DNA of 64,000 nucleotides from Periplaneta americana (lineage: Eukaryota > Arthropoda > Insecta > Blattodea > Blattidae). Made by a program: the position numbers and the translations under genes. A model generated the notes under the pieces. That model ran no database searches, was not told the origin of the DNA, and saw only the letters and a list, made by a program, of their open reading frames with translations. The stretch covers positions 193,988,127 to 194,052,126 of the forward strand of contig NC_091120.1 in NCBI RefSeq assembly GCF_040183065.1, read 5' to 3'. Below, one piece after another: positions 1 to 64,000 of the stretch (its first letter is position 1; each line of letters starts with the position of its first letter).

Positions 1-7
1 TAAGAAA

Positions 8-9
<2 letters not shown>

Positions 10-50
<41 letters not shown>
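10..50. repeat. (TTA)n microsatellite
   Basis: A pure TTA run of about 13 units lies just before the truncated 5' end of the next LINE. It may be the tail of an older element in the opposite orientation. Confidence 0.9.
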
Positions 51-51
<1 letters not shown>

Positions 52-63
52 CTTAATCTCATA

Positions 64-1431
64 ATGCCTATAGTTGAAAATCAAGGTCAAATTGACTCAA
101 TTTATTTTGATTTTAGCAAAGCATTTGATGTTGTTCCTCACAAAATTTTATTAAATAAATTAAGTAATTTTGGTCTCTCCACTAACTACGTAAATTGGTT
201 TGAAAATTATTTAACAGATAGACAGTCTTGTGTTCGACTAGGTAATTCTCTCTCGGTTCCATTTAATAGTTTATGCGGTGTTCCTCAAGGGTCTACATTG
301 GGACCTCTCTTATTTTTATTATTTATAAATGATATAAGTAAAAGAATAAGTTCTAGCTGCCTTTTATTTGCGGATGATCTCAAAATCTTTCGCAAAATTA
401 ATAGTTTGGTCAATTGTCAGATTCTTCAAAATGACATTAATTCAATTTCACAATGGTCTGTTGAAAATGGAATGAAAATTAATCAATCCAAAACTTTTGT
501 TATTTCCTTTTCACGGAAAACTATCTCCCTAAAATTTAACTATTCTCTCAGTAATGTCGTAATTACTAAGAAAGATTGTATTAGAGATCTTGGTGTCCTA
601 CTTGATTCTAAATTATATTTCCATGATCATGTGCAATATATTTATACCCATTCGTTAAGAATGCTTGGTCTAATTAGGTCTATAACTTATTCTTTTTCCA
701 CTCCTATGTGTTTATTAATTTTATACTATACGTTGGTTAGATCCAAGCTTGAATATGAATCTGTTGTATGGAACTCCATTACTTCCACTGACTCGGCTAA
801 ATTGGAGAATATTCAAAGCAAATTTATTTTCTTGTGTTCTTATAGATTTTTACCAAATTCCGATTATAACTATGAGATTAAATGCAATTATTTCAATTGC
901 GGTAGTTTGTTCACCAGACGTCAGGATCTTGATTATTTATTTTATGTAAAGTCATTAAGGGTGATATTGATTGTGAATCTTTCATAAGCAATATCAGTCT
1001 TCGTATTCCTGCTAATGGTTTAAGATTTCATAAATTGTTTTATAATAATCCTAAATCTCTCTCTCCGGTCTGCAGATGCATTAAATATGCTAATTTGCAT
1101 GGATTCAACTTGGATCCATTTAATGTGTAGTATATCTTTGAGTTTTTAACTCACTGATCTAATTTTATAATTATTTGTCCATTTTATTTCTTGCATTTGG
1201 TCAATTGATTAATGCAGACTATTCCATTATTTCAATTATCTCATTGTACTAAATTTATAATTTTATAATTATTATTTGATCAATGATTGATGTAGACTAT
1301 TATATTGTTTGTATTTCATCTCATTGCCATTTTCTATAATTCATTCTCATCATCATTTGTTGTTTTGTTCTGTTTTGTATCGTGCTAAACTGTAATTGGC
1401 CTTGTGCTGTTGTTTTTGCACGTTAATATTC

Positions 1432-1461
<30 letters not shown>
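64..1461 (+). pseudogene. 5'-truncated non-LTR retrotransposon, RT domain plus 3' tail
   Basis: The frame opens inside a LINE-type reverse transcriptase. The palm motif FDFSKAFD lies near residues 15-22, GVPQGST near 72-78 and the catalytic FADD near 102-105, followed by the thumb/C-terminal region. The first frame stops at 985-987. A different frame picks up at about 960 with a plausible LINE C-terminus (PVCRCIKYANLHGF) and stops at 1128-1130, so a 1-base deletion near 956-960 has broken the gene. The 3' part ends in a TAAA run at about 1433-1461, as expected for target-primed insertion. The endonuclease domain is missing. The motifs fit the Jockey/CR1/R1 side of the LINE tree; the exact clade is not determined. 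It is a dead copy with no host function visible. Confidence 0.88.
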
Positions 1462-1462
<1 letters not shown>

Positions 1463-2744
1463 AATTATTATAGCTGTTTTCACACGTCTTGGAATCAGTT
1501 TCCCAAGATGATTTATATGTTGTCCACCTTTAACTTTGGCATTTCTTATTTTGTCTTTCTCCTTTTTTTCCTCTTCCTCTTCTTTGGCCATTGCATATTT
1601 GGACATGGTTCATTTTTATGAACATTAATTTGTAAAGCGAAATGTTTAACCAATAACACCGACAGTAACAGCTAATATGGCGATGAAACAGAAGAAGACA
1701 CTAACGCCATTTTCATGATATTTTCTAACAAGAACCGAATAAGTTTGTGACTTGTTTTTGCTAGAAAGAAATTTACAGAAAGATGTCACTGAACACAAAA
1801 TTATCACTAATTAAGCGGTTAATTACATAAAACTTAAAGAAAGTAGAGCAATGTATTTTTTTTGCATAAATTCATTACGTAATATATTTTACCTTGTGAA
1901 GTGGAAATATATCTGCACTGCGTAGAAACACACGCAAGCATTGTACTTACCGTGGACAACTTGACATTGAGAGATAAAGACCATGCGAGCTTGTTCAGCT
2001 GCAGCGTCAGTCTTTGTTCATATAACGTATAGACAAATGTATGGAAATTCTTAGAAAGTAGGCTAATGTTTAGAATTTAAAAATATATAGGCTATTGCTG
2101 TTTTAGACAAGTATAAACTACAGTATGCTGGAAAATTATTACACCCATCAATAACTTTCTGATAACATGAGTGTAATATTTCTGCATCAGCCCTGACATA
2201 GCTAGGTCACGTGTTTAGATGATTGTCTGCTGGGCCCTAGGGTCCGAAAGGCCAAGATTTCCTGTATCAGCATCGGAAACCCATACCACCCCAACACTTC
2301 ACTCCAGGCTGTTTTTAACTACTCCAGATGATAGATGAAATGAGGGGAAAGTAGAGTGTATTGGTAGAAACGGGAGTCACCCGAGAAAAAATTCTCTGTA
2401 ACGTGTGCTTTGTCCATCAAATCCCTCACGACCTCGTTGCGGGTCGAATCCTGGCTGCCAGGATGGAAGGCCAACGCTATTTTAAACCATCGTTCTCACC
2501 CATTTTCCCGAATTCAGCAGTTTTTCGTAGGGTACTTCCTGCTAAATGCCAATTTCCCGAATCGAATTCCCGAAGGCAAGTTCTCGAAGCCACGTCCCCT
2601 AATTTCAGTTGCTATTCACTTTTACGAACATATGTGTCCCTTCTGACGAGATCACGTTTAGTGGCGCTTCGAACGCGCGTCAGGAGCGCTGCTAACGGAC
2701 GACTGTTGGGCCACCAATTCCATATATCGTCACGACAGTGTACA
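1462..2744. other. no recognisable gene
   Basis: AT-rich sequence. Open frames at 1385-1606 (minus) and 2361-2765 (plus) are short, have no recognisable domain, and one runs through the TAAA tail. Nothing here can be supported as a gene. Confidence 0.6.
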
Positions 2745-3690
2745 GGCTTAATTATAAAAATATAAAAATTGGAAATTTATCTTTTGAAGAGGTGGAAAAA
2801 TTCAAATACCTGGGAGCAACAATAACATATGGAGAGTCCACTGGAAGAATGATGGATGCCACTTTCTTGTCGAAAATGAACCAAGACTGTCAATGCATAG
2901 CATAAGACATATAGAATGTACATACAGAGTTATATGGCATTAACACTGATTAACACTGATAGTCATTGTCCAGTAATGATCGGAAAATCACAGTTAAGCT
3001 TTGAGCGCTAAGCATTTCAAACTTTCAATTGCTTCTCCTGCAAAATGTATTCCAAATGACATCCATCATTCTTGCAGTGGACTCTTCAAATATAAATGAT
3101 ACTCGGGAGGAAATTAAACACAGAATAGATATGGGAAATGCCTGTTATTATTCGGTTGAGAAGCTTTTATCATCCAGTCTGCTGTCAAAAAATCTGAAAG
3201 TTAGAATTTATAAAACAATTATATTACCGATTATTCTGTATGGTTGTAAAACTTGGACTCTCACTTTGAGAGAAGAACATAGGTTAAGGATGTTTGAGAA
3301 TAAGGTACTTAGGAAAATATTTGGGGCTAAGAGGAATGAAGTTACAGGAGAATGGAGAAAGTTACACAACACAGAACTGCACGCATTGTACTCTTCACCT
3401 GACATAATTAGGAACATTAAATGCAGACGTTTGAGATGGGCAGTGCATGTAGCACGTATGGGCGAATTCAGAAATGCATATAGAGTGTTAGTTGGGAGGT
3501 CGGAGGCAAAAAGACCTTTGGGGACACCGAGACGTAGATCGGAGGATAATATTAAAATGGATTTGAGGGAGGTGGGATATGATGTTAGAGAATTGATTAA
3601 TCTTGGTCAGGATAGGGACCGATGGCGGGCTTATGTGAGGGCGGCAATGAACCTCCGGGTTCCTTAAAAGTCAGTAAGTATAATAATAAT
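2745..3690 (+). pseudogene. RTE-like LINE 3' fragment, copy 1, split by a MITE
   Basis: The C-terminal part of an endonuclease/RT LINE. It starts with a short piece ([15 protein letters not shown], about 2771-2820), is broken by the inverted-repeat element at about 2828-3088, and resumes with [11 protein letters not shown] through to a stop at 3665-3667 after NLRVP. Conserved blocks include [28 protein letters not shown] and RRSEDNIKMDL. It is closely related to the copy at 47041-48110, which lacks the MITE. The 3' end runs into AATAAT repeats. The catalytic RT motifs are upstream of the truncation and absent. Confidence 0.88.
2828..3088. mobile_element. MITE with 25-bp terminal inverted repeats
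   Basis: Positions 2834-2858 and 3060-3084 are reverse complements with one mismatch (core GAGTCCACTGGAAGAATG). The related LINE at about 47506-47515 passes through this point without the insert, giving a paralogous empty site. The target duplication looks like TA or ATA but its edges are ambiguous. The interior has no coding potential. Confidence 0.85.
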
Positions 3691-4514
3691 AATAATCACT
3701 ACTAAATTGCTGGACTAGTGCGAATTACGGATATATTATTTATGTAGTAAAATTCTCTTTATTTCACATTACAATAAAATAACGCATCTAAAATAATGTA
3801 CTAAATAAAATATTAACAAAGAGATGAAAAATTAGCCGGTCTCAGGTTCGAACCTGGGTTCAATTACACCACGGCGTTTGACTTTGCCATTACCCTACAG
3901 ACATCTATTTCTAGTATATTGGTTGAATTACTCGTACGTGCTATGATTGGTTTCATGTTTGGTGCCTATTATATTTAATTTTGAATTCTTAAAAAGTAAA
4001 CAAAAATATTTTTATGCCATATCGTTCCTCATTTGCGTAATTTTAAATTAATATTTTTATTGTCCTGGTGTAAATCATCAAACAAGGTATGGAATAGTCC
4101 TCGATTCTGTCTTTTCAGAACTAGTGGATGGACTCAAACTCTTCTTCTATTTTTACGTCTATTCTTTCTCCGTATGAACAAATCTGCCAAAAGTATATCT
4201 CCTCTTACGTCCATGTTCACTGGAAGAGTGAAATATTTACAAAAATAAGCGGCCTCGTCTGAAGGAATCCTTATTCCCGAAAATACTCAACAGAGACATT
4301 TATTGACAATGACCACTTGTTGCCAGGAAACAAGCAAGAAACATTTGCTGAATTCATGAGCTATCGATAACATTATAGATTTTTATGTTGTAAATTAAGA
4401 AGTGGTCATGACGGATTAACTCCAGGATGTGGGGCGAAGGAGCTGTTGTTGGGTGATTTGAAAAACAGGAAACAAAATTTACTGGGATTATAATAAGGTA
4501 AGGCATTAAGAGCA
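3691..4514. other. no gene; possible SINE scrap
   Basis: AT-rich. Around 3848-3861 there is a self-complementary B-box-like motif, AGGTTCGAACCT, but no convincing A box at tRNA spacing, so it is at best a decayed tRNA-derived SINE fragment. Confidence 0.4.
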
Positions 4515-4640
4515 AGTATTGGATAACTTTCAGCCCTGGACTAAGGACTCATTTCTCTGGCACTATCACCTTCATTTCACTCAGACGCTAGGTAACCGTA
4601 ACAGTTGATAAAGTGTCTTAAAATAACACAATTAAAAAGA
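4515..4640 (+). repeat. SINE fragment, family A (3' portion)
   Basis: It matches, in the sense orientation, the 3' half of the tRNA-derived SINE that lies on the minus strand at 17979-18245 and 41163-41405. Shared blocks are ACTCATTT, ATCACCTTCATTTCA and CAGACGCTA, followed by TTGATAA. The tRNA-like head is missing. Confidence 0.7.
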
Positions 4641-4722
4641 ATATTATTAAGTAGATATCCAAAATCAATACCTTAATTAGGAATGACATCAAATACAAAA
4701 ATACAATAGAAACAGCTATACC

Positions 4723-4725
<3 letters not shown>

Positions 4726-4785
<60 letters not shown>
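4726..4785. repeat. (TA)n microsatellite
   Basis: An uninterrupted TA dinucleotide run of about 30 units. Confidence 0.97.
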
Positions 4786-4788
<3 letters not shown>

Positions 4789-5001
4789 GGTGCTTCCTCA
4801 AATTAGAGGCTGCCATTAGACAAAGCATACAAAACAATATAAACGATGAAAGATAACAGAGTAAGGAAAAAAGTAAACAAATACGCAAACAAACAAACAA
4901 TGGCAATTTACAGAATAAAAAAATTACAAGTAAAGAAGCAATGAAAGCTAAATAGAGAAAGAAAAAAGATAATGTTGCGTTAGTTTTTTTAGTACACTGA
5001 A

Positions 5002-5508
5002 TTAGATTCCATATAGGTGGTTTCGTAAAAGTTTGACTGACTCTCGAATTATGAGGAGGGCCAGTTCATTCAGAAACGATTTGTGCAGTCCTAGGGTCTT
5101 ACAGAATTGAGAAGAGAAGTTAGGTATCGTTCCTCTTGCTCCAAACATCAATCCCGTAACACTGATATCGTGAAGTTGGTATTTATTTTTATAATACGGG
5201 ATGGTTGGAACGTAGATTGCTCGTTTCTCCTCATGTACGTCTTCAGGCTGTCCTTCAAACCTGATGGTGAGGTCGATTATCATACCCTGAGACAGGGATT
5301 CGCTAATGGCGATTATGTCAATTCGTCTGTTACTGCCATTGTCGGCAGTTCCGTGGACTTCTTCATAGACGGTGTATTTTAATTTTCTAAGGGCATCGGC
5401 CAGTTTAGTTCTAATTGCATGGTGCCTATGTATACGGAATGTTTCGCCATAAGGGTAGGCTCCCAGGACATGTCCAAGGGTTTCTATCTCACTCAGGCAT
5501 CGCCTGTA
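5002..5508 (-). pseudogene. R2/R4-like LINE C-terminal endonuclease fragment
   Basis: The C-terminal part of a non-LTR element carrying a restriction-like endonuclease. An ETLGHVLG block follows a partial zinc knuckle; the cysteine expected after it is a tyrosine. Then come RRIDIIAI and GMIIDLTIRFE with acidic residues (D74, D89 and E95 of the open frame), NKY with K118, and a conserved FGARG tail. In this family such acidic and lysine residues form the PD-(D/E)xK nuclease that nicks the target. The first ten residues of the open frame (MTWLRFCDVA) are encoded by the adjacent MITE half, so the ATG at 5538 is not the element's own start. The RT domain is absent. The exact clade (R2, R4 or NeSL) cannot be settled here. 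Confidence 0.8.
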
Positions 5509-5619
5509 TGCGACATCACAGAAACGTAACCATGTCATTCAGGTATTATTATCTGGTGGTAGATGAAAGAAACTCACTGTCCGATATTACCCGATGTCCG
5601 ATACTACCCAACTCTCCCT
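5508..5619. mobile_element. half of a palindromic MITE
   Basis: It matches the right half of the complete palindromic element at 26641-26854 (shared CAGAAACGTAACCATGTCA and ATTACCCGATGTCCGATAC) and ends with TA at 5620-5621. The left half is gone and the R2-like fragment abuts directly. Confidence 0.85.
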
Positions 5620-5689
5620 TACAAAGTACACAATATATTACAATGTATCTTAGAGGTAAAAAATAAATAAATAAACAAAAAAATAATAA

Positions 5690-6103
5690 ACAGAGTATAT
5701 GAACAGTATAAATTTTACAATCAAATCATATTATACAAGGAAATTTCTTTAAAGAATTGAATTACTTGTAGAAGAACATCTGTATTGTTGAGTGCTGTAG
5801 ATATATCATTTGGTATGTTGTACTTTTTCCTTGAGGTGTGGTATTTTCGGCATTCTATGGTCACGTGTTTGACGGTGAGGAAGCAATGACAGGTTTCACA
5901 GGTTGGTGGTTCATTTCTTGATATGAGGTAGGAATGTGTTAATTTTGTATGTCCAATTCTTAATCTTGATAATAAAACCTGGTCTTTTTTATTAAGCTTG
6001 TGGATCGGTATATGAGTAGAGCATGTTGACTTGACTTCGAAAAGTTTTCTGTAGGGATTGAGAGTCCGAAGTTTAATCCATGATACTTTACATTTATTGT
6101 CTA
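5690..6103 (-). pseudogene. Jockey/R1-type LINE C-terminus after RNase H
   Basis: The minus-strand frame contains KDQVLLSRLRIGHTKLTHSY followed by a CETC...H...C knuckle (PPTCETCHCF, then VKHVTIECRKY). This is the signature that follows the RNase H domain in Jockey/R1-group non-LTR elements. The frame stops near 5721. The apparent start (MQRSARVRLV) belongs to the Helitron that begins at 6104. The missing upstream part continues on the far side of that Helitron at 7235, so this is one retroelement cut in two. Confidence 0.85.
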
Positions 6104-7233
6104 CTAGCCGTACCCGTGCGCTCCGCTGCACCCGTTAGAAATAAATATAAAGTAATTATATAATTAAAATAGGACATTTGATCCAGGGAACATTCGTGTT
6201 TGGTAGAAGGATAAATCGTTTAATATGTTACTTAATTTAAATTACATCCAAATAATTAAAATGCGATCATTTTGGTCCTGAGACACTCATTTGGTGCAAT
6301 GACAATTCCTTTAACATGTTTCTTAATTTTTATTACATGCAACCATAGTTTAATGAAGATTGACATCATTTAGATTTAATGTGTATATTTTATTTTACTT
6401 GTTATAGGTTTCCATTGAATTATGGTAATAACTTAATTTTAACCCCTGTTTTAGTAAATGGCGCTTGGCCCACTATGGTTCTGAACCCTTCAAATAACTT
6501 AAATTATATTATATAATATTACATATTATATTATAAATTATATCAGAAGTTAGTGTAATAACATTATAGCATTATGTCCATCTAGAGAAACTACACTTTC
6601 CAACGGTGAAATAATAATTAATTATACAAATCGGTTAATTTAGCTTCTGATATTACTTCATACAAACACAGAAACATTATCTGTAGGTTATCTTTCATAG
6701 CTTTCGATTGTTGCTGTCCAAGGCCCCTTATAGACGAAGTCATTTGTTTTTTAATTCATTACACGGCCTTAGATGGCAGTTATTTTAATTTTAAAACTCA
6801 TTTATCTCATTAAATATCAGTCCTATCAAAATTTTTCAAGGAATAAAACTTATCGCAAACTATTTTTAAAGAAACGTTTGTTATGTAACATTTTTAATGA
6901 AAATCAATAATAAGCGAGATATTTCGATTTATTTAATTCAGACCCCCTTATAACCCCCCTTTTAAATAATGTATTTTGAATGCCATATAGCCTAAAATCT
7001 AAGTTACAACGAACTTAATTTATATTCCAATTTTCATCGAAATCGGTTGAGCCATTATCGCGTGAAAAGGTAACAAACTAACATACAGACAGACAGACAG
7101 ACATACAAACAGAAATTTCAAAAAAGCGATTTTCGGTTTCAGGGTGGTTAATTATATATGTTAGGACCAATTATTTTTGGAAAATCGAAAATTACCAGAA
7201 AAATTTCGGCTACAGATTTATTATTAGTATAGA
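6104..7233 (-). mobile_element. Helitron family 1, copy A (complete ends)
   Basis: Read on the minus strand it starts TCTATACTAATAATAAATC at 7233 and ends with a GC-rich hairpin region (GTGCAGCGGAGCGCAC) and CTAG at 6104. The flanks are A and T, the classic Helitron insertion between A and T without target duplication. It is 1130 bp, non-autonomous, with no Rep/helicase. A short degenerate (ATAAT)-type tract lies around 6505-6545, and a GTCT-type run near 7085. Confidence 0.93.
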
Positions 7234-7380
7234 TGAGGGAAATGAAATGTCGATGTGGTAAGAAGGTATACTCGAGGGTCGTAGAATCTTTTGTGCTTTG
7301 TTTGGCTTCTCTATGAGCTGCATCATTGCCTGCAATGCCACAATGAGAGGGTATCCAGGTGACAGTTTACATTTAGACTA
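7234..7380 (-). pseudogene. RNase H domain end of the split LINE
   Basis: On the minus strand this reads VTWIPSHCGIAGNDAAHREA, the conserved C-terminal motif of LINE RNase H domains, and continues in frame up to the Helitron boundary. The rest is at 5690-6103. A stop or frameshift lies just upstream of the motif, so the copy was already decaying or is truncated there. Confidence 0.85.
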
Positions 7381-7699
7381 TCTGTACAGGAACATGGTTC
7401 TGAATGCATATGTAGTCCCAAAATATTTCCACTGTCCTCAGCTATTGCAATGCATCGTTGCTATCTCTTCCAATTGAGCATAAGAGATATGCAACTTGGG
7501 CGCGCTTTTCCATCTTCGTTCAAATATTTCTAGCCCAGTAAGGACATAGCATGAACTGAGCACGACAATTCCCTTCCTGTGGCAAATCCACTCGGCGTAA
7601 CTGTCTCACTTCTTGAAGGATGCAGTTGGCCAGTGACTGGTGTAAGTATACAGCCATTTATAAATTCGTTAATCTTCGATGCTACTTACCCATTAGAGT

Positions 7700-8363
7700 T
7701 CTACGAAATTGGCCATTTTTCAGTCTATTATTCAATACGGCATTATTGTTTGGGATGGAAGTACAAAAATTAATATTAGTCCGTTAAATTTACTACAAAA
7801 ACGAATAATTAAAATTTATTTGAAGAAACTTTTTGATTATCCAACTAAATTAATTTATTCTGAATTTAATGCATTTAATATTGAACAAATTTATAAATAT
7901 ACTCTGTTAAAATTTTATCATAAAAGTCGTAATAAGTTTATATTACAGGCACATAATCATGAAACAAGATGAAATAGTAATTCAAGATTAATAGACCCTA
8001 ATGTTTCACATCTGCTGGTCTAAAGCATAGCATTGATTTTGGCCCTCGTTAGTATAATTCTTTAGCTAAATTACACCCAGAACTTCTAACATGTAACCCA
8101 CTAACATATAACAAGAAAATTAGAAACGTGTTAATGTCTTCAATTTGATTAAATAAATTTATAGCCTATGTGTATGAATTAATCAGCCTATATTATATTT
8201 GTATTCTATAATTTCGGAATATATACATATTTTTCATAAATTGTCCTACTTTATTCACGTACGATATTATTCTTCTCTATGTTAATATTATATTATTTAA
8301 TTTCATTGTAGTTGTAATTTTAATTTTAGTTTCTATTTTATTTTATTTTCTATATTCCTCTTA
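7700..8363 (+). pseudogene. LINE RT C-terminal fragment
   Basis: The frame includes QYGIIVWDGS, then LQKRIIKIYLKK and IEQIYKYTLLKFYHK, the region following the RT palm in many insect LINEs. It stops at about 7970, with recognisable but frameshifted continuation to about 8150, then an AT-rich 3' UTR. The same family is found at 21480-22410. Helitron copy B begins at 8364. Confidence 0.78.
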
Positions 8364-9189
8364 TCTATACTAATAATAAATCTGTAGCCGAAATTTTTCT
8401 GGTAATTTTCGATTTTCCAAAAATAATTGGTCCTAACATATATAATTAACCACCCTGAAACCGAAAATCGCTTTTTTGAAATTTTTGTTTGTCTGTCTGT
8501 CTGTATGTTTGTTACTTTTTCACGCGATGATGGCTGAACGGATTTCGATGAAAATTGGAATATAAATTAAGTTCGTTGTAACTTAGATTTTAGGCTATAT
8601 GGCATTCAAAAGACATTATTTAAAAGGGGGCTTATAAGGGGGCCTGAATTAAATAAATCCAAAGATCTCACTTATTATTGATTTTTTTGAAAAATGTTAC
8701 ATAACAAAAGTTTCTTTAAAAATAATTTGCGATAAGTTTTATTGCTTCAAAAATTTTGATAGGACTGATATTTAATGAGATAAATAAGTTTTAAAATTAA
8801 AATAAGTGCCATCTAAGGCCGTGTAATGAATTAAAAAACAAATGACTTCGTCTATAAGGGGCCTTGGACAGCAACAATCGAAAGCTATGAAAGATAGCCT
8901 ACAGAGAATGTTTCTGTGTTTGTATGAAGTAATATCGGAAGCTAAATTAATCGATTTGTATAATTAATTATTATTTCACCATTGGAAAGTGTAGTTTCTC
9001 TAGATGGACATAATGCTATAATGTTATTACAGTAACTTCTGATATAATATAATATAATATAATATAATATAATATAATATAATATAATATAATATAATAT
9101 AATATAATATAATATAATATAATATAATATAATATAATATAATATAATATAATATAATATAATATAATATAATATAATATAATATAATA
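8364..9189 (+). mobile_element. Helitron family 1, copy B (3' end missing)
   Basis: The 5' terminus TCTATACTAATAATAAATC is preceded by A at 8363. The body matches copies A, C, D and E. It runs into an (ATAAT)n array at about 9043-9189 and stops where copy C starts. Its hairpin/CTAG end is not present after copy C. Confidence 0.9.
9043..9189. repeat. (ATAAT)n array in Helitron copy B
   Basis: About 29 pentamer units at the same internal position as the arrays in copies C (about 9873-9997) and D (about 35575-35702). Confidence 0.95.
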
Positions 9190-10232
9190 TCTATACTAAT
9201 AATAAATCTGTAGCCGAAATTTTTCTGGTAATTTTCGATTTTCCAAAAATAATTGGTTCTAACATATATAATTAACCACCCTGAAACCGAAAATCGCTTT
9301 TTTTTTATTTTTGTTTGTATGTCTGTCTGTCTGTATGTTTGTTACCTTTTCACGCGATAATGGATGAACGGATTTCGATGAAAATTGGAATATAAATTAT
9401 GTTCGTTGTAACTTAGATTTTAGGCTATATGGCGTTCAAAGGACATTATTTAAAAGGGGGGGGGTTATAAGGGGCCTGAATTTAATAAATCGAAATATCT
9501 CGCTTATTATTGATTTTTTTGAAAAATGTTATATAACAAAAGTTTCTTTAAAAATAATTTGCGATAAGTTTTATTGCTTGAAAAATTTTGATAGGACTGA
9601 TATTTAATGAGATAAATGAGTTTTAAAATTAAAATAACTGCCATCTAAGGCCGTATAATGAAATAAAAAACAAATGACTTCGTCCATAAGGGGCCTTGGA
9701 CAGCAACAATCGAAAGCTATAAAAGATAGCCTACAGAGAATGTTTATGTGTTTGTATGAAGTAATATCGGAAGCTAAATTAACCGATTTGTGTAATTAAT
9801 TATTATTTCACCGTTGGAAAGTGTAGTTTCTCTAGATGGACATAATGCTATAATGTTATTACAGTAACTTCTGATATAATATAATGTAATATAATATAAT
9901 ATAATATAATATAATATAATATAATATAATATAATATAATATAATATAATATAATATAATATAATATAATATAATATAATATAATATAATATAATATATG
10001 TAATGTAATATTATATAATATAATTTAAGTTATTTGAAGGGTTCACAACCATAGTGGGCCAAATGCCATTTACTGAATAAGTAGAAAACAAGGGTTAAAA
10101 TTAAGTTATTACCATAATTCAATGGAAACCAACGACAAGTAAAATAAAGTATACACATTAGATCTAAATTAATTATGTAATTACTTTATATTTATTTCTA
10201 ACGGGTGCAGCGGAGCGCACGGGTACGGCTAG
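9190..10232 (+). mobile_element. Helitron family 1, copy C (complete ends)
   Basis: It starts with TC at 9190 directly in the (ATAAT)n array of copy B and ends in CTAG at 10229-10232, followed by T. The internal (ATAAT)n array is at about 9873-9997. At 1043 bp it is non-coding. Confidence 0.93.
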
Positions 10233-10945
10233 TATTAATAATATATCTGAACTGCGACCAAATACGAGCGCTGCTCATTCGGTCCTCAAATTTTGTTATA
10301 TTATTATATCCCCCTTTTTATATCCCCCTTTTTATATTGATTGTATCATTTTATTTCTATTTCTATTGTTGTAATTATATCTTGTAGTCTGATGTATTAT
10401 TCTGTATTATGTGTTCTGTTGTGTATTATTATATAAATTTGTACTTGACCATGTTATAGCATCTTCCGATGCTTTCATTTCCCATGTTTATTGTTATTGA
10501 TCCTTCAATGTGTTAAGTATTAATTTTATAATATTAGAGCCGGTTTCATCAACAGATAGGCCTATTAAAATAATACAGATACTCTCTCAAAAGTAATGTC
10601 GGTTTTGAAGCAAAATTTTAGTTGCAGTGTCATGTGACAAGAAATTAATTTGATCTTCAAAGGAAAAGCTATTACATTCTATGCTCTTGAGTCATCTTTC
10701 AGAGAGGTTTTTACTAGTTTCTGGTTTTTGATGCGAAGAATTGGGTGATACCCATTTCAACGGCTTCCAAGTTTTTAAAATTTCTTCCACGCAAGAGAAT
10801 TTTATTTTGATTAATTAATGTCTGAACTATTTAATTTTAAGTTGTGCTCTTGTAATTGTCTTTCTATATTCCCTGTTTGTTTTGCTTTTAGTCATTGTAG
10901 GGTTAATGACATTTGTCAATTACCTCTGTATTAAATACGAGTAAA
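10233..10945 (+). other. LINE 3' UTR-like sequence
   Basis: No coding region. The stretch 10830-10945 has the look of a LINE 3' end (ATGACATTTGTCAATTACC then AATACGAG) and leads directly into TAAA repeats. The 10240-10520 part may be 3' UTR of the element interrupted by Helitrons B and C. Confidence 0.5.
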
Positions 10946-11284
10946 TAAATAAATTAGTAAGTAAATAGATAAGTAAATAAGTAAATAAATAAGTAAATGA
11001 ATAAAAATAAAGAAGTAAATAAATAAACTATTAAAGAAATAAATAACTAAATAAATAAACTAATAAATGAATAAATAAGTAAATAAACAAATGAGTAAAT
11101 AAATCAATGAATAAATAAATAAATAAATAAATGAATAAATAATAAGTACATAAATACCTAAATAAATAAATAAGTACCTAAATAAATGAATGAATAAATA
11201 AGTGGAGAAATAAATAAATAAATGAATAAATAAGTGAATAAATAAATAAATAAATAAGAAGTAAGTAAATAAATAAAAAGGAAA

Positions 11285-11323
<39 letters not shown>

Positions 11324-12620
11324 AGAAATAAATAAGTAAAGAAATAAATAAGAAAAGAAATAAACGAAATAAAAAACTAAGTAAGTAAAAAAAAGAAATA
11401 AAAAATTAACAAAAAATGAATAAGAAAATATAGAAAAAAGTAAAAAAAATAAATAGAAAAATAAAAAAAATGGTTAAAATATTAAAAATGAATAAGAAAT
11501 TAATAAATAAATGAAAAATAAATAAAAAATAAATAAATACATAAGTGAAAAATGAAAAATAAATAAATAAGTAAATAAAAAAATAAATAAATAAAATAAA
11601 GTATAAATAAAACTAATAAATAAATAAATAAATATATATATATAAAGTGAATAAATAAATAAGTAAATAAAATCATATAAAAATAAATAAATATAAAAGT
11701 TAATAAAGAATAAAAAAAAACAAATGAGTAAAAATAAGGAAATAAAAAATTATGAAATTAATTAATAAATAGATTAATAAATAAATAATAAAAAGAATAA
11801 AATATCGACACAATATAAAAAATAAATGAGTTATTAAATAAATAAATAAGTAATTAAATAAATAAATAAAGAATGAAATGAATAAATAAATAAATATAAA
11901 GTAAGTAAATGAACAAATAAGGATATAAATAAATAAAAATAAAAAGTAATTAAGTATAAAATGTAAAAAAATATGAAAAATAAATAAATAAATGTAAATG
12001 AATAAATAAGAAAATAAGTACAAATATAAATAAAAAAATAATGAAAAAAACATAAAAAAATAAATAAAAAATAAAGAAATTAAAGAAAATAAAAAGTAGA
12101 TTTAAGAAATATATAAATGAATAAATAAATGTGTAAAAAATAAAAAGTAAATAAATATTTAAATAAATAAGTAAATAAAAAATAAATTAATAAATGGAAT
12201 AACAAATAAATAAATAAAAAGATAGTAAATAAAATATAGATAAAAAATAAAAATAAATAAATAAATAAGAAAAAAATAAAAATAAATACAAAACAAATAA
12301 ATAAATGAAAAATAAAAATATGCATAAATTAATAAAAAATATAAAACAATAAATATTGAATAAAGAAATAAATAAAAAATAAAAAATAAATTAAAAATAA
12401 ATAAGTAAATAAATAAATTAATTAATAAATATGTATAATAATGAAAAGTAAATAAAAATTATAGAACGTAAATAAATAAATAAGTAAAGAAAAAATAAAT
12501 GAATGAACAAATAGGAAAGAAATAAGTAAATAAATAAGAAAATAAATAAAAAATAAATATATAAAATAAAATAATAAATAAATAAAAAATAAAATAAATA
12601 AATGTGAAAAAAAAGAATTA

Positions 12621-12651
<31 letters not shown>

Positions 12652-12923
12652 ATATGTAAATAAATAAAGAAATAATATAATTTAAAAATTAAAAATAAAT
12701 ATAAATAAATAAATAAAGATATAATATAATTAAAACATTATAAATAAATAAATAAATTAGTAAATAAATAAAGAAATATTTAAATAAATAAGGAAATAAT
12801 ATAATTAATAATTGAAAAAATAAGAAATGAATATAAAATAAATAAATACGTAAATAAAGAAATAAAAAATAAATTAGTAAATAAGAAAATATAAATTAAA
12901 AAGATAAATAAATAAATAAATAA

Positions 12924-12994
<71 letters not shown>

Positions 12995-13020
12995 GTAAAA
13001 AAAAAAAATTAAGAAAAAAA
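10940..13020. repeat. 2-kb expanded TAAA-type low-complexity array
   Basis: Almost entirely A and T with scattered G; units are TAAA, with TAAG, TGAA and AAAAT variants. It begins at a LINE-like 3' end. All minus-strand LYLFIYLF open frames come from this repeat. Confidence 0.95.
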
Positions 13021-13168
13021 TAATTAATAGGTTTTATTATTGTACAATATTCTTTAGGAAAACTTTTCCGATACAATTATTAACAAAATATAAAGAAAGA
13101 AATAAACATGGGCAATATATGGGAGAGATTTTGGTGTTAGTAAATGTTGTTTTTAAATTTATTTAATA

Positions 13169-13300
13169 GGGTAAACTAGGGTCTGTTGGACAGTCGGGCA
13201 TGTTGGACACTTCATACTTTAACGTGTTACCTCGCGAGGTAACACGTTAAAGTATGAAGTGCCCAACATTCCCGACTGTCCAACAGACCCTATTTTACCC
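13169..13300. mobile_element. near-perfect palindromic MITE, 132 bp
   Basis: The two 66-bp arms match as reverse complements at all but about three or four positions, centred on ACCTCGCGAGGT near 13235. TA dinucleotides flank both sides. The ends read GGGTAAACTAGGGTCTGTTG. There is no coding capacity. Confidence 0.93.
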
Positions 13301-14753
13301 TATTTATTAAGTCGTTACTAATGTGATAATGTGATTTCTTTCGTATGTAGAACAGTGATACGAAACTCCTCGTGTTTGAACATCGTATTGGAACTAAAAT
13401 AATTTTTTTGCACGATCGTGTTTTTTGTTGTATTTACAGTTCTTGTTGTTAGGCCTTGAAAGTTAGAATTTCCACACAGAAACTTGTTGCTAGGGAAACC
13501 ATTCTTCATAACATAAAACTATACTGAAATAGACCCATTGCAGTACACTTAGCCTATTGTTACTTTGTTACCATTACAGTATAGTTTTGCGAAGGCTTTG
13601 GTATAATATTGCTCTAAATTTTCAATTCAAAATATACGAGTATTGTATTTGGAATTTTTATAAATATGTTCGTGCAAAAAAAAAAAAAAAAATGAGTACA
13701 CGCTTTGCTTGTTTTTCAAACTTTTCCTCGGAAAAGCACTTTGCAATCTGGTATCGTAGTATAGGGTACTGTTGGACTACACATCATATAATTTTACATT
13801 ATTTTATTTTATGTCTTCTCAATCGCATCACACTGTATTATGTATGCTTTAATCAGAAGACAATGAATTTAACATACGATGTAATAATTATCATAATATG
13901 TTTTAATCTTAGATTGTATGTATTCACAGTAATTCAACATCATGAAGCCGAAGTACATTCTTCCTATTATTTTCTTCTTCTCAATATTTATTGAGGTATG
14001 TAAAACTCATTTATATGTCAGTTTTATAACATCATACATCTTTGATTTTCAATCTCCATAGTCTTTATTTATATTCTTAAATATCGCCTTCCGTTATTTC
14101 CTTTCTAATCATACCTTGTGAATGTGTTTCTTATTCTATTACCCACATTAACACTTGGTTTGGTATTCGATCCTCACTGATCCCTTTTACGTGTACTAAA
14201 CATTTCAGTTGTTCAGTTTGATTTTTTTTTATTTTATAATAATTATAAACAGTGAAAAGAGTGATGTTGCAAAATATGTTTTTGGTAAGTCGTCTGTCTG
14301 TCTGTCTATCTATCTGTCTGTCTGTCTGTCTGTCTGTCTGACTGCCTGTCTGTATACAGAAATTTCTTCTTAACTTTTCACGGCTTTTGTTCATATTCAG
14401 TTTCTACGATTCAATTTATCAGGGGATGATGTATATAAATTTTACCATTTTATACAAATTTTTAAATTAATTTCTGAAATGTGAATTTTGTATGATAGAT
14501 ACATGAATTTAATGTCATTCAGCAAATTAATGGCCATAGACAACGTCAGAGTAGAAATATAAAATGCATGGCTACTACAAAATGAATAAATGTAGAAATA
14601 AAATCAAAAATAAATATACAATCACCAGATAATCACAAAAACAGGGTTAAAAGTGTTAAAAGAAATAGTATGAAATCAAGTTAAAATGCACAGATTTGTC
14701 AATTACATGAGGTTAAAACAAAATAGGCTAGTATCTAAAACGTAATATTGCTA
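13301..14753. other. no recognisable gene
   Basis: AT-rich. It holds a poly-A run at about 13676-13691 and a GTCT microsatellite at about 14287-14352. The 145-residue frame at 13557 contains a lysine run from the poly-A and no domain. Confidence 0.6.
14287..14352. repeat. (GTCT)n microsatellite
   Basis: Tetranucleotide run with a few GTCTATCTATCT and GACTGCCT interruptions. Confidence 0.95.
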
Positions 14754-15166
14754 TAGTCGCGACGCTGTTATTTCCGGCGTGACTCCTCCTCTTTGCTTAC
14801 TTCTTAGAAAGTCAAGGCTCTATAAAGTCTAGGTAGGTAGTATCGTTCGCCATTTTTGTTCTTTGGTTGCCGAGCTACCAGACGAGGGATCTATTTGCCA
14901 CACCGTTAAACATTATCATGTCGTAGCTCCTATGATAATAAATCAAACGCACTGTAATTCAGCAAATAATTGAGCGGCAAATAACGTCTTCGTGTGCTTT
15001 CTGCGAACGCCAACGAAAGAGCCAAAATGGCGGGCATTATATATTAAGTATTTATCGAACCTTAGGAAATGCTTTACATCTTCATCAGCGAATCACAAGA
15101 CGCACACGTTTAAATGTAGCCGACCTGCAACGTGATTGGCTGCCGGAAATTAGAGCGACGCGACTA
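14754..15166. mobile_element. MITE with about 27-bp TIRs, TA-flanked
   Basis: The left end TAGTCGCGACGCTGTTATTT and the reverse complement of the right end (TAGTCGCGTCGCTCTAATTT) match with few differences and both continue into CCGGC. TA lies outside each end (14752-14753 and 15167-15168). It is 413 bp and non-coding. It sits in the end of a minus-strand RT gene and provides that frame's stop codon. Confidence 0.9.
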
Positions 15167-16322
15167 TAAATTCATTGACACTGTAGAGTGGATTTGCCAT
15201 CAATGTACTTCTCACCAACCTTCTGAAAGTAAAATATAACGTGTTTCTTATATGCAATGGTAAAGAGTTATAAAGTTTATGAGATATGGAAATAAAACTA
15301 TTGCTTGTAGTACTATATTTGTACTTGGTGAAATATATGTCAAGTCTGGAACGGGTAGAATAATTATGAATAGATGTACAAGTACGAAGATTATGCATAT
15401 TACGCTTAACATACAGAAGGCAATCGAGAATAAATATTGACGGCAACGTAAGTATTCCTAGTTGTACAAAAAGTAGTTTACAATGAGTTCTAGAAGAGAC
15501 ACCACAAATAATTCTCACTGCTCTCTTTTGAAGGATGAACAACTTAGAAACCGAAGTATGGTTGCCCCACAAAAGAGTTCCGTAACTTAAGTGACTGTAA
15601 ATATGGGCATAATAAACTGTAACTGAAGATTTATAACATAATGTTTGTCTGAGGATACGTAACATGAAAATTCCTTTATTAATTTTATTAACAAGATATT
15701 CTATGTGTGTACTCCAGCCCAGACCGGCTTCGAGGTGAATGCCTAGGAATTTAACTGAGAAAGACAAATCAGTAATAGTTCTGTTAAAAGAAAATTTAAT
15801 ATCTACGGTCTTATTAGAGTTGATGCTAAGTTTATTGGCATCAAACGAGTCTTTTATCCTGAGCGATGTGTTGTCAAGCTGTCTTTTCATCAAAACATCA
15901 TTATCCTGAGAAATTCCAAGTGCTAAATCATCAGCAAACATGAAAGTGTCAAGGCAGTCATCCTCAATGCTGGCTGGGAGGTCGTTAATATATATAATGA
16001 AGAGCACGGGACCAAGAACGGAACCCTGTGGGACACCAATCTTGACACGTTTAAATTGAGACATTGCGCCATTACAGTAAACAGATTGGTGTCTGCCTGT
16101 TAAATAAGAATTTAAAAACATAGTACTAAAATTATTAAAACCATAAAATTTAAGTTTTTATATGAGTATATCGTGAGAAATGGTATCAGAAGCTTTGGTA
16201 AAATCGTAAAAACGGCCTAACATTAACCTGGACTTTTCTAAAACACTAAAGTACTTCTCCACAAATTTAACTATGACTTCAATTGTATTGTGAGGGATCT
16301 AAAACCATACTGATTAACCGAC
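15150..16322 (-). pseudogene. long LINE reverse transcriptase pseudogene
   Basis: The best-preserved RT in the window. From the Met at 16121 the frame has SYLTGR, GVPQGS (residues 29-34), FIIYINDLP and the catalytic FADD (62-65), followed by an uninterrupted thumb and C-terminal region of about 230 residues. Upstream of that Met the same frame continues through an in-frame TAA at about 16156 and a recognisable FYDFTKASDTISHD palm segment. There is a further frameshift near 16290 before a QYGFR motif, so the Met is not the true start. The final residues VASL and the stop come from the inserted MITE. It is probably of the Jockey/CR1-like group, is 5'-truncated and is inactive. Confidence 0.88.
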
Positions 16323-16434
16323 GATACTTAATACTTATATAAAGTAATAAATATCATACACACAATTATATCTTTGGTCTTCATGTCACAATTCCTTTTA
16401 TGATCCAATAATATACGTATATCCAGCCTCAAGT

Positions 16435-16663
16435 CGGTCTCGGTAGCGTAACTGGTATAGCGCTGGCCTTCTATCCTCGACGTTGCGGGTTCGATCCCGG
16501 CCCATGTCGGTGGCATTTAAGTGTGTTTAAATGCGATAGGTTCATGTCAGTAGATTTAATGGCATGTAAAGGAACTCCTGCGGGGCAAAATTCCGGCACA
16601 CCGGCGACACTGATATAACTTGTGCAGTTGCGAGCGTCGTTAAATAAACCATAATATATTTAT
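16435..16663 (+). repeat. tRNA-derived SINE, family B, copy 1
   Basis: The tRNA-like head carries an A-box-like GTAGCGTAACTGG and a perfect B box GGGTTCGATCCCGG. The tail ends CGTCGTTAAATAAACCATAA. The 13-bp target duplication TCCAGCCTCAAGT lies at 16422-16434 and 16664-16676. A second copy is at 34567-34791. Confidence 0.93.
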
Positions 16664-16676
16664 TCCAGCCTCAAGT

Positions 16677-16755
16677 TACATCTGCATGCAATTGCATGTT
16701 TTTATTGATTAGGTATACTGAGAAAGTATACCGATAATTTAAGAGTATTATTAAT

Positions 16756-16832
<77 letters not shown>

Positions 16833-17530
16833 GTGATCTTTATGCTAATTTATTTTGGTACTATCTGTTCCTTGATACGTTAATATTAATAATAAATTTA
16901 TAAATGATAAATATCATTCTGTTCTCTTTATTTTAGAACATCCTGTGTAGCGAAAATCAACCACGTTTCAGTATGGGTATGTACAATAAAATAAATTTAT
17001 ATTCATAACAGCCAAAAGCACAAATATGACATAAAGGCATACGACTGTTTCCAGCGTATTAATATTCATTCAAATTTTGGTATTTGTTCAATAAAACATA
17101 TGATTATCAACAGCGAACTTACAACTTCTGAGGAATCGAGAGTTTGTCACAGATTTTTTGATGAGGTGCAGTCATGTTAAATAATTTATCCATTTATGTC
17201 AAACTGGTGAAATAATCATTATTGTTCATTTTAGTTTTCAACACTAAACAGCATCGTCTACATAACTTAAATTTCTATTTATTTGTTTTTGTTTTAATTC
17301 ACACAGACTAGTTACTTTTTGTTTTGACTTTTGCAATTACATTATCTGTTATTAAATGAAACAACAAGAAACAATATGAGAATCGCCTTTGTCTAATTCT
17401 TTCCTCTACAAGTATTCTTGCTCATCTCCTAATTTTATTAATTCAATTAAGTTATTATAAATAGTTTTTTTCTACGATAATGCATAAAGTTGTATTTTAC
17501 CCATTCTTATCAGTGCCTAAAGTGAGACCA
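16677..17530. other. no gene; (TTA)n microsatellite
   Basis: AT-rich sequence with a TTA run at about 16757-16832. No frame with recognisable similarity. Confidence 0.6.
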
Positions 17531-17704
17531 GAGTCTAGTATATACAGTCACGAAGCTCAATATGTAGTCAATATGCATCCGTAGATAGTTGCTAACCACT
17601 AGGGTCGCTACTATCGCCTCATTACAGACAATGTGAAATAATACCGGCACAGTCTATTGTTCCTAGCACCCTCACAACTCAAGCTTCGTGACTGTGGTGA
17701 GACT
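17531..17704. mobile_element. TIR MITE family C, copy 1
   Basis: It begins AGTCTAGTATATACAGTCAC with GAAGCTC following and ends AGCTTCGTGACTGT with a diverged outer end. The interior (GTACCGGCACAGTC type block) is nearly the same as the copy at 45325-45502. Confidence 0.85.
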
Positions 17705-17978
17705 TTAAAACACAAAAAATGTAAGTAATCACTTTACGCAATGCTATTCATTTTACGTACAGTCAAAGAAAATATAATATTCAATGTACAAATGTCATTC
17801 AATAAGAAATTAGTGTATTATCTCGATCCGTTATTACGTAAATATTACACGTAAGACAAATAAATAACAAATTTAACATTTGTATTTACATTTTGGCTCG
17901 TATTATTTTGAAGTTACATCTCTAGCAAAAAGATTTAGCATTCAACTTTTCCTAATTGGTTTGACGATTGTGTGGTCG

Positions 17979-18245
17979 ATTTATTTATTTTATTGGGTTA
18001 TTTTACGACGCCGTATCAACATCTAGGTTATTTAGCGTCTGAATGAAATGAAGGTGATAATGCCGGTGAAATGAGTCCGGGGTCTAGCACCGAAAGTTAC
18101 CCAGCATTTGCTCGTATTGGGTTGAGGGAAAACCCCGGAAAAAACCTCAACCAGGTAACTTTCCCCGACCGGGATTCGAACCCGGGCCACCTGGTTTCGC
18201 GGCCAGACGCGCTGACCGTTACTCCACAGATGTGGACTGGCCGAT
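17979..18245 (-). repeat. tRNA-derived SINE, family A, copy on minus strand
   Basis: On the minus strand the head has GGAGTAACGGTCAGCGCG and a perfect B box GGGTTCGAATCCCGG. The body contains CCGGGGTTTTCCCTC and ATCACCTTCATTTCAT, and it ends at an AAATAAAT tail. The same family occurs at 41163-41405 (minus) and as a fragment at 4515-4640 (plus). Confidence 0.9.
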
Positions 18246-18974
18246 TTATACGGCCATGAAATCGTAGGCCTAATCATGAATAAAACAGGGCCCTGTTTCA
18301 TAAAGCTAACAAGTCCTACAATCATGATAGATAAACAAATATGTCAGAGTATTGTAGCATTTGTTTTTTCACAATTCTTACCTACTTTGACAAATGTAAT
18401 TTTTGAATTGTCAATAGCGTTTCGTAAACATGACAGTAACAGATAAAATATGTATAAACATGTAAGATCCATAGCAAATTATTTCTTCTTGTTCATTTTA
18501 TATTTTTAGAAATGTAATCGATATTAGACAAGCTGATCGAGTGATCTACTCACGCTATTATTGAATTTGTTGAAATTAGTAACCACCGTTAGAAATTCAA
18601 TTATGAAGAGCGAGAAAATTACAATTAATTCTTAATTTGACTAAGAAAGCAACGATATTTCTATCAACAAATGTAGGCTCATTTTCAAAAGAAGCATCCT
18701 ATCGATAATTCGTGATTTTGCGTGATTTAATTATTTTTATCTTAATGATTATTTGATTCATGGTTCGTTCGCATAATCTCTTGGCAAATTGTCTGCTCTC
18801 ACGAAGAGCTACGGAAAGATTTTGATAAGCTATATGCATCAGCATTTAAGAGATGTGAGCTCCATTTCCTATCCAGTGTAAGAACACAACAATTATTTTG
18901 GATGAAGTGTTTTATTTATTTTTTTTTGCAGTAGTTCTCCTATTTCTTCTCATATTTTCAGCTGACGTTTTAAT
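18246..18974. other. no recognisable gene
   Basis: AT-rich sequence with no supported coding frame. Phrases such as TTCATAAA recur near 20120-20600 and may belong to an old element now split by LINE 3' ends. Confidence 0.4.
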
Positions 18975-19830
18975 AGTAGTAGTACGTTTATTTTGCCTGG
19001 CAGAGTTAAGGCCATGAGGCCTTCTCTCCCACTCAACCAGGTTTAAATAATACAAATACATGAGATACAAAATTTGATTACAAAACAATACAAATGAAAA
19101 TAACTTAGGAATTACATAAAATATAGTAGGAAATTACAATAGACAAGATCAGTTACATAATATATAAAATAAAGTAGAAAATTACACATAATCAAAATCA
19201 GTTACATAACATAAGGGGAACACACACACACACAAACACACAAACACACAATTTATAAGATCTAAAATGCCCGAGACAAATTGGACGATTAATTTACTTG
19301 AGATATATTATTCAGTTAATATACTAATTGGAGAATACATATGGGTGACAAGACATAAAATGTTGATTAGCAAAGTCCTACTAAATGGCACACAAACACA
19401 AATGATTAAGTAATATATGAAGATAATAAAAAAAAGAAAAGAGAAAAAAAAAGAAGAAGAGAGAGGAGAAAAAAAATAACAACTTGGTCATTTAAGCCTA
19501 TTTAGAAACTTCCGCAAGAGTCTAGTTCTGTTCATTAAAGACATTTCTAAGTAAAGTGTACTTAAAAGATTTTAGACTCCGACTGCTCCTGATTTCCTGT
19601 GACAAGGAATTCCAGGAACGAGCTGTGTGTATTGTGAAGGAAGCAGAGTAGAGAGATGTTTGATGGAGTGGAATTGATAGAACATGGTTATGCTGCGAAC
19701 GTGTATTACGGTTGTGGTGGGATGCTAAAAGTGTGAAGCGAGGAACTAGGTAAATAGGTGTGGAATTATTTAAAATCTGATACAGCAAACAGAGTGAATG
19801 AATACTAATACGAAATTTATCCATGAATAC
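18975..19830 (-). pseudogene. LINE C-terminus and 3' UTR
   Basis: The minus-strand frame at 19522-19824 reads CLLYQILNNSTPIYL, NRNTRSQ, IPLH and RSWNSLSQEIR, a typical LINE RT C-terminal end. The 3' UTR contains GGCCTCATGGCCTTAACTCT (minus-strand sense) and ends near 18975. The same family lies at 43990-44897 on the plus strand. It is 5'-truncated. Confidence 0.82.
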
Positions 19831-20261
19831 AAACTCACTGAAAATGTAAAATTTAGATTTATCCTTTCTTTAAAAACCTTCGTCCTGCGTGGTTCTCCCT
19901 ATAATCATCACTTACTCTATTGCTGCTAGTATTGAACATGACTTACTTAAATTGAAGTATTTTCCCTAAAATCCACACCAATATTCAATTGTCTCAATTA
20001 CAATATAGCCCAACTATTGCAGCAATAAATTGCCAAGTTCATATGACATACAAAATATGAGGTGTCATAATTTCATGACAATTCTACAAATATTTCGAAT
20101 TGTCAACAAATGAATTGACACTTTTCTTTTTCATAAAACGAAATATATCAGAAAAGTCTTGAGAAATTATAAAATTTTGCCTATTATGGTGAAACTTTTA
20201 TAAAACAGGTATCTGACAAATTGTCGTGGCAATTCTTCAATTTTTCCTGACAGATGAAATG

Positions 20262-20530
20262 TTTTATGTATGTATTTATTAACACTACAATTCAGTATAC
20301 ACCCGGTGGCAGTGATATATAATATACAATAATACCATTACAGTTTTACAATAATTACAGAAATAAAAGAAGAAAAAAACAAATAAAAAAATAAATAAAA
20401 TAAAATAAACCTAAATTTTATTTCTAATTATAAATAAATAGATGCAATAAACCTAGGACTATAAATAAAAACTATTCTATAATAACACCTACAATAAGCA
20501 AAAGTAAACCTTTATGAAACAGAAATTTGA
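20262..20530 (-). repeat. LINE 3' end fragment
   Basis: The reverse complement matches the CACTGCCACCGGGTG type 3' end of the LINEs at 37088-38080 and 41615-42330, including the TAAATACATACA tail (seen here as ATGTATGTATTTA). Confidence 0.8.
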
Positions 20531-21093
20531 AATTTGTAGAGTCGCCATTTGTTACTTTTCACAAGGATATATTTACAATTGTCAAGTTTTATAAAGTAGT
20601 CTCTAGGCTGTAATTTCATGGATATTTATCTCTTGATGGTTCTGAGTTCAGACGGCCGTGAAATCGTGATCTTATAACCTCTCCAACTTAAAATCTTTAC
20701 TTAATGTAAATTTGTGCTATCATAGAAAAAAACATTGTATGGTACACATTCGTAAAATTATCTTTTTGGCTCTCGTTTCTTTGTGAAACTCGGCATCGTC
20801 TCGTTTCACAAACTTCATACTTGTGCCAAAAAGAGAATCTTTACGAACTTGTACTGTACAGGTTAATAAATAACTATTATTATTATTTTTTTTAAGCAGT
20901 AATAAGCAGACATGCATTTATAATTGTGTGGATTCATTTTTCTCCTTCATTAAATTGTTTACATATGGTTTGATATTGAAATATCTTCTTTATTAACAGT
21001 GTTAGTTGCTGGTTCAGTTCATGGTCTTCGTATTTTAACACGTTATTACTTACGATATCTGGTTTAGTTTGCCAGTTTTATGGATAGACTATA
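20531..21093. other. no recognisable gene
   Basis: AT-rich, with no domain-bearing frame. Confidence 0.5.
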
Positions 21094-22331
21094 GGGGAGA
21101 CTCGGCTAATTTCGCAATATTAAGAAGTAAATCTATCATATTTTTATCAAAATGTTTATTGAAAAATATTATCATGGTATGTAGACATGGACGAAACCTT
21201 TCATTACCAAATGAGATAAAGAGACCTATTAAAATGCAAATATATTCAGTTGTACAGTTACATTTGAAATAGAACAACTCGGGCAATTCCGCAACAGTGC
21301 GGATAAATCCGCAATAGAACTTGGCTAATTCTGCAGTAGTAAATAATTATGAAATACATTATGAAAGTAACATAAAAGGAACAATTTATATGTAACAATG
21401 CTCACTTTCTTCACAGCTGTGTAGCAAAAGACGAAAAACAGCCAACTTTCGATGTTTCACTGTACATATATATATTAAGTATTAAATTACATAATTGTGA
21501 TTGTTGCCTTATACAGTGTAAATGTCCGATTATTAAAGAGTCCTCTGAAGTTAAGTATTTAGGCATAATTTTCGATAAGCATTTAAAATGGAACCAACAC
21601 ATTAATTACTTTTGTAATAAATTACGTAAAATGGTATATTATTTTGTTTTATTGAGGAATTACTTGTCAATAAGTTTATTACGCACAATATATTTAACTT
21701 TATTTCAATAGGTAATTATGTATGGAATTATAGGATGGGGTAGCTCATTTAAATCCAATTTTAATCCACTTCATTTATTACAGAAGAAAATAATTAAAAT
21801 ATGTCTTCATAAACCTATTGATTTTCCATCTCAAAATTTGTTTCTAGACTTTAATGTACTTAACGTAAGACAAATTTATTATATTGTATTAATAAAATTC
21901 ATACATAAAAATCGAAATAATTTTGAATTGTATTCTCATAGTTATGAAACAAAAGGTAATAATTCTTTAAGATTGTTTGAACCAAAATGCAACACTGTTA
22001 GAGTATTTAACCATAGTAGTAATTTAGGCCCAAGAATATATAACAAATTTTACATTTAAATATTCTAATCTTGTCAATTCTAATAGTTCTAGTATTAAAT
22101 TTAAAAAGTTATGTATGGATTTTATAGAAATTGAAAAATTGTAAATTTAAATTTATATACTATAATTGCATAGTAGACATAAGACAAATTGTCTTGTATA
22201 ATTATTAATTTCATTTCAGGAATCCGCTCGTGAGCACGAGTTCTACTCTTTCAGGGGAGAGCTAAAGTTTTTCTGTATATATCATATTTTATGTTACAAT
22301 TATTAGCAAAATAAATAAATAAATAAACAAA

Positions 22332-22374
<43 letters not shown>

Positions 22375-22586
22375 ATGAATAAATGAATAAATAAATAAAT
22401 AAAATAAATAAATTTCCGACAGAGGTGTCGACCAATATCCTTGATTTTTTTCTATAGCACTGCAGAGGACATGCCTCCTGTTGACAGCCTCTCAAAACCT
22501 ACGTTCACGCTATTGTAAAGCCGCAGTAAAATCATATATGCACTACTGCGAAATTACCCGTACTGCGGAATTAGTCGAGTTTCCCC
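21094..22586. mobile_element. TIR DNA element, TA-flanked, carrying a LINE insertion
   Basis: The left end GGGGAGACTCGGCTAATTTC and the reverse complement of the right end (GGGGAAACTCGACTAATTCC) are related TIRs, each followed by GCA and flanked by TA. Inside, further copies of the phrase (GGCAATTCCGCAAC, GGCTAATTCTGCAG) occur near 21280-21340. A LINE fragment fills about 21480-22410. Confidence 0.8.
21480..22410 (+). pseudogene. LINE RT C-terminal fragment with AAAT tail
   Basis: The frame reads VKYLGIIFDKHLKWNQHIN and an in-frame TAG near 21710, then MYGIIGWGSS, LQKKIIKICL and NLGPRIYNKFYI to a stop at about 22057. It is followed by a frameshifted continuation (SSSIKFKKLCMDFIEIEKL). It is the same family as 7700-8160. 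The 3' end runs into TAAA repeats at about 22311-22410. Confidence 0.85.
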
Positions 22587-23467
22587 TACAACAGGCCTAT
22601 ATGAAACGTGTTCATTTTTAATCTCCTTTTTAATGTTAAGCCTAATTATTAGATAGTTATCTATCCACGAATCTAATAATATCGTTTCTGTTACTGTTAA
22701 TTTCCATATCTCAGTTCCTTGTCTGCGTTTCATTGTCCACACTTACTTCTGAAAACGACACAAATCATATTTAATTAATTCTGTAAACACTTAACGTCTG
22801 TTTCTAGGTAGACCTAATTGTTCCTCTGTTTGTTTTCCTTAATATTCTTACAGACTACGTCTGAAATTCGTCACACATATCGAATTCTGAAATGCTCTAG
22901 TTCCTAATTTCTTTCTCGTATTATTCATTTCAGGAACTGTGCCTCTGCTTAAAGAAGTTACTTCCATGTTCGAGACCGGTAGTAAGCTGCTATCTAGCTT
23001 ACCACGTGGCTAAAAGCTGTACTTATCTATCTGCATTAACGCATTCTTTGTTTTGAAATCTGGAATTTGAATGTAATAAATGTAATGAATTTAATTTAAA
23101 ATTATCTACAACAATATCGTGAATATTATTATTATTCCTTCATTATTTCCTTCCTTACACGAGAAGGTTTGGCGTTACAATACGTCCCAGAGTGTATCCT
23201 CCATAGTTATTGATAAGCTTGGTTTTTCCATCCAAGTCTAGGTCTGCGGACAGGTCGTTTATCATTGGGTTTCAAATCAAATGAAGTTTATTCTCTACGC
23301 CAAATATGGCGTAAACAACTTAACTTTCTCCTTTTGACTGTAGCTGTGACATCAGATTCATCTGAAAAGACTTCTGATTTCCTGTTGTTTTCGAAATCTG
23401 CATTATCCATTCTCTACTGAAGGACAAAATTCTTTCAAAGTATTTGTAAGTTTATTTACGACACAAA
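22587..23467. other. no recognisable gene
   Basis: AT-rich. No frame longer than about 62 residues and no recognised motif. Confidence 0.6.
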
Positions 23468-24695
23468 TCTATATATATAATTTGAACTGGTAATGGAAAT
23501 TACGGGAAAACGGCTGAACAGATTTTAATGAGTGACCCCTCATTTTCATGCCTGGCATCCAAAGTTTTTCGGAAAAGTAGTAGTTTTCAGTAAAATATCA
23601 ATTTTCCTACATAATTTTCCTATTTTGCAAAATCCACCTGTTGTCAGTTTTGAGAACTAATGTTATTGAATCACTGCCGACTTGATTGAATTTCAGAACA
23701 AAACACATACTACAATAAACAATAGGCTATTACACGAAGGCCATGACCTGCAGGATTGCAGACATATTTAGAGCTCAATTAAATTTGTTATTAATAACTG
23801 ATTCTGTAGTGTATAATTTTCTGAGTACAGCTGTGTATTGGATATTCAAATCTACGAAACTTGAGGTGGTTTGATAACATTATTACCATTAGAAATGAAA
23901 TATTATTATAGTTAATATCATGATGCGTCTATTCTTCATTAATTGTACATAATACTGATGCTATATTGATGACATGAAAGTGAAACATTTTGTGGTTATG
24001 TAAGTAAATGTAGAGAATATCTTAATTTAGATCTTCATTTCAATAATTTACTGAATGACTACTATATATAACTACAAAACTTAAGTAAGATAATAATATT
24101 GTTATTAAAAATAAAATATTTTTATACTTATTAACCCAGTGGGGTTGGGTCTTTTTCATATACTTAATGGCGGTGTAGTGTAGATATTGATATGTGTCAT
24201 TGTCTTCAGTATTGGCTCGAGAGAGCGCAAAAATTACAGTTCCTATGGAAAGATCAAAAGGTATTACTTACTGATAAAATAAGAGGCCTAGAAAATGTTG
24301 TAGTCTCCAGATCATTTCAGCAAGATCTCTTAGTAGGATAAAATGATTTTACGCTCTACATTTCAAGTTCTGCATGCAGCAGCTATACGAAAATGCTATT
24401 GTTCGAAAGCTTAGCAAACCTGACATTTTTTTAACTTTTGCCTACAATCCACAATGACCTGAAATAGCTACTGCTATCGTCCTGACATTGATACTTGCGT
24501 TTTAGCGTTGAAACTCAAAAACTGAAGTTGGATAGGTTCAAGAAAAAGTATTTGGCCTAAAAAATCCATTCAGAGGGAGTATGTTTCATTATTATGGAAG
24601 CAAATAACTATCAAAAAGACAAGTATTCTGAAAAATTGTTATTTGAACGTCTAACGAACTTAGTTTGCAGCAGCATTTGCTGCACAAGCCACTAG
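23468..24695 (+). mobile_element. Helitron family 2, short copy (complete ends)
   Basis: It starts TCTATATATATAATTTGAAC preceded by A, and ends with a 6-bp-stem hairpin (GCAGCA...TGCTGC) then ACAAGCCACTAG and T. It is 1228 bp and non-coding. The internal segment around 23800-24060 is homologous to the 5' part of the long copies X and Y. Confidence 0.9.
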
Positions 24696-25239
24696 TACAA
24701 ATATAAAATAAAATATAACACAAAATACAGTAATATATGCATATTGTACAATAGGGGATCGTAGCCATCAATGGACCAGCTAACGATTTCTTATTTTATC
24801 TAAGAAAGGCAATGGCTAAAAATTCTGTTCATAGGCTTGAACAATTACATTACTAATAAGGAATGATAAAATGAAGTTTCAGGGCTACATCTTATTTATA
24901 TCTGTTGAAAGATTAGCTCATTTAAAATGCGGCTATTGGCTCAATGAAGACGACAGAGTTCTATGAATGGCGACCATGTTCCCATGAATGGACCAAAAGA
25001 AAAAAAAATCTCAAAATAATGTCTACAAATGACAAATCATAACAATGAAGAAACATAGATTCGATTAATGGATGTTGAAGTTACTTTTAATCCAGTTGTA
25101 ATCGTATTTTGAAACTTAAATCATAAGACATACAGTCTTTGTCATTTCAATGCTTTAAAGTTTTAGGCTATTTCAAATTAGCTAATACATTAGTTGAAAA
25201 ATGTGAGCATACAACTTTAAATTACATGACAGCAACACA
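24696..25239. other. possible TIR-element remnant
   Basis: A TA-flanked end, GGGGATCGTAGCCATCAATG, begins at about 24755, and the phrase ATGAATGGACC recurs near 24984. This resembles the end style of other MITEs here, but no matching far end was found. Confidence 0.35.
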
Positions 25240-26164
25240 ATGAAGTACTTCATTTGTGTAAATTTTTGATAACGTATAAAAATAATTTACAGGTCTGATT
25301 CTCTGGTCTGTAGTTTTCCGAGTACAGCTGTGTATTCGATATTAAGAACTACAAAACTTAAGAATGTTTCGTGACATTATTACCATTAAAATGAAATATT
25401 ATTATAGTTAATGCAACACATAATGGTATACTGATGATATTAAAGTGAAATCTTTTGGGGCCTTAAGTAAGTAGACGTATAGGAAGAAGATTTTTTTATT
25501 AGATCTTCATTTCTATAATATACTGAGTATACTATAGTATACTATACTATAATATATATTATTGAAAACTATAAAACTTACGTAACAGCGTGGTCGATCG
25601 ACGGATGTTGCGTCGACATTTGTTGAGACTATAAATTAAGAATCCCTATAACATCGACATCAATGTGAAGTTTCAATTTTATACACGAGAACGTATAATC
25701 TCATAAACTTCTTTCCATCTGACTGTAGATAATTATTTGAAGAGAAATAATATAATGATAACGAGATACTAAGGTTATTGTTATGAACTTAACACTACTT
25801 GTATTAAACTTGTAGGATATGTGGAAATCAAACCACAGTATAGAGACCATATGCCATTGTTTAAAACTTCTGTCGTACATAATTTTGACGTACATATAAT
25901 AGATAAACAATTGATCCTCACTACTTTTCCCGCCAAGAGAGCACCTCCTTCTTCTAGCTATTCATTCATTCATTCATTCATTCATTCATTCATTCATTCA
26001 TTCATTCATTCATTTTATTCCATAGATCTTACATGAGCAATGAAGCTTTAAGATGTGGAACATGTCAACATTTTACAATATTACAATTACATTTTTACAA
26101 ATTTTTATGGTTTTACAATTTAGTAATTTTCTACAATTTTTACAATTTTGTACAATTTTTTTTA

Positions 26165-26480
26165 CACTTTTTTTTTTACATTTTGGCGAGATGTAGTGAG
26201 ATGAGATGAGGTCCGAGGATTCGCCAAAATATTACACGGCATTTGCCTTTTCGGTGGGGGAAACCTCGGAAAAACCCAACCAGGTAATCAAATCAAAGAG
26301 GGTAATCAAATCAAAGGGGTTGATGCCAAGGACTCGCTATAGACCATCCGGCTTCAGTCCCACGGCTGGGGAAAACCTCCGAAGAAACCAAAGTCCAAAG
26401 GGGGATCCAACCCAAGCCCGAACGCAGCTCCGGATCAGCAGCCCAGCGAGTCTGCCGACTGAGCTACATCGATGGCTCTA
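26165..26480 (-). repeat. tRNA-derived SINE, third family
   Basis: On the minus strand it starts with a good A box (TGTAGCTCAGTCGGCAGA) and a derived B box (GGGTTGGATCCC). The body includes GGTTTTCCCCAGCCGTGG and GAGGTTTCCCCCACCG, ending in an A-rich tail with GTAAAAA. It lies inside the LINE 3' region. Confidence 0.85.
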
Positions 26481-26640
26481 CTAAAAGTATACAATACATA
26501 GCCAATCAGATTATTAAATTTACAAACGCGCAACGATCATTCATAAGTTGAGCTAGGCCCTATATTATAATACAAAACAATTTAATTAAATTTAAGGCAT
26601 AAACAATTCAACCTGTTGTGATATACAGAAATTGATAATA

Positions 26641-26854
26641 GGGGAGAGTCGGGTAGTATCGGACATCGGGTAATATCGGACAGTGAGTTTCTTTCATCTA
26701 CCACACGATGATAGTACCTGATTGATATGGTTACGTTTCTGTGATGTCTCATAGAGAAACGTAACCATGTCAGTCAGGTGCTACCATATGGTGGTAGATA
26801 AAAGAAACGCACTGTCCGATATTACCCGATGTCCGATACTACCCGACTCTCCCC
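26641..26854. mobile_element. palindromic MITE, 214 bp, complete
   Basis: Long inverted arms start GGGGAGAGTCGGGTAGTATC and meet near 26750. TA flanks both ends. Within each arm the phrase TCGGACATCGGGTAATATCG forms short internal repeats. A half copy lies at 5508-5619. Confidence 0.92.
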
Positions 26855-27809
26855 TACATATCATGCAAACTACTTCAAATTACAAACACAAGCAATTTAT
26901 CAGTAGAGCTATATAGATTACTATTCAATTTAAAGCATGTACAATTCATCGCCCAAAACTATACAAATACATACAATACAAAGTAGCATACTTTCATTAA
27001 GCTATACAAATTTGTGCAATTAATATCAAGTAGATTAATTCAATTTATAATCATAAACAATTCATCAGTTGAGCTATACATATTACCATTCAATTTACAA
27101 TAGGTCTATATACAATTCATCAGTAGAGCTACACAGACTAGTAATCATTTTAAGAACATATACAATTCATCAGCCAAACTATACAAACATATACAATGAA
27201 ATTAGTTCAATTTACAAACTTATTTTCGTTAAGCTATACAATTCATATGAAGTAGATTAATTCAATTTATAAGCTTAAACAATTCATCAGTTGACCTATA
27301 CAGTATACTATTCAATTTACAGTACATACAATTCATCAGTTATGCTAAACAAAAAATACAATACATAGTAAACAGATTAAGTCAATATGAAAACATATTT
27401 TAGTTGAGCTATATAAAATTGTACATGTCATTTAAGTAGAATAATTCAATTCACAAGCAAAAACAATTCATGAATTGTGTAGAAGGTATGAGTATGTAGA
27501 AATTTGGTTAATTCTTTTCTGAACCTTTTCTCGTTGTTCTTCAAATCTTTAAGATAATTAGGCAGTGCGTTGAAGACTATGCCTCCGTCTTTCAGTTGCT
27601 GACTATAGTAGTCGTGACAGCAGGTTGCAACTTACACGCTTGGCCAACTTATGAGATATAATTATTTGGAAGTGTACGTCAGATTTACGTATCAATAGTA
27701 TTAATAGAAAATTTTCTGTTAGTGCAGTTTATTTATTCCCTTAAGTGTGTTTTATCTAACAAAGTAATACTGGATGAAAACTTACGTGGTGATCGACACT
27801 TCTCTGCAG

Positions 27810-27997
27810 ATCATAGATAAAAGTTCAGATGATGATGCTGATGGTGACGCTGAAGGCAATATAGAGATTGAATATGAAACTTGTGACAATGACAAGGATC
27901 TAAGATACAGTAGGAGAGATTGAGAATCACGTAGAAAGCAAGCGAATGGGGAAAGAAGGCAAAAAAACAAGAAAACAGGAAGAAAAAAAGGACGAGG

Positions 27998-28030
<33 letters not shown>

Positions 28031-28034
28031 GTAG
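27810..28034 (+). pseudogene. captured coding-like segment in Helitron X
   Basis: After a splice-acceptor-like TTCTCTGCAG, the frame reads IIDKSSDDDADGDAEGN, then 20 more residues to a TGA at 27921-27923. In the same frame a basic stretch (ESRRKQANGERRQKNKK) follows, then a GR-dipeptide run to a TAG at 28032-28034. Copy Y holds the same segment with the same TGA. Between X and Y the 37 codons before the TGA differ at about four replacement sites and one silent site, so no purifying selection is evident. The source gene is unrecognised. It is most likely a gene fragment picked up by the Helitron, not a working gene. Confidence 0.5.
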
Positions 28035-28059
28035 ACGGCAGACGGGAGAGAGGAGAGGA

Positions 28060-28615
28060 GAGGAGAAGGAAGAGGGCAGAGGGTAGAGGGCATGAGGGCA
28101 TGAAGGCAGAGGGGAGAGAGGAGAGGAGAGAAGGCAGAAGGCACGAGGGCAGAGGGCATGAGGGCAGAAGGCATGAGGGCAGAGGGCATGAGGGCACGAA
28201 GGCAGAGGGCGTGAGGGCAGGGGGCATGAGTGCACGAGGGCATGAGGGCACGAGGGCATGAGGGCACGAGAGCATGAGGGCACGAGGGCATGAGGGCACG
28301 AGGGCATGAGGGCACGAGGGCATGAGGGCACGAGGGCATGAGGGCATGAGGGCACGAGGGCATGAGGGCACGAGGGCATGAGGGCACGAGGGCATGAGGG
28401 CACGAGGGCAGAGGGCATGAGGGCAGAGGGCACGAGGGCACGAGGACAGAGGGCATGAGGGCACGAGGGCATGAGGGCACGATGGCATGAGGGCACGATG
28501 GCATGAGGGCAGAGGGCACGAGGGCATGTGGGCGTGAGGGCATGAGGGCAGAGGGCAGAGGTCATGGGGCATGGTTGCAGAAGGCATGCGGGCATGAGGG
28601 CTTGAGGGCAGTGGA
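28060..28615. repeat. octamer minisatellite in Helitron X (GAGGGCAY-type)
   Basis: Tandem 8-bp units GAGGGCAT/GAGGGCAC with 7-bp variants (GAGGGCA). It is the reverse complement of the GCCCTCRT array in copy Y, but only about 0.55 kb long. Confidence 0.95.
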
Positions 28616-28680
28616 GAGGAGAGGAGAGGAGAGGAGAGGAGAGGAGAGGAGAGGAGAGGAGAGGAGAGGAGAGGAGAGGA
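28612..28680. repeat. (GGAGA)n run
   Basis: GAGAGGAGAG pentamer repeat closing the octamer array. Its counterpart in copy Y is a short CTCTC run near 52257-52274. Confidence 0.95.
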
Positions 28681-28997
28681 TATTTTAATAACTCTAACCT
28701 ACAATCCACAACAACCTGAAATGACTATTCCTTCACTCCCACATGTAAAACCGACTGATCGTTCTGACATTGTTACTTGCTTTTTCACATTGGAACTCAA
28801 GAACTGAAGATGTATAGGTTAAATAAAAAGTATTTAGCATGAAGAAAACCATTCAGAGGAGTATGTTTCATTATTATGGAAGCAAATAACTTCCAAAATG
28901 TATGGTTATCTTCATTGGAAATACTCGTAAATTTGAAAAAAATTAATTTGAACTTCTAATGAACTTAGTTAGCATTTGCTGCACAAGCCACTAGTTT

Positions 28998-29080
28998 AAA
29001 TATAACATATTAAACGATTTATCCTTCTATCAAACACAGATGTTCCCTGGACCAAATGTTCTATTTTAATTATGTACTAT
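28998..29080 (+). repeat. fragment of Helitron family 1 near its 3' end
   Basis: ACATATTAAACGATTTATCC and TTCTATCAAACAC followed by TGTTCCCTGGA match the subterminal region of copies D and E, but the terminal hairpin/CTAG is missing. Confidence 0.8.
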
Positions 29081-29229
29081 TAATACATCCGCCTGCCATA
29101 AGAGATGACCATATAGGTCCGGAAAACAATTTTAGAATATACATAAATGGAATAAAGACAAATATTACAATACAATAGGTAGTAATCATAGTACAATATA
29201 CAATTAAGAAAGTTTAGAAATTTAAACAT

Positions 29230-29400
29230 CATTTAAATGATTATGCAAAATACCTAATGATTTCTTCAAGATATTTAAACAAATATTTGTAATATCTTGG
29301 GATGTCATATCATATTGTTTTAAAATGTCAGTAGTATATTATTTATACGCCAATCCGCGGGCACCAAAAAGCAAACTCCTTACCTCCTATGTGTAATCAA
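29230..29400 (-). pseudogene. R2-like LINE C-terminal remnant
   Basis: On the minus strand EVRSLLFGARGLAYK followed by a stop, then SLGILHNHLND, matches the last 50 or so residues of the endonuclease fragment at 5002-5508 (which has GLMFGARG and LLRNHLY). It is heavily decayed. Confidence 0.7.
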
Positions 29401-29419
29401 TTGCATTTTATCTCTTACT

Positions 29420-29750
29420 CAAGAGAGGAACACATGGGGGGGGGGGGGTATGGCTCGTAACGAATAAAATAATAGCAAAAAAAATAAACAATAAAATCAA
29501 TAAGAAAAAATATATACAGCAGAGAAACAATAACAGAGAAGAATATAAAAAGCACAATAAAGGGAACAACAAAAAGATGAACAGCACACAGCAGAAATAA
29601 TAAAAAATAAAATAATAAGAAAACAACAATAACAGTAACAACAAACGATAAGAATATCAGTGCAACAATAACAAAGAAAAACATGAAATAACAATAAATA
29701 AACAACATACAAGATTAACAGCAGATAGGATAAGTAATAAAGAATAAATA

Positions 29751-29801
<51 letters not shown>

Positions 29802-32440
29802 TAGAATAACGAAATAACAAATCAGATAAGCAGCAGGTGGCAGAAATAATATGAATAGTAGGTATACAAACAATGAAAGCAACAGCAAACGATACAAACA
29901 GCAGACTAACAGCAACAAAAATAATACGACAAAACCAATAATAAAAGCAACAACAAACAATGGAAACAGCAGACCAACAGTAACAAATATAATACGACAA
30001 AACCAATAATAAAAGCAACAACAAACAATGGAAACAGCAGACCAACAGCAACAAAAATAATACGACAAAACCAATAATAAAAGCAACAACAAACAATGGA
30101 AACAGCAGACCAACAGTAACAAATATAATACGACAAAACCAATAATAAAAGCAACAACAAACAATGGAAACAGCAGACCAACAGCAACAAAAATAATACG
30201 ACAAAACCAATAATAAAAGCAACAACAAACAATGGAAACAGCAGACCAACAGTAACAAATATAATACGACAAAACCAATAATAAAAGCAACAACAAACAA
30301 TGGAAACAGCAGACCAACAGCAACAAAAATAATACGACTAAACCAATAATAAAAGCAACAACAAACAATGGAAACAGCTGACCAACAGTAACAAATATAA
30401 TACGACAAAACCAATAATAAAAGCAACAACAAACAATGGAAACAACAGACCAACAGTAACAAAGAATAACACAACGTAACCAATAATAAAAGCAACAACA
30501 AACAATGGAAACAGCAGACTAACAGTAACAAATATAATACGACAAAACCAATAATAAAAGCAACAACAAACAATGGAAACAACAGACTAACAGTAACAAA
30601 GAATAACACAACGTAACCAATAATAATAGCAACAACAAACAATACAAACAGCATACTAACAGCAACAAATATAATACGACAAAACCAATAATAAAAGCAA
30701 CAACAAACAATGGAAACAACAGACCAACAGTAACAAAGAATAACACAACGTAACCAATAATAATAGCAACAACAAACAATACAAACAGCATACTAACAGC
30801 AACAAAAATAATACGACAAAACCAATAATAAAAGCAACAACAAACAATGGAAACAACAGACCAACAGTAACAAAGAATAACACAACGTAACCAATAATAA
30901 TAGCAACAACAAACAATACAAACAGCATACTAACAGCAACAAATATAATACGACAAAACCAATAATAAAAGCAACAACAAACAATGGAAACAACAGACCA
31001 ACAGTAACAAAGAATAACACAACGTAACCAATAATAATAGCAACAACAAACAATACAAACAGCATACTAACAGCAACAAAAATAATACGACAAAACCAAT
31101 AATAAAAGCAACAACAAACAATGGAAACAACAGACCAACAGTAACAAAGAATAACACAACGTAACCAATAATAATAGCAACAACAAACAATACAAACAGC
31201 ATACTAACAGCAACAAATATAATACGACAAAACCAATAATAAAAGCAACAACAAACAATGGAAACAACAGACCAACAGTAACAAAGAATAACACAACGTA
31301 ACCAATAATAATAGCAACAACAAACTATACAAACAGCATACTAACAGCAACAAAAATAATACGACAAAACCAATAATAAAAGCAACAACAAACAATGGAA
31401 ACAACAGACCAACAGTAACAAAGAATAACACAACGTAACCAATAATAAAAGCAACAACAAACATACAAACAGCAGACTAACAGCAACCAATATAATACGA
31501 CAAAACCAATAATAAAAGTAACACAAACAATGGAAACAACAGACCAACAGTAACAAAGAATAACACATCGTAACCAATAATAAAAGCAACAACAAACAAT
31601 ACAAACAGCAGAGTAACAGCAACCAATATAATACGACAAAACCAATAATAAAAGTAACACAAACAATGGAAACAACAGACCAACAGTAACAAAGAATAAC
31701 ATAACGTAACCAATAATAAAAGTTCAACGAGCAATACAAACAGCAGACTAACAGCAACTAATATAATACGACAAAATCGATAATAAAAGCAACAACAAAC
31801 AATACAAACAGCAGACTAACAGCAACAACTAATAATACGACAAAACCAATAATAGATGTAACAAACAATGGACATACCAGACCAACAATAACAAAGGGTA
31901 ACAACGTAACCAACAATAAAAGCAATAACAAAAATGTAAACAGTAGACAACGAGAATAAATAATAAGAAACAAGAATGAAAACAACAATATAAACAACAA
32001 TGAAGAGCATAACAAATGTAACATTAAAAGCAACAACAAACAAGATAAAAAGCAGGTAGAAAAGGCAATAAAGAATAAAATGGAAACTAACAACAATAAA
32101 AACTACAGGCATTATAAAGTGCAGAACAACAATGTTTGATTTTAATTTAATTATAGTTTTCTTTTAATTTGATTTACAGTATTCGAGCATAACAAAACAA
32201 CAATAATAGTAACAAGAAAAAATATAAACAGGCAACAAAAATAATAAAGAATAAAATAACAAACAAAAATAAAATCAACAAGGAACACTAGAAATATCCG
32301 AGCAAATATAGCAAAGAAAAACATGACAAAATCAACAATGAAAGCAACAACAAACAATAAAAGCAGTGTACATAAAAAAGAGTAAAATAATAACGAAAAA
32401 AAATTAGCAGACAACAAAAATAATAAAAAACAAAATAATA
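29420..32440. repeat. A/C-rich low-complexity block
   Basis: The plus strand is dominated by AACAAT/AATAAC phrases. It includes a (AAT)n run at about 29755-29802 and a poly-G run near 29439-29450. It surrounds the ordered satellite. The minus-strand open frames of up to 385 residues (LLLVCCFHCLL type) follow from the composition and are not genes. Confidence 0.9.
29880..31860. repeat. hierarchical satellite: 68-bp monomer, 137-bp dimer, 274-bp tetramer
   Basis: The basic unit is about 68 bp (CAACAGTAACAAATATAATA... through AACAATGGAAACAGCAGAC). From about 30420 the array alternates two monomer types (AATAATACGACAAAACC and AAGAATAACACAACGTAACC), giving an exact 137-bp period. Successive 137-bp dimers alternate ACAAATATAATACG and ACAAAAATAATACG, giving 274 bp. 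Units decay towards both edges. Confidence 0.92.
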
Positions 32441-32850
32441 GCAAACGACATAAAACTATCAGAAAGAACAGACAACATTAGTAATATAAATAGAAATAGC
32501 CTTACTTCACAGAGGAGTGTTAGTTCAGGGTCTGTCTTCTTCGCAAGGTCGCCAGTCTTAATCAATGTGGAACATTCTGTACAAATCTGACCTGCTTATT
32601 GAGTTACCGACCTACAGCTGAACTCACTGTACCTTGAAATTAGTATTCGATAAAGGACAAGGATAAGAGGAATTGTGCGGTTCTACACAACGTCACTGCA
32701 TGCAAAGTAGTCTATCTCACGATATACTGTACAACCGTCACAGAGGCCGCGGGGGGTCTGCGCCCCAGGAAACCCGAGCTTACTGCAGGCCTAATTATCA
32801 CAGACAGACATTCCAGTGACACTGAGGTGCCGCGCTCGACATTGTCTGCA
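32441..32850 (+). promoter_or_regulatory. candidate promoter/5' UTR of the aspartic-protease-like gene
   Basis: The sequence before the start codon turns GC-rich (GGCCGCGGGGGGTCTGCGCC near 32742) in otherwise AT-rich DNA. No clear TATA box or initiator could be fixed, so the role is inferred only from position. Confidence 0.3.
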
Positions 32851-32933
32851 ATGGGTTCTGCTCGTCTGATCTTCCTGCTCTTGCTGGTGGCGACGGGGGC
32901 CAACGCCTTCGGCGAAATTGTAAACTCTATACG
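32851..32933 (+). CDS. aspartic-protease-like gene, exon 1 (signal peptide)
   Basis: The ATG at 32851 opens MGSARLIFLLLLVATGANA, a textbook signal peptide (basic n-region, leucine-rich core, small residues ANA before the cut), followed by FGEIVNSI. Splicing at G|GTCAGT ends the exon after two bases of a codon. The alternative donor five bases on (GTAAAC) would put a stop in exon 2, so GTCAGT is preferred. Joined with exon 2 the sequence runs into an aspartic-protease propeptide (RIGLKRVEDGIF). The product would be secreted. In this family an N-terminal propeptide is removed to expose a bilobed, pepsin-like enzyme or binding protein. The gene lies next to the 30-32 kb satellite, and intron 1 is about 10.7 kb and full of repeats. 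No RNA evidence is available here. Confidence 0.75.
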
Positions 32934-33100
32934 GTCAGTAAACGGAAATGCATTTTCAATCTCCATTCTCCACTATCAAGGCTATTGAAACATTTAAAAT
33001 TGAATAATTTGTCCTAAAATGCTACTGTATTCAATGTAATTTCAATGTGACTATTTTTATTCAATCACAGTCATCTATTCTATTGTTGAAATAATCTTGT

Positions 33101-34015
33101 CGTACCTAATTCGCAAATGTCTGCATATTGTTGCACCTGATTCGCAGTTGTCTGCATATTGTCGCACCTGTTTCGTAAATGTCTGCATATTGTCGCACCT
33201 GATTCGCAATTGTCTGCATATTGTCGCATTTGATTCGCAGTTTTCTGCAAATTGTCGCATCTGATTCGCAGTTGTCTGCATATTGTCGCACCTGATTCGC
33301 AAATGTCTGCATATTGTCGCACCTGATTCGCAAATGTCTGCATATTGTTGCACCTGATTTGCAAATGTCTGCATATTGTCGCACCTGATTTGCAAATGTA
33401 TGCATATTGTCGCACCTGATTCGCAGTTGTCTGCATATTGTCGCACCTGATTCGCAAATGTCTGCATATTGTCTCACCTGATTCGCAAATGTCTGGATAT
33501 TGCCGCACCTGAATTGCAAATGTATGCATATTGTCGCACCTGATTCGCAAATGTCTGCATATTGTCGCATCTAATTCGCAAATGTCTGCATATTGTCGCA
33601 CCTTATTCGCAGTTGTCTGCATATTGTCGCACCTGATTCGCAGTTTTCTGCATATTGTCGCATCTGAATCGCAGTTGTCTGCATATTGTCGTATCTGATT
33701 CGCAGTTTTCTGCATATCGTCGCATCTGATTCGCAGTTGTCTGCATATTGTCGCACCTGATTCGCAAATGTCTGCGTATTGTTGCACCTGATTCGCAGTT
33801 GTCTGCATATTGTCGCACCTGATTCGCAGTTGTCTGCATATCGTCGCACCTGATTCGCAGTTGTCTGCATATTGTCGCACCTGATTCGCAAATGTCTGCG
33901 TATTGTTGCACCTGATTCGCAGTTGTCTGCATATTGTCGCACCTGATTCGCAGTTGTCTGCATATCGTCGCACCTGATTCGTAAATGTCTGCATATTGCC
34001 GCTCCTGATTCGCAA
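33101..34015. repeat. 31-bp minisatellite in intron 1
   Basis: About 29 units of 31 bp (GCATATTGTCGCACCTGATT core) in two main forms, with AAATGTCTG or AGTTGTCTG. A four-unit block at about 33760-33855 is repeated 124 bp downstream, a recent local duplication. Because 31 is not a multiple of 3, all three minus frames read a shifted version of the same peptide (QTFANQVRQYADNCESG type). These are not genes. Confidence 0.95.
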
Positions 34016-34225
34016 TTGTTCCTGGTTAGTACAGAGATATTTAGAAGGCAGTGACAACTCATCGTCATTGAAACCCTATGTACAAATTAATGAGAAACAT
34101 CATAATCTCATTATAAACAAGCTACGAAACAACCAATCTACATCTTCATAGTAAAGAATGCCAATTCCAATATATTGTACTTCCAATTACAAAACATAAG
34201 GGTGTTTTAAGATCCATATCGAGGA

Positions 34226-34437
34226 CATCATACTAGAAAGGCGTATCAACAAATTTTGCATTATCTAAATGGAACTTTTTTTTACGTTTGAAGACAATTC
34301 TTTGATAATTACAATGGACATGAGAATAAATAAAAGGATGTACTTTGTTATGTAGACAAGGTTAAAAAAATCATTTCATATTTCAATGGCTTTAATGTAA
34401 ACTTGCAGTTTTGTTGATACGCCTTTCTGATATGATG
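34226..34437. mobile_element. MITE with about 28-bp TIRs in intron 1
   Basis: The left end CATCATACTAGAAAGGCGTA and the reverse complement of the right end (CATCATATCAGAAAGGCGTA) match over about 28 bases with two differences. It is 212 bp with an AT-rich interior. Confidence 0.88.
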
Positions 34438-34566
34438 CCAGCGATATTATAAAGTTTCAATCTTTTTTATGGAATTAATATAAGCTACATTAAATGACAA
34501 CTTTCATTGTAATATAATCATTTCTCTGTTCACTTATTCACTGTAGTTGAGATTCTTAACACTAGA

Positions 34567-34791
34567 GTCGGCCTGGATATCGTAGTCGTCATAGTGCTGG
34601 TCTTTTGTGCTCGAGGTTGCGAGTTCGATCCCGGCCAAGGTCGATGGCATATAAGTATGCTGAACTGCGACAGGATCATGTCAATAGATTTAATGGCATA
34701 TAAAAGAACTCCTACGGGACACCAGCGACGCTGATATAACCTCGGGAGTTGCGAGTGTCTTTAAATAAACCATAATTTGAAATTTAAAATT
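34567..34791 (+). repeat. tRNA-derived SINE, family B, copy 2
   Basis: It has a B box AGTTCGATCCCGG, a degenerate A box, and the same tail (TTAAATAAACCATAAT) as 16435-16663. The 14-bp target duplication TTCTTAACACTAGA lies at 34553-34566 and 34792-34805. Confidence 0.92.
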
Positions 34792-36260
34792 TTCTTAACA
34801 CTAGATGGCAAGTAGAACTGAACTGTGAATAAAAATCAGTACTTCATCTGTAATCCAGATTCTTAACATTAGATGGCAATTAGAAGTGAATCTATACTAA
34901 TAATAAATCTGTAGCCGAAATTTTTCCGGTAATTTTCGATTTTCAAAAATAATTGGTCCTAACATATATAATTAACCACCCTGAAACCGAAAATCGTTTT
35001 TTTGAAAATTTTGTTTGTATGTCTGTCTGTCTGTCTGTATGTTTGTTACCTCTTCACGCGATAATGGCTGAACGGATTTCGATGAAAATTGGAATATAAA
35101 TTAAGTTCTTTGTAACTTAGATTTTAGGCTATATGGTATTAAAATACATTATTTAAAAGGGGGGTTATAAGGGGGCCTGAATTAAATAAATCGAAATATG
35201 TCGCTTATTATTGGTTTTTGTGAAAAATATTACATAACAAAAGTTTCTTTAAAAATAATTTTCGATAAGTTTTATTCCTTGAAAAATTTTGATAGGACTG
35301 ATATTTAATGAGATAAATGAGTTTTAAAATTAAAATAACTGCCATCTAAGGCCGTGTAATGAATTAAAAAACAAATGACTTCGTCTATAAGGGGCCTTGG
35401 ACAGCAACAATCGAAAGCTATGAAAGATAGCCTACAGAGAATGCTTCTGTGTTTGTATGAAGGAATATCGGAAGCTAAATTAACCGATTTGTATAATTAA
35501 TTATTAATTCACCATTGGAAAGTGTAGTTTCTCTAGATGGAGATAATGCTATAATGTTATTACAGTAACTTCTGATATAATATAATATAATATAATATAA
35601 TATAATATAATATAATATAATATAATATAATATAATATAATATAATATAATATAATATAATATAATATAATATAATATAACATAATATAATATAATATAA
35701 TATGTTATGTAATGTAATATTATATAATTTAAGTTATTTGAAGGGTTCAGAACCATAGTGGGCCAAGCGCCATTTACTGAATACGTAGAAAACAAGTGTT
35801 AAAATTAAGTTATTACCATAATTCAATGGAAACCTGTAACAAGTAAAATAAAATACACACATTAAATCTAAATTATGTCAATCTTCATTAAACTATGGAT
35901 GCATGTAATAAAAATTAAGAAACATGTTAAAGGAATTGTCATTGCACCAAATGAGTGTCTCTGGACCAAAATGATCGCATTTTAATTATTTGGATGCAAT
36001 TTAAATTAAGTAACATATTAAACGATTTATCCTTCTATCAAACACGAATGTTCCCTGGATCAAACGTCCTATTTTAATTATGTAATTACTTTATATTTAT
36101 TTCTAACGGGTGCAGCGGAGCGCACGGGTACGGCTAGTTGTGAATAAAAATCTGTACTTCATCTGTAATGCAGATTCTTAACACTAGATGGCAAGTAGAA
36201 CAGAATTGTGAATAAAAATCTGTACTTCATCTGTAATCCAGATTCTTAACACTAGATGGC
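34792..36260. repeat. 68-bp tandem repeat, interrupted by Helitron D
   Basis: Units contain TTCTTAACACTAGATGGCA and GTGAATAAAAATCTGTACTT. About one and a half units precede the Helitron (34792-34890) and about two follow it (36138-36260). The SINE at 34567 inserted at the left edge of the same array. Confidence 0.85.
34891..36137 (+). mobile_element. Helitron family 1, copy D (complete ends)
   Basis: TCTATACTAATAATAAATC at 34891, preceded by A; ends CTAG at 36134-36137, followed by T. 1247 bp, with (ATAAT)n at about 35575-35702. Open frames inside (LYYIILYY) come from the pentamer array. Confidence 0.95.
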
Positions 36261-37087
36261 ACTAGATGGAACATAACAAGTTGGATATGCAAGTAAATTA
36301 CACTAAATAAAAACGTGTTATTATTTTTATTTTATTAATACTGTTTATATTGTTTATTGAATATTCTATTCATCACAAGGTCTTAGCCAATATCAGTCGT
36401 GGTATTACTTATGAAAATTCCAGTGTAACATTTTTCAGCCAATCACTGAACTTACTGATGTTCAGTCGATCAATGAAAATCGAACTGCTTTGATGGTTTT
36501 TATGTTGTTCACAACTAATAATTTCTGTTACAAACACATGATTAAAATCCACAGAAATATAGGCTACATATAAGTAAATCACAATATATTTTTAAAGATA
36601 CACGACTACCAAAGGACGGTGTAATTGAATTTAACTTTTCTAGAAGGACATAAGTCATCATTTTTGACATTTTCATTTTTATCGTAGTTTCGATAGTATG
36701 TTACATAACCCATCGTGTTTGTTTGAAATGACGGCAATAACATTGGCGTTGTCTTGTTAGAGGCAAATTAAAATCACACTTTGTTTTAAATGGGCGGTAG
36801 TCTTTGACATGGACCGTTTTAAAACTACAGTTGATTCTCCTAAGTTCGATTGAACGGAATTTAAATTTCAGTCCAACAAGGGTAGTGGGTGTGGCAGGTG
36901 AAATGAATACAAATTCTTATTAGTTATCCATCAACGAATACAGCACTGTACTTGCATTTCCTGCCCGCCCCGAGACTTGTGTATGCGCTTCTAGTACCAC
37001 AGTGGGTTTCGACAGTTCCGTCTCACAAACGGCACAGTTCTCAAATAGAAAAAGAAGAGTTAATTAATTTAAAATCAGTGATTAAAT
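36261..37087. other. intron 1 sequence without recognised element
   Basis: No coding frame with a recognisable domain. Confidence 0.5.
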
Positions 37088-38080
37088 ATGGATGTCCTAA
37101 TTAATAAAATATTCTGTTTTCCTTTAACTTTGGAAAACAGACGTAGGAAAACTAGAATAACATCATTGTATAGAGCACATCTAGGTCAGAAAGCATGGGT
37201 AGACATAACGGCTCGGTTAGAAAAGCCAACGTACTATGTAGGAACGATCATGATTTTAAAATCAAATGTAGGAAACAGAAAACGGATGTAGGTAAATTCT
37301 CATTTTTAAATAGAACTATAAATTATTGGAATGACCTACCTGCAGCGGTCTTTGAGGGCTGTCCTTCCTTAAGGAGATTCAAGAATAATTTAAAGACTTG
37401 TGTATAAAGTGCAAATTAAAATTAAGGTGACATTCAACATTTAATTTTTTAAGGTGACATGTATTTATCTAGCCTGACGAGTTTACTTCCTTGGTTTGAA
37501 TTGTAAATTATTTAAAAATAGCGTGTAAGAGGGCCTTAGACTAGAAATATTTAGTTTAAATGTAGTTCTGTTTATAAGTATGCATAAGAATGCAATTATT
37601 TGACTTATTTGAACTGTTGTATCAGTGAAGCGAGGTGAGTCAGTGAAGTTATGGTTTTACAGTGCAGTGAATAGTTCCGATCAGTGATAATTTATAGCGT
37701 CAATGAAATGTGTTCTATAGTGTCAGTGAAATGTGTGCTGACGTGTCAGTGAAATGCGTCATAGTGCCACTACAGGGAATGAGATGAGAGTAAAGTGAAA
37801 GGCTATTGAAACTTATGTAGGGCCTATACATAATTATGTAGGTTGTGTTGTAAAATTCGGTGTTTTATTTTATGTTTTATTATTATTGTGTTAAATTGTA
37901 TTGTGTATTCTTATTGTATTGTGTATAAAATTGTATATGTGTTGTAAATTGTATTATGTATTGTAAATTTTATTGTGTATAGCTTATCATTTTAACTGTG
38001 TATTGTTAATATTGTATATACCACTGCCACCGGGTGCTTGCCCACTTGCAGTGTAAATAAATACATACATACAACAAAAG
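37088..38080 (+). pseudogene. 5'-truncated LINE, C-terminus and 3' UTR
   Basis: It reads ITSLYRAHLGQKAWVDITAR LEKPTYY in one frame and, after a frameshift near 37230, GKFSFLNRTINYWNDLPAAV, then FEGCPSLRRFKNNLK and a stop at 37405-37407. The 3' UTR ends CACTGCCACCGGGTGCTTG then GCAGTGTAAATAAATACATA. A shorter copy is at 41615 and an inverted 3' end at 20262. Confidence 0.85.
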
Positions 38081-38146
38081 TATCACTACAAGACACAGAA
38101 CCAATTCCCTTTCAAATGATAAACCCATTTCTTAGTGCCCATATAA

Positions 38147-39089
38147 GGCCCGTAACACACTTGAAGAGTTTTCGCTAGCTAGAAATGTGATGCGAGAAAG
38201 AAGCGAAAAGCCTTCCTCCACACACTTGGCGAGTTCTCGATATCATAGATCACAGCTATGATCATCTATGCACTGCCTTCATGCAGAAAGCATTTTTCTG
38301 ATTATAGTAATCACTCGTTGGGGGAAATATTATAGGTATTGTCGTACTTAAATATATAACCTGTAAGTATATTGTCGTACTTTACAAATTACATACGAAC
38401 GTTGAATCTGAGTATTCAGATGATAAGGAAATGGAGTAACATGAACATATTTTGTTAATGAAAAGAAAAAGTAGGCCTAAAATTAAAGCCAGAAATATCT
38501 GAAAATCACATTGTACTTACGAAGATAAGGGCGAGTTTTGGGCACTGGTTTCGATTTGAATGATGATACGTTTAGGCGTTATTTCAGGTTGAATGGACCA
38601 CAGTTTTTTGCCATTCATGATATGATAGAGGATTCTTTGCTATGTTCTGATTAAAATTATGTAAACTGTTAAAACATATAGATACATTATTTCAAATGTT
38701 TAATTAATATTATTAAATCTCATCAAAATAAAATATAGCCCTATTTATTGTCAGATAATCTGATATTTGTCTCCAGATTTCTTCTTTAAGTTTCGTGTTT
38801 TTATAGTTTTCATCCCGTGTATCATATAAATAGGCCTACGGGTGCATCGTATAAGTTCGTTAAGTTTCTGACTGCAATTATCAGCCATCTTTCCTCATTT
38901 TCAAATGAAAACAATACAATTCATCGCCACATGTGATATCTTTTTCTACATTCAATCGTCATAAAGAGTAAAAATGTCAAACATCTTTGATAAATGTGTC
39001 AAGAAAATTCGCCGAGCTATCGATTCCAGCGAGAAACTCGCGCGAGGTTTTTGCCTCGAACGAGAATCTCTTCCATTGTGTTACGGGCC
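38147..39089 (+). mobile_element. PIF/Harbinger-like DNA transposon remnant
   Basis: TIRs begin GGCCCGTAACACA on the left and end TGTGTTACGGGCC on the right; TAA flanks both sides (38144-38146 and 39090-39092), the TWA-type target duplication of the PIF/Harbinger superfamily. At about 38532-38640 a frame reads LNDDTFRRYFRLNGPQFFAI followed by HDMIEDSL, like the N-terminal region of Harbinger nucleases. At 943 bp it is internally deleted. Confidence 0.83.
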
Positions 39090-39092
39090 TAA

Positions 39093-39801
39093 GGGCGTGT
39101 CTAATTCTCCTACGTAAGCAGTCGAACTATAGAATATCGAACTTAAGAGCTTCCACTGTATTCAATTGGTAATGGTGGTTGTGTGGAAACAGCTGAAAAC
39201 AGAAGAAATATTATAAAAAGAGTGCTGTTTCTGAAGACACAAGGAACAAAAATATGAGAGAATAAATTTTTCGATCTGTATCCCATTCCACTTCCTGTAT
39301 ACACATGATAGAGTTGGTTACATCGAAGGATCCAGTAATATCAATGGATTAGTAAGACACACATTCTTCATGGCACTTCAGCGAGAAAATATTCCACCGA
39401 AAAGGGAGTTCTGTGCATATCGTGTGTTTGTTTGTCTACAGCAAAAAAAAAAAAGAAGAAAAAGAAAAAAATGTCCTGAACTACTGGACGGGATTTACTC
39501 GTATTCATTATCTACAAGTCCGAGAATGATCCGCATAAAATAATTATGATAATATTAAAAAATAAGTGGTCATTATTTCATATTAAAACACAATGGAGAT
39601 CAACTTCGTGGGTATTCACATATAGTCTTCGTGATTTTTGCATTACATAGAACAGACTAATAGTATCGATAGAAAAGGATTTTCTAAATACCGGTACAAA
39701 ATATTTGTATATGAAGGACTTACTGTACACTTCAGACTCAGTTTCTACGTATCTCCTTCAACCCGAAAAAGGTGTTTTTTATTTTTCTCCTTTATCTAAT
39801 A
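39093..39801. other. no recognisable gene
   Basis: AT-rich intron sequence with a short A-rich run near 39440-39470. Confidence 0.5.
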
Positions 39802-40608
39802 CAGTCAAACCTCTCCTTACGGACACCTCCAAGATACGGACACTCCTCATATACGGACAGATTTTTATGTCCCAACTAAAATAATATAGAAATAATGATA
39901 AATTTAACTCTCGTTTACGGACACTCTAAGACACGGACAAGGACAGCTGTTTCACAGTCCTAAAGCTTGCTTTACCTCCTGACTGCGGACAGAACTTGGA
40001 TTTCAAAACCTAATGTGTTACAATAATGGAAAATATAGTTTTGAGAACTGTACAGACATTCCTTAACATGAAAGAAGACAATAAGGGTCTCGTAGGCTAC
40101 CACTAGCCCTGCCGGCTACCCCTTGTTAGCTGGAAGCGGGTGAATAAACAAAGTCATTAAATTTAACCTGTCTGATGGGTCCAAGGTTTCCGCGATCGTG
40201 AAATTGTATTCAACACATGATATGTTTAGTAGGATTATTCTCTTCACTTCAATCAGTTTTTCTGTTTCGAGGGACATGGCACCTGAACGTAAAGCTTAAG
40301 TTGAAAACTGTAAATTACAATACTGCATAGCTGTAGACCTAGAATAAAATTGCATGGCACAGTACTGCACTTTCCCTTTTCAGTGTTATCTACTGCAGTT
40401 CAAATTTGCAAAGAATTTACTGTAGTACTGTATACTGTATTTAGAATTAAACTACAGTAATACATTTCATTTAAAGCGTCGAGGGATACATAATGCATAT
40501 TATAAATCTACTTTAAGATTGGGGAGCCTCCCTCCCAATAAAGGACACCTCCCAGATGCGGACAGATTGTTACGTCCCTTCGATGTCCGTAAATGAGAGG
40601 TTTCACTG
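39802..40608. mobile_element. Tigger/pogo-like TIR element, TA-flanked
   Basis: The left end CAGTCAAACCTCTCCTTACG and the reverse complement of the right end (CAGTGAAACCTCTCATTTAC) both continue into GGACA. TA target duplications lie at 39800-39801 and 40609-40610. CGGACA phrases recur inside near both ends. It is 807 bp with no intact transposase. The CAGT start and TA target fit the Tc1/mariner-pogo group. Confidence 0.85.
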
Positions 40609-40610
40609 TA

Positions 40611-41162
40611 TATAAAAGTGAATGTGAGCATGTATGTATGTTCTCTATACAAATCTACACGCTTTGACCGATATGTGTCAAAGTTTGCACATTTAACCTT
40701 CATAACCAGGAGAAAAACATAGGGTATATTAAAATTGTGCAAATGGACGTTAAATTAATAAAAAAATATAAATAAATACGATCAAACATTCATGTGTAAT
40801 ACTAAATTGCAATCTTCTATAGTCAATTGTTTTTTATTATTGTCTGTTGTATTCAACATCGACTTTCACGAGGCCATGGGAATTATAACACGAAATTAAA
40901 TAACATTGTTGATACACATTATGAAGGCTAAAACTAGATAATTCGTGCAATAAGTATCTTTATGCACTTGTAGATAGTGAGCAGACTGTGTTTTATCAAG
41001 CTGTATTCTTGAATTCTTTGAAACCACAAGGATTGCTACTATACAATTTAATAGCCTAGTTTCTAATATTTACCATGATTTCTTTCTCTTACCTTCCTTT
41101 ATATTTTATTCATACAATTTCTCTCAATATTTAAATTCATAGTTAGAAGTATTATTTTAACT
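40611..41162. other. no recognisable gene
   Basis: AT-rich intron sequence. Confidence 0.5.
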
Positions 41163-41405
41163 ATTTTTCAAATTTGCTTATTCTACGACGCTTTATCAAC
41201 TGCAATAGTTTTATAGCGTCTGAATGATATGAAGGTGATAATGCCAGCGAAATGAGTCCTGGTCCAGTGCCAAAAGTTACCCAGCATTGCTCTGAATGGC
41301 TTGAAGGAAAACCCCTGAAAAACCTCAACCAGGTAACTTGCCCCAACTTGGATTTGAACCTGGACCACGCTCGTTTCATGCTAACCGTTACTCCACTGTG
41401 GTGAA
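41163..41405 (-). repeat. tRNA-derived SINE, family A, diverged copy
   Basis: The reverse complement keeps GGAGTAACGGTTAGC, a decayed B box (AGGTTCAAATCC), TACCTGGTTGAGG and ATCACCTTCATATCATTC. It is more diverged than 17979-18245. Confidence 0.85.
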
Positions 41406-41614
41406 TCTATTGTAACTTACTGCTTCGAAATACAAACTTTTAACTCTCAATTAAGGGCAAAATAAAATTAATGGCAGCAGAAATGGACTTTTAGAGACGT
41501 TCTGCAAGGCTATCTAGGGGAGATGAATTTTGAAACGAAAATATTAGAGCAAAAAATAAATGTTCAGAGTTCAATTTTAAATCTAAAAAAACAAAAACAA
41601 TTGGAATAATACGA

Positions 41615-42328
41615 CTAAATGGATATGACCTACCTGCAGCGGTCTTTGAGGGCTGTCCTTCCTTAAGGAGATTCAAGAATAACTTAAAAAGTTATGTATA
41701 AAGTGCAGATTAAAATTAAGGTGACATTTAACATTTAATTTTTTAAGGTGACATGTATTTATTTAGCTTGACGAGTTACTCCCTTGGTTTGAATTGTAAA
41801 TTATTTAAAAATAGCTTGTAAGAGGGTCTTAGACTAGAAATGTTTAGCTTAAATGTAGTTCTGTTTATAAGTATGCATAAGGGTGTAATTATTTGTCATA
41901 TTTGAACTGTTGTATCAGTGAATCGAGGTGAGTCAGTGAAGTTATGGTTTTACAGTGCAGTGAATAGTTCCGATCAGTGATAATTTATAGCGTCAATGAA
42001 ATGTGTTCTATAGTGTCAGTGAAATGTGTTCTAAAGTGTCAGTGAAATGCGTCATAGTGCCACTACAGTGAGTGAGATGAGAGTAAAGTGAAAGACTATT
42101 GAAACTTATGTAGGGCCTATACATATATCGGTTGTATTGTAAAGTTGGGTTATTTTATGTTTTATTATTAATTGTAATTATCGTGTTAAATTGTATTGTG
42201 TATTCTTATTTTATTGTGTATGTAATTGTATTGTGTATTGTATAATTGTATTGTGTATTGTAATTTTATTGTGTATTGTTTATATTGTGCATACCACTGC
42301 CACCGGGTGCTTGCCCACTTGCAGTGTA

Positions 42329-42330
<2 letters not shown>
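41615..42330 (+). repeat. LINE 3' fragment, second copy
   Basis: It starts within the C-terminal codons (GYDLPAAVFEGCPSLRRF) and follows the 3' UTR of 37330-38060 almost throughout, ending CCACTTGCAGTGTAAATAAA, and passes straight into the TAAA array at 42329. Confidence 0.87.
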
Positions 42331-43334
<1,004 letters not shown>

Positions 43335-43420
43335 ATATCAAAAGATTAGTAGAAGGGACACCACAGGGAAAAGGAAAACCATCTGTTACTTGGATGCAGA
43401 ACAAGCTGATACAAGTTATG
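43335..43420 (+). pseudogene. possible LINE C-terminal scrap
   Basis: A frame reads IKRLVEGTPQGKGKPSVTW, similar in pattern to the GRPEGKRPLGRPRRRW block of the RTE-like copies at 3029 and 47714. It is short and uncertain. Confidence 0.3.
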
Positions 43421-43646
43421 TACTTTGAATAGCAATTGAACGAAAAGCAGCAATGTCATTCCCAACACAATAGAGGAAACAGACAGTTGGAAAAGATCTA
43501 ACCGTACAATTAGAAGTTATATTATTTTTCTGTTTTCCTCTAAGATAAAATGTTAAGAAATTGAAGCAAGGAAAATGTAAGTGCACGTAACTACAGATGT
43601 CATATAGCATGTCAGTTTTGTTTATTTACCTATTTCTTCTTTACAG

Positions 43647-43731
43647 AATTGGACTGAAAAGGGTAGAAGATGGAATATTCAACTTCCTGTTTCCTACTCG
43701 AGGGCCTACAACGACAAAGGAATCTTTTAGT
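43647..43731 (+). CDS. aspartic-protease-like gene, exon 2 (propeptide)
   Basis: The acceptor TTCTTTACAG precedes 43647 and a strong donor GTAAGT follows 43731. The 85-nt exon supplies one base to finish the Arg codon from exon 1, then 28 codons: IGLKRVEDGIFNFLFPTRGP then TTTKESFS. The R-I-x-L-K-R start is the usual hydrophobic/basic beginning of pepsin-family propeptides (compare the RIPL style of cathepsin D). It ends in phase 0, matching the start of exon 3. The product has about 37 residues between the predicted signal cleavage and the mature fold, a little short for the family but plausible. Confidence 0.72.
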
Positions 43732-43989
43732 GTAAGTAGGGGAGTCTCAAAATATACCTACCACAGTGTAGCTTTATTAAAAATAAATTAGTTCTTCTCA
43801 CACAAGTTCACGTTCATCCATGCATCGATTCTTCTAGCCATTTGTATTTATTACAATCTTGGACCACAATAAAGTTGTAACAAACAGGTTACGGTGTAGA
43901 TTTGTACCTTTTATATTACTGGGCGTAAGTTGCTCATTGTTATAGTCGAGAAGTTATAATGGCTTAGGTTACATGAGAGGAGAAATCTG

Positions 43990-44850
43990 CACTCACTTTC
44001 TCCCTTATATCGAATTATGCACACTTCATCCCCCTATTATTTATTCGCTCGTTTTCATACTCTATCTCGCTACCATAATATTAATACTCGATCACAACGC
44101 GATAACACGCTAGAAATTCCACTTCACACATCATCTCTATATTCCTCATCTTTCACTGTTGCTACCTCTCGTCACTGGAACTCTCTGCCGCCTGAAGTCA
44201 AGGGCTGCCGAACATTGAAATGTTTCAAATCCAAGTTAGAAAATTATCTTATGACGAGTTGCCAAACTAACTTACTATTATGACTAGTGTTGTATTGCAT
44301 GTTTCCACGTATTCACATTTTTTTTTTATGTTCTAGTGACATTTAACTTATTTTATATTTTTGTTTTCATGTTTTCCGATAATGGTATGTCTCTAATGTG
44401 ATAAGTTGAGCTATATATAATCATAATTTTCCTTACTGTGTGTACTTAAAAATATTGTATTCATCGTATGCTTTGTACTGCACTATTTTATTACTACTAT
44501 TAGTATTATTACTATTATTATTATTATCATCATTATTATTATTACTATTATTATTATTATTATTATTATTATCATCATCATCATAAAAAATTGTCTTATT
44601 TTTTTATACTTTTTTATTTTGACCTGCTGTTCACATTTTATTATGGTTTTTTCTTTCTTTCTGTATGTTATATATTATGTCTGATTTCTTCTTACTTGCT
44701 GTTTACATTTTATTTTTATTATCTTATTCAGTTTTGTGTGTAAAATTGTAGTGTACTTTGTAAATCTGTAGTGTTTTTGTAACGCAGTTTTTACTTCTGG
44801 TTCAGTGTTAGAGAAGGCCGTATGGCCTTAACTCTGCCAGGTTAAATAAA

Positions 44851-44897
<47 letters not shown>
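43990..44897 (+). pseudogene. LINE C-terminus and 3' UTR
   Basis: The frame ending at 44281-44283 reads NINTRSQRDNTLEIPLHTSS and SRHWNSLPPEVKGCR. The 3' UTR carries GGCCGTATGGCCTTAACTCT and ends in an (ATT)n run at 44851-44897. It is the same family as 18975-19830. A second ATT/ATC run lies at about 44497-44583. It is in intron 2 of the protease-like gene. Confidence 0.85.
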
Positions 44898-45324
44898 GTG
44901 TTGTTACTTTATAGCGTAAGGGTGAAACATAACCATTTTCCCCCTATTACTACATATGTCAGTGAATTATAGTGATTTTATAGTTGTCGGATTAAATTTT
45001 CTTTTGCCAACTTTGCTTCGAATTTTGATAGGCCAATTGGCAAATACTACATTTACAATTAGGCCTACTTTCTAACTGCTATGTTGACGGTATCATTTAT
45101 CTTTGAAGAATCTGCCAACATGGAGGGGCAAGCGGGTTTCATTTGATCATTATTCGTACTATATCCAGTGTATACAAACTGTACCTTAATGCTGAATGCG
45201 GAAAGTGGAGAATTCAAAAGAATTTATATTGTGGAACTGCCATTTTTCAACAGTATCTTTCACGGCAACGAAATGAATAAGTTTTCCGAAACTTAGAACT
45301 TGAAAGTTTGAGAGAATTTGACCA

Positions 45325-45502
45325 CAGTCTAGTATATACAGTCACGAAGCTCAATACATAGTAAATACGCATCCATAGATAGTTGATAACCACTAGGATC
45401 GCTAATATCTCCTCGTTACAGACAATGCGAAATAGTACCGGCACAGTCTATTGTTCCTAGCACCCTCACAACTCAAGCTTCGTGACTGTTTATACTAGAC
45501 TG
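45325..45502. mobile_element. TIR MITE family C, copy 2 (complete)
   Basis: It begins CAGTCTAGTATATACAGTCA and ends with its near reverse complement (TGACTGTTTATACTAGACTG); the inverted match continues inward through CGAAGCT. It is 178 bp, and the interior matches 17531-17704. The target duplication is unclear. Confidence 0.92.
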
Positions 45503-45744
45503 TGATTTGACTATCAAGTGACGTGCACCATATAAATTTCTCATTTACGATAATCATGAAACTCTCTGTATATTTAAGAAAAAATAAGAACTAGGACTGA
45601 GAAGAATTTTAACATAAGTAAACAGTTATAAAAATTCGATTACATAAGCCCGTATAAATAAAGCATAATATGAGATTTTCATTATTTGCATTTATTTTTA
45701 GCTCACGAAAGAAGAGGTAACCAGACGGACGAAAACGTTCATTC

Positions 45745-45800
45745 ATTCTGGTGTAGTTAAGGCCATCAGGGCTTCTCTTCCACACCACCAGAAATACAAA
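45745..45800 (-). repeat. LINE 3' end interrupted by Helitron E
   Basis: The reverse complement gives GAAGCCCTGATGGCCTTAAC, the conserved 3' UTR phrase of the 18975 and 43990 LINEs. It probably continues after the Helitron from 46798. Confidence 0.65.
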
Positions 45801-46797
45801 TCTATACTAATAATAAATCTGTAGCCGAAATTTTTCTGGTAATTTTCGATTTTCCAAAAATAATTGGTCCTAACATATATAATTAACCACCCTGAAACCG
45901 AAAATAGCTTTTTTGAAATTTTTGATTGTATGTCTGTCTGTCTGTATGTTTGTTACCTTTTCACGCGATAATGGCTGAACGGATATCGATGAAAATTGGA
46001 ATATAAATTAAGTTCGTTGTAACTTAGATTTTAGGCTATATGGCATTAAAAATACATTATTTAAAAGGGGGGTTATAAGGGGGCCTGAATTAAATAAATC
46101 GAAATATCTCGCTTATTATTGATTTTTGTGAAAAATGTTACATAACAAAAGTTTCTTTAAAAATAATTTGCGATAAGTTTTATTCCTTGAAAAATTTTGA
46201 TAGGACTGATATTTAATGAGATAAATGAGTTTTAAAATTAAAATAACTGCCATCTAAGGCCGTGTAATGAATTAAAAAACAAATGACTTCGTCTATAAGG
46301 GGCCTTGGACAGCAACAATCGAAAGCTATGAAAGATAGCCTACAGAGAATGTTTCTGTATGAAGTAATGACGGATGTTAAATTAACCGATTTGTCTAATT
46401 AATTGTTATTTCACCATTGGAAAGTGTAGTTTCTCTAGATGGACATAATACTATAATGTTATTATAGTAACTTCTGAGTAAATCGAGGACAGGTAAGATT
46501 AAAATAACTTCTTATACACAGAAAACTTAATAGGCTATTTTGTACATTCATTAAACTATGGTTGCATGTAATAACAAATAATAAACATAAAGGAATTGTC
46601 ATTGCATCAAATGAGTGTCTCTGGACGAAAATGATCCCATTTTAATAATGTAAATACAATTTAAATTAAGTAACGTATTAAACGATTTATTCTTCTATCA
46701 AACACGAATGTTCCCTGGATCAAACGTCCTATTTTAATTATGTAATTACTTCATACTTATTTCTAACGGGTGCAGCGGAGCGCACGGGTACGGCTAG
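45801..46797 (+). mobile_element. Helitron family 1, copy E (complete ends)
   Basis: It starts TCTATACTAATAATAAATC after A at 45800 and ends CTAG at 46794-46797, followed by T. At 997 bp it is the only complete copy with no (ATAAT) array; at that position it has GAGTAAATCGAGGACAGG. Confidence 0.95.
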
Positions 46798-46964
46798 TAC
46801 AATAATAGAACAAAAAATAAAAAATCACACTATAAACAAAGGAAAGCCACACAAAAATATACACAGGTTGCAGTCATACAAACTTTAGATGAGTGATTAA
46901 GTATCATAATTAATTATAACCTAACTAATTTACAAACATAAACAAGAAACTTGCAATTTTAATC

Positions 46965-46965
<1 letters not shown>

Positions 46966-47024
<59 letters not shown>
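46966..47024. repeat. (TTA)n microsatellite
   Basis: An uninterrupted TTA run directly before the 5' truncation point of the RTE-like copy. Confidence 0.95.
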
Positions 47025-47040
47025 CGTTTTATATAATATT

Positions 47041-48110
47041 CTTATTGAATTTGATATTCCCAAGAAAGTAGTTCGATTAATTACAATGTGTCTCAGTGAA
47101 ACGTACAGCAGAGTCTGTATAGGTCAGTTTCTGTCAGATGCGTTTCCAATTCACTGTGGGCTAAAGCAAGGAGATGCACTATCACCTTTACTTTTTAACT
47201 TTGATCTAGAGTATGCCATTAGGAAAGTCCAGGATAACAGAGAGGGTTTGGAATTGAACGGATTACATCAGCTGCTAGTCTATGCGGATGACGTGAATAT
47301 GTTAGAAGAAAGTCCACAAACGATTAGGGAAAACACGGGAATTTTACTTGAAGCAAGTAAAGAGATAGGTTTGGAAGTAAATCCCGAAAAGACAAAGTAT
47401 ATGATTATGTCTCATGACGAGAATATTGTACGTAATGGAAATATAAAAATGGGAAATTTATCCTTTGAAGAGGTGGAAAAATTCAAATGCCTGGGAGCAA
47501 CAGTAACAAATATAAATGATACTCGGGAGGAAATTAAACACAGAATAAATATGGGAAATGCCTGTTATTATTCGGTTGAGAAGCTTTTATCATCCAGTCT
47601 GCTGTCAAAAAATCTGAAAGTTAGAATTTATAAAACAGTTATATTACCGGTTGTTCTTTATGGTTGTGAAACTTGGACTCTCACTTTGAGAGAGGAACGT
47701 AGGTTAAGGGTGTTTGAGAATAAGGTGCTTAGGAAAATATTTGGGGCTAAGAGGGATGAAGTTACAGGAGAATGGAGAAAATTACACAACACAACTGCAC
47801 GCATTGTATTCTTCACGTGACATAATTAGGAACATTAAATCCCGACGTTTGAGATGGGTAGGGATTGTGGCACGTATGGGCGAATCCAGAAATGCATATA
47901 GAGTGTTAGTTGGGAGGCCGGAGGGAAAAAGACCTTTAGGAAGGCCGAGACGTAGATGGGAAGATAATATTAAAATGGATTTGAGGGAGGTGGGATATGA
48001 TGATAGAGAATGGATTAATTTTGCTCAGGATAGGGACCAATGGCGGGCTTATGTGAGGATGGCAATGAACGTCCGGGTTCCTTAAAAGCCAGTAAGTAAG
48101 TAAGTATTGT
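47041..48110 (+). pseudogene. RTE-like LINE fragment, copy 2
   Basis: Coding sense starts at 47041 ([20 protein letters not shown]), upstream of the first Met at 47086. RT motifs GLKQGD (residues 25-30 from that Met), [13 protein letters not shown] and the catalytic VYADD (65-69) are present, then [27 protein letters not shown] and [15 protein letters not shown] 2-base deletion near 47790, seen against copy 1, shifts the frame; the rest ([20 protein letters not shown] to NVRVP) is in another frame and stops at 48083-48085. It ends with AGTAAGTAAGTAAG repeats. It lies in intron 2, about 90 bp before exon 3. Confidence 0.9.
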
Positions 48111-48174
48111 TATTAACAGATATATGCAACGAAAATGGTGTTTTATACTGCAATATTGTTGTTCTTTGTTTCAG

Positions 48175-48307
48175 GGATTGTACGTTGGGACGATTGAACT
48201 TGGGACTGGATTTAAGCAGAAAATGAATGTACTTTTCGACATAAACTCCTCTCTCATGTGGGTTACGTCGAACCTATGCCAGTACACCGACTACAATGCA
48301 GCATGCA
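48175..48307 (+). CDS. aspartic-protease-like gene, exon 3 (N-lobe start, altered catalytic motif)
   Basis: The acceptor TTGTTTCAG precedes GGA at 48175 and the donor GTAAGT begins at 48308; 133 nt, phase 0 to phase 1. It encodes GLYVGTIELGTGFKQKMNVL, then FDINSSLMWVTSNLC and a second Cys nine residues on. This aligns with the pepsin-family block YxGxIxIGTPxQxFxVxFDTGSSxLWVPSxxC. The catalytic Asp is kept (residue 78 of the joined protein) but Thr-Gly becomes Ile-Asn, so DTG is DIN. In active enzymes that glycine and threonine shape the active site. Cockroach Bla g 2-type proteins are known inactive homologues with altered DTG motifs, so loss of proteolysis with a binding role is likely (inference). 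Later exons, including the second catalytic motif, are not found before 64000. Confidence 0.78.
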
Positions 48308-48333
48308 GTAAGTGGCAGTACCATTATACAGAT

Positions 48334-48480
48334 TTGATTTATTGATTTATTGATAAAAACAGTCGTGGTATCACAGATACATAGACAAAGTCAAAAGAAA
48401 AAGAAGATAAACAAAGAAACTAAAATACTATATCAACACTAGTTTCCATAAATTCATTTATATCATAAAAAGGGTTTATG
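48334..48480 (-). repeat. probable LINE 3' tail
   Basis: The reverse complement ends TATCAATAAATCAATAAATC, a tail-like repeat, after A-poor UTR-like sequence containing ATACCACGACTG. It starts just after the exon 3 donor. Confidence 0.5.
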
Positions 48481-50409
48481 CTCCACCATGCCGAAATGTA
48501 GTAATTATACACCTGATAATAGCCCTTTAATGCACCTCATTAAAGTACACCTATTCATTATGCGTCAGTTGTTCAGCCAATGACAAATCACCATTGTAGC
48601 ATTATAAAAGCGCAAGTATCGATTATTCTCGGATATGCAATCGAAAGATAACTAGCGAAAAGTCACGGTGGCTGGAAATCCAATACTGCCGCAGAAGGTT
48701 ATGTTCTGTTACTATAATAATTAGCGTTAATTGTAAATAATATTCAAATAAATTCAATTTGTCATCTCGTTTTTCAATTCTAAATCAATTTCCAGGTTGT
48801 GTCATGTTATTCTCTAGATTATATCAAGGTCAATGACATTCGTTCCTCGGAAAAAATCAATACTTTCGCGTCTGCGCACATCTCACAATTTAGAAGGTCA
48901 GTTCCGCTCCTCACTTACATAACCATAACATGAATGCTTATGAATAATTTCAAGTTAGAAATATGGTCGAGCATAAAAAGTCGTATGAAACTTGCCTATA
49001 ATGGTAATTAAGACGCTCGTATGAAAATTATGAAACTCGCTTACACTCGTTTCATAAACCAATATACTCGCTTCTTAATTACTATCATGTTAGGCTCGTT
49101 GCATAATGTACTATTTTAATTAGCCAATCACGAATAACACACCTAGATATATTAAAATTAACAATATGTTCACTATAAGCAAGTTTATTAAATATAGACA
49201 ATGCAATTAATGTAAACCATTGTTTAGACTTAGCTAATCTAACCCTAGGGGTCACAAGGTAGTAATTATGTGGAAAGTGTTCAATGACAAACCTTCTAAG
49301 GACTCCTTAGCATAGTATCTCTCTCATTTTGTCTCTTTACGCTTAGATTTCTTAGAAATAATTATTTTACATGACAACTTTTGATCCCATTATCCTTCAA
49401 ACACAATGATCTTGGTTATGGCATAGCCGTCTATAACGGAAAGAATAGTAATATGCGTTACAAGAGCGGTATGTTGAAGTTTTCATGTTCGAGGAAAAGT
49501 TTGAAAAAGCGAAACGTAGTGTATCATACATTATTTTGTGCGAAGATCGTTTATTACATACCTGAAAGAGTAATTTCTAATTAGTTGCAATGAAATCTCC
49601 ATCTTGGTTTCTGTTCAATGACGGCAGATTTGCAAAACAAAAATATCTATCTTCAACATTGTTGCTTTAAAATGTTTTCTGTGTTTACTATACTCCAGTA
49701 GGCCGTGATATACGTCTGTCTTCTCCCCCCCCCCCCAGTCTATAAATGCGAACTTAAAACAAACGGTAAGATGATGTAATGATTTATTTTTCATTTTAAT
49801 ATTTTAACAATGTTATTTATATAACATATTGCAGTAATAACATCGGCAAGTTTAATTTTGCAATATTTAAAAACAATAATTAACAGTGTAATTTAGGTGA
49901 AATTGCAGTGGTAAGTTTCCAATTTATAATTATTACTATATTGAACGTATCTAAAAATAATATGTTAAAAGCCTAAAGCAGTAAAATCAATATGCCACTT
50001 AAGCGGTAAGAAGAGGGAAATTGTTATGTGTGTTAGGTTGGGAATACTGAATGTGGAATTTTAGGCTTTCCGCGGATTGGTTTTGTGCGGAAACCAAGGA
50101 AATACGCACGATCTCGCACAAATAACATTACATTCGAACTGGATTTAAACTTTTTTTTTTTCTTTATTCAATGGATTTCTTCACAAGGACCCTAAATTTT
50201 GACGTCTCATTAACCTGGACTGTTGTTGTTGTTGTTTAGTGAACTATCCGAAGACAGTTTGGAACCTCGTAAATGACGCCAATAAGGCACTACTCATGAG
50301 GCAACTAAGCCAGGAGAAGCATTTTCTCCAGATATTGGAGTGTTTCTATACTCTCTTGGTAAATCAAAATAATGTATATTGTCCTGTATTGATTTCCTGA
50401 GTAGAGTGA
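48481..50409. other. no recognised gene or further protease exon
   Basis: The largest stretch without an assigned element. It has repeated CTCGCTT/ACTCGTTTCAT phrases near 49010-49080 and a poly-C run at about 49725-49735. The short frame at 49381 shows no domain. No aspartic-protease exon 4 could be identified. Confidence 0.5.
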
Positions 50410-51068
50410 ATCGGGGGAAGATGCCCGACTTATTCTTTGATTGAAAATTTAAGATACTGTTCATTTAGTTTCGAATTTCATATTGAAATATCAAAGTCTG
50501 GAAGCTATATTGAAACTATGTTTTTGGTACAAACAGAAAACATTAATTACCTTGTTTATAGATACAGGTTTTCTTCTTACCTGCATTGTAGGCATCTTTC
50601 CCCGATAGTCGGGTTAGTTGGCAAATGCAATTAAGACACTTACTGATACTGTACATATATTTTACCTGAACTTAGTTTGATACATGTATAGAACAAAATT
50701 GACTTAATCTAAAGCTCATGGACACTTTCTCACTCGTTTATCACTACTTAGGAACATAGTCATTGCACATATTTTATTGTCATGTACAAGACTCGTGAAA
50801 TCACTTCTTGCACACAATGAATTCAATCCAGTACATTTTTTTGTCATCATTCTTTTTTAAGGGGCATTTAAGGGTGCGATAAGAAATCCCGTATGCTTGC
50901 GATGCTCTGAAACAGTTCATACCCTCTGTTATAACATGTTCCACCGCAAGTTGAAGACTGTCCTCAATCCAGTGACTTCTATCAGAGGATCTTACGTAAT
51001 GTTTACATATTCCCTGCAATAAAACAAAAATTATAACTCTTAAAACAAGTTGCCATCTTACCCCGACT
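50410..51068. mobile_element. composite of related TIR ends with transposase scrap
   Basis: Three copies of one end sequence occur: ATCGGGGGAAGATGCC at 50410 (forward), GGCATCTTTCCCCGAT at about 50591-50606 (inverted) and GCCATCTTACCCCGA at about 51051-51065 (inverted). The first two bound a 197-bp MITE-like unit; the outer pair encloses the Psq-type fragment. Confidence 0.65.
50860..51022 (-). pseudogene. Psq-type helix-turn-helix fragment (pogo/Tigger-type)
   Basis: The minus-strand frame reads KHYVRSSDRSHWIEDSLQLA, then VEHVITEGMNCFRASQAYGI, then SYRTLKCPLKK. This is the Psq/CENP-B-type DNA-binding helix-turn-helix found at the N-terminus of pogo/Tigger transposases and in some domesticated regulators: the W-x-E-x-x-L-x-x-A start, M-x-x-x-x-A-S-x-x-Y-x-I turn and TL end are visible. 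An acceptor-like TTTGTTTTATTGCAG lies just before the first codons, so it could be an exon, but no DDE domain or other exon is seen. It sits between TIR-like ends, which favours a transposon remnant. The normal PYRTL is SYRTL and the basic RRLKK is CPLKK, hinting at decay. Confidence 0.72.
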
Positions 51069-51954
51069 TTGACTTTGACTTTGGTAAGTCGAGATTAGAC
51101 GATCTTGTTCTAATGTTGGCAATTAAAATCACTGCCTTGTAAACGAATTAAATTAATAGATAGTTGAAATAGAGTTGGCATTGCCCATTATTTGAGCCAC
51201 AAATAAATGAAACAATTGAACATCGGTACATGATAAGCAATTGTTAACCGTTCTTGCATCTTTACATAAGAATAATATTATTCGAGGGCTTATTGTGAAA
51301 GTAAAGTAAGTACAAAAATTAACATTTTTAGGTCTTCACACCAATCGATAATAATTTGTTTTTTTTTTTTTACCTGGCCACAAAAAATCGTAACTCAGTT
51401 CGAACAGTCTTGTATGTAACACAATTCATAACTACAAAACATGAAATAGTATTGCCTGTTAAGAATTTTGTTGTGAATAAAACATATATTGTAGTTACGT
51501 TAATTTCACATATTATTTCGTTAAAAATAATTTTGTTGTGAAGATATGGAAGAAAATATTCAACCAATGGCAGACTATGAAAGAGACATATTATCCTGCT
51601 GATAGTTGGTAGAGTTATTCCTTGCATGTCAGCAGAAACTACTTAAAAATTATGTGAAATCAATATGCAGAAAACATTATTATGACGACCGCAAGGATTA
51701 TAAATTAACTGCATTTCCAACTGCAGGCCTATAACCTATCTTTTATAGAATTGTCAAAAATCAGTATTAAGCTATCAATCCTTACCAATAGCGTAAAATC
51801 GCGATGAAATAAATTGTAATATTTATTGGTGGACAAATAATCCTCTTTGATTATTCATCAAAGATAATTGAAACATGACGAGGATATTTAATACTGCCTG
51901 TTTATCAAATCTGTACCTTGATTTGAATTTATAATCTATAATAACTAGTGGCTT
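51069..51954. other. no recognisable gene
   Basis: AT-rich. Two short frames around 51356-51627 on opposite strands have no domain. Confidence 0.55.
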
Positions 51955-52274
51955 GTGCAGCAAACACTGCTAACTAAGTTCATTTGAAGTTCAAATCAAA
52001 TTTTTTCGAATTTATTTCCAATGAAAAATACCAGACATTTTGGAAGTTACTTGCTTCCATAATAATGAAACATATCCCTCTGAATGGTTTTCTTCATGCT
52101 AAATACTTTTTATTTAACCTATACATCTTCAGTTCTTGAGTTCCAATGTGAAAACGCAAGTAACAACGTCGGAACGATCAGTCGGTTTTACATGTGGGAG
52201 TGAAGCGATAGCTATTTCAGGTTATTATGGATTGTAGGTTAGAGTTATGAAAATATCCTCTCCTCTCCTCTCCA

Positions 52275-55200
52275 TTGCCCTCTGCCATCGGCCCTCTGCC
52301 CTCATGCCCGCATGCCCTATGCAATCATGCCCCAGGACCTCTGCCATCTGCCCTCATGCCCTCACGCCCACAAGCCCTCATACCCACGTGCCGTAATGCA
52401 CTCGTACCCTCTGCCCTCGTGCCCTCGTTACCTTGTGCCCTCATGCCCTATGCCCTCGTGCCCTCGTGCACTCAGCCTTCATGCCCTCGTGCCCTCGTGC
52501 CCTCGTTCCCTCATGCCCTCATGCCCTCGTGCCGTCATGCCCTCATGCTCTCATGCCCTCGTGCCCTCATGCCCTCGTGCCCTCGTGCCCTCTGCACTCG
52601 TGCCTCCTGCCATCGTGACCTCATGCCCTCGTGCCCTCATGCCCTCGTGCCGTCATGCCCTCGTGCCCTCGTGCACTCATGCCCTCGTGCCGTCATGCCC
52701 TCGTACCCTCATGCCCTCGTGCCGTCATGCCGTCATGCCCTCGTGCCGTCATGACCTCGTACCGTCATGCCCTCGTGCCCTCGTGCCCTCATGCCCTCAT
52801 GCCCTCGTGCCGTCATGCCCTCGTGCCATCATGCCCTCGTGCACTCATGCCCTCGTGCCGTCATGCCTTCATGCCGTCATGCCCTCGTGCCCTCGTGCCG
52901 TCATGCCCTCATGCACTCGTGCCGTCATGCCCTCATGCACTCGTGCCGTCATGCCCTCGTGCCCTCATGCCCGCGTGCCGTCATGCCCTCGTGGCCTCAT
53001 GCCCTCGTGCCCTCATGCCCACGTGCCGTCATGACCTCGTGCCCTCGTGCCTTCATGCCCTCGTGCCCTCATGCCCTCTTGCCGTCATGCCCTCGTGCCG
53101 TCATGTCCTCGTGCCGTCATGCCCTCGTGCCCTCATGCCCTCGTGCCGTCATGCCTTCATGCCGTCATGCCCTCGTGCCCTCGTGCCGTCATGCCCTCAT
53201 GCACTCGTGCCGTCATGCCCTCATGCACTCGTGCCGTCATGCCCTCGTGGCCTCATGCCCGCGTGCCGTCATGCCCACGTGCCGTCATGACCTCGTGCCC
53301 TCGTGCCTTCATGCCCTCGTGCCCTCATGCCCTCTTGCCGTCATGCCCTCGTGCCCTCATGCCCTCTTGCCGTCATGCCCTCGTGCCGTCATGTCCTCGT
53401 GCCGTCATGTCCTCGTGCCATCATGCCCTCGTGCACTCATGCCCTCGTGCCGTCATGCCTTCATGCCGTCATGCCCTCGTGCCGTCATGCCCTCATGCAC
53501 TCGTGCCGTCATGCCCTCATGCACTCGTGCCGTCATGCCCTCATGCACTCGTGCCGTCATGCCCTCGTGCCCTCAGGCCCTCTTGCCGTCATGCCCTCGT
53601 GCCCTCGTGCCGTCATGCCCTCGTACCCTCATGCTCTCGTGCCGTCATGCCCTCGTGCCCTCTGCCCTCGTGCTCTCATGCCCTCGAGCACTCGTGCCGT
53701 CATGCCCTCGTGCCCTCTGCCCTCGTGCGCTCGTGGCCTCGTGCCCTCATGCCCTCGAGCCCTCATGCCCTCGTGCCCACATGCCCTCGTGCCCTTATGC
53801 CCTCATGCCCTCTGCACTCGTGCCCTCTTGCCCTCGTGCAGTCATGCATTCCTGCCTTCATGCCCTAGTGCGCTCATGCCCTCGTGCCCTCATGCCATCC
53901 TGCCGTCATGCCCTCATGCCGTCATGCCTTCGTACCCTCATGCCCTCGTGCCGTCATGCCCTCATGCACTCGTGCTGTCATGCCCTCGTGCCGTCATGCA
54001 CTCGTGCCGTCATGCCCTCGCGCCGTAATGACCTCGTGCCCTCATACCCTCGTGCCATCATGCCCTCTTGCCGTAATGCCCTCGTGTCCTCGTGCCCTCG
54101 AGCCCTCGTGCCGTCATGCTCTCGTGCCGTCATGCCCTCGTGTCGTCATGCCCTCGTACCCTCATGCCCTCGTGCCGTCGTGCCCTCGTTCCCTCATGCC
54201 CTCGTGCCCTCATGCCCTCCTACCTTCATGCCCTAGTGCCCTCATGCCCTCGTGCCGTCATGCCCTCGTAACCTCATGCTCTCGTGCCGTCATGCCTTCG
54301 TGTCCTCATGCCCTCGTGCCCTCTGCTTTCGTGACCTCATGCTCTCGTGCCCTCATGCTCTCGTGCCGTCATGCCCTCGTGCCCTCATGCCCTCCTGCCG
54401 TGATGCCCTCGTTTCCTCTTGCCCTCGTGCAGTCATGCCCGCGTGCCTTCATGCCCTAGTGCTCTCAGGCCTTCGTGCCGTCATGCGCTCGTGCCCTTAA
54501 GCCCTCTGCCCTCGTGCCCTCGTTCCGTCATGCCCTCGTGCCATCTGCCCTCGTGCCGTCCTGGCCTCGTGCCCTCTGCACTCGTGCCCTTTGCACTCGT
54601 GCCCTCGTGCCGTCATGCCCTCGTGCCCTCTGCCCTCGTGCCCTAATGCCCTTTGCTCACGTGCCCTCTGCCCTCGTGCCCTTATGCCCTCGCGCCCTCT
54701 TGCCTTCGTGCCGTCATGCCCTAGTGCCGTCATGCCCTCATGCCCTCGTGCGGTCATGCCCTCATGTCCTCGTGCCATCATGCCCTCGTGCCCTCGAGCC
54801 CTCGTGCCGTCATTCCCTCGTGCCGTGATGCGCTCGTGCCCTCGTGCCCTCATGCCCTAGTGCCGTCATGCGCTCGTGCCCTCATGCCCTCGTGCCCTTA
54901 TGCCCTCGTGCCCTCATGCCCTCGTGCCCTCATGCCCTGGTGCCCTCATGCCCTCCTGCACTCGTGCCCTCTTGCCCTCGTGCAGTCTTGCCCTTGTGCC
55001 CTCTGCCCTCGTGCCCTCATGCCCTCGTGCACTCTGCCCTCGTGCCCTCTTGCCCCCGTCCCCTCGTGCAGTCATGCCCTCGTGCCCTCTGCCCTCATGC
55101 CGTCAGCCCTCGTGCCCTCATGCCCTCGAGCACTCGTGCCCTCATGCCTTCATGCCATCATGCCCTCGCACCCTCTGCCCTCGTGCGCTCGTGCCCTCGT

Positions 55201-58200
55201 GCCCTCTGCACTCGTGCCCTCTGCCCTCGTGCGCTCTTGCCATCGTGCCCTCGTTCCCTCGAGCCCTCGTGCCCTCATGCCCTCGTGCCGTCAAGCCCTC
55301 GTGCCGTCATGCCCTCGTGCCTCTGCCCTCGTGCTCTCCTACCTTCATGCCCTCGTGCCCTCATGATCTCGTGCCCTCTGCAGTCGTGCCCTCGTGCCCT
55401 CTGCACTCGTGCCCTCGTGCCCTCATGCCCTAGTGCTGTCATGCCCTCGTGCAGTCATGCCCTCGTTCCCTCGATCTTTCGTGGCGTCATGCCCTCGTGC
55501 AATCATGCCCTCATGCAATCGTGCCCTCTACACTCGTGCCCTCTGCCCTCGTGCCCTCTTGCCCTCGTGCCCGCATGCCCTTGTGCCCTCATGCCCTCGT
55601 GCCGTCATGCCCTCGTGCACGTCATGCCCTCGTGCCTTCTGCCTTCGTGCCCTCATGCCCTCGTGCCCTTCGCCCTCTTGCGGTCGTGCCCTCATGCCCT
55701 TGTGCCCTCATGCCCTCGTTTTCTCATGCCCTCATGCCCTCGTGCCCTCTTGCCCTCTGAACTTGTGCCCTCGTACCCTCATGCCATCGTGCCGTCATGC
55801 CCCTGTGCCGTCATGCCCTCGTTCCCTCGAGCTCTCGTGGCGTCATGTCCTCGTGCCGTCATGCCCTCATGCCCTCGTGTCCTCGTGCCCTCGTGCCCTC
55901 ATGCCCTTGTGCCGTCATGCCCTCGTTCCCTCGAGCTCATGTGGCGTCTTGCCCTCGTGCAGTCATGCCTTCGTGCCCTCATGCCCTCGTGCTTTCATGC
56001 CGTCATGCCCTCGTGCCCTCATGCCCTCTGCCCTCGTGCCCTCGTGCCGTCATGCCCTCGTTCCATCTGCCCTCGTGCCGTCCTGCCCTCGTTCCCTCTG
56101 CACTCGTGCCCTTTGCTCTCGTGCCCTCGTGCTGTCATGCCCTCTTGCCCTAATGCCCTTTGCTCTCGTGCCCTCTGCCCTCGTGCCCTTATGCCCTCGT
56201 GCCCTCTTGCTTTCGTGCCGTCATGCCCTCATGCCCTCGTGCCATCATGCCCTCGTGCCCTCGAGCCCTCGTGCCGTCATTCCCTCGTACCGTGATGCGC
56301 TCGTGCCCTTGTGCCCTCATGCCCTAGAGCCGTCATGCGCTCGTGCCCTCATGCCCTCTTGCCCTCATGCCCTCCTGCCCTCATGCCGTCATGCCCTCGC
56401 GCCCTAATGCCCTTGTGCCCTCATGCCCTCCTGCCCTATTGCCCTCGTGCAGTCTTGCCCTTGTGCCCTCTGCCCTCGTGCCCTCATGCCCTCGTGCACT
56501 CTGCCCTCGTGCCCTCTTGCCCCCGTGCCCTCGTGCAGTCATGCCCTCGTGCCCTCTGCCCTCAAGCCGTCTGCCCTCGTGCCCTCATGCTCTCGAGCAC
56601 TCGTGCCCTCATGCCTTCGTGCCATCATGCCCTCGCACCCTCTGCCCTCGTGCCCTCGTGCCCTCTGCACTCGTGCCCTCTGCCCTCGTGCCCTCTTGCC
56701 ATCTTGCCCTCGTTCCCTCGAGCCCTCGTGCCCTCATGCCCTCGTGCCGTCAAGCCCTCGTGCCGTCATGCCCTCGTGCCTCTGCCCTCGTGCACGTCAT
56801 GCCCTCGTGCCCTCTGCCTTCGTGCCCTCATGCCCTCGTGCCGTCATGCCCTCGTGCCCTTCGTCCTCTTGCGTTCATGCCCTCGTGCCCTCATGCCCTC
56901 GTTTTCTCATGCCCTCATGCCCTCGTGCCCTCTTGCCCTCTGCACTCGTGCCCTCGTACCCTCATGCCATCGTGCCCTCATGCCCTCGTGCCGTCATGCC
57001 CTCGTTCCCTCGAGCTCTCGTGGCGTCATGCCCTCGTGCCGTCATGCCCTCATGCCCTCGTGTCCTCGTGCCCTCATGCCCTTGTGCCGTCATGCCCTCG
57101 TTCCCTCGAGCTCATGTAGCGTCTTGCCCTCGTGCAGTCATGCCTTCGTGCCCTCATGCCCTCGTGCTTTCATGCCGTCATGCCTTCGTGCCCGCATGCC
57201 CTCGTGCCGTCATGCCCTCGTGACCTCGAGCCATCGTTCCGTCATGCCCTCGTACCCTCATGCCCTCGTGCCGTCATGTCCTCTTGCCCTCATGCCCTCG
57301 TGCCCTCTGCCCTCGTGAACTCATGCCCTCGTGCCGTCATGCCCTCGTGCCCTCATGCCCTCCTGCCGTCATGCCCTCGTGCCCTCGTGCAGTCATGCCC
57401 TCGTGGCTTCATGCCCTCGTGCCCTCATGCCCTCGTGCCGTCATGTTCTCGTTCCCTCGTTTCCTTGTGCCGTCATGCCCTCGTGCACTCTGCCCTCGTG
57501 CCCTCATGCCCTCGTGTCTTCCGCTCTCGTGCCCTCATGCCCTCGTGCCCTCATGCCGTTATGCCCTTGTGCCCTCATGCCCTCGTGCCCTCACGCCCTC
57601 TGCCCACATGCCCTCATGCCCTCGTGCCCTAATGCCCTCGTGCCCTCGTGCCCTCATGCCCTCTTGCTCTCGTGCCCTCATGCCCTCGTGCCGTCATGCC
57701 CTCTGCCCTCGTGCGTTCGTGCCATCATGCCCTCGCACCCTCTGCCCTCGTGCGCTCGTGCCCTCGTGCCCTCTGCACTCGTGCCTTCTGCCCTCGTGCC
57801 CTCTTGCCATCGTGCCCTCATTCCCTCGAGCCCTCGTGCCCTCATGCCCTCGTGCCGTCAAGCCCTCCTGCCGTCATGCCCTCTTGCCTCTGCCCTCGTG
57901 CGCTCCTGCCCTCATGCCCTCGTGCCCTCATGGTCGCGTGCCCTCTGCAGTCGTGCCCTCGTGCTCTCTGCTCTCGTGCCCTCGTGCCCTCATGCCCTAG
58001 TGCTGTCATGCCCTCGTGCAGTCATGCCCTCGTTCCCTCGATCTCTCGTGGCGTCATGCCCTCGTGCAATCATGCCCTCGTGCCCTCTGCACTCGTGCCC
58101 TCTGCCCTCGTGCCCTCTTGCCCTCGTACCCGCATGCCCTTGTGCCCTCATGCCCTCATGCCGTCATGCCCTCGTGCACGTCATGCCCTCGTGCCCTCTG

Positions 58201-61200
58201 TCTTCGTGCCCTCATGCCCTCGTGCCGTCATGCCCTCGTGCCCTTCGCCCTCTTGCGTTCGTGCCCTTATGCCCTCGTGCCCTCATGCCCTCATGCCCTC
58301 GTTTTCTCATGCCCTCATGCCCTCGTGCCCTCTTGCCCTCTGCACTCGTGCCCTCGTACCCTCATGCCATCGTGCCCTCATGCCCTCGTGCCGTCATGCC
58401 CTCGTTCCCTCGAGCTCTCGTGGCGTCATGCCCTCGTGCCGTCATGCCCTCATGCCCTCGTGTCCTCGTGCCCTCGTGCCCTCATGCCCTTGTGCCGTCA
58501 TGCCCTCGTTCCATTCGAGCTCATGTGGCGTCTTGCCCTCGTGCAGTCATGCCTTCGTGCCCTCATGCCCTCGTGCTTTCATGCCGTCATGCCTTCGTGC
58601 CCGCATGCCCTCGTGCCGTCATGCCCTCGTGACCTCGAGCCATCGTTCCGTCATGCCCTCGTACCCTCATGCCCTCGTGCCGTCATGTCCTCTTGCCCTC
58701 ATGCCCTCGTGCCCTCTGCCCTTGTGAACTCATGCCCTCGTGCCGTCATGCCCTCGTGCCCTCATGCCCTCCTGCCGTCATGCCCTCGTGCCCTCGTGCA
58801 GTCATGCCCTCGTGCCTTCATGCCCTCGTGCCCTCATGCCCTCGTGCCGTCATGTTCTCGTTCCCTCGTTCCCTAGTGCTCTCATGCCCTCTGCCCTCGT
58901 TCCCTCGTGCCCTCGTGCTGTCATGCCCTCGTGCACTCTGCCCTCGTGCCCTCATGGCCTCGTGTCCTCCGCTCTCGTGCCCTCATGCCCTCGTGCACTC
59001 ATGCCCTCGTGCCCTCATGCCGTCATGCCCTTGTGCCCTCTTGCCCTCGTGCCCTCATGCCCTCGTGCCCTCATGCCCTCTGCCCACGTTCCCTCATGCC
59101 CTCGTGCCCTAATGCCCTCGTGACCTTGTGCCCTCTTGCCGTCATGCCCTCGTGCCTTCGTGCCCTCTTGCTCTCGTGCCCTCATGCCCTCGTGCCGTCA
59201 TGCCCTCTGCCCTCGTGCCCTCATGCCCTCGTGCCGTCATGCCCTCGTGCCCTCGTGCCCTCGTTCTTTCGTGCCCTCATGCCCTCGTGCTCTCGTGCCC
59301 TCATGCCCTCGTGCTCTCATGCCCACGTGCCGTCATGCCCTCGTGCCAAGCCCTCGTGCCTTCATGCCCACGTGCCCTCTGCGCTCGTCCCCTCATGCCC
59401 TCGTGCCATCATGCCGTCTGCCCTCGTGCCCTCATGCCCTGATGCGGTCATGCCCTCGTGCCCCCTGCCCTCGTGCCCTCATGCCCTCGTGCCCTCGTGC
59501 CTTCATTCCCTCGTGCCCTCAGCCCTCGTGCCCTCGTGCCGTCATGCCCTCCTGCCCTCTGCCCTCGTGTCCTTATGCCCTCGTGCTTTCGTGTCCTCGT
59601 GCCCTCGTGCCCTCATGCCCTTGTGCCGTCATGCCCTCGTTCCATTCGAGCTCATGTGGCGTCTTGCCCTCGTGCAGTCATGCCTTCGTGCCCTCATGCC
59701 CTCGTGCCGTCATGTTCTCGTTCCCTCGTTCCCTAGTGCTCTCATGCCCTCTGCCCTCGTTCCCTCGTGCCCTCGTGCTGTCATGCCCTCGTGCACTCTG
59801 CCCTCGTGCCCTCATGGCCTCGTGTCCTCCGCTCTCGTGCCCTCATGCCCTCGTGCACTCATGCCCTCGTGCCCTCATGCCGTCATGCCCTTGTGCCCTC
59901 TTGCCCTCGTGCCCTCATGCCCTCGTGCCCTCATGCCCTCTGCCCACGTTCCCTCATGCCCTCGTGCCCTAATGCCCTCGTGACCTTGTGCCCTCTTGCC
60001 GTCATGCCCTCGTGCCTTCGTGCCCTCTTGCTCTCGTGCCCTCATGCCCTCGTGCCGTCATGCCCTCTGCCCTCGTGCCCTCATGCCCTCGTGCCGTCAT
60101 GCCCTCGTGCCCTCGTGCCCTCGTTCTTTCGTGCCCTCATGCCCTCGTGCTCTCGTGCCCTCATGCCCTCGTGCTCTCATGCCCACGTGCCGTCATGCCC
60201 TCGTGCCAAGCCCTCGTGCCTTCATGCCCACGTGCCCTCTGCGCTCGTCCCCTCATGCCCTCGTGCCATCATGCCGTCTGCCCTCGTGCCCTCATGCCCT
60301 GATGCGGTCATGCCCTCGTGCCCCCTGCCCTCGTGCCCTCATGCCCTCGTGCCCTCGTGCCTTCATTCCCTCGTGCCCTCAGCCCTCGTGCCCTCGTGCC
60401 GTCATGCCCTCCTGCCCTCTGCCCTCGTGTCCTTATGCCCTCGTGCTTTCGTGTCCTCGTGCCCTCGTGCCCTCATGCCCTTGTGCCGTCATGCCCTCGT
60501 TCCATTCGAGCTCATGTGGCGTCTTGCCCTCGTGCAGTCATGCCTTCGTGCCCTCATGCCCTCGTGCTTTCATGCCGTCATGCCTTCGTGCCCGCATGCC
60601 CTCGTGCCGTCATGCCCTCGTGACCTCGAGCCATCGTTCCGTCATGCCCTCGTACCCTCATGCCCTCGTGCCGTCATGTCCTCTTGCCCTCATGCCCTCG
60701 TGCCCTCTGCCCTTGTGAACTCATGCCCTCGTGCCGTCATGCCCTCGTGCCCTCATGCCCTCCTGCCGTCATGCCCTCGTGCCCTCGTGCAGTCATGCCC
60801 TCGTGCCTTCATGCCCTCGTGCCCTCATGCCCTCGTGCCGTCATGTTCTCGTTCCCTCGTTCCCTAGTGCTCTCATGCCCTCTGCCCTCGTTCCCTCGTG
60901 CCCTCGTGCTGTCATGCCCTCGTGCACTCTGCCCTCGTGCCCTCATGGCCTCGTGTCCTCCGCTCTCGTGCCCTCATGCCCTCGTGCACTCATGCCCTCG
61001 TGCCCTCATGCCGTCATGCCCTTGTGCCCTCATGCCCTCGTGCCCTCATGCCCTCTGCCCACGTTCCCTCATGCCCTCGTGCCCTAATGCCCTCGTGACC
61101 TTGTGCCCTCTTGCCGTCATGCCCTCGTGCCTTCGTGCCCTCTTGCTCTCGTGCCCTCATGCCCTCGTGCCGTCATGCCCTCTGCCCTCGTGCCCTCATG

Positions 61201-61900
61201 CCCTCGTGCCGTCATGCCCTCGTGCCCTCGTGCCCTCGTTCTTTCGTGCCCTCATGCCCTCGTGCTCTCGTGCCCTCATGCCCTCGTGCTCTCATGCCCA
61301 CGTGCCGTCATGCCCTCGTGCCAAGCCCTCGTGCCTTCATGCCCACGTGCCCTCTGCGCTCGTCCCCTCATGCCCTCGTGCCATCATGCCGTCTGCCCTC
61401 GTGCCCTCATGCCCTGATGCGGTCATGCCCTCGTGCCCCCTGCCCTCGTGCCCTCATGCCCTCGTGCCCTCGTGCCTTCATTCCCTCGTGCCCTCAGCCC
61501 TCGTGCCCTCGTGCCGTCATGCCCTCCTGCCCTCTGCCCTCGTGTCCTTATGCCCTCGTGCTTTCGTGCCCTCATGCCCTCTGCCCTCATGCCCTCGTGC
61601 CCTCTTCCCTCATGCCCTTGTGCCCTAGTGCCATCATGGCCTCGTGCCCTCAAGCCCTCGTGCCCTCATACCCTCTTGTCCTCATGCTCTCGTGCCATCA
61701 TTCCCTCGTGCACTCATGCCCTCGTGCCCTCATGCCCTCGTGCCCTCATGCCCCTGCCTTCACGCCATCTGCCTTCGTGCCCTCATGTCCTCTGCCCTCG
61801 TGCCTTCCTCGTGCCCTCGTGCCCTCATGCCCTCTGCCTTCTCTCCTCTCCACTCTCCCCTCTGCCTTCATGCCCTCATGCCCTCTCCCCTCTGCCCTCT
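52275..61900. repeat. 9.6-kb octamer minisatellite (GCCCTCRT)n
   Basis: 8-bp units GCCCTCGT and GCCCTCAT with frequent variants (GCCGTCAT, GCACTCGT, 7-bp GCCCTCT). The unit contains no stop triplet on the plus strand in any frame, so frames of up to 489 residues run through it, all reading shifted forms of PSCPHALV. The plus strand is extremely C/T-rich. Block duplications of 860 and about 1115-1131 bp occupy 58.4-61.6 kb. Confidence 0.97.
58907..61628. repeat. recent higher-order duplications in the octamer array
   Basis: The variant-rich block starting at 58907 recurs at 59767 (+860) and 60898 (+1131); the block at 59128 recurs at 59988 (+860) and 61103 (+1115). The third copy lacks 16 bp, i.e. 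two octamers. Marker phrases such as TCCATTCGAGCTCATGTGGC recur at about 58512, 59642 and 60503. Confidence 0.9.
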
Positions 61901-62048
61901 TCCCTCTCATCTCCTCTCCTCTCCTCTCTCCCGTCTCCCGGCTGCCGTCTACCGTCCTCGTCATCGTCCTTGTCTTTGTCCTTTTCTTTTCTTCCTGTTT
62001 TCTTGTTTTTTGCCTTCTTTCTCTATTCGCTTGCTTTCTGCGTGATTC

Positions 62049-62162
62049 TCAATCGCTCCTACTGTATCTTAGATCCTTGTCATTTTCACAAGTTTCATAT
62101 TCAATTTCTACATTGCCTTCAGCGTCACCATCAGCATCATCATCTGAACTTTCATCTATGAT
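62049..62162 (-). pseudogene. captured coding-like segment in Helitron Y
   Basis: The minus-strand frame IIDESSDDDADGDAEGN to RYSRSD ends at the same TGA as in copy X. Downstream, one A is missing from the poly-A stretch compared with X, shifting the basic region. The source gene is unrecognised. Confidence 0.5.
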
Positions 62163-62768
62163 CTGCAGAGTAGTGTCGATCACCACGTAAGTTTCCATCC
62201 AGTGTTACTTTGTTAGATATACACACTTAAGGGAATAAATAAACTGCACTAACAGAAAAATTTCTATTAATACTATTGATACGTAAATCTGACGTACACT
62301 TCCAAATAATTATATCTTATAATAAGGTGGCCAAGCGTGTAAGTTGCAACCTGCTGTTACGACTACAATAGTCAGCAACTGATAGACGGAGGCATAGCTA
62401 GAAAAGGGAGGTGCTCTCTTGGCGGGAAAAGTAGTGAGGATCAATTTTTATTCCATTGTACGTCGAAATTACGTACGACAGAAGTTTTAAACAATGGAAT
62501 TACTTCCTCGTGAGCCGGAAGAAAACAACTGTTTGATCACAGTATAGAGATATGTTCTCTGTACTGATGTTTGATTTCCACATATCCTACAAGTTTAATA
62601 CAAGTAGTGTTAAGTTCATAACAATAACCTTAGTATCTCGTTATCTTTATATTATTTCTCTTCAAATAATTATCTACAGTCAGATGGAAAGAAGGTTATG
62701 AGATTATACGTTCTCGTGTATAAAATCGAAACTTCACGTTGATGTCGATGTTATAGGCATTCCAAATT

Positions 62769-63639
62769 GAGGGCTTTGCCGGAAGGCAGATAGACCTCTA
62801 CGCCTTCTTCGGGAAAACGGTTTAAAATGTAGTGAATAATTAGCTAATTATAGTAGCGAAATTTTGTTTTGATTGTACTGTACATACCTGCAGGACAGGG
62901 CTGCATGTGTGCTTGCGCGATTTAGTCAGTCAGTCTACAAGTAGAGCTGGTGCTCCGCGTTACCGCAAACTGCACTGTGTGTGTTTTCTCTTGGTAGATA
63001 CTAAGCAAATATATATATATATATATATATAGTTCAATTCAGTCAGTCCAGTTGTTTCCTTTGACTGCTTTTTATGTTCATTATTGTCCTTGCTTTAAGA
63101 GTAAACAAACTTTTGAAACTCATAGATTCAGACGTAAATATTTTATGTTCTATAAAGAGATTTGTTACAATATTCAGATTTTTGGGCTTAGTTTTATTTA
63201 TTTATGTTCACACAAAATGGAGATTTTATTTTTCTGTTAGCCTATATTCAGAGATTTTGCTTTACGTACTTAATGTCTACTCAGTATATCTGAAATAATG
63301 TAAATTACTTTATAAGTAGATAATAAATGTCATAAAATGTATCTTTGTTTCAATTCCGTGTGAAATTTAAATTTGAAATTTACATTAAATCCCCTAAGCA
63401 AATCATTATATGGATAAAGAGCATATAGACCGAAGTTTTATATGGTACAAATATAAGGAAATTTAATAATATAAATTGCCTAAATGCTACGAAACATTTA
63501 TACTCGCTAATGTTTTTAATTTAATGTATAATTTTCCCTATTTGTATAACATTTTATTCAGGTGCATTTTAAAATCTTAGATTGCATATATCTCAATTCA
63601 CCATATTGACGTATACGCCCTTTTTCCGGCAAACCCCTC
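62769..63639. mobile_element. TIR element inserted in Helitron Y, 4-bp AATT target duplication
   Basis: The left end GAGGGCTTTGCCGGAA and the reverse complement of the right end (GAGGGGTTTGCCGGAA) form the TIRs. AATT flanks both ends, and the empty site in copy X (about 25633-25640) has a single AATT. It is 871 bp with a (TA)n run at about 63009-63030. The frames at 63052-63298 show no domain. The superfamily is unassigned. Confidence 0.85.
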
Positions 63640-64000
63640 AATTCATAGTCTCAACAAATTTTGACGCAACATCCGTCGATCGACCACGCTGTTACGTAAG
63701 TTTTATAGTTTTCGGTATATTATAGAAATGAAGATCTAATATAAAATCTTTCTCTGCGCCTGCTTACTTAAGGCCCCAAAAGGTTTCACTTTCGTATCAT
63801 CAGTATACTATTATGTGTTGCATTAACTGTAATAATATTTCATTTTTAATGTAATAATGTCACTAAACATTCTCAAGTTTTGTAGTTCTTAATATCGAAT
63901 ACACAGGTGTACACGGAAAACTACAGACCAGAGAATCAGGCCTGTAAATTACTTTTATACATTATCAAAAAATTACACAAATGAAGATCGACACATTGGC

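Follow-up and report, generated by a model that had tools for sequence, protein, structure and literature searches.

A GC-rich octamer array inside a Helitron-like element of the American cockroach and its probable growth after insertion

The DNA analysed here, a 64,000-nucleotide stretch of the Periplaneta americana genome (assembly GCF_040183065.1, contig NC_091120.1, positions 193,988,127 to 194,052,126) that we call the window, contains two copies of one Helitron-type element, X and Y, each with a GC-rich array of 8-bp units in its middle. The best overall explanation, in which we have good confidence, is that a short octamer seed is carried by the Helitron and that the arrays then change length copy by copy after insertion. 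A sequence-only reading of the window had put the array at about 9.6 kb in Y and about 0.55 kb in X. These are assembled lengths (Table 1), and they are borne out by TRF, which reports 1209.5 copies of an 8-bp unit at 52338-61899 and 69.9 copies at 28072-28610. In 1-kb bins from 52001 to 62000, the lag-8 match rate is 0.60-0.75 and the GC content 0.57-0.66, while the bins of the window outside the arrays mostly have a GC content of 0.21-0.43. On the strand of the element the octamer reads GAGGGCAY, with GAGGGCAT and GAGGGCAC as its most frequent units, and the units of the Y array are mixed, with the commonest counted unit making up 31%.

The same reading had described one Helitron present twice in inverted orientation, with the array lying between homologous flanks, and masked self-BLAST confirms this, with homology found on both sides of the array: 28688-28996 matches 52248-51943 in inverted orientation at 90.7% and 27577-27979 likewise matches 62397-61994 at 94.3%, and further 5' the flanks of X and Y match at 80-82%. 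Copy Y, 12,382 bp long, is a complete insertion of the form A^TC...CTAG^T and extends 326 bp past the end of the window; its 5' end, an A followed by TCTATACTATATATAATTTGAAC, was found by reading genome bases outside the window. The 5' end TCTATATATATAATTTGAAC that had been quoted for the family does occur in the window but, with up to 2 mismatches, only in the relative Z at 23468 and not in X or Y. According to self-BLAST, the insert of X at 25960-27576 is missing from Y and the insert of Y at 62769-63636 is missing from X; the latter, judging by its ends, looks like a small TIR transposon. The 5' half of the element also contains a 49-codon ATG...stop open stretch with an acidic middle (27774-27923 in the window, and its homologues), which is open in the flank consensus too and is possibly a captured exon.

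Table 1. Coordinates of the features discussed, in window positions
Feature	Position	Strand	Basis
Helitron copy Y, 12,382 bp; complete element extends to window-equivalent 64326 (genome C4:194052452)	51945..64000	-	3' end CACTAG at 51945, then T on the element strand; 5' end beyond the window
Y 5' flank (homologue in X: 25248-27979)	61994..63986	-	masked self-BLAST
Y 3' flank (homologue in X: 28688-28996)	51943..52248	-	masked self-BLAST, 90.7%
Octamer array of Y, expanded (element-strand unit GAGGGCAY)	52275..61899	-	TRF, lag-8 matching, unit shuffles
Left (5') array edge of Y, common to X (28001-28239)	61736..61982	-	87% over 252 columns; exact marker matches in X and Y alone
Right (3') array edge of Y (approximate limits), common to the last ~85 bp of the X array (28528-28612)	52275..52375	-	91.5% over 82 columns
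930-bp block in two copies (59655-60584, 58795-59724), offset 860, 98.5% identical, with the 882-bp exact repeat; most alike duplication in the Y array	58795..60584	-	internal comparison
868-bp insert in Y, not in X; inverted-repeat-like ends TTGAGGG..TTTGCCGGAA (ends seen by eye)	62769..63636	.	self-BLAST
Helitron copy X, without ~340 bp at the 5' end, internal start; ~1.6-kb insert 25960-27576	25248..28994	+	self-BLAST and end patterns
Short octamer array of X, then (GGAGA)n tract 28613-28680	28060..28615	+	TRF
Helitron copy Z, arrayless relative, TC...CTAG ends	23468..24695	+	self-BLAST and end patterns

The window is rich in other repeats. A second repeat family (6093-7247, 8347-10253, 34890-36158 and 45800-46807; copies mostly 93-95% identical) includes copies with an ATATA pentamer array inside them, and two of its copies lie head to tail at 8363-10028. 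There are two long TAAA-type arrays, at 10942-13027 (2.1 kb) and 42327-43337 (1.0 kb), a 68/137-bp tandem array of 2.1 kb at 29872-31948, a 31-bp array of 0.9 kb at 33097-34019 (89% matches), and three reverse transcriptase fragments (RVT_1) at 4-984, 15153-16157 and 46963-47817.

Canonical Helitrons begin with TC, end with CTRR and insert between A and T without a target-site duplication; some 10 nt short of the 3' end they carry a short hairpin, and they have an autonomous partner that encodes Rep/helicase and has the same ends. Both terminal motifs are present in Y and in Z, the counts over the family being partly by construction: CTAG is followed by T in 44 of 46 3' ends (the pattern itself required TAG) and TC is preceded by A in 7 of 7 5' ends (the pattern itself required TC), and it is from these flanking bases that insertion between A and T is judged. 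The family consensus can form a weak 3' hairpin, GCAGC-ATTT-GCTGC, with a 5-bp stem, which does not convincingly outdo shuffled sequence (-5.5 kcal/mol, z -1.1); the corresponding values are -3.7 and 0.16 in Y, and X has a different fold (-1.7, z 0.97). The genome contains at least 150 Helitron_like_N domains (of 9274 candidates, 150 were scored and every one passed the cut-off), as against none in 14 control genomes, and the longest open frames among those listed are 692 and 580 aa. Open frames with this domain lie, among other places, at C5:115.1 and C12:55.4 Mb. The family shares with Helentron/HINE elements (DINE-1 type) two conserved blocks that flank central tandem repeats; the oligo-T or T-T target of those elements was not found at the same 5' and 3' ends. 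From its termini and insertion sites, we read the carrier as a non-autonomous family of canonical Helitrons, and the end and target features that could be tested agree with the assignment to Helitrons made earlier.

The genome comprises 3,231,669,367 bases in 91 contigs. At up to three mismatches, the 3' end of the family has 14,243 matches against 2 for the reversed control, the junction between the array and the 3' flank 192 against 0, and the 5' flank of the element 238 against 0. Among 47 examined copies, a set from which L019, L028 and L029 were kept out as repeats of L018, X and Y, both flanks are present in 37; 36 of these span 101-1427 bp (median 419.5 bp) and Y spans 9734 bp. The other ten, which lack one or both flanks, did not enter the length count. 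Through coordinate pairing and a DNA probe from the Y block, 66 of the 100 listed junctions (192 in total) were sized, the values being of three kinds: lengths from flank to flank, approximate distances between flanks, and matched spans. The median is 442 bp, ten arrays exceed 1 kb and three exceed 2 kb, namely Y (9.7 kb), C13:2727629-2734016 (6.4 kb) and C11:168626732-168630107 (3.4 kb). Three of 37 coordinate flank pairs (9109, 10941 and 16719 bp) were dropped as mispairs, each being explained by a nearer flank or array. The comparison of array length per copy across the genome that had been proposed with the sequence-only reading thus leaves Y the longest of the 66 arrays sized and gives it no class of its own: the arrays form a continuum of lengths, with Y at the tail.

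In the copies that were printed out, the middle tract typically runs from GAAGA pentamers through octamers to GGAGA-type repeats, and the mix of octamer variants is specific to the copy. The arrays of L009, L011, L014 and L037 run from GAGGGCAC to GGGGGCAC, and since such a trait is common to several copies, part of the variety may predate insertion. Longer arrays show only a weak tendency to have more diverged flanks (rho 0.33, p 0.043, n=37; 0.29, p 0.088 without Y), and octamer number shows no significant rise with flank divergence (p 0.11; 37 copies); an effect of age on length was set aside as too weak to rely on. At C4:208573919-208633595, not more than 132 kb from the contig end, ten exact element 5' flanks lie on one strand within 60 kb, five of the nine spacings being about 3.4 kb, and the element looks as if caught in tandem segmental amplification. 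Four array places at C4:205634373-205671361 have an equal matched length of 546 bp, with two of three spacings of about 15.41 kb, which looks like a recent segmental duplication with the arrays unchanged.

The arrays of X and Y resemble each other most at their edges. The alignment of the left edge scores 165, the next of 19 copies reaching 95, and a marker taken from this edge has exact matches at just two sites in the genome, X and Y (another match has 2 mismatches; the reversed control gives 13). At the right edge, the 82 columns aligned between X and Y score 60, the best of 36 copies, with the next at 42. A longer right-edge alignment of ~290 bp was tried as a private mark of X and Y and abandoned: it ranks third of 19 copies, and only its last ~82 bp are distinctive. 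The flanks of the two copies are 5.9% apart, the median over 276 pairs being 5.6%, and have 2 changes in common, which ranks 12 of 595 (the best pair has 5); taken alone, the flanks do not mark the two copies as close relatives. The edges of the two arrays point to a probable origin from a single array, with most of the differences lying inside these edges. Inheritance of the array type along with flank similarity was also considered and rejected, there being no signal and the sign being opposite.

Most of the Y array consists of internal duplications: those that are 120 bp or longer and no less than 94% identical, with identity scored in successive short segments, cover 81% of it, and no internal repeat of 120 bp at 94% was present in any of 20 unit shuffles of this array, so the order of units in it is not random. 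The longest exact repeat is 882 bp, as against 44-55 bp in five shuffles. Duplications of at least 150 bp, 92 to 98.5% identical, have offsets of 860, 1115, 1131, 1400, 1409, 1467, 1975, 1991, 2567, 2583 and 3400, among others. The flanks of Y diverge by 3.8% from the family flank consensus (2.7% in X; median 2.7%), and next to such divergence an exact repeat of 882 bp implies that this duplication is younger than the insertion, unless it has been homogenised; gene conversion could give old duplications a young look. The best reading of this internal structure is that the Y array grew in place, through nested block duplication. The earlier view of the array as an internal part of a mobile element that has grown in place therefore holds, given a left edge common only to X and Y and nested duplications with the 882-bp exact repeat.

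The 882-bp exact tandem duplication is at the same time a point in favour of an assembly artefact, in which mis-joining of repeats would have inflated the 9.6-kb length. We regard such an artefact as very unlikely: the units of the array are mixed, as described above, two more arrays, of 6.4 and 3.4 kb, are also several kb long, and the assembly appears to be HiFi-based. The American cockroach assembly is described as built from PacBio HiFi and Hi-C data, with 3.23 Gb in 91 scaffolds and an N50 of 188.1 Mb, from 90.6 Gb in more than 6.6 million HiFi reads, or ~13.7 kb per read (the parts of PMC12774602 available to us).

The age of the 882-bp repeat relative to the flanks also bears on a second alternative, according to which the arrays grow during transposition, by slippage or by repeated passage on a circular intermediate, and the length is fixed at the birth of each copy. 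Under a rolling-circle model the G-rich strand would be the transferred strand, and the detected arrays all lie on the same strand as the 3' junction of the element. Array similarity does not track flank similarity (rho +0.19 and +0.23 with divergence, 276 pairs), as if reset at each jump, and partial rolling-circle amplification has been discussed for Helitrons (PMC12628747, in part). We nevertheless find this explanation rather unlikely, because an exact repeat in an element with diverged flanks fits it poorly, because the graded identity of the duplications, from ~92 to 98.5%, points to repeated events, and because marker distances vary within a cluster of probable segmental duplicates. In this same-strand cluster on C14, at 22.40-22.45 Mb, five of eight copies have a marker string at 388, 449, 401, 417 and 417 bp from the junction, with steps of 13, 16 and 32; from their spacing the copies appear to be segmental duplicates, and the marker distances suggest change in octamer steps following the segmental duplication. 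That a rolling-circle transposon amplifies the array, as had been proposed, receives no backing from these data, in which nothing was found that ties growth to rolling-circle transposition.

It could also be supposed that the G-rich octamer forms G-quadruplexes, which stall replication and thereby lead to expansion. The share covered by G3+N1-7 motifs is 22% in Y and 52% in X, where mononucleotide shuffles average 5% and 14%, and nil in the remaining 53.5 kb of the window. The main loops, however, are of 5 nt, and a limit of 3 nt on loop length brings the coverage of Y to 0.0; nor is the G-quadruplex share correlated with array length (rho -0.16, 0.04 and 0.00 for loops of up to 3, 4 and 7 nt; n=28). 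In yeast, the instability of G-quadruplex minisatellites is tied to short loops: the human CEB1 minisatellite is, like the cockroach array, a G-rich tandem array of changing length, but its instability needs the short-loop structures (PMC5491262, as far as available to us). G-quadruplexes are thus unlikely to drive the growth, and we give this explanation a quite low probability.

A last alternative concerns the source of the octamers: the Helitron may have captured a free-standing octamer satellite rather than grown one inside itself. Helitrons do capture host sequence (PMC12628747, in part), and the distribution of the octamer over the genome speaks to this alternative as well as to the earlier suggestion that the element seeds satellites across the genome. 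Perfect four-unit octamer tracts occur at 841 sites in 3.23 Gb (none in the reversed control), and the 100 sites listed make up ten places, eight of which adjoin a listed element flank. The probe from the Y block detected at least 39 other array places (39 scored of 262 candidates); Y itself is absent from that listing, which makes the census a lower bound. Listed element flanks abut 20 of the 39, and ten of the remaining 19 were read, seven with the 3' flank and three without it on the side read, so that of the 39 places 30 were assessed, 27 adjoining an element flank and three being without it on the side read. The three flank-less places, at C12:177.19, C4:205.70 and C15:2.575 Mb, are the sole hints of detached arrays, and they also fit a capture; they may be broken elements. 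We consider capture highly improbable, in view of the small number of four-unit sites, the proximity of most listed places to element flanks, and the copies in which the same position holds no octamer-like match (L040, L047 and L056) or a single one (L024 and L036). The seeding of satellites across the genome was not seen in these counts, and the octamer was rejected as a genome-wide satellite owing to the rarity of perfect four-unit tracts.

Along contigs C1-C7 the listed junctions form 40 clusters, of which 30 fall within the terminal 10% at one end or the other, compared with 15 of the 59 Helitron_like_N matches listed on these contigs. A distal concentration as a property of the arrays was rejected, arrayless relatives being distally dense too: the 88 listed on C1 all lie below 97.7 Mb, 52 of them in the first 22.9 Mb.

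In the mechanism that we favour, seed carriage followed by change after insertion, one subfamily has a purine-rich tandem tract between two conserved halves, and a short octamer seed would move along with the element, the seed presumably being inherited from copy to copy. After insertion, each array would change on its own, by small gains and losses in octamer steps through slippage or short unequal exchange, and in long arrays out-of-register exchange or template switching would duplicate blocks of ~0.2 to 0.9 kb. We infer that the duplications come from unequal exchange between sisters or homologues and not from replication restart, and that array growth is independent of transposition.

Expansion of a short internal array in a Helitron or Helentron is described as a common example of satellite formation, and nothing is overturned by our observations, as the expansion of central arrays in Helitron-type elements is already in reviews (PMC12628747, in the parts available to us). 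The closest cases that we encountered are DINE-TR1 and Cg_HINE. DINE-TR1, a Helentron of Drosophila whose central part holds tandem repeats (Dias et al. 2015, via PMC9957191), resembles the cockroach family in having two conserved blocks around a central array that reaches satellite-like length in some lineages; it has a ~150-bp unit and is of the Helentron type, whereas the cockroach unit is GC-rich and of 8 bp and lies in an A^T Helitron. The satellite derived from DINE-TR1 in D. serrata reaches ~82.6 kb (PMC9957191, in part), whereas the longest cockroach array sized, of 9.6 kb, is still within its element. The Cg_HINE elements of the Pacific oyster are likewise non-autonomous rolling-circle elements with central satellite-like arrays, dispersed over the genome, but they are Helentrons with subterminal inverted repeats and oligo-T targets, in contrast to the A before TC and the T after CTAG seen here (PMC7492417, in part). 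No description of this cockroach Helitron family was found in the literature searched, which was of limited scope, and the word Helitron is absent from the main text, as available to us in part, of the American cockroach assembly paper (PMC12774602).

The cockroach array adds a good further case to a process that has already been described from flies and oysters. It is a well-placed case of satellite birth, as the carrier, the presumed seed, the edge-sharing copy X, arrays of intermediate length (0.1 to 6.4 kb) and the long array of Y are all present in one assembly, and since this assembly is apparently HiFi-based, models of array growth become testable by counting. It is conceivable, and we put this forward tentatively as somewhat short of an even chance, that the ~200 insertions each began their own minisatellite from the same short seed and that the switch from octamer steps to block duplication can be read along the length series. 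If this is true, the family would constitute a natural replicated experiment, in one genome, on the growth of an array from a few units to nearly 10 kb.
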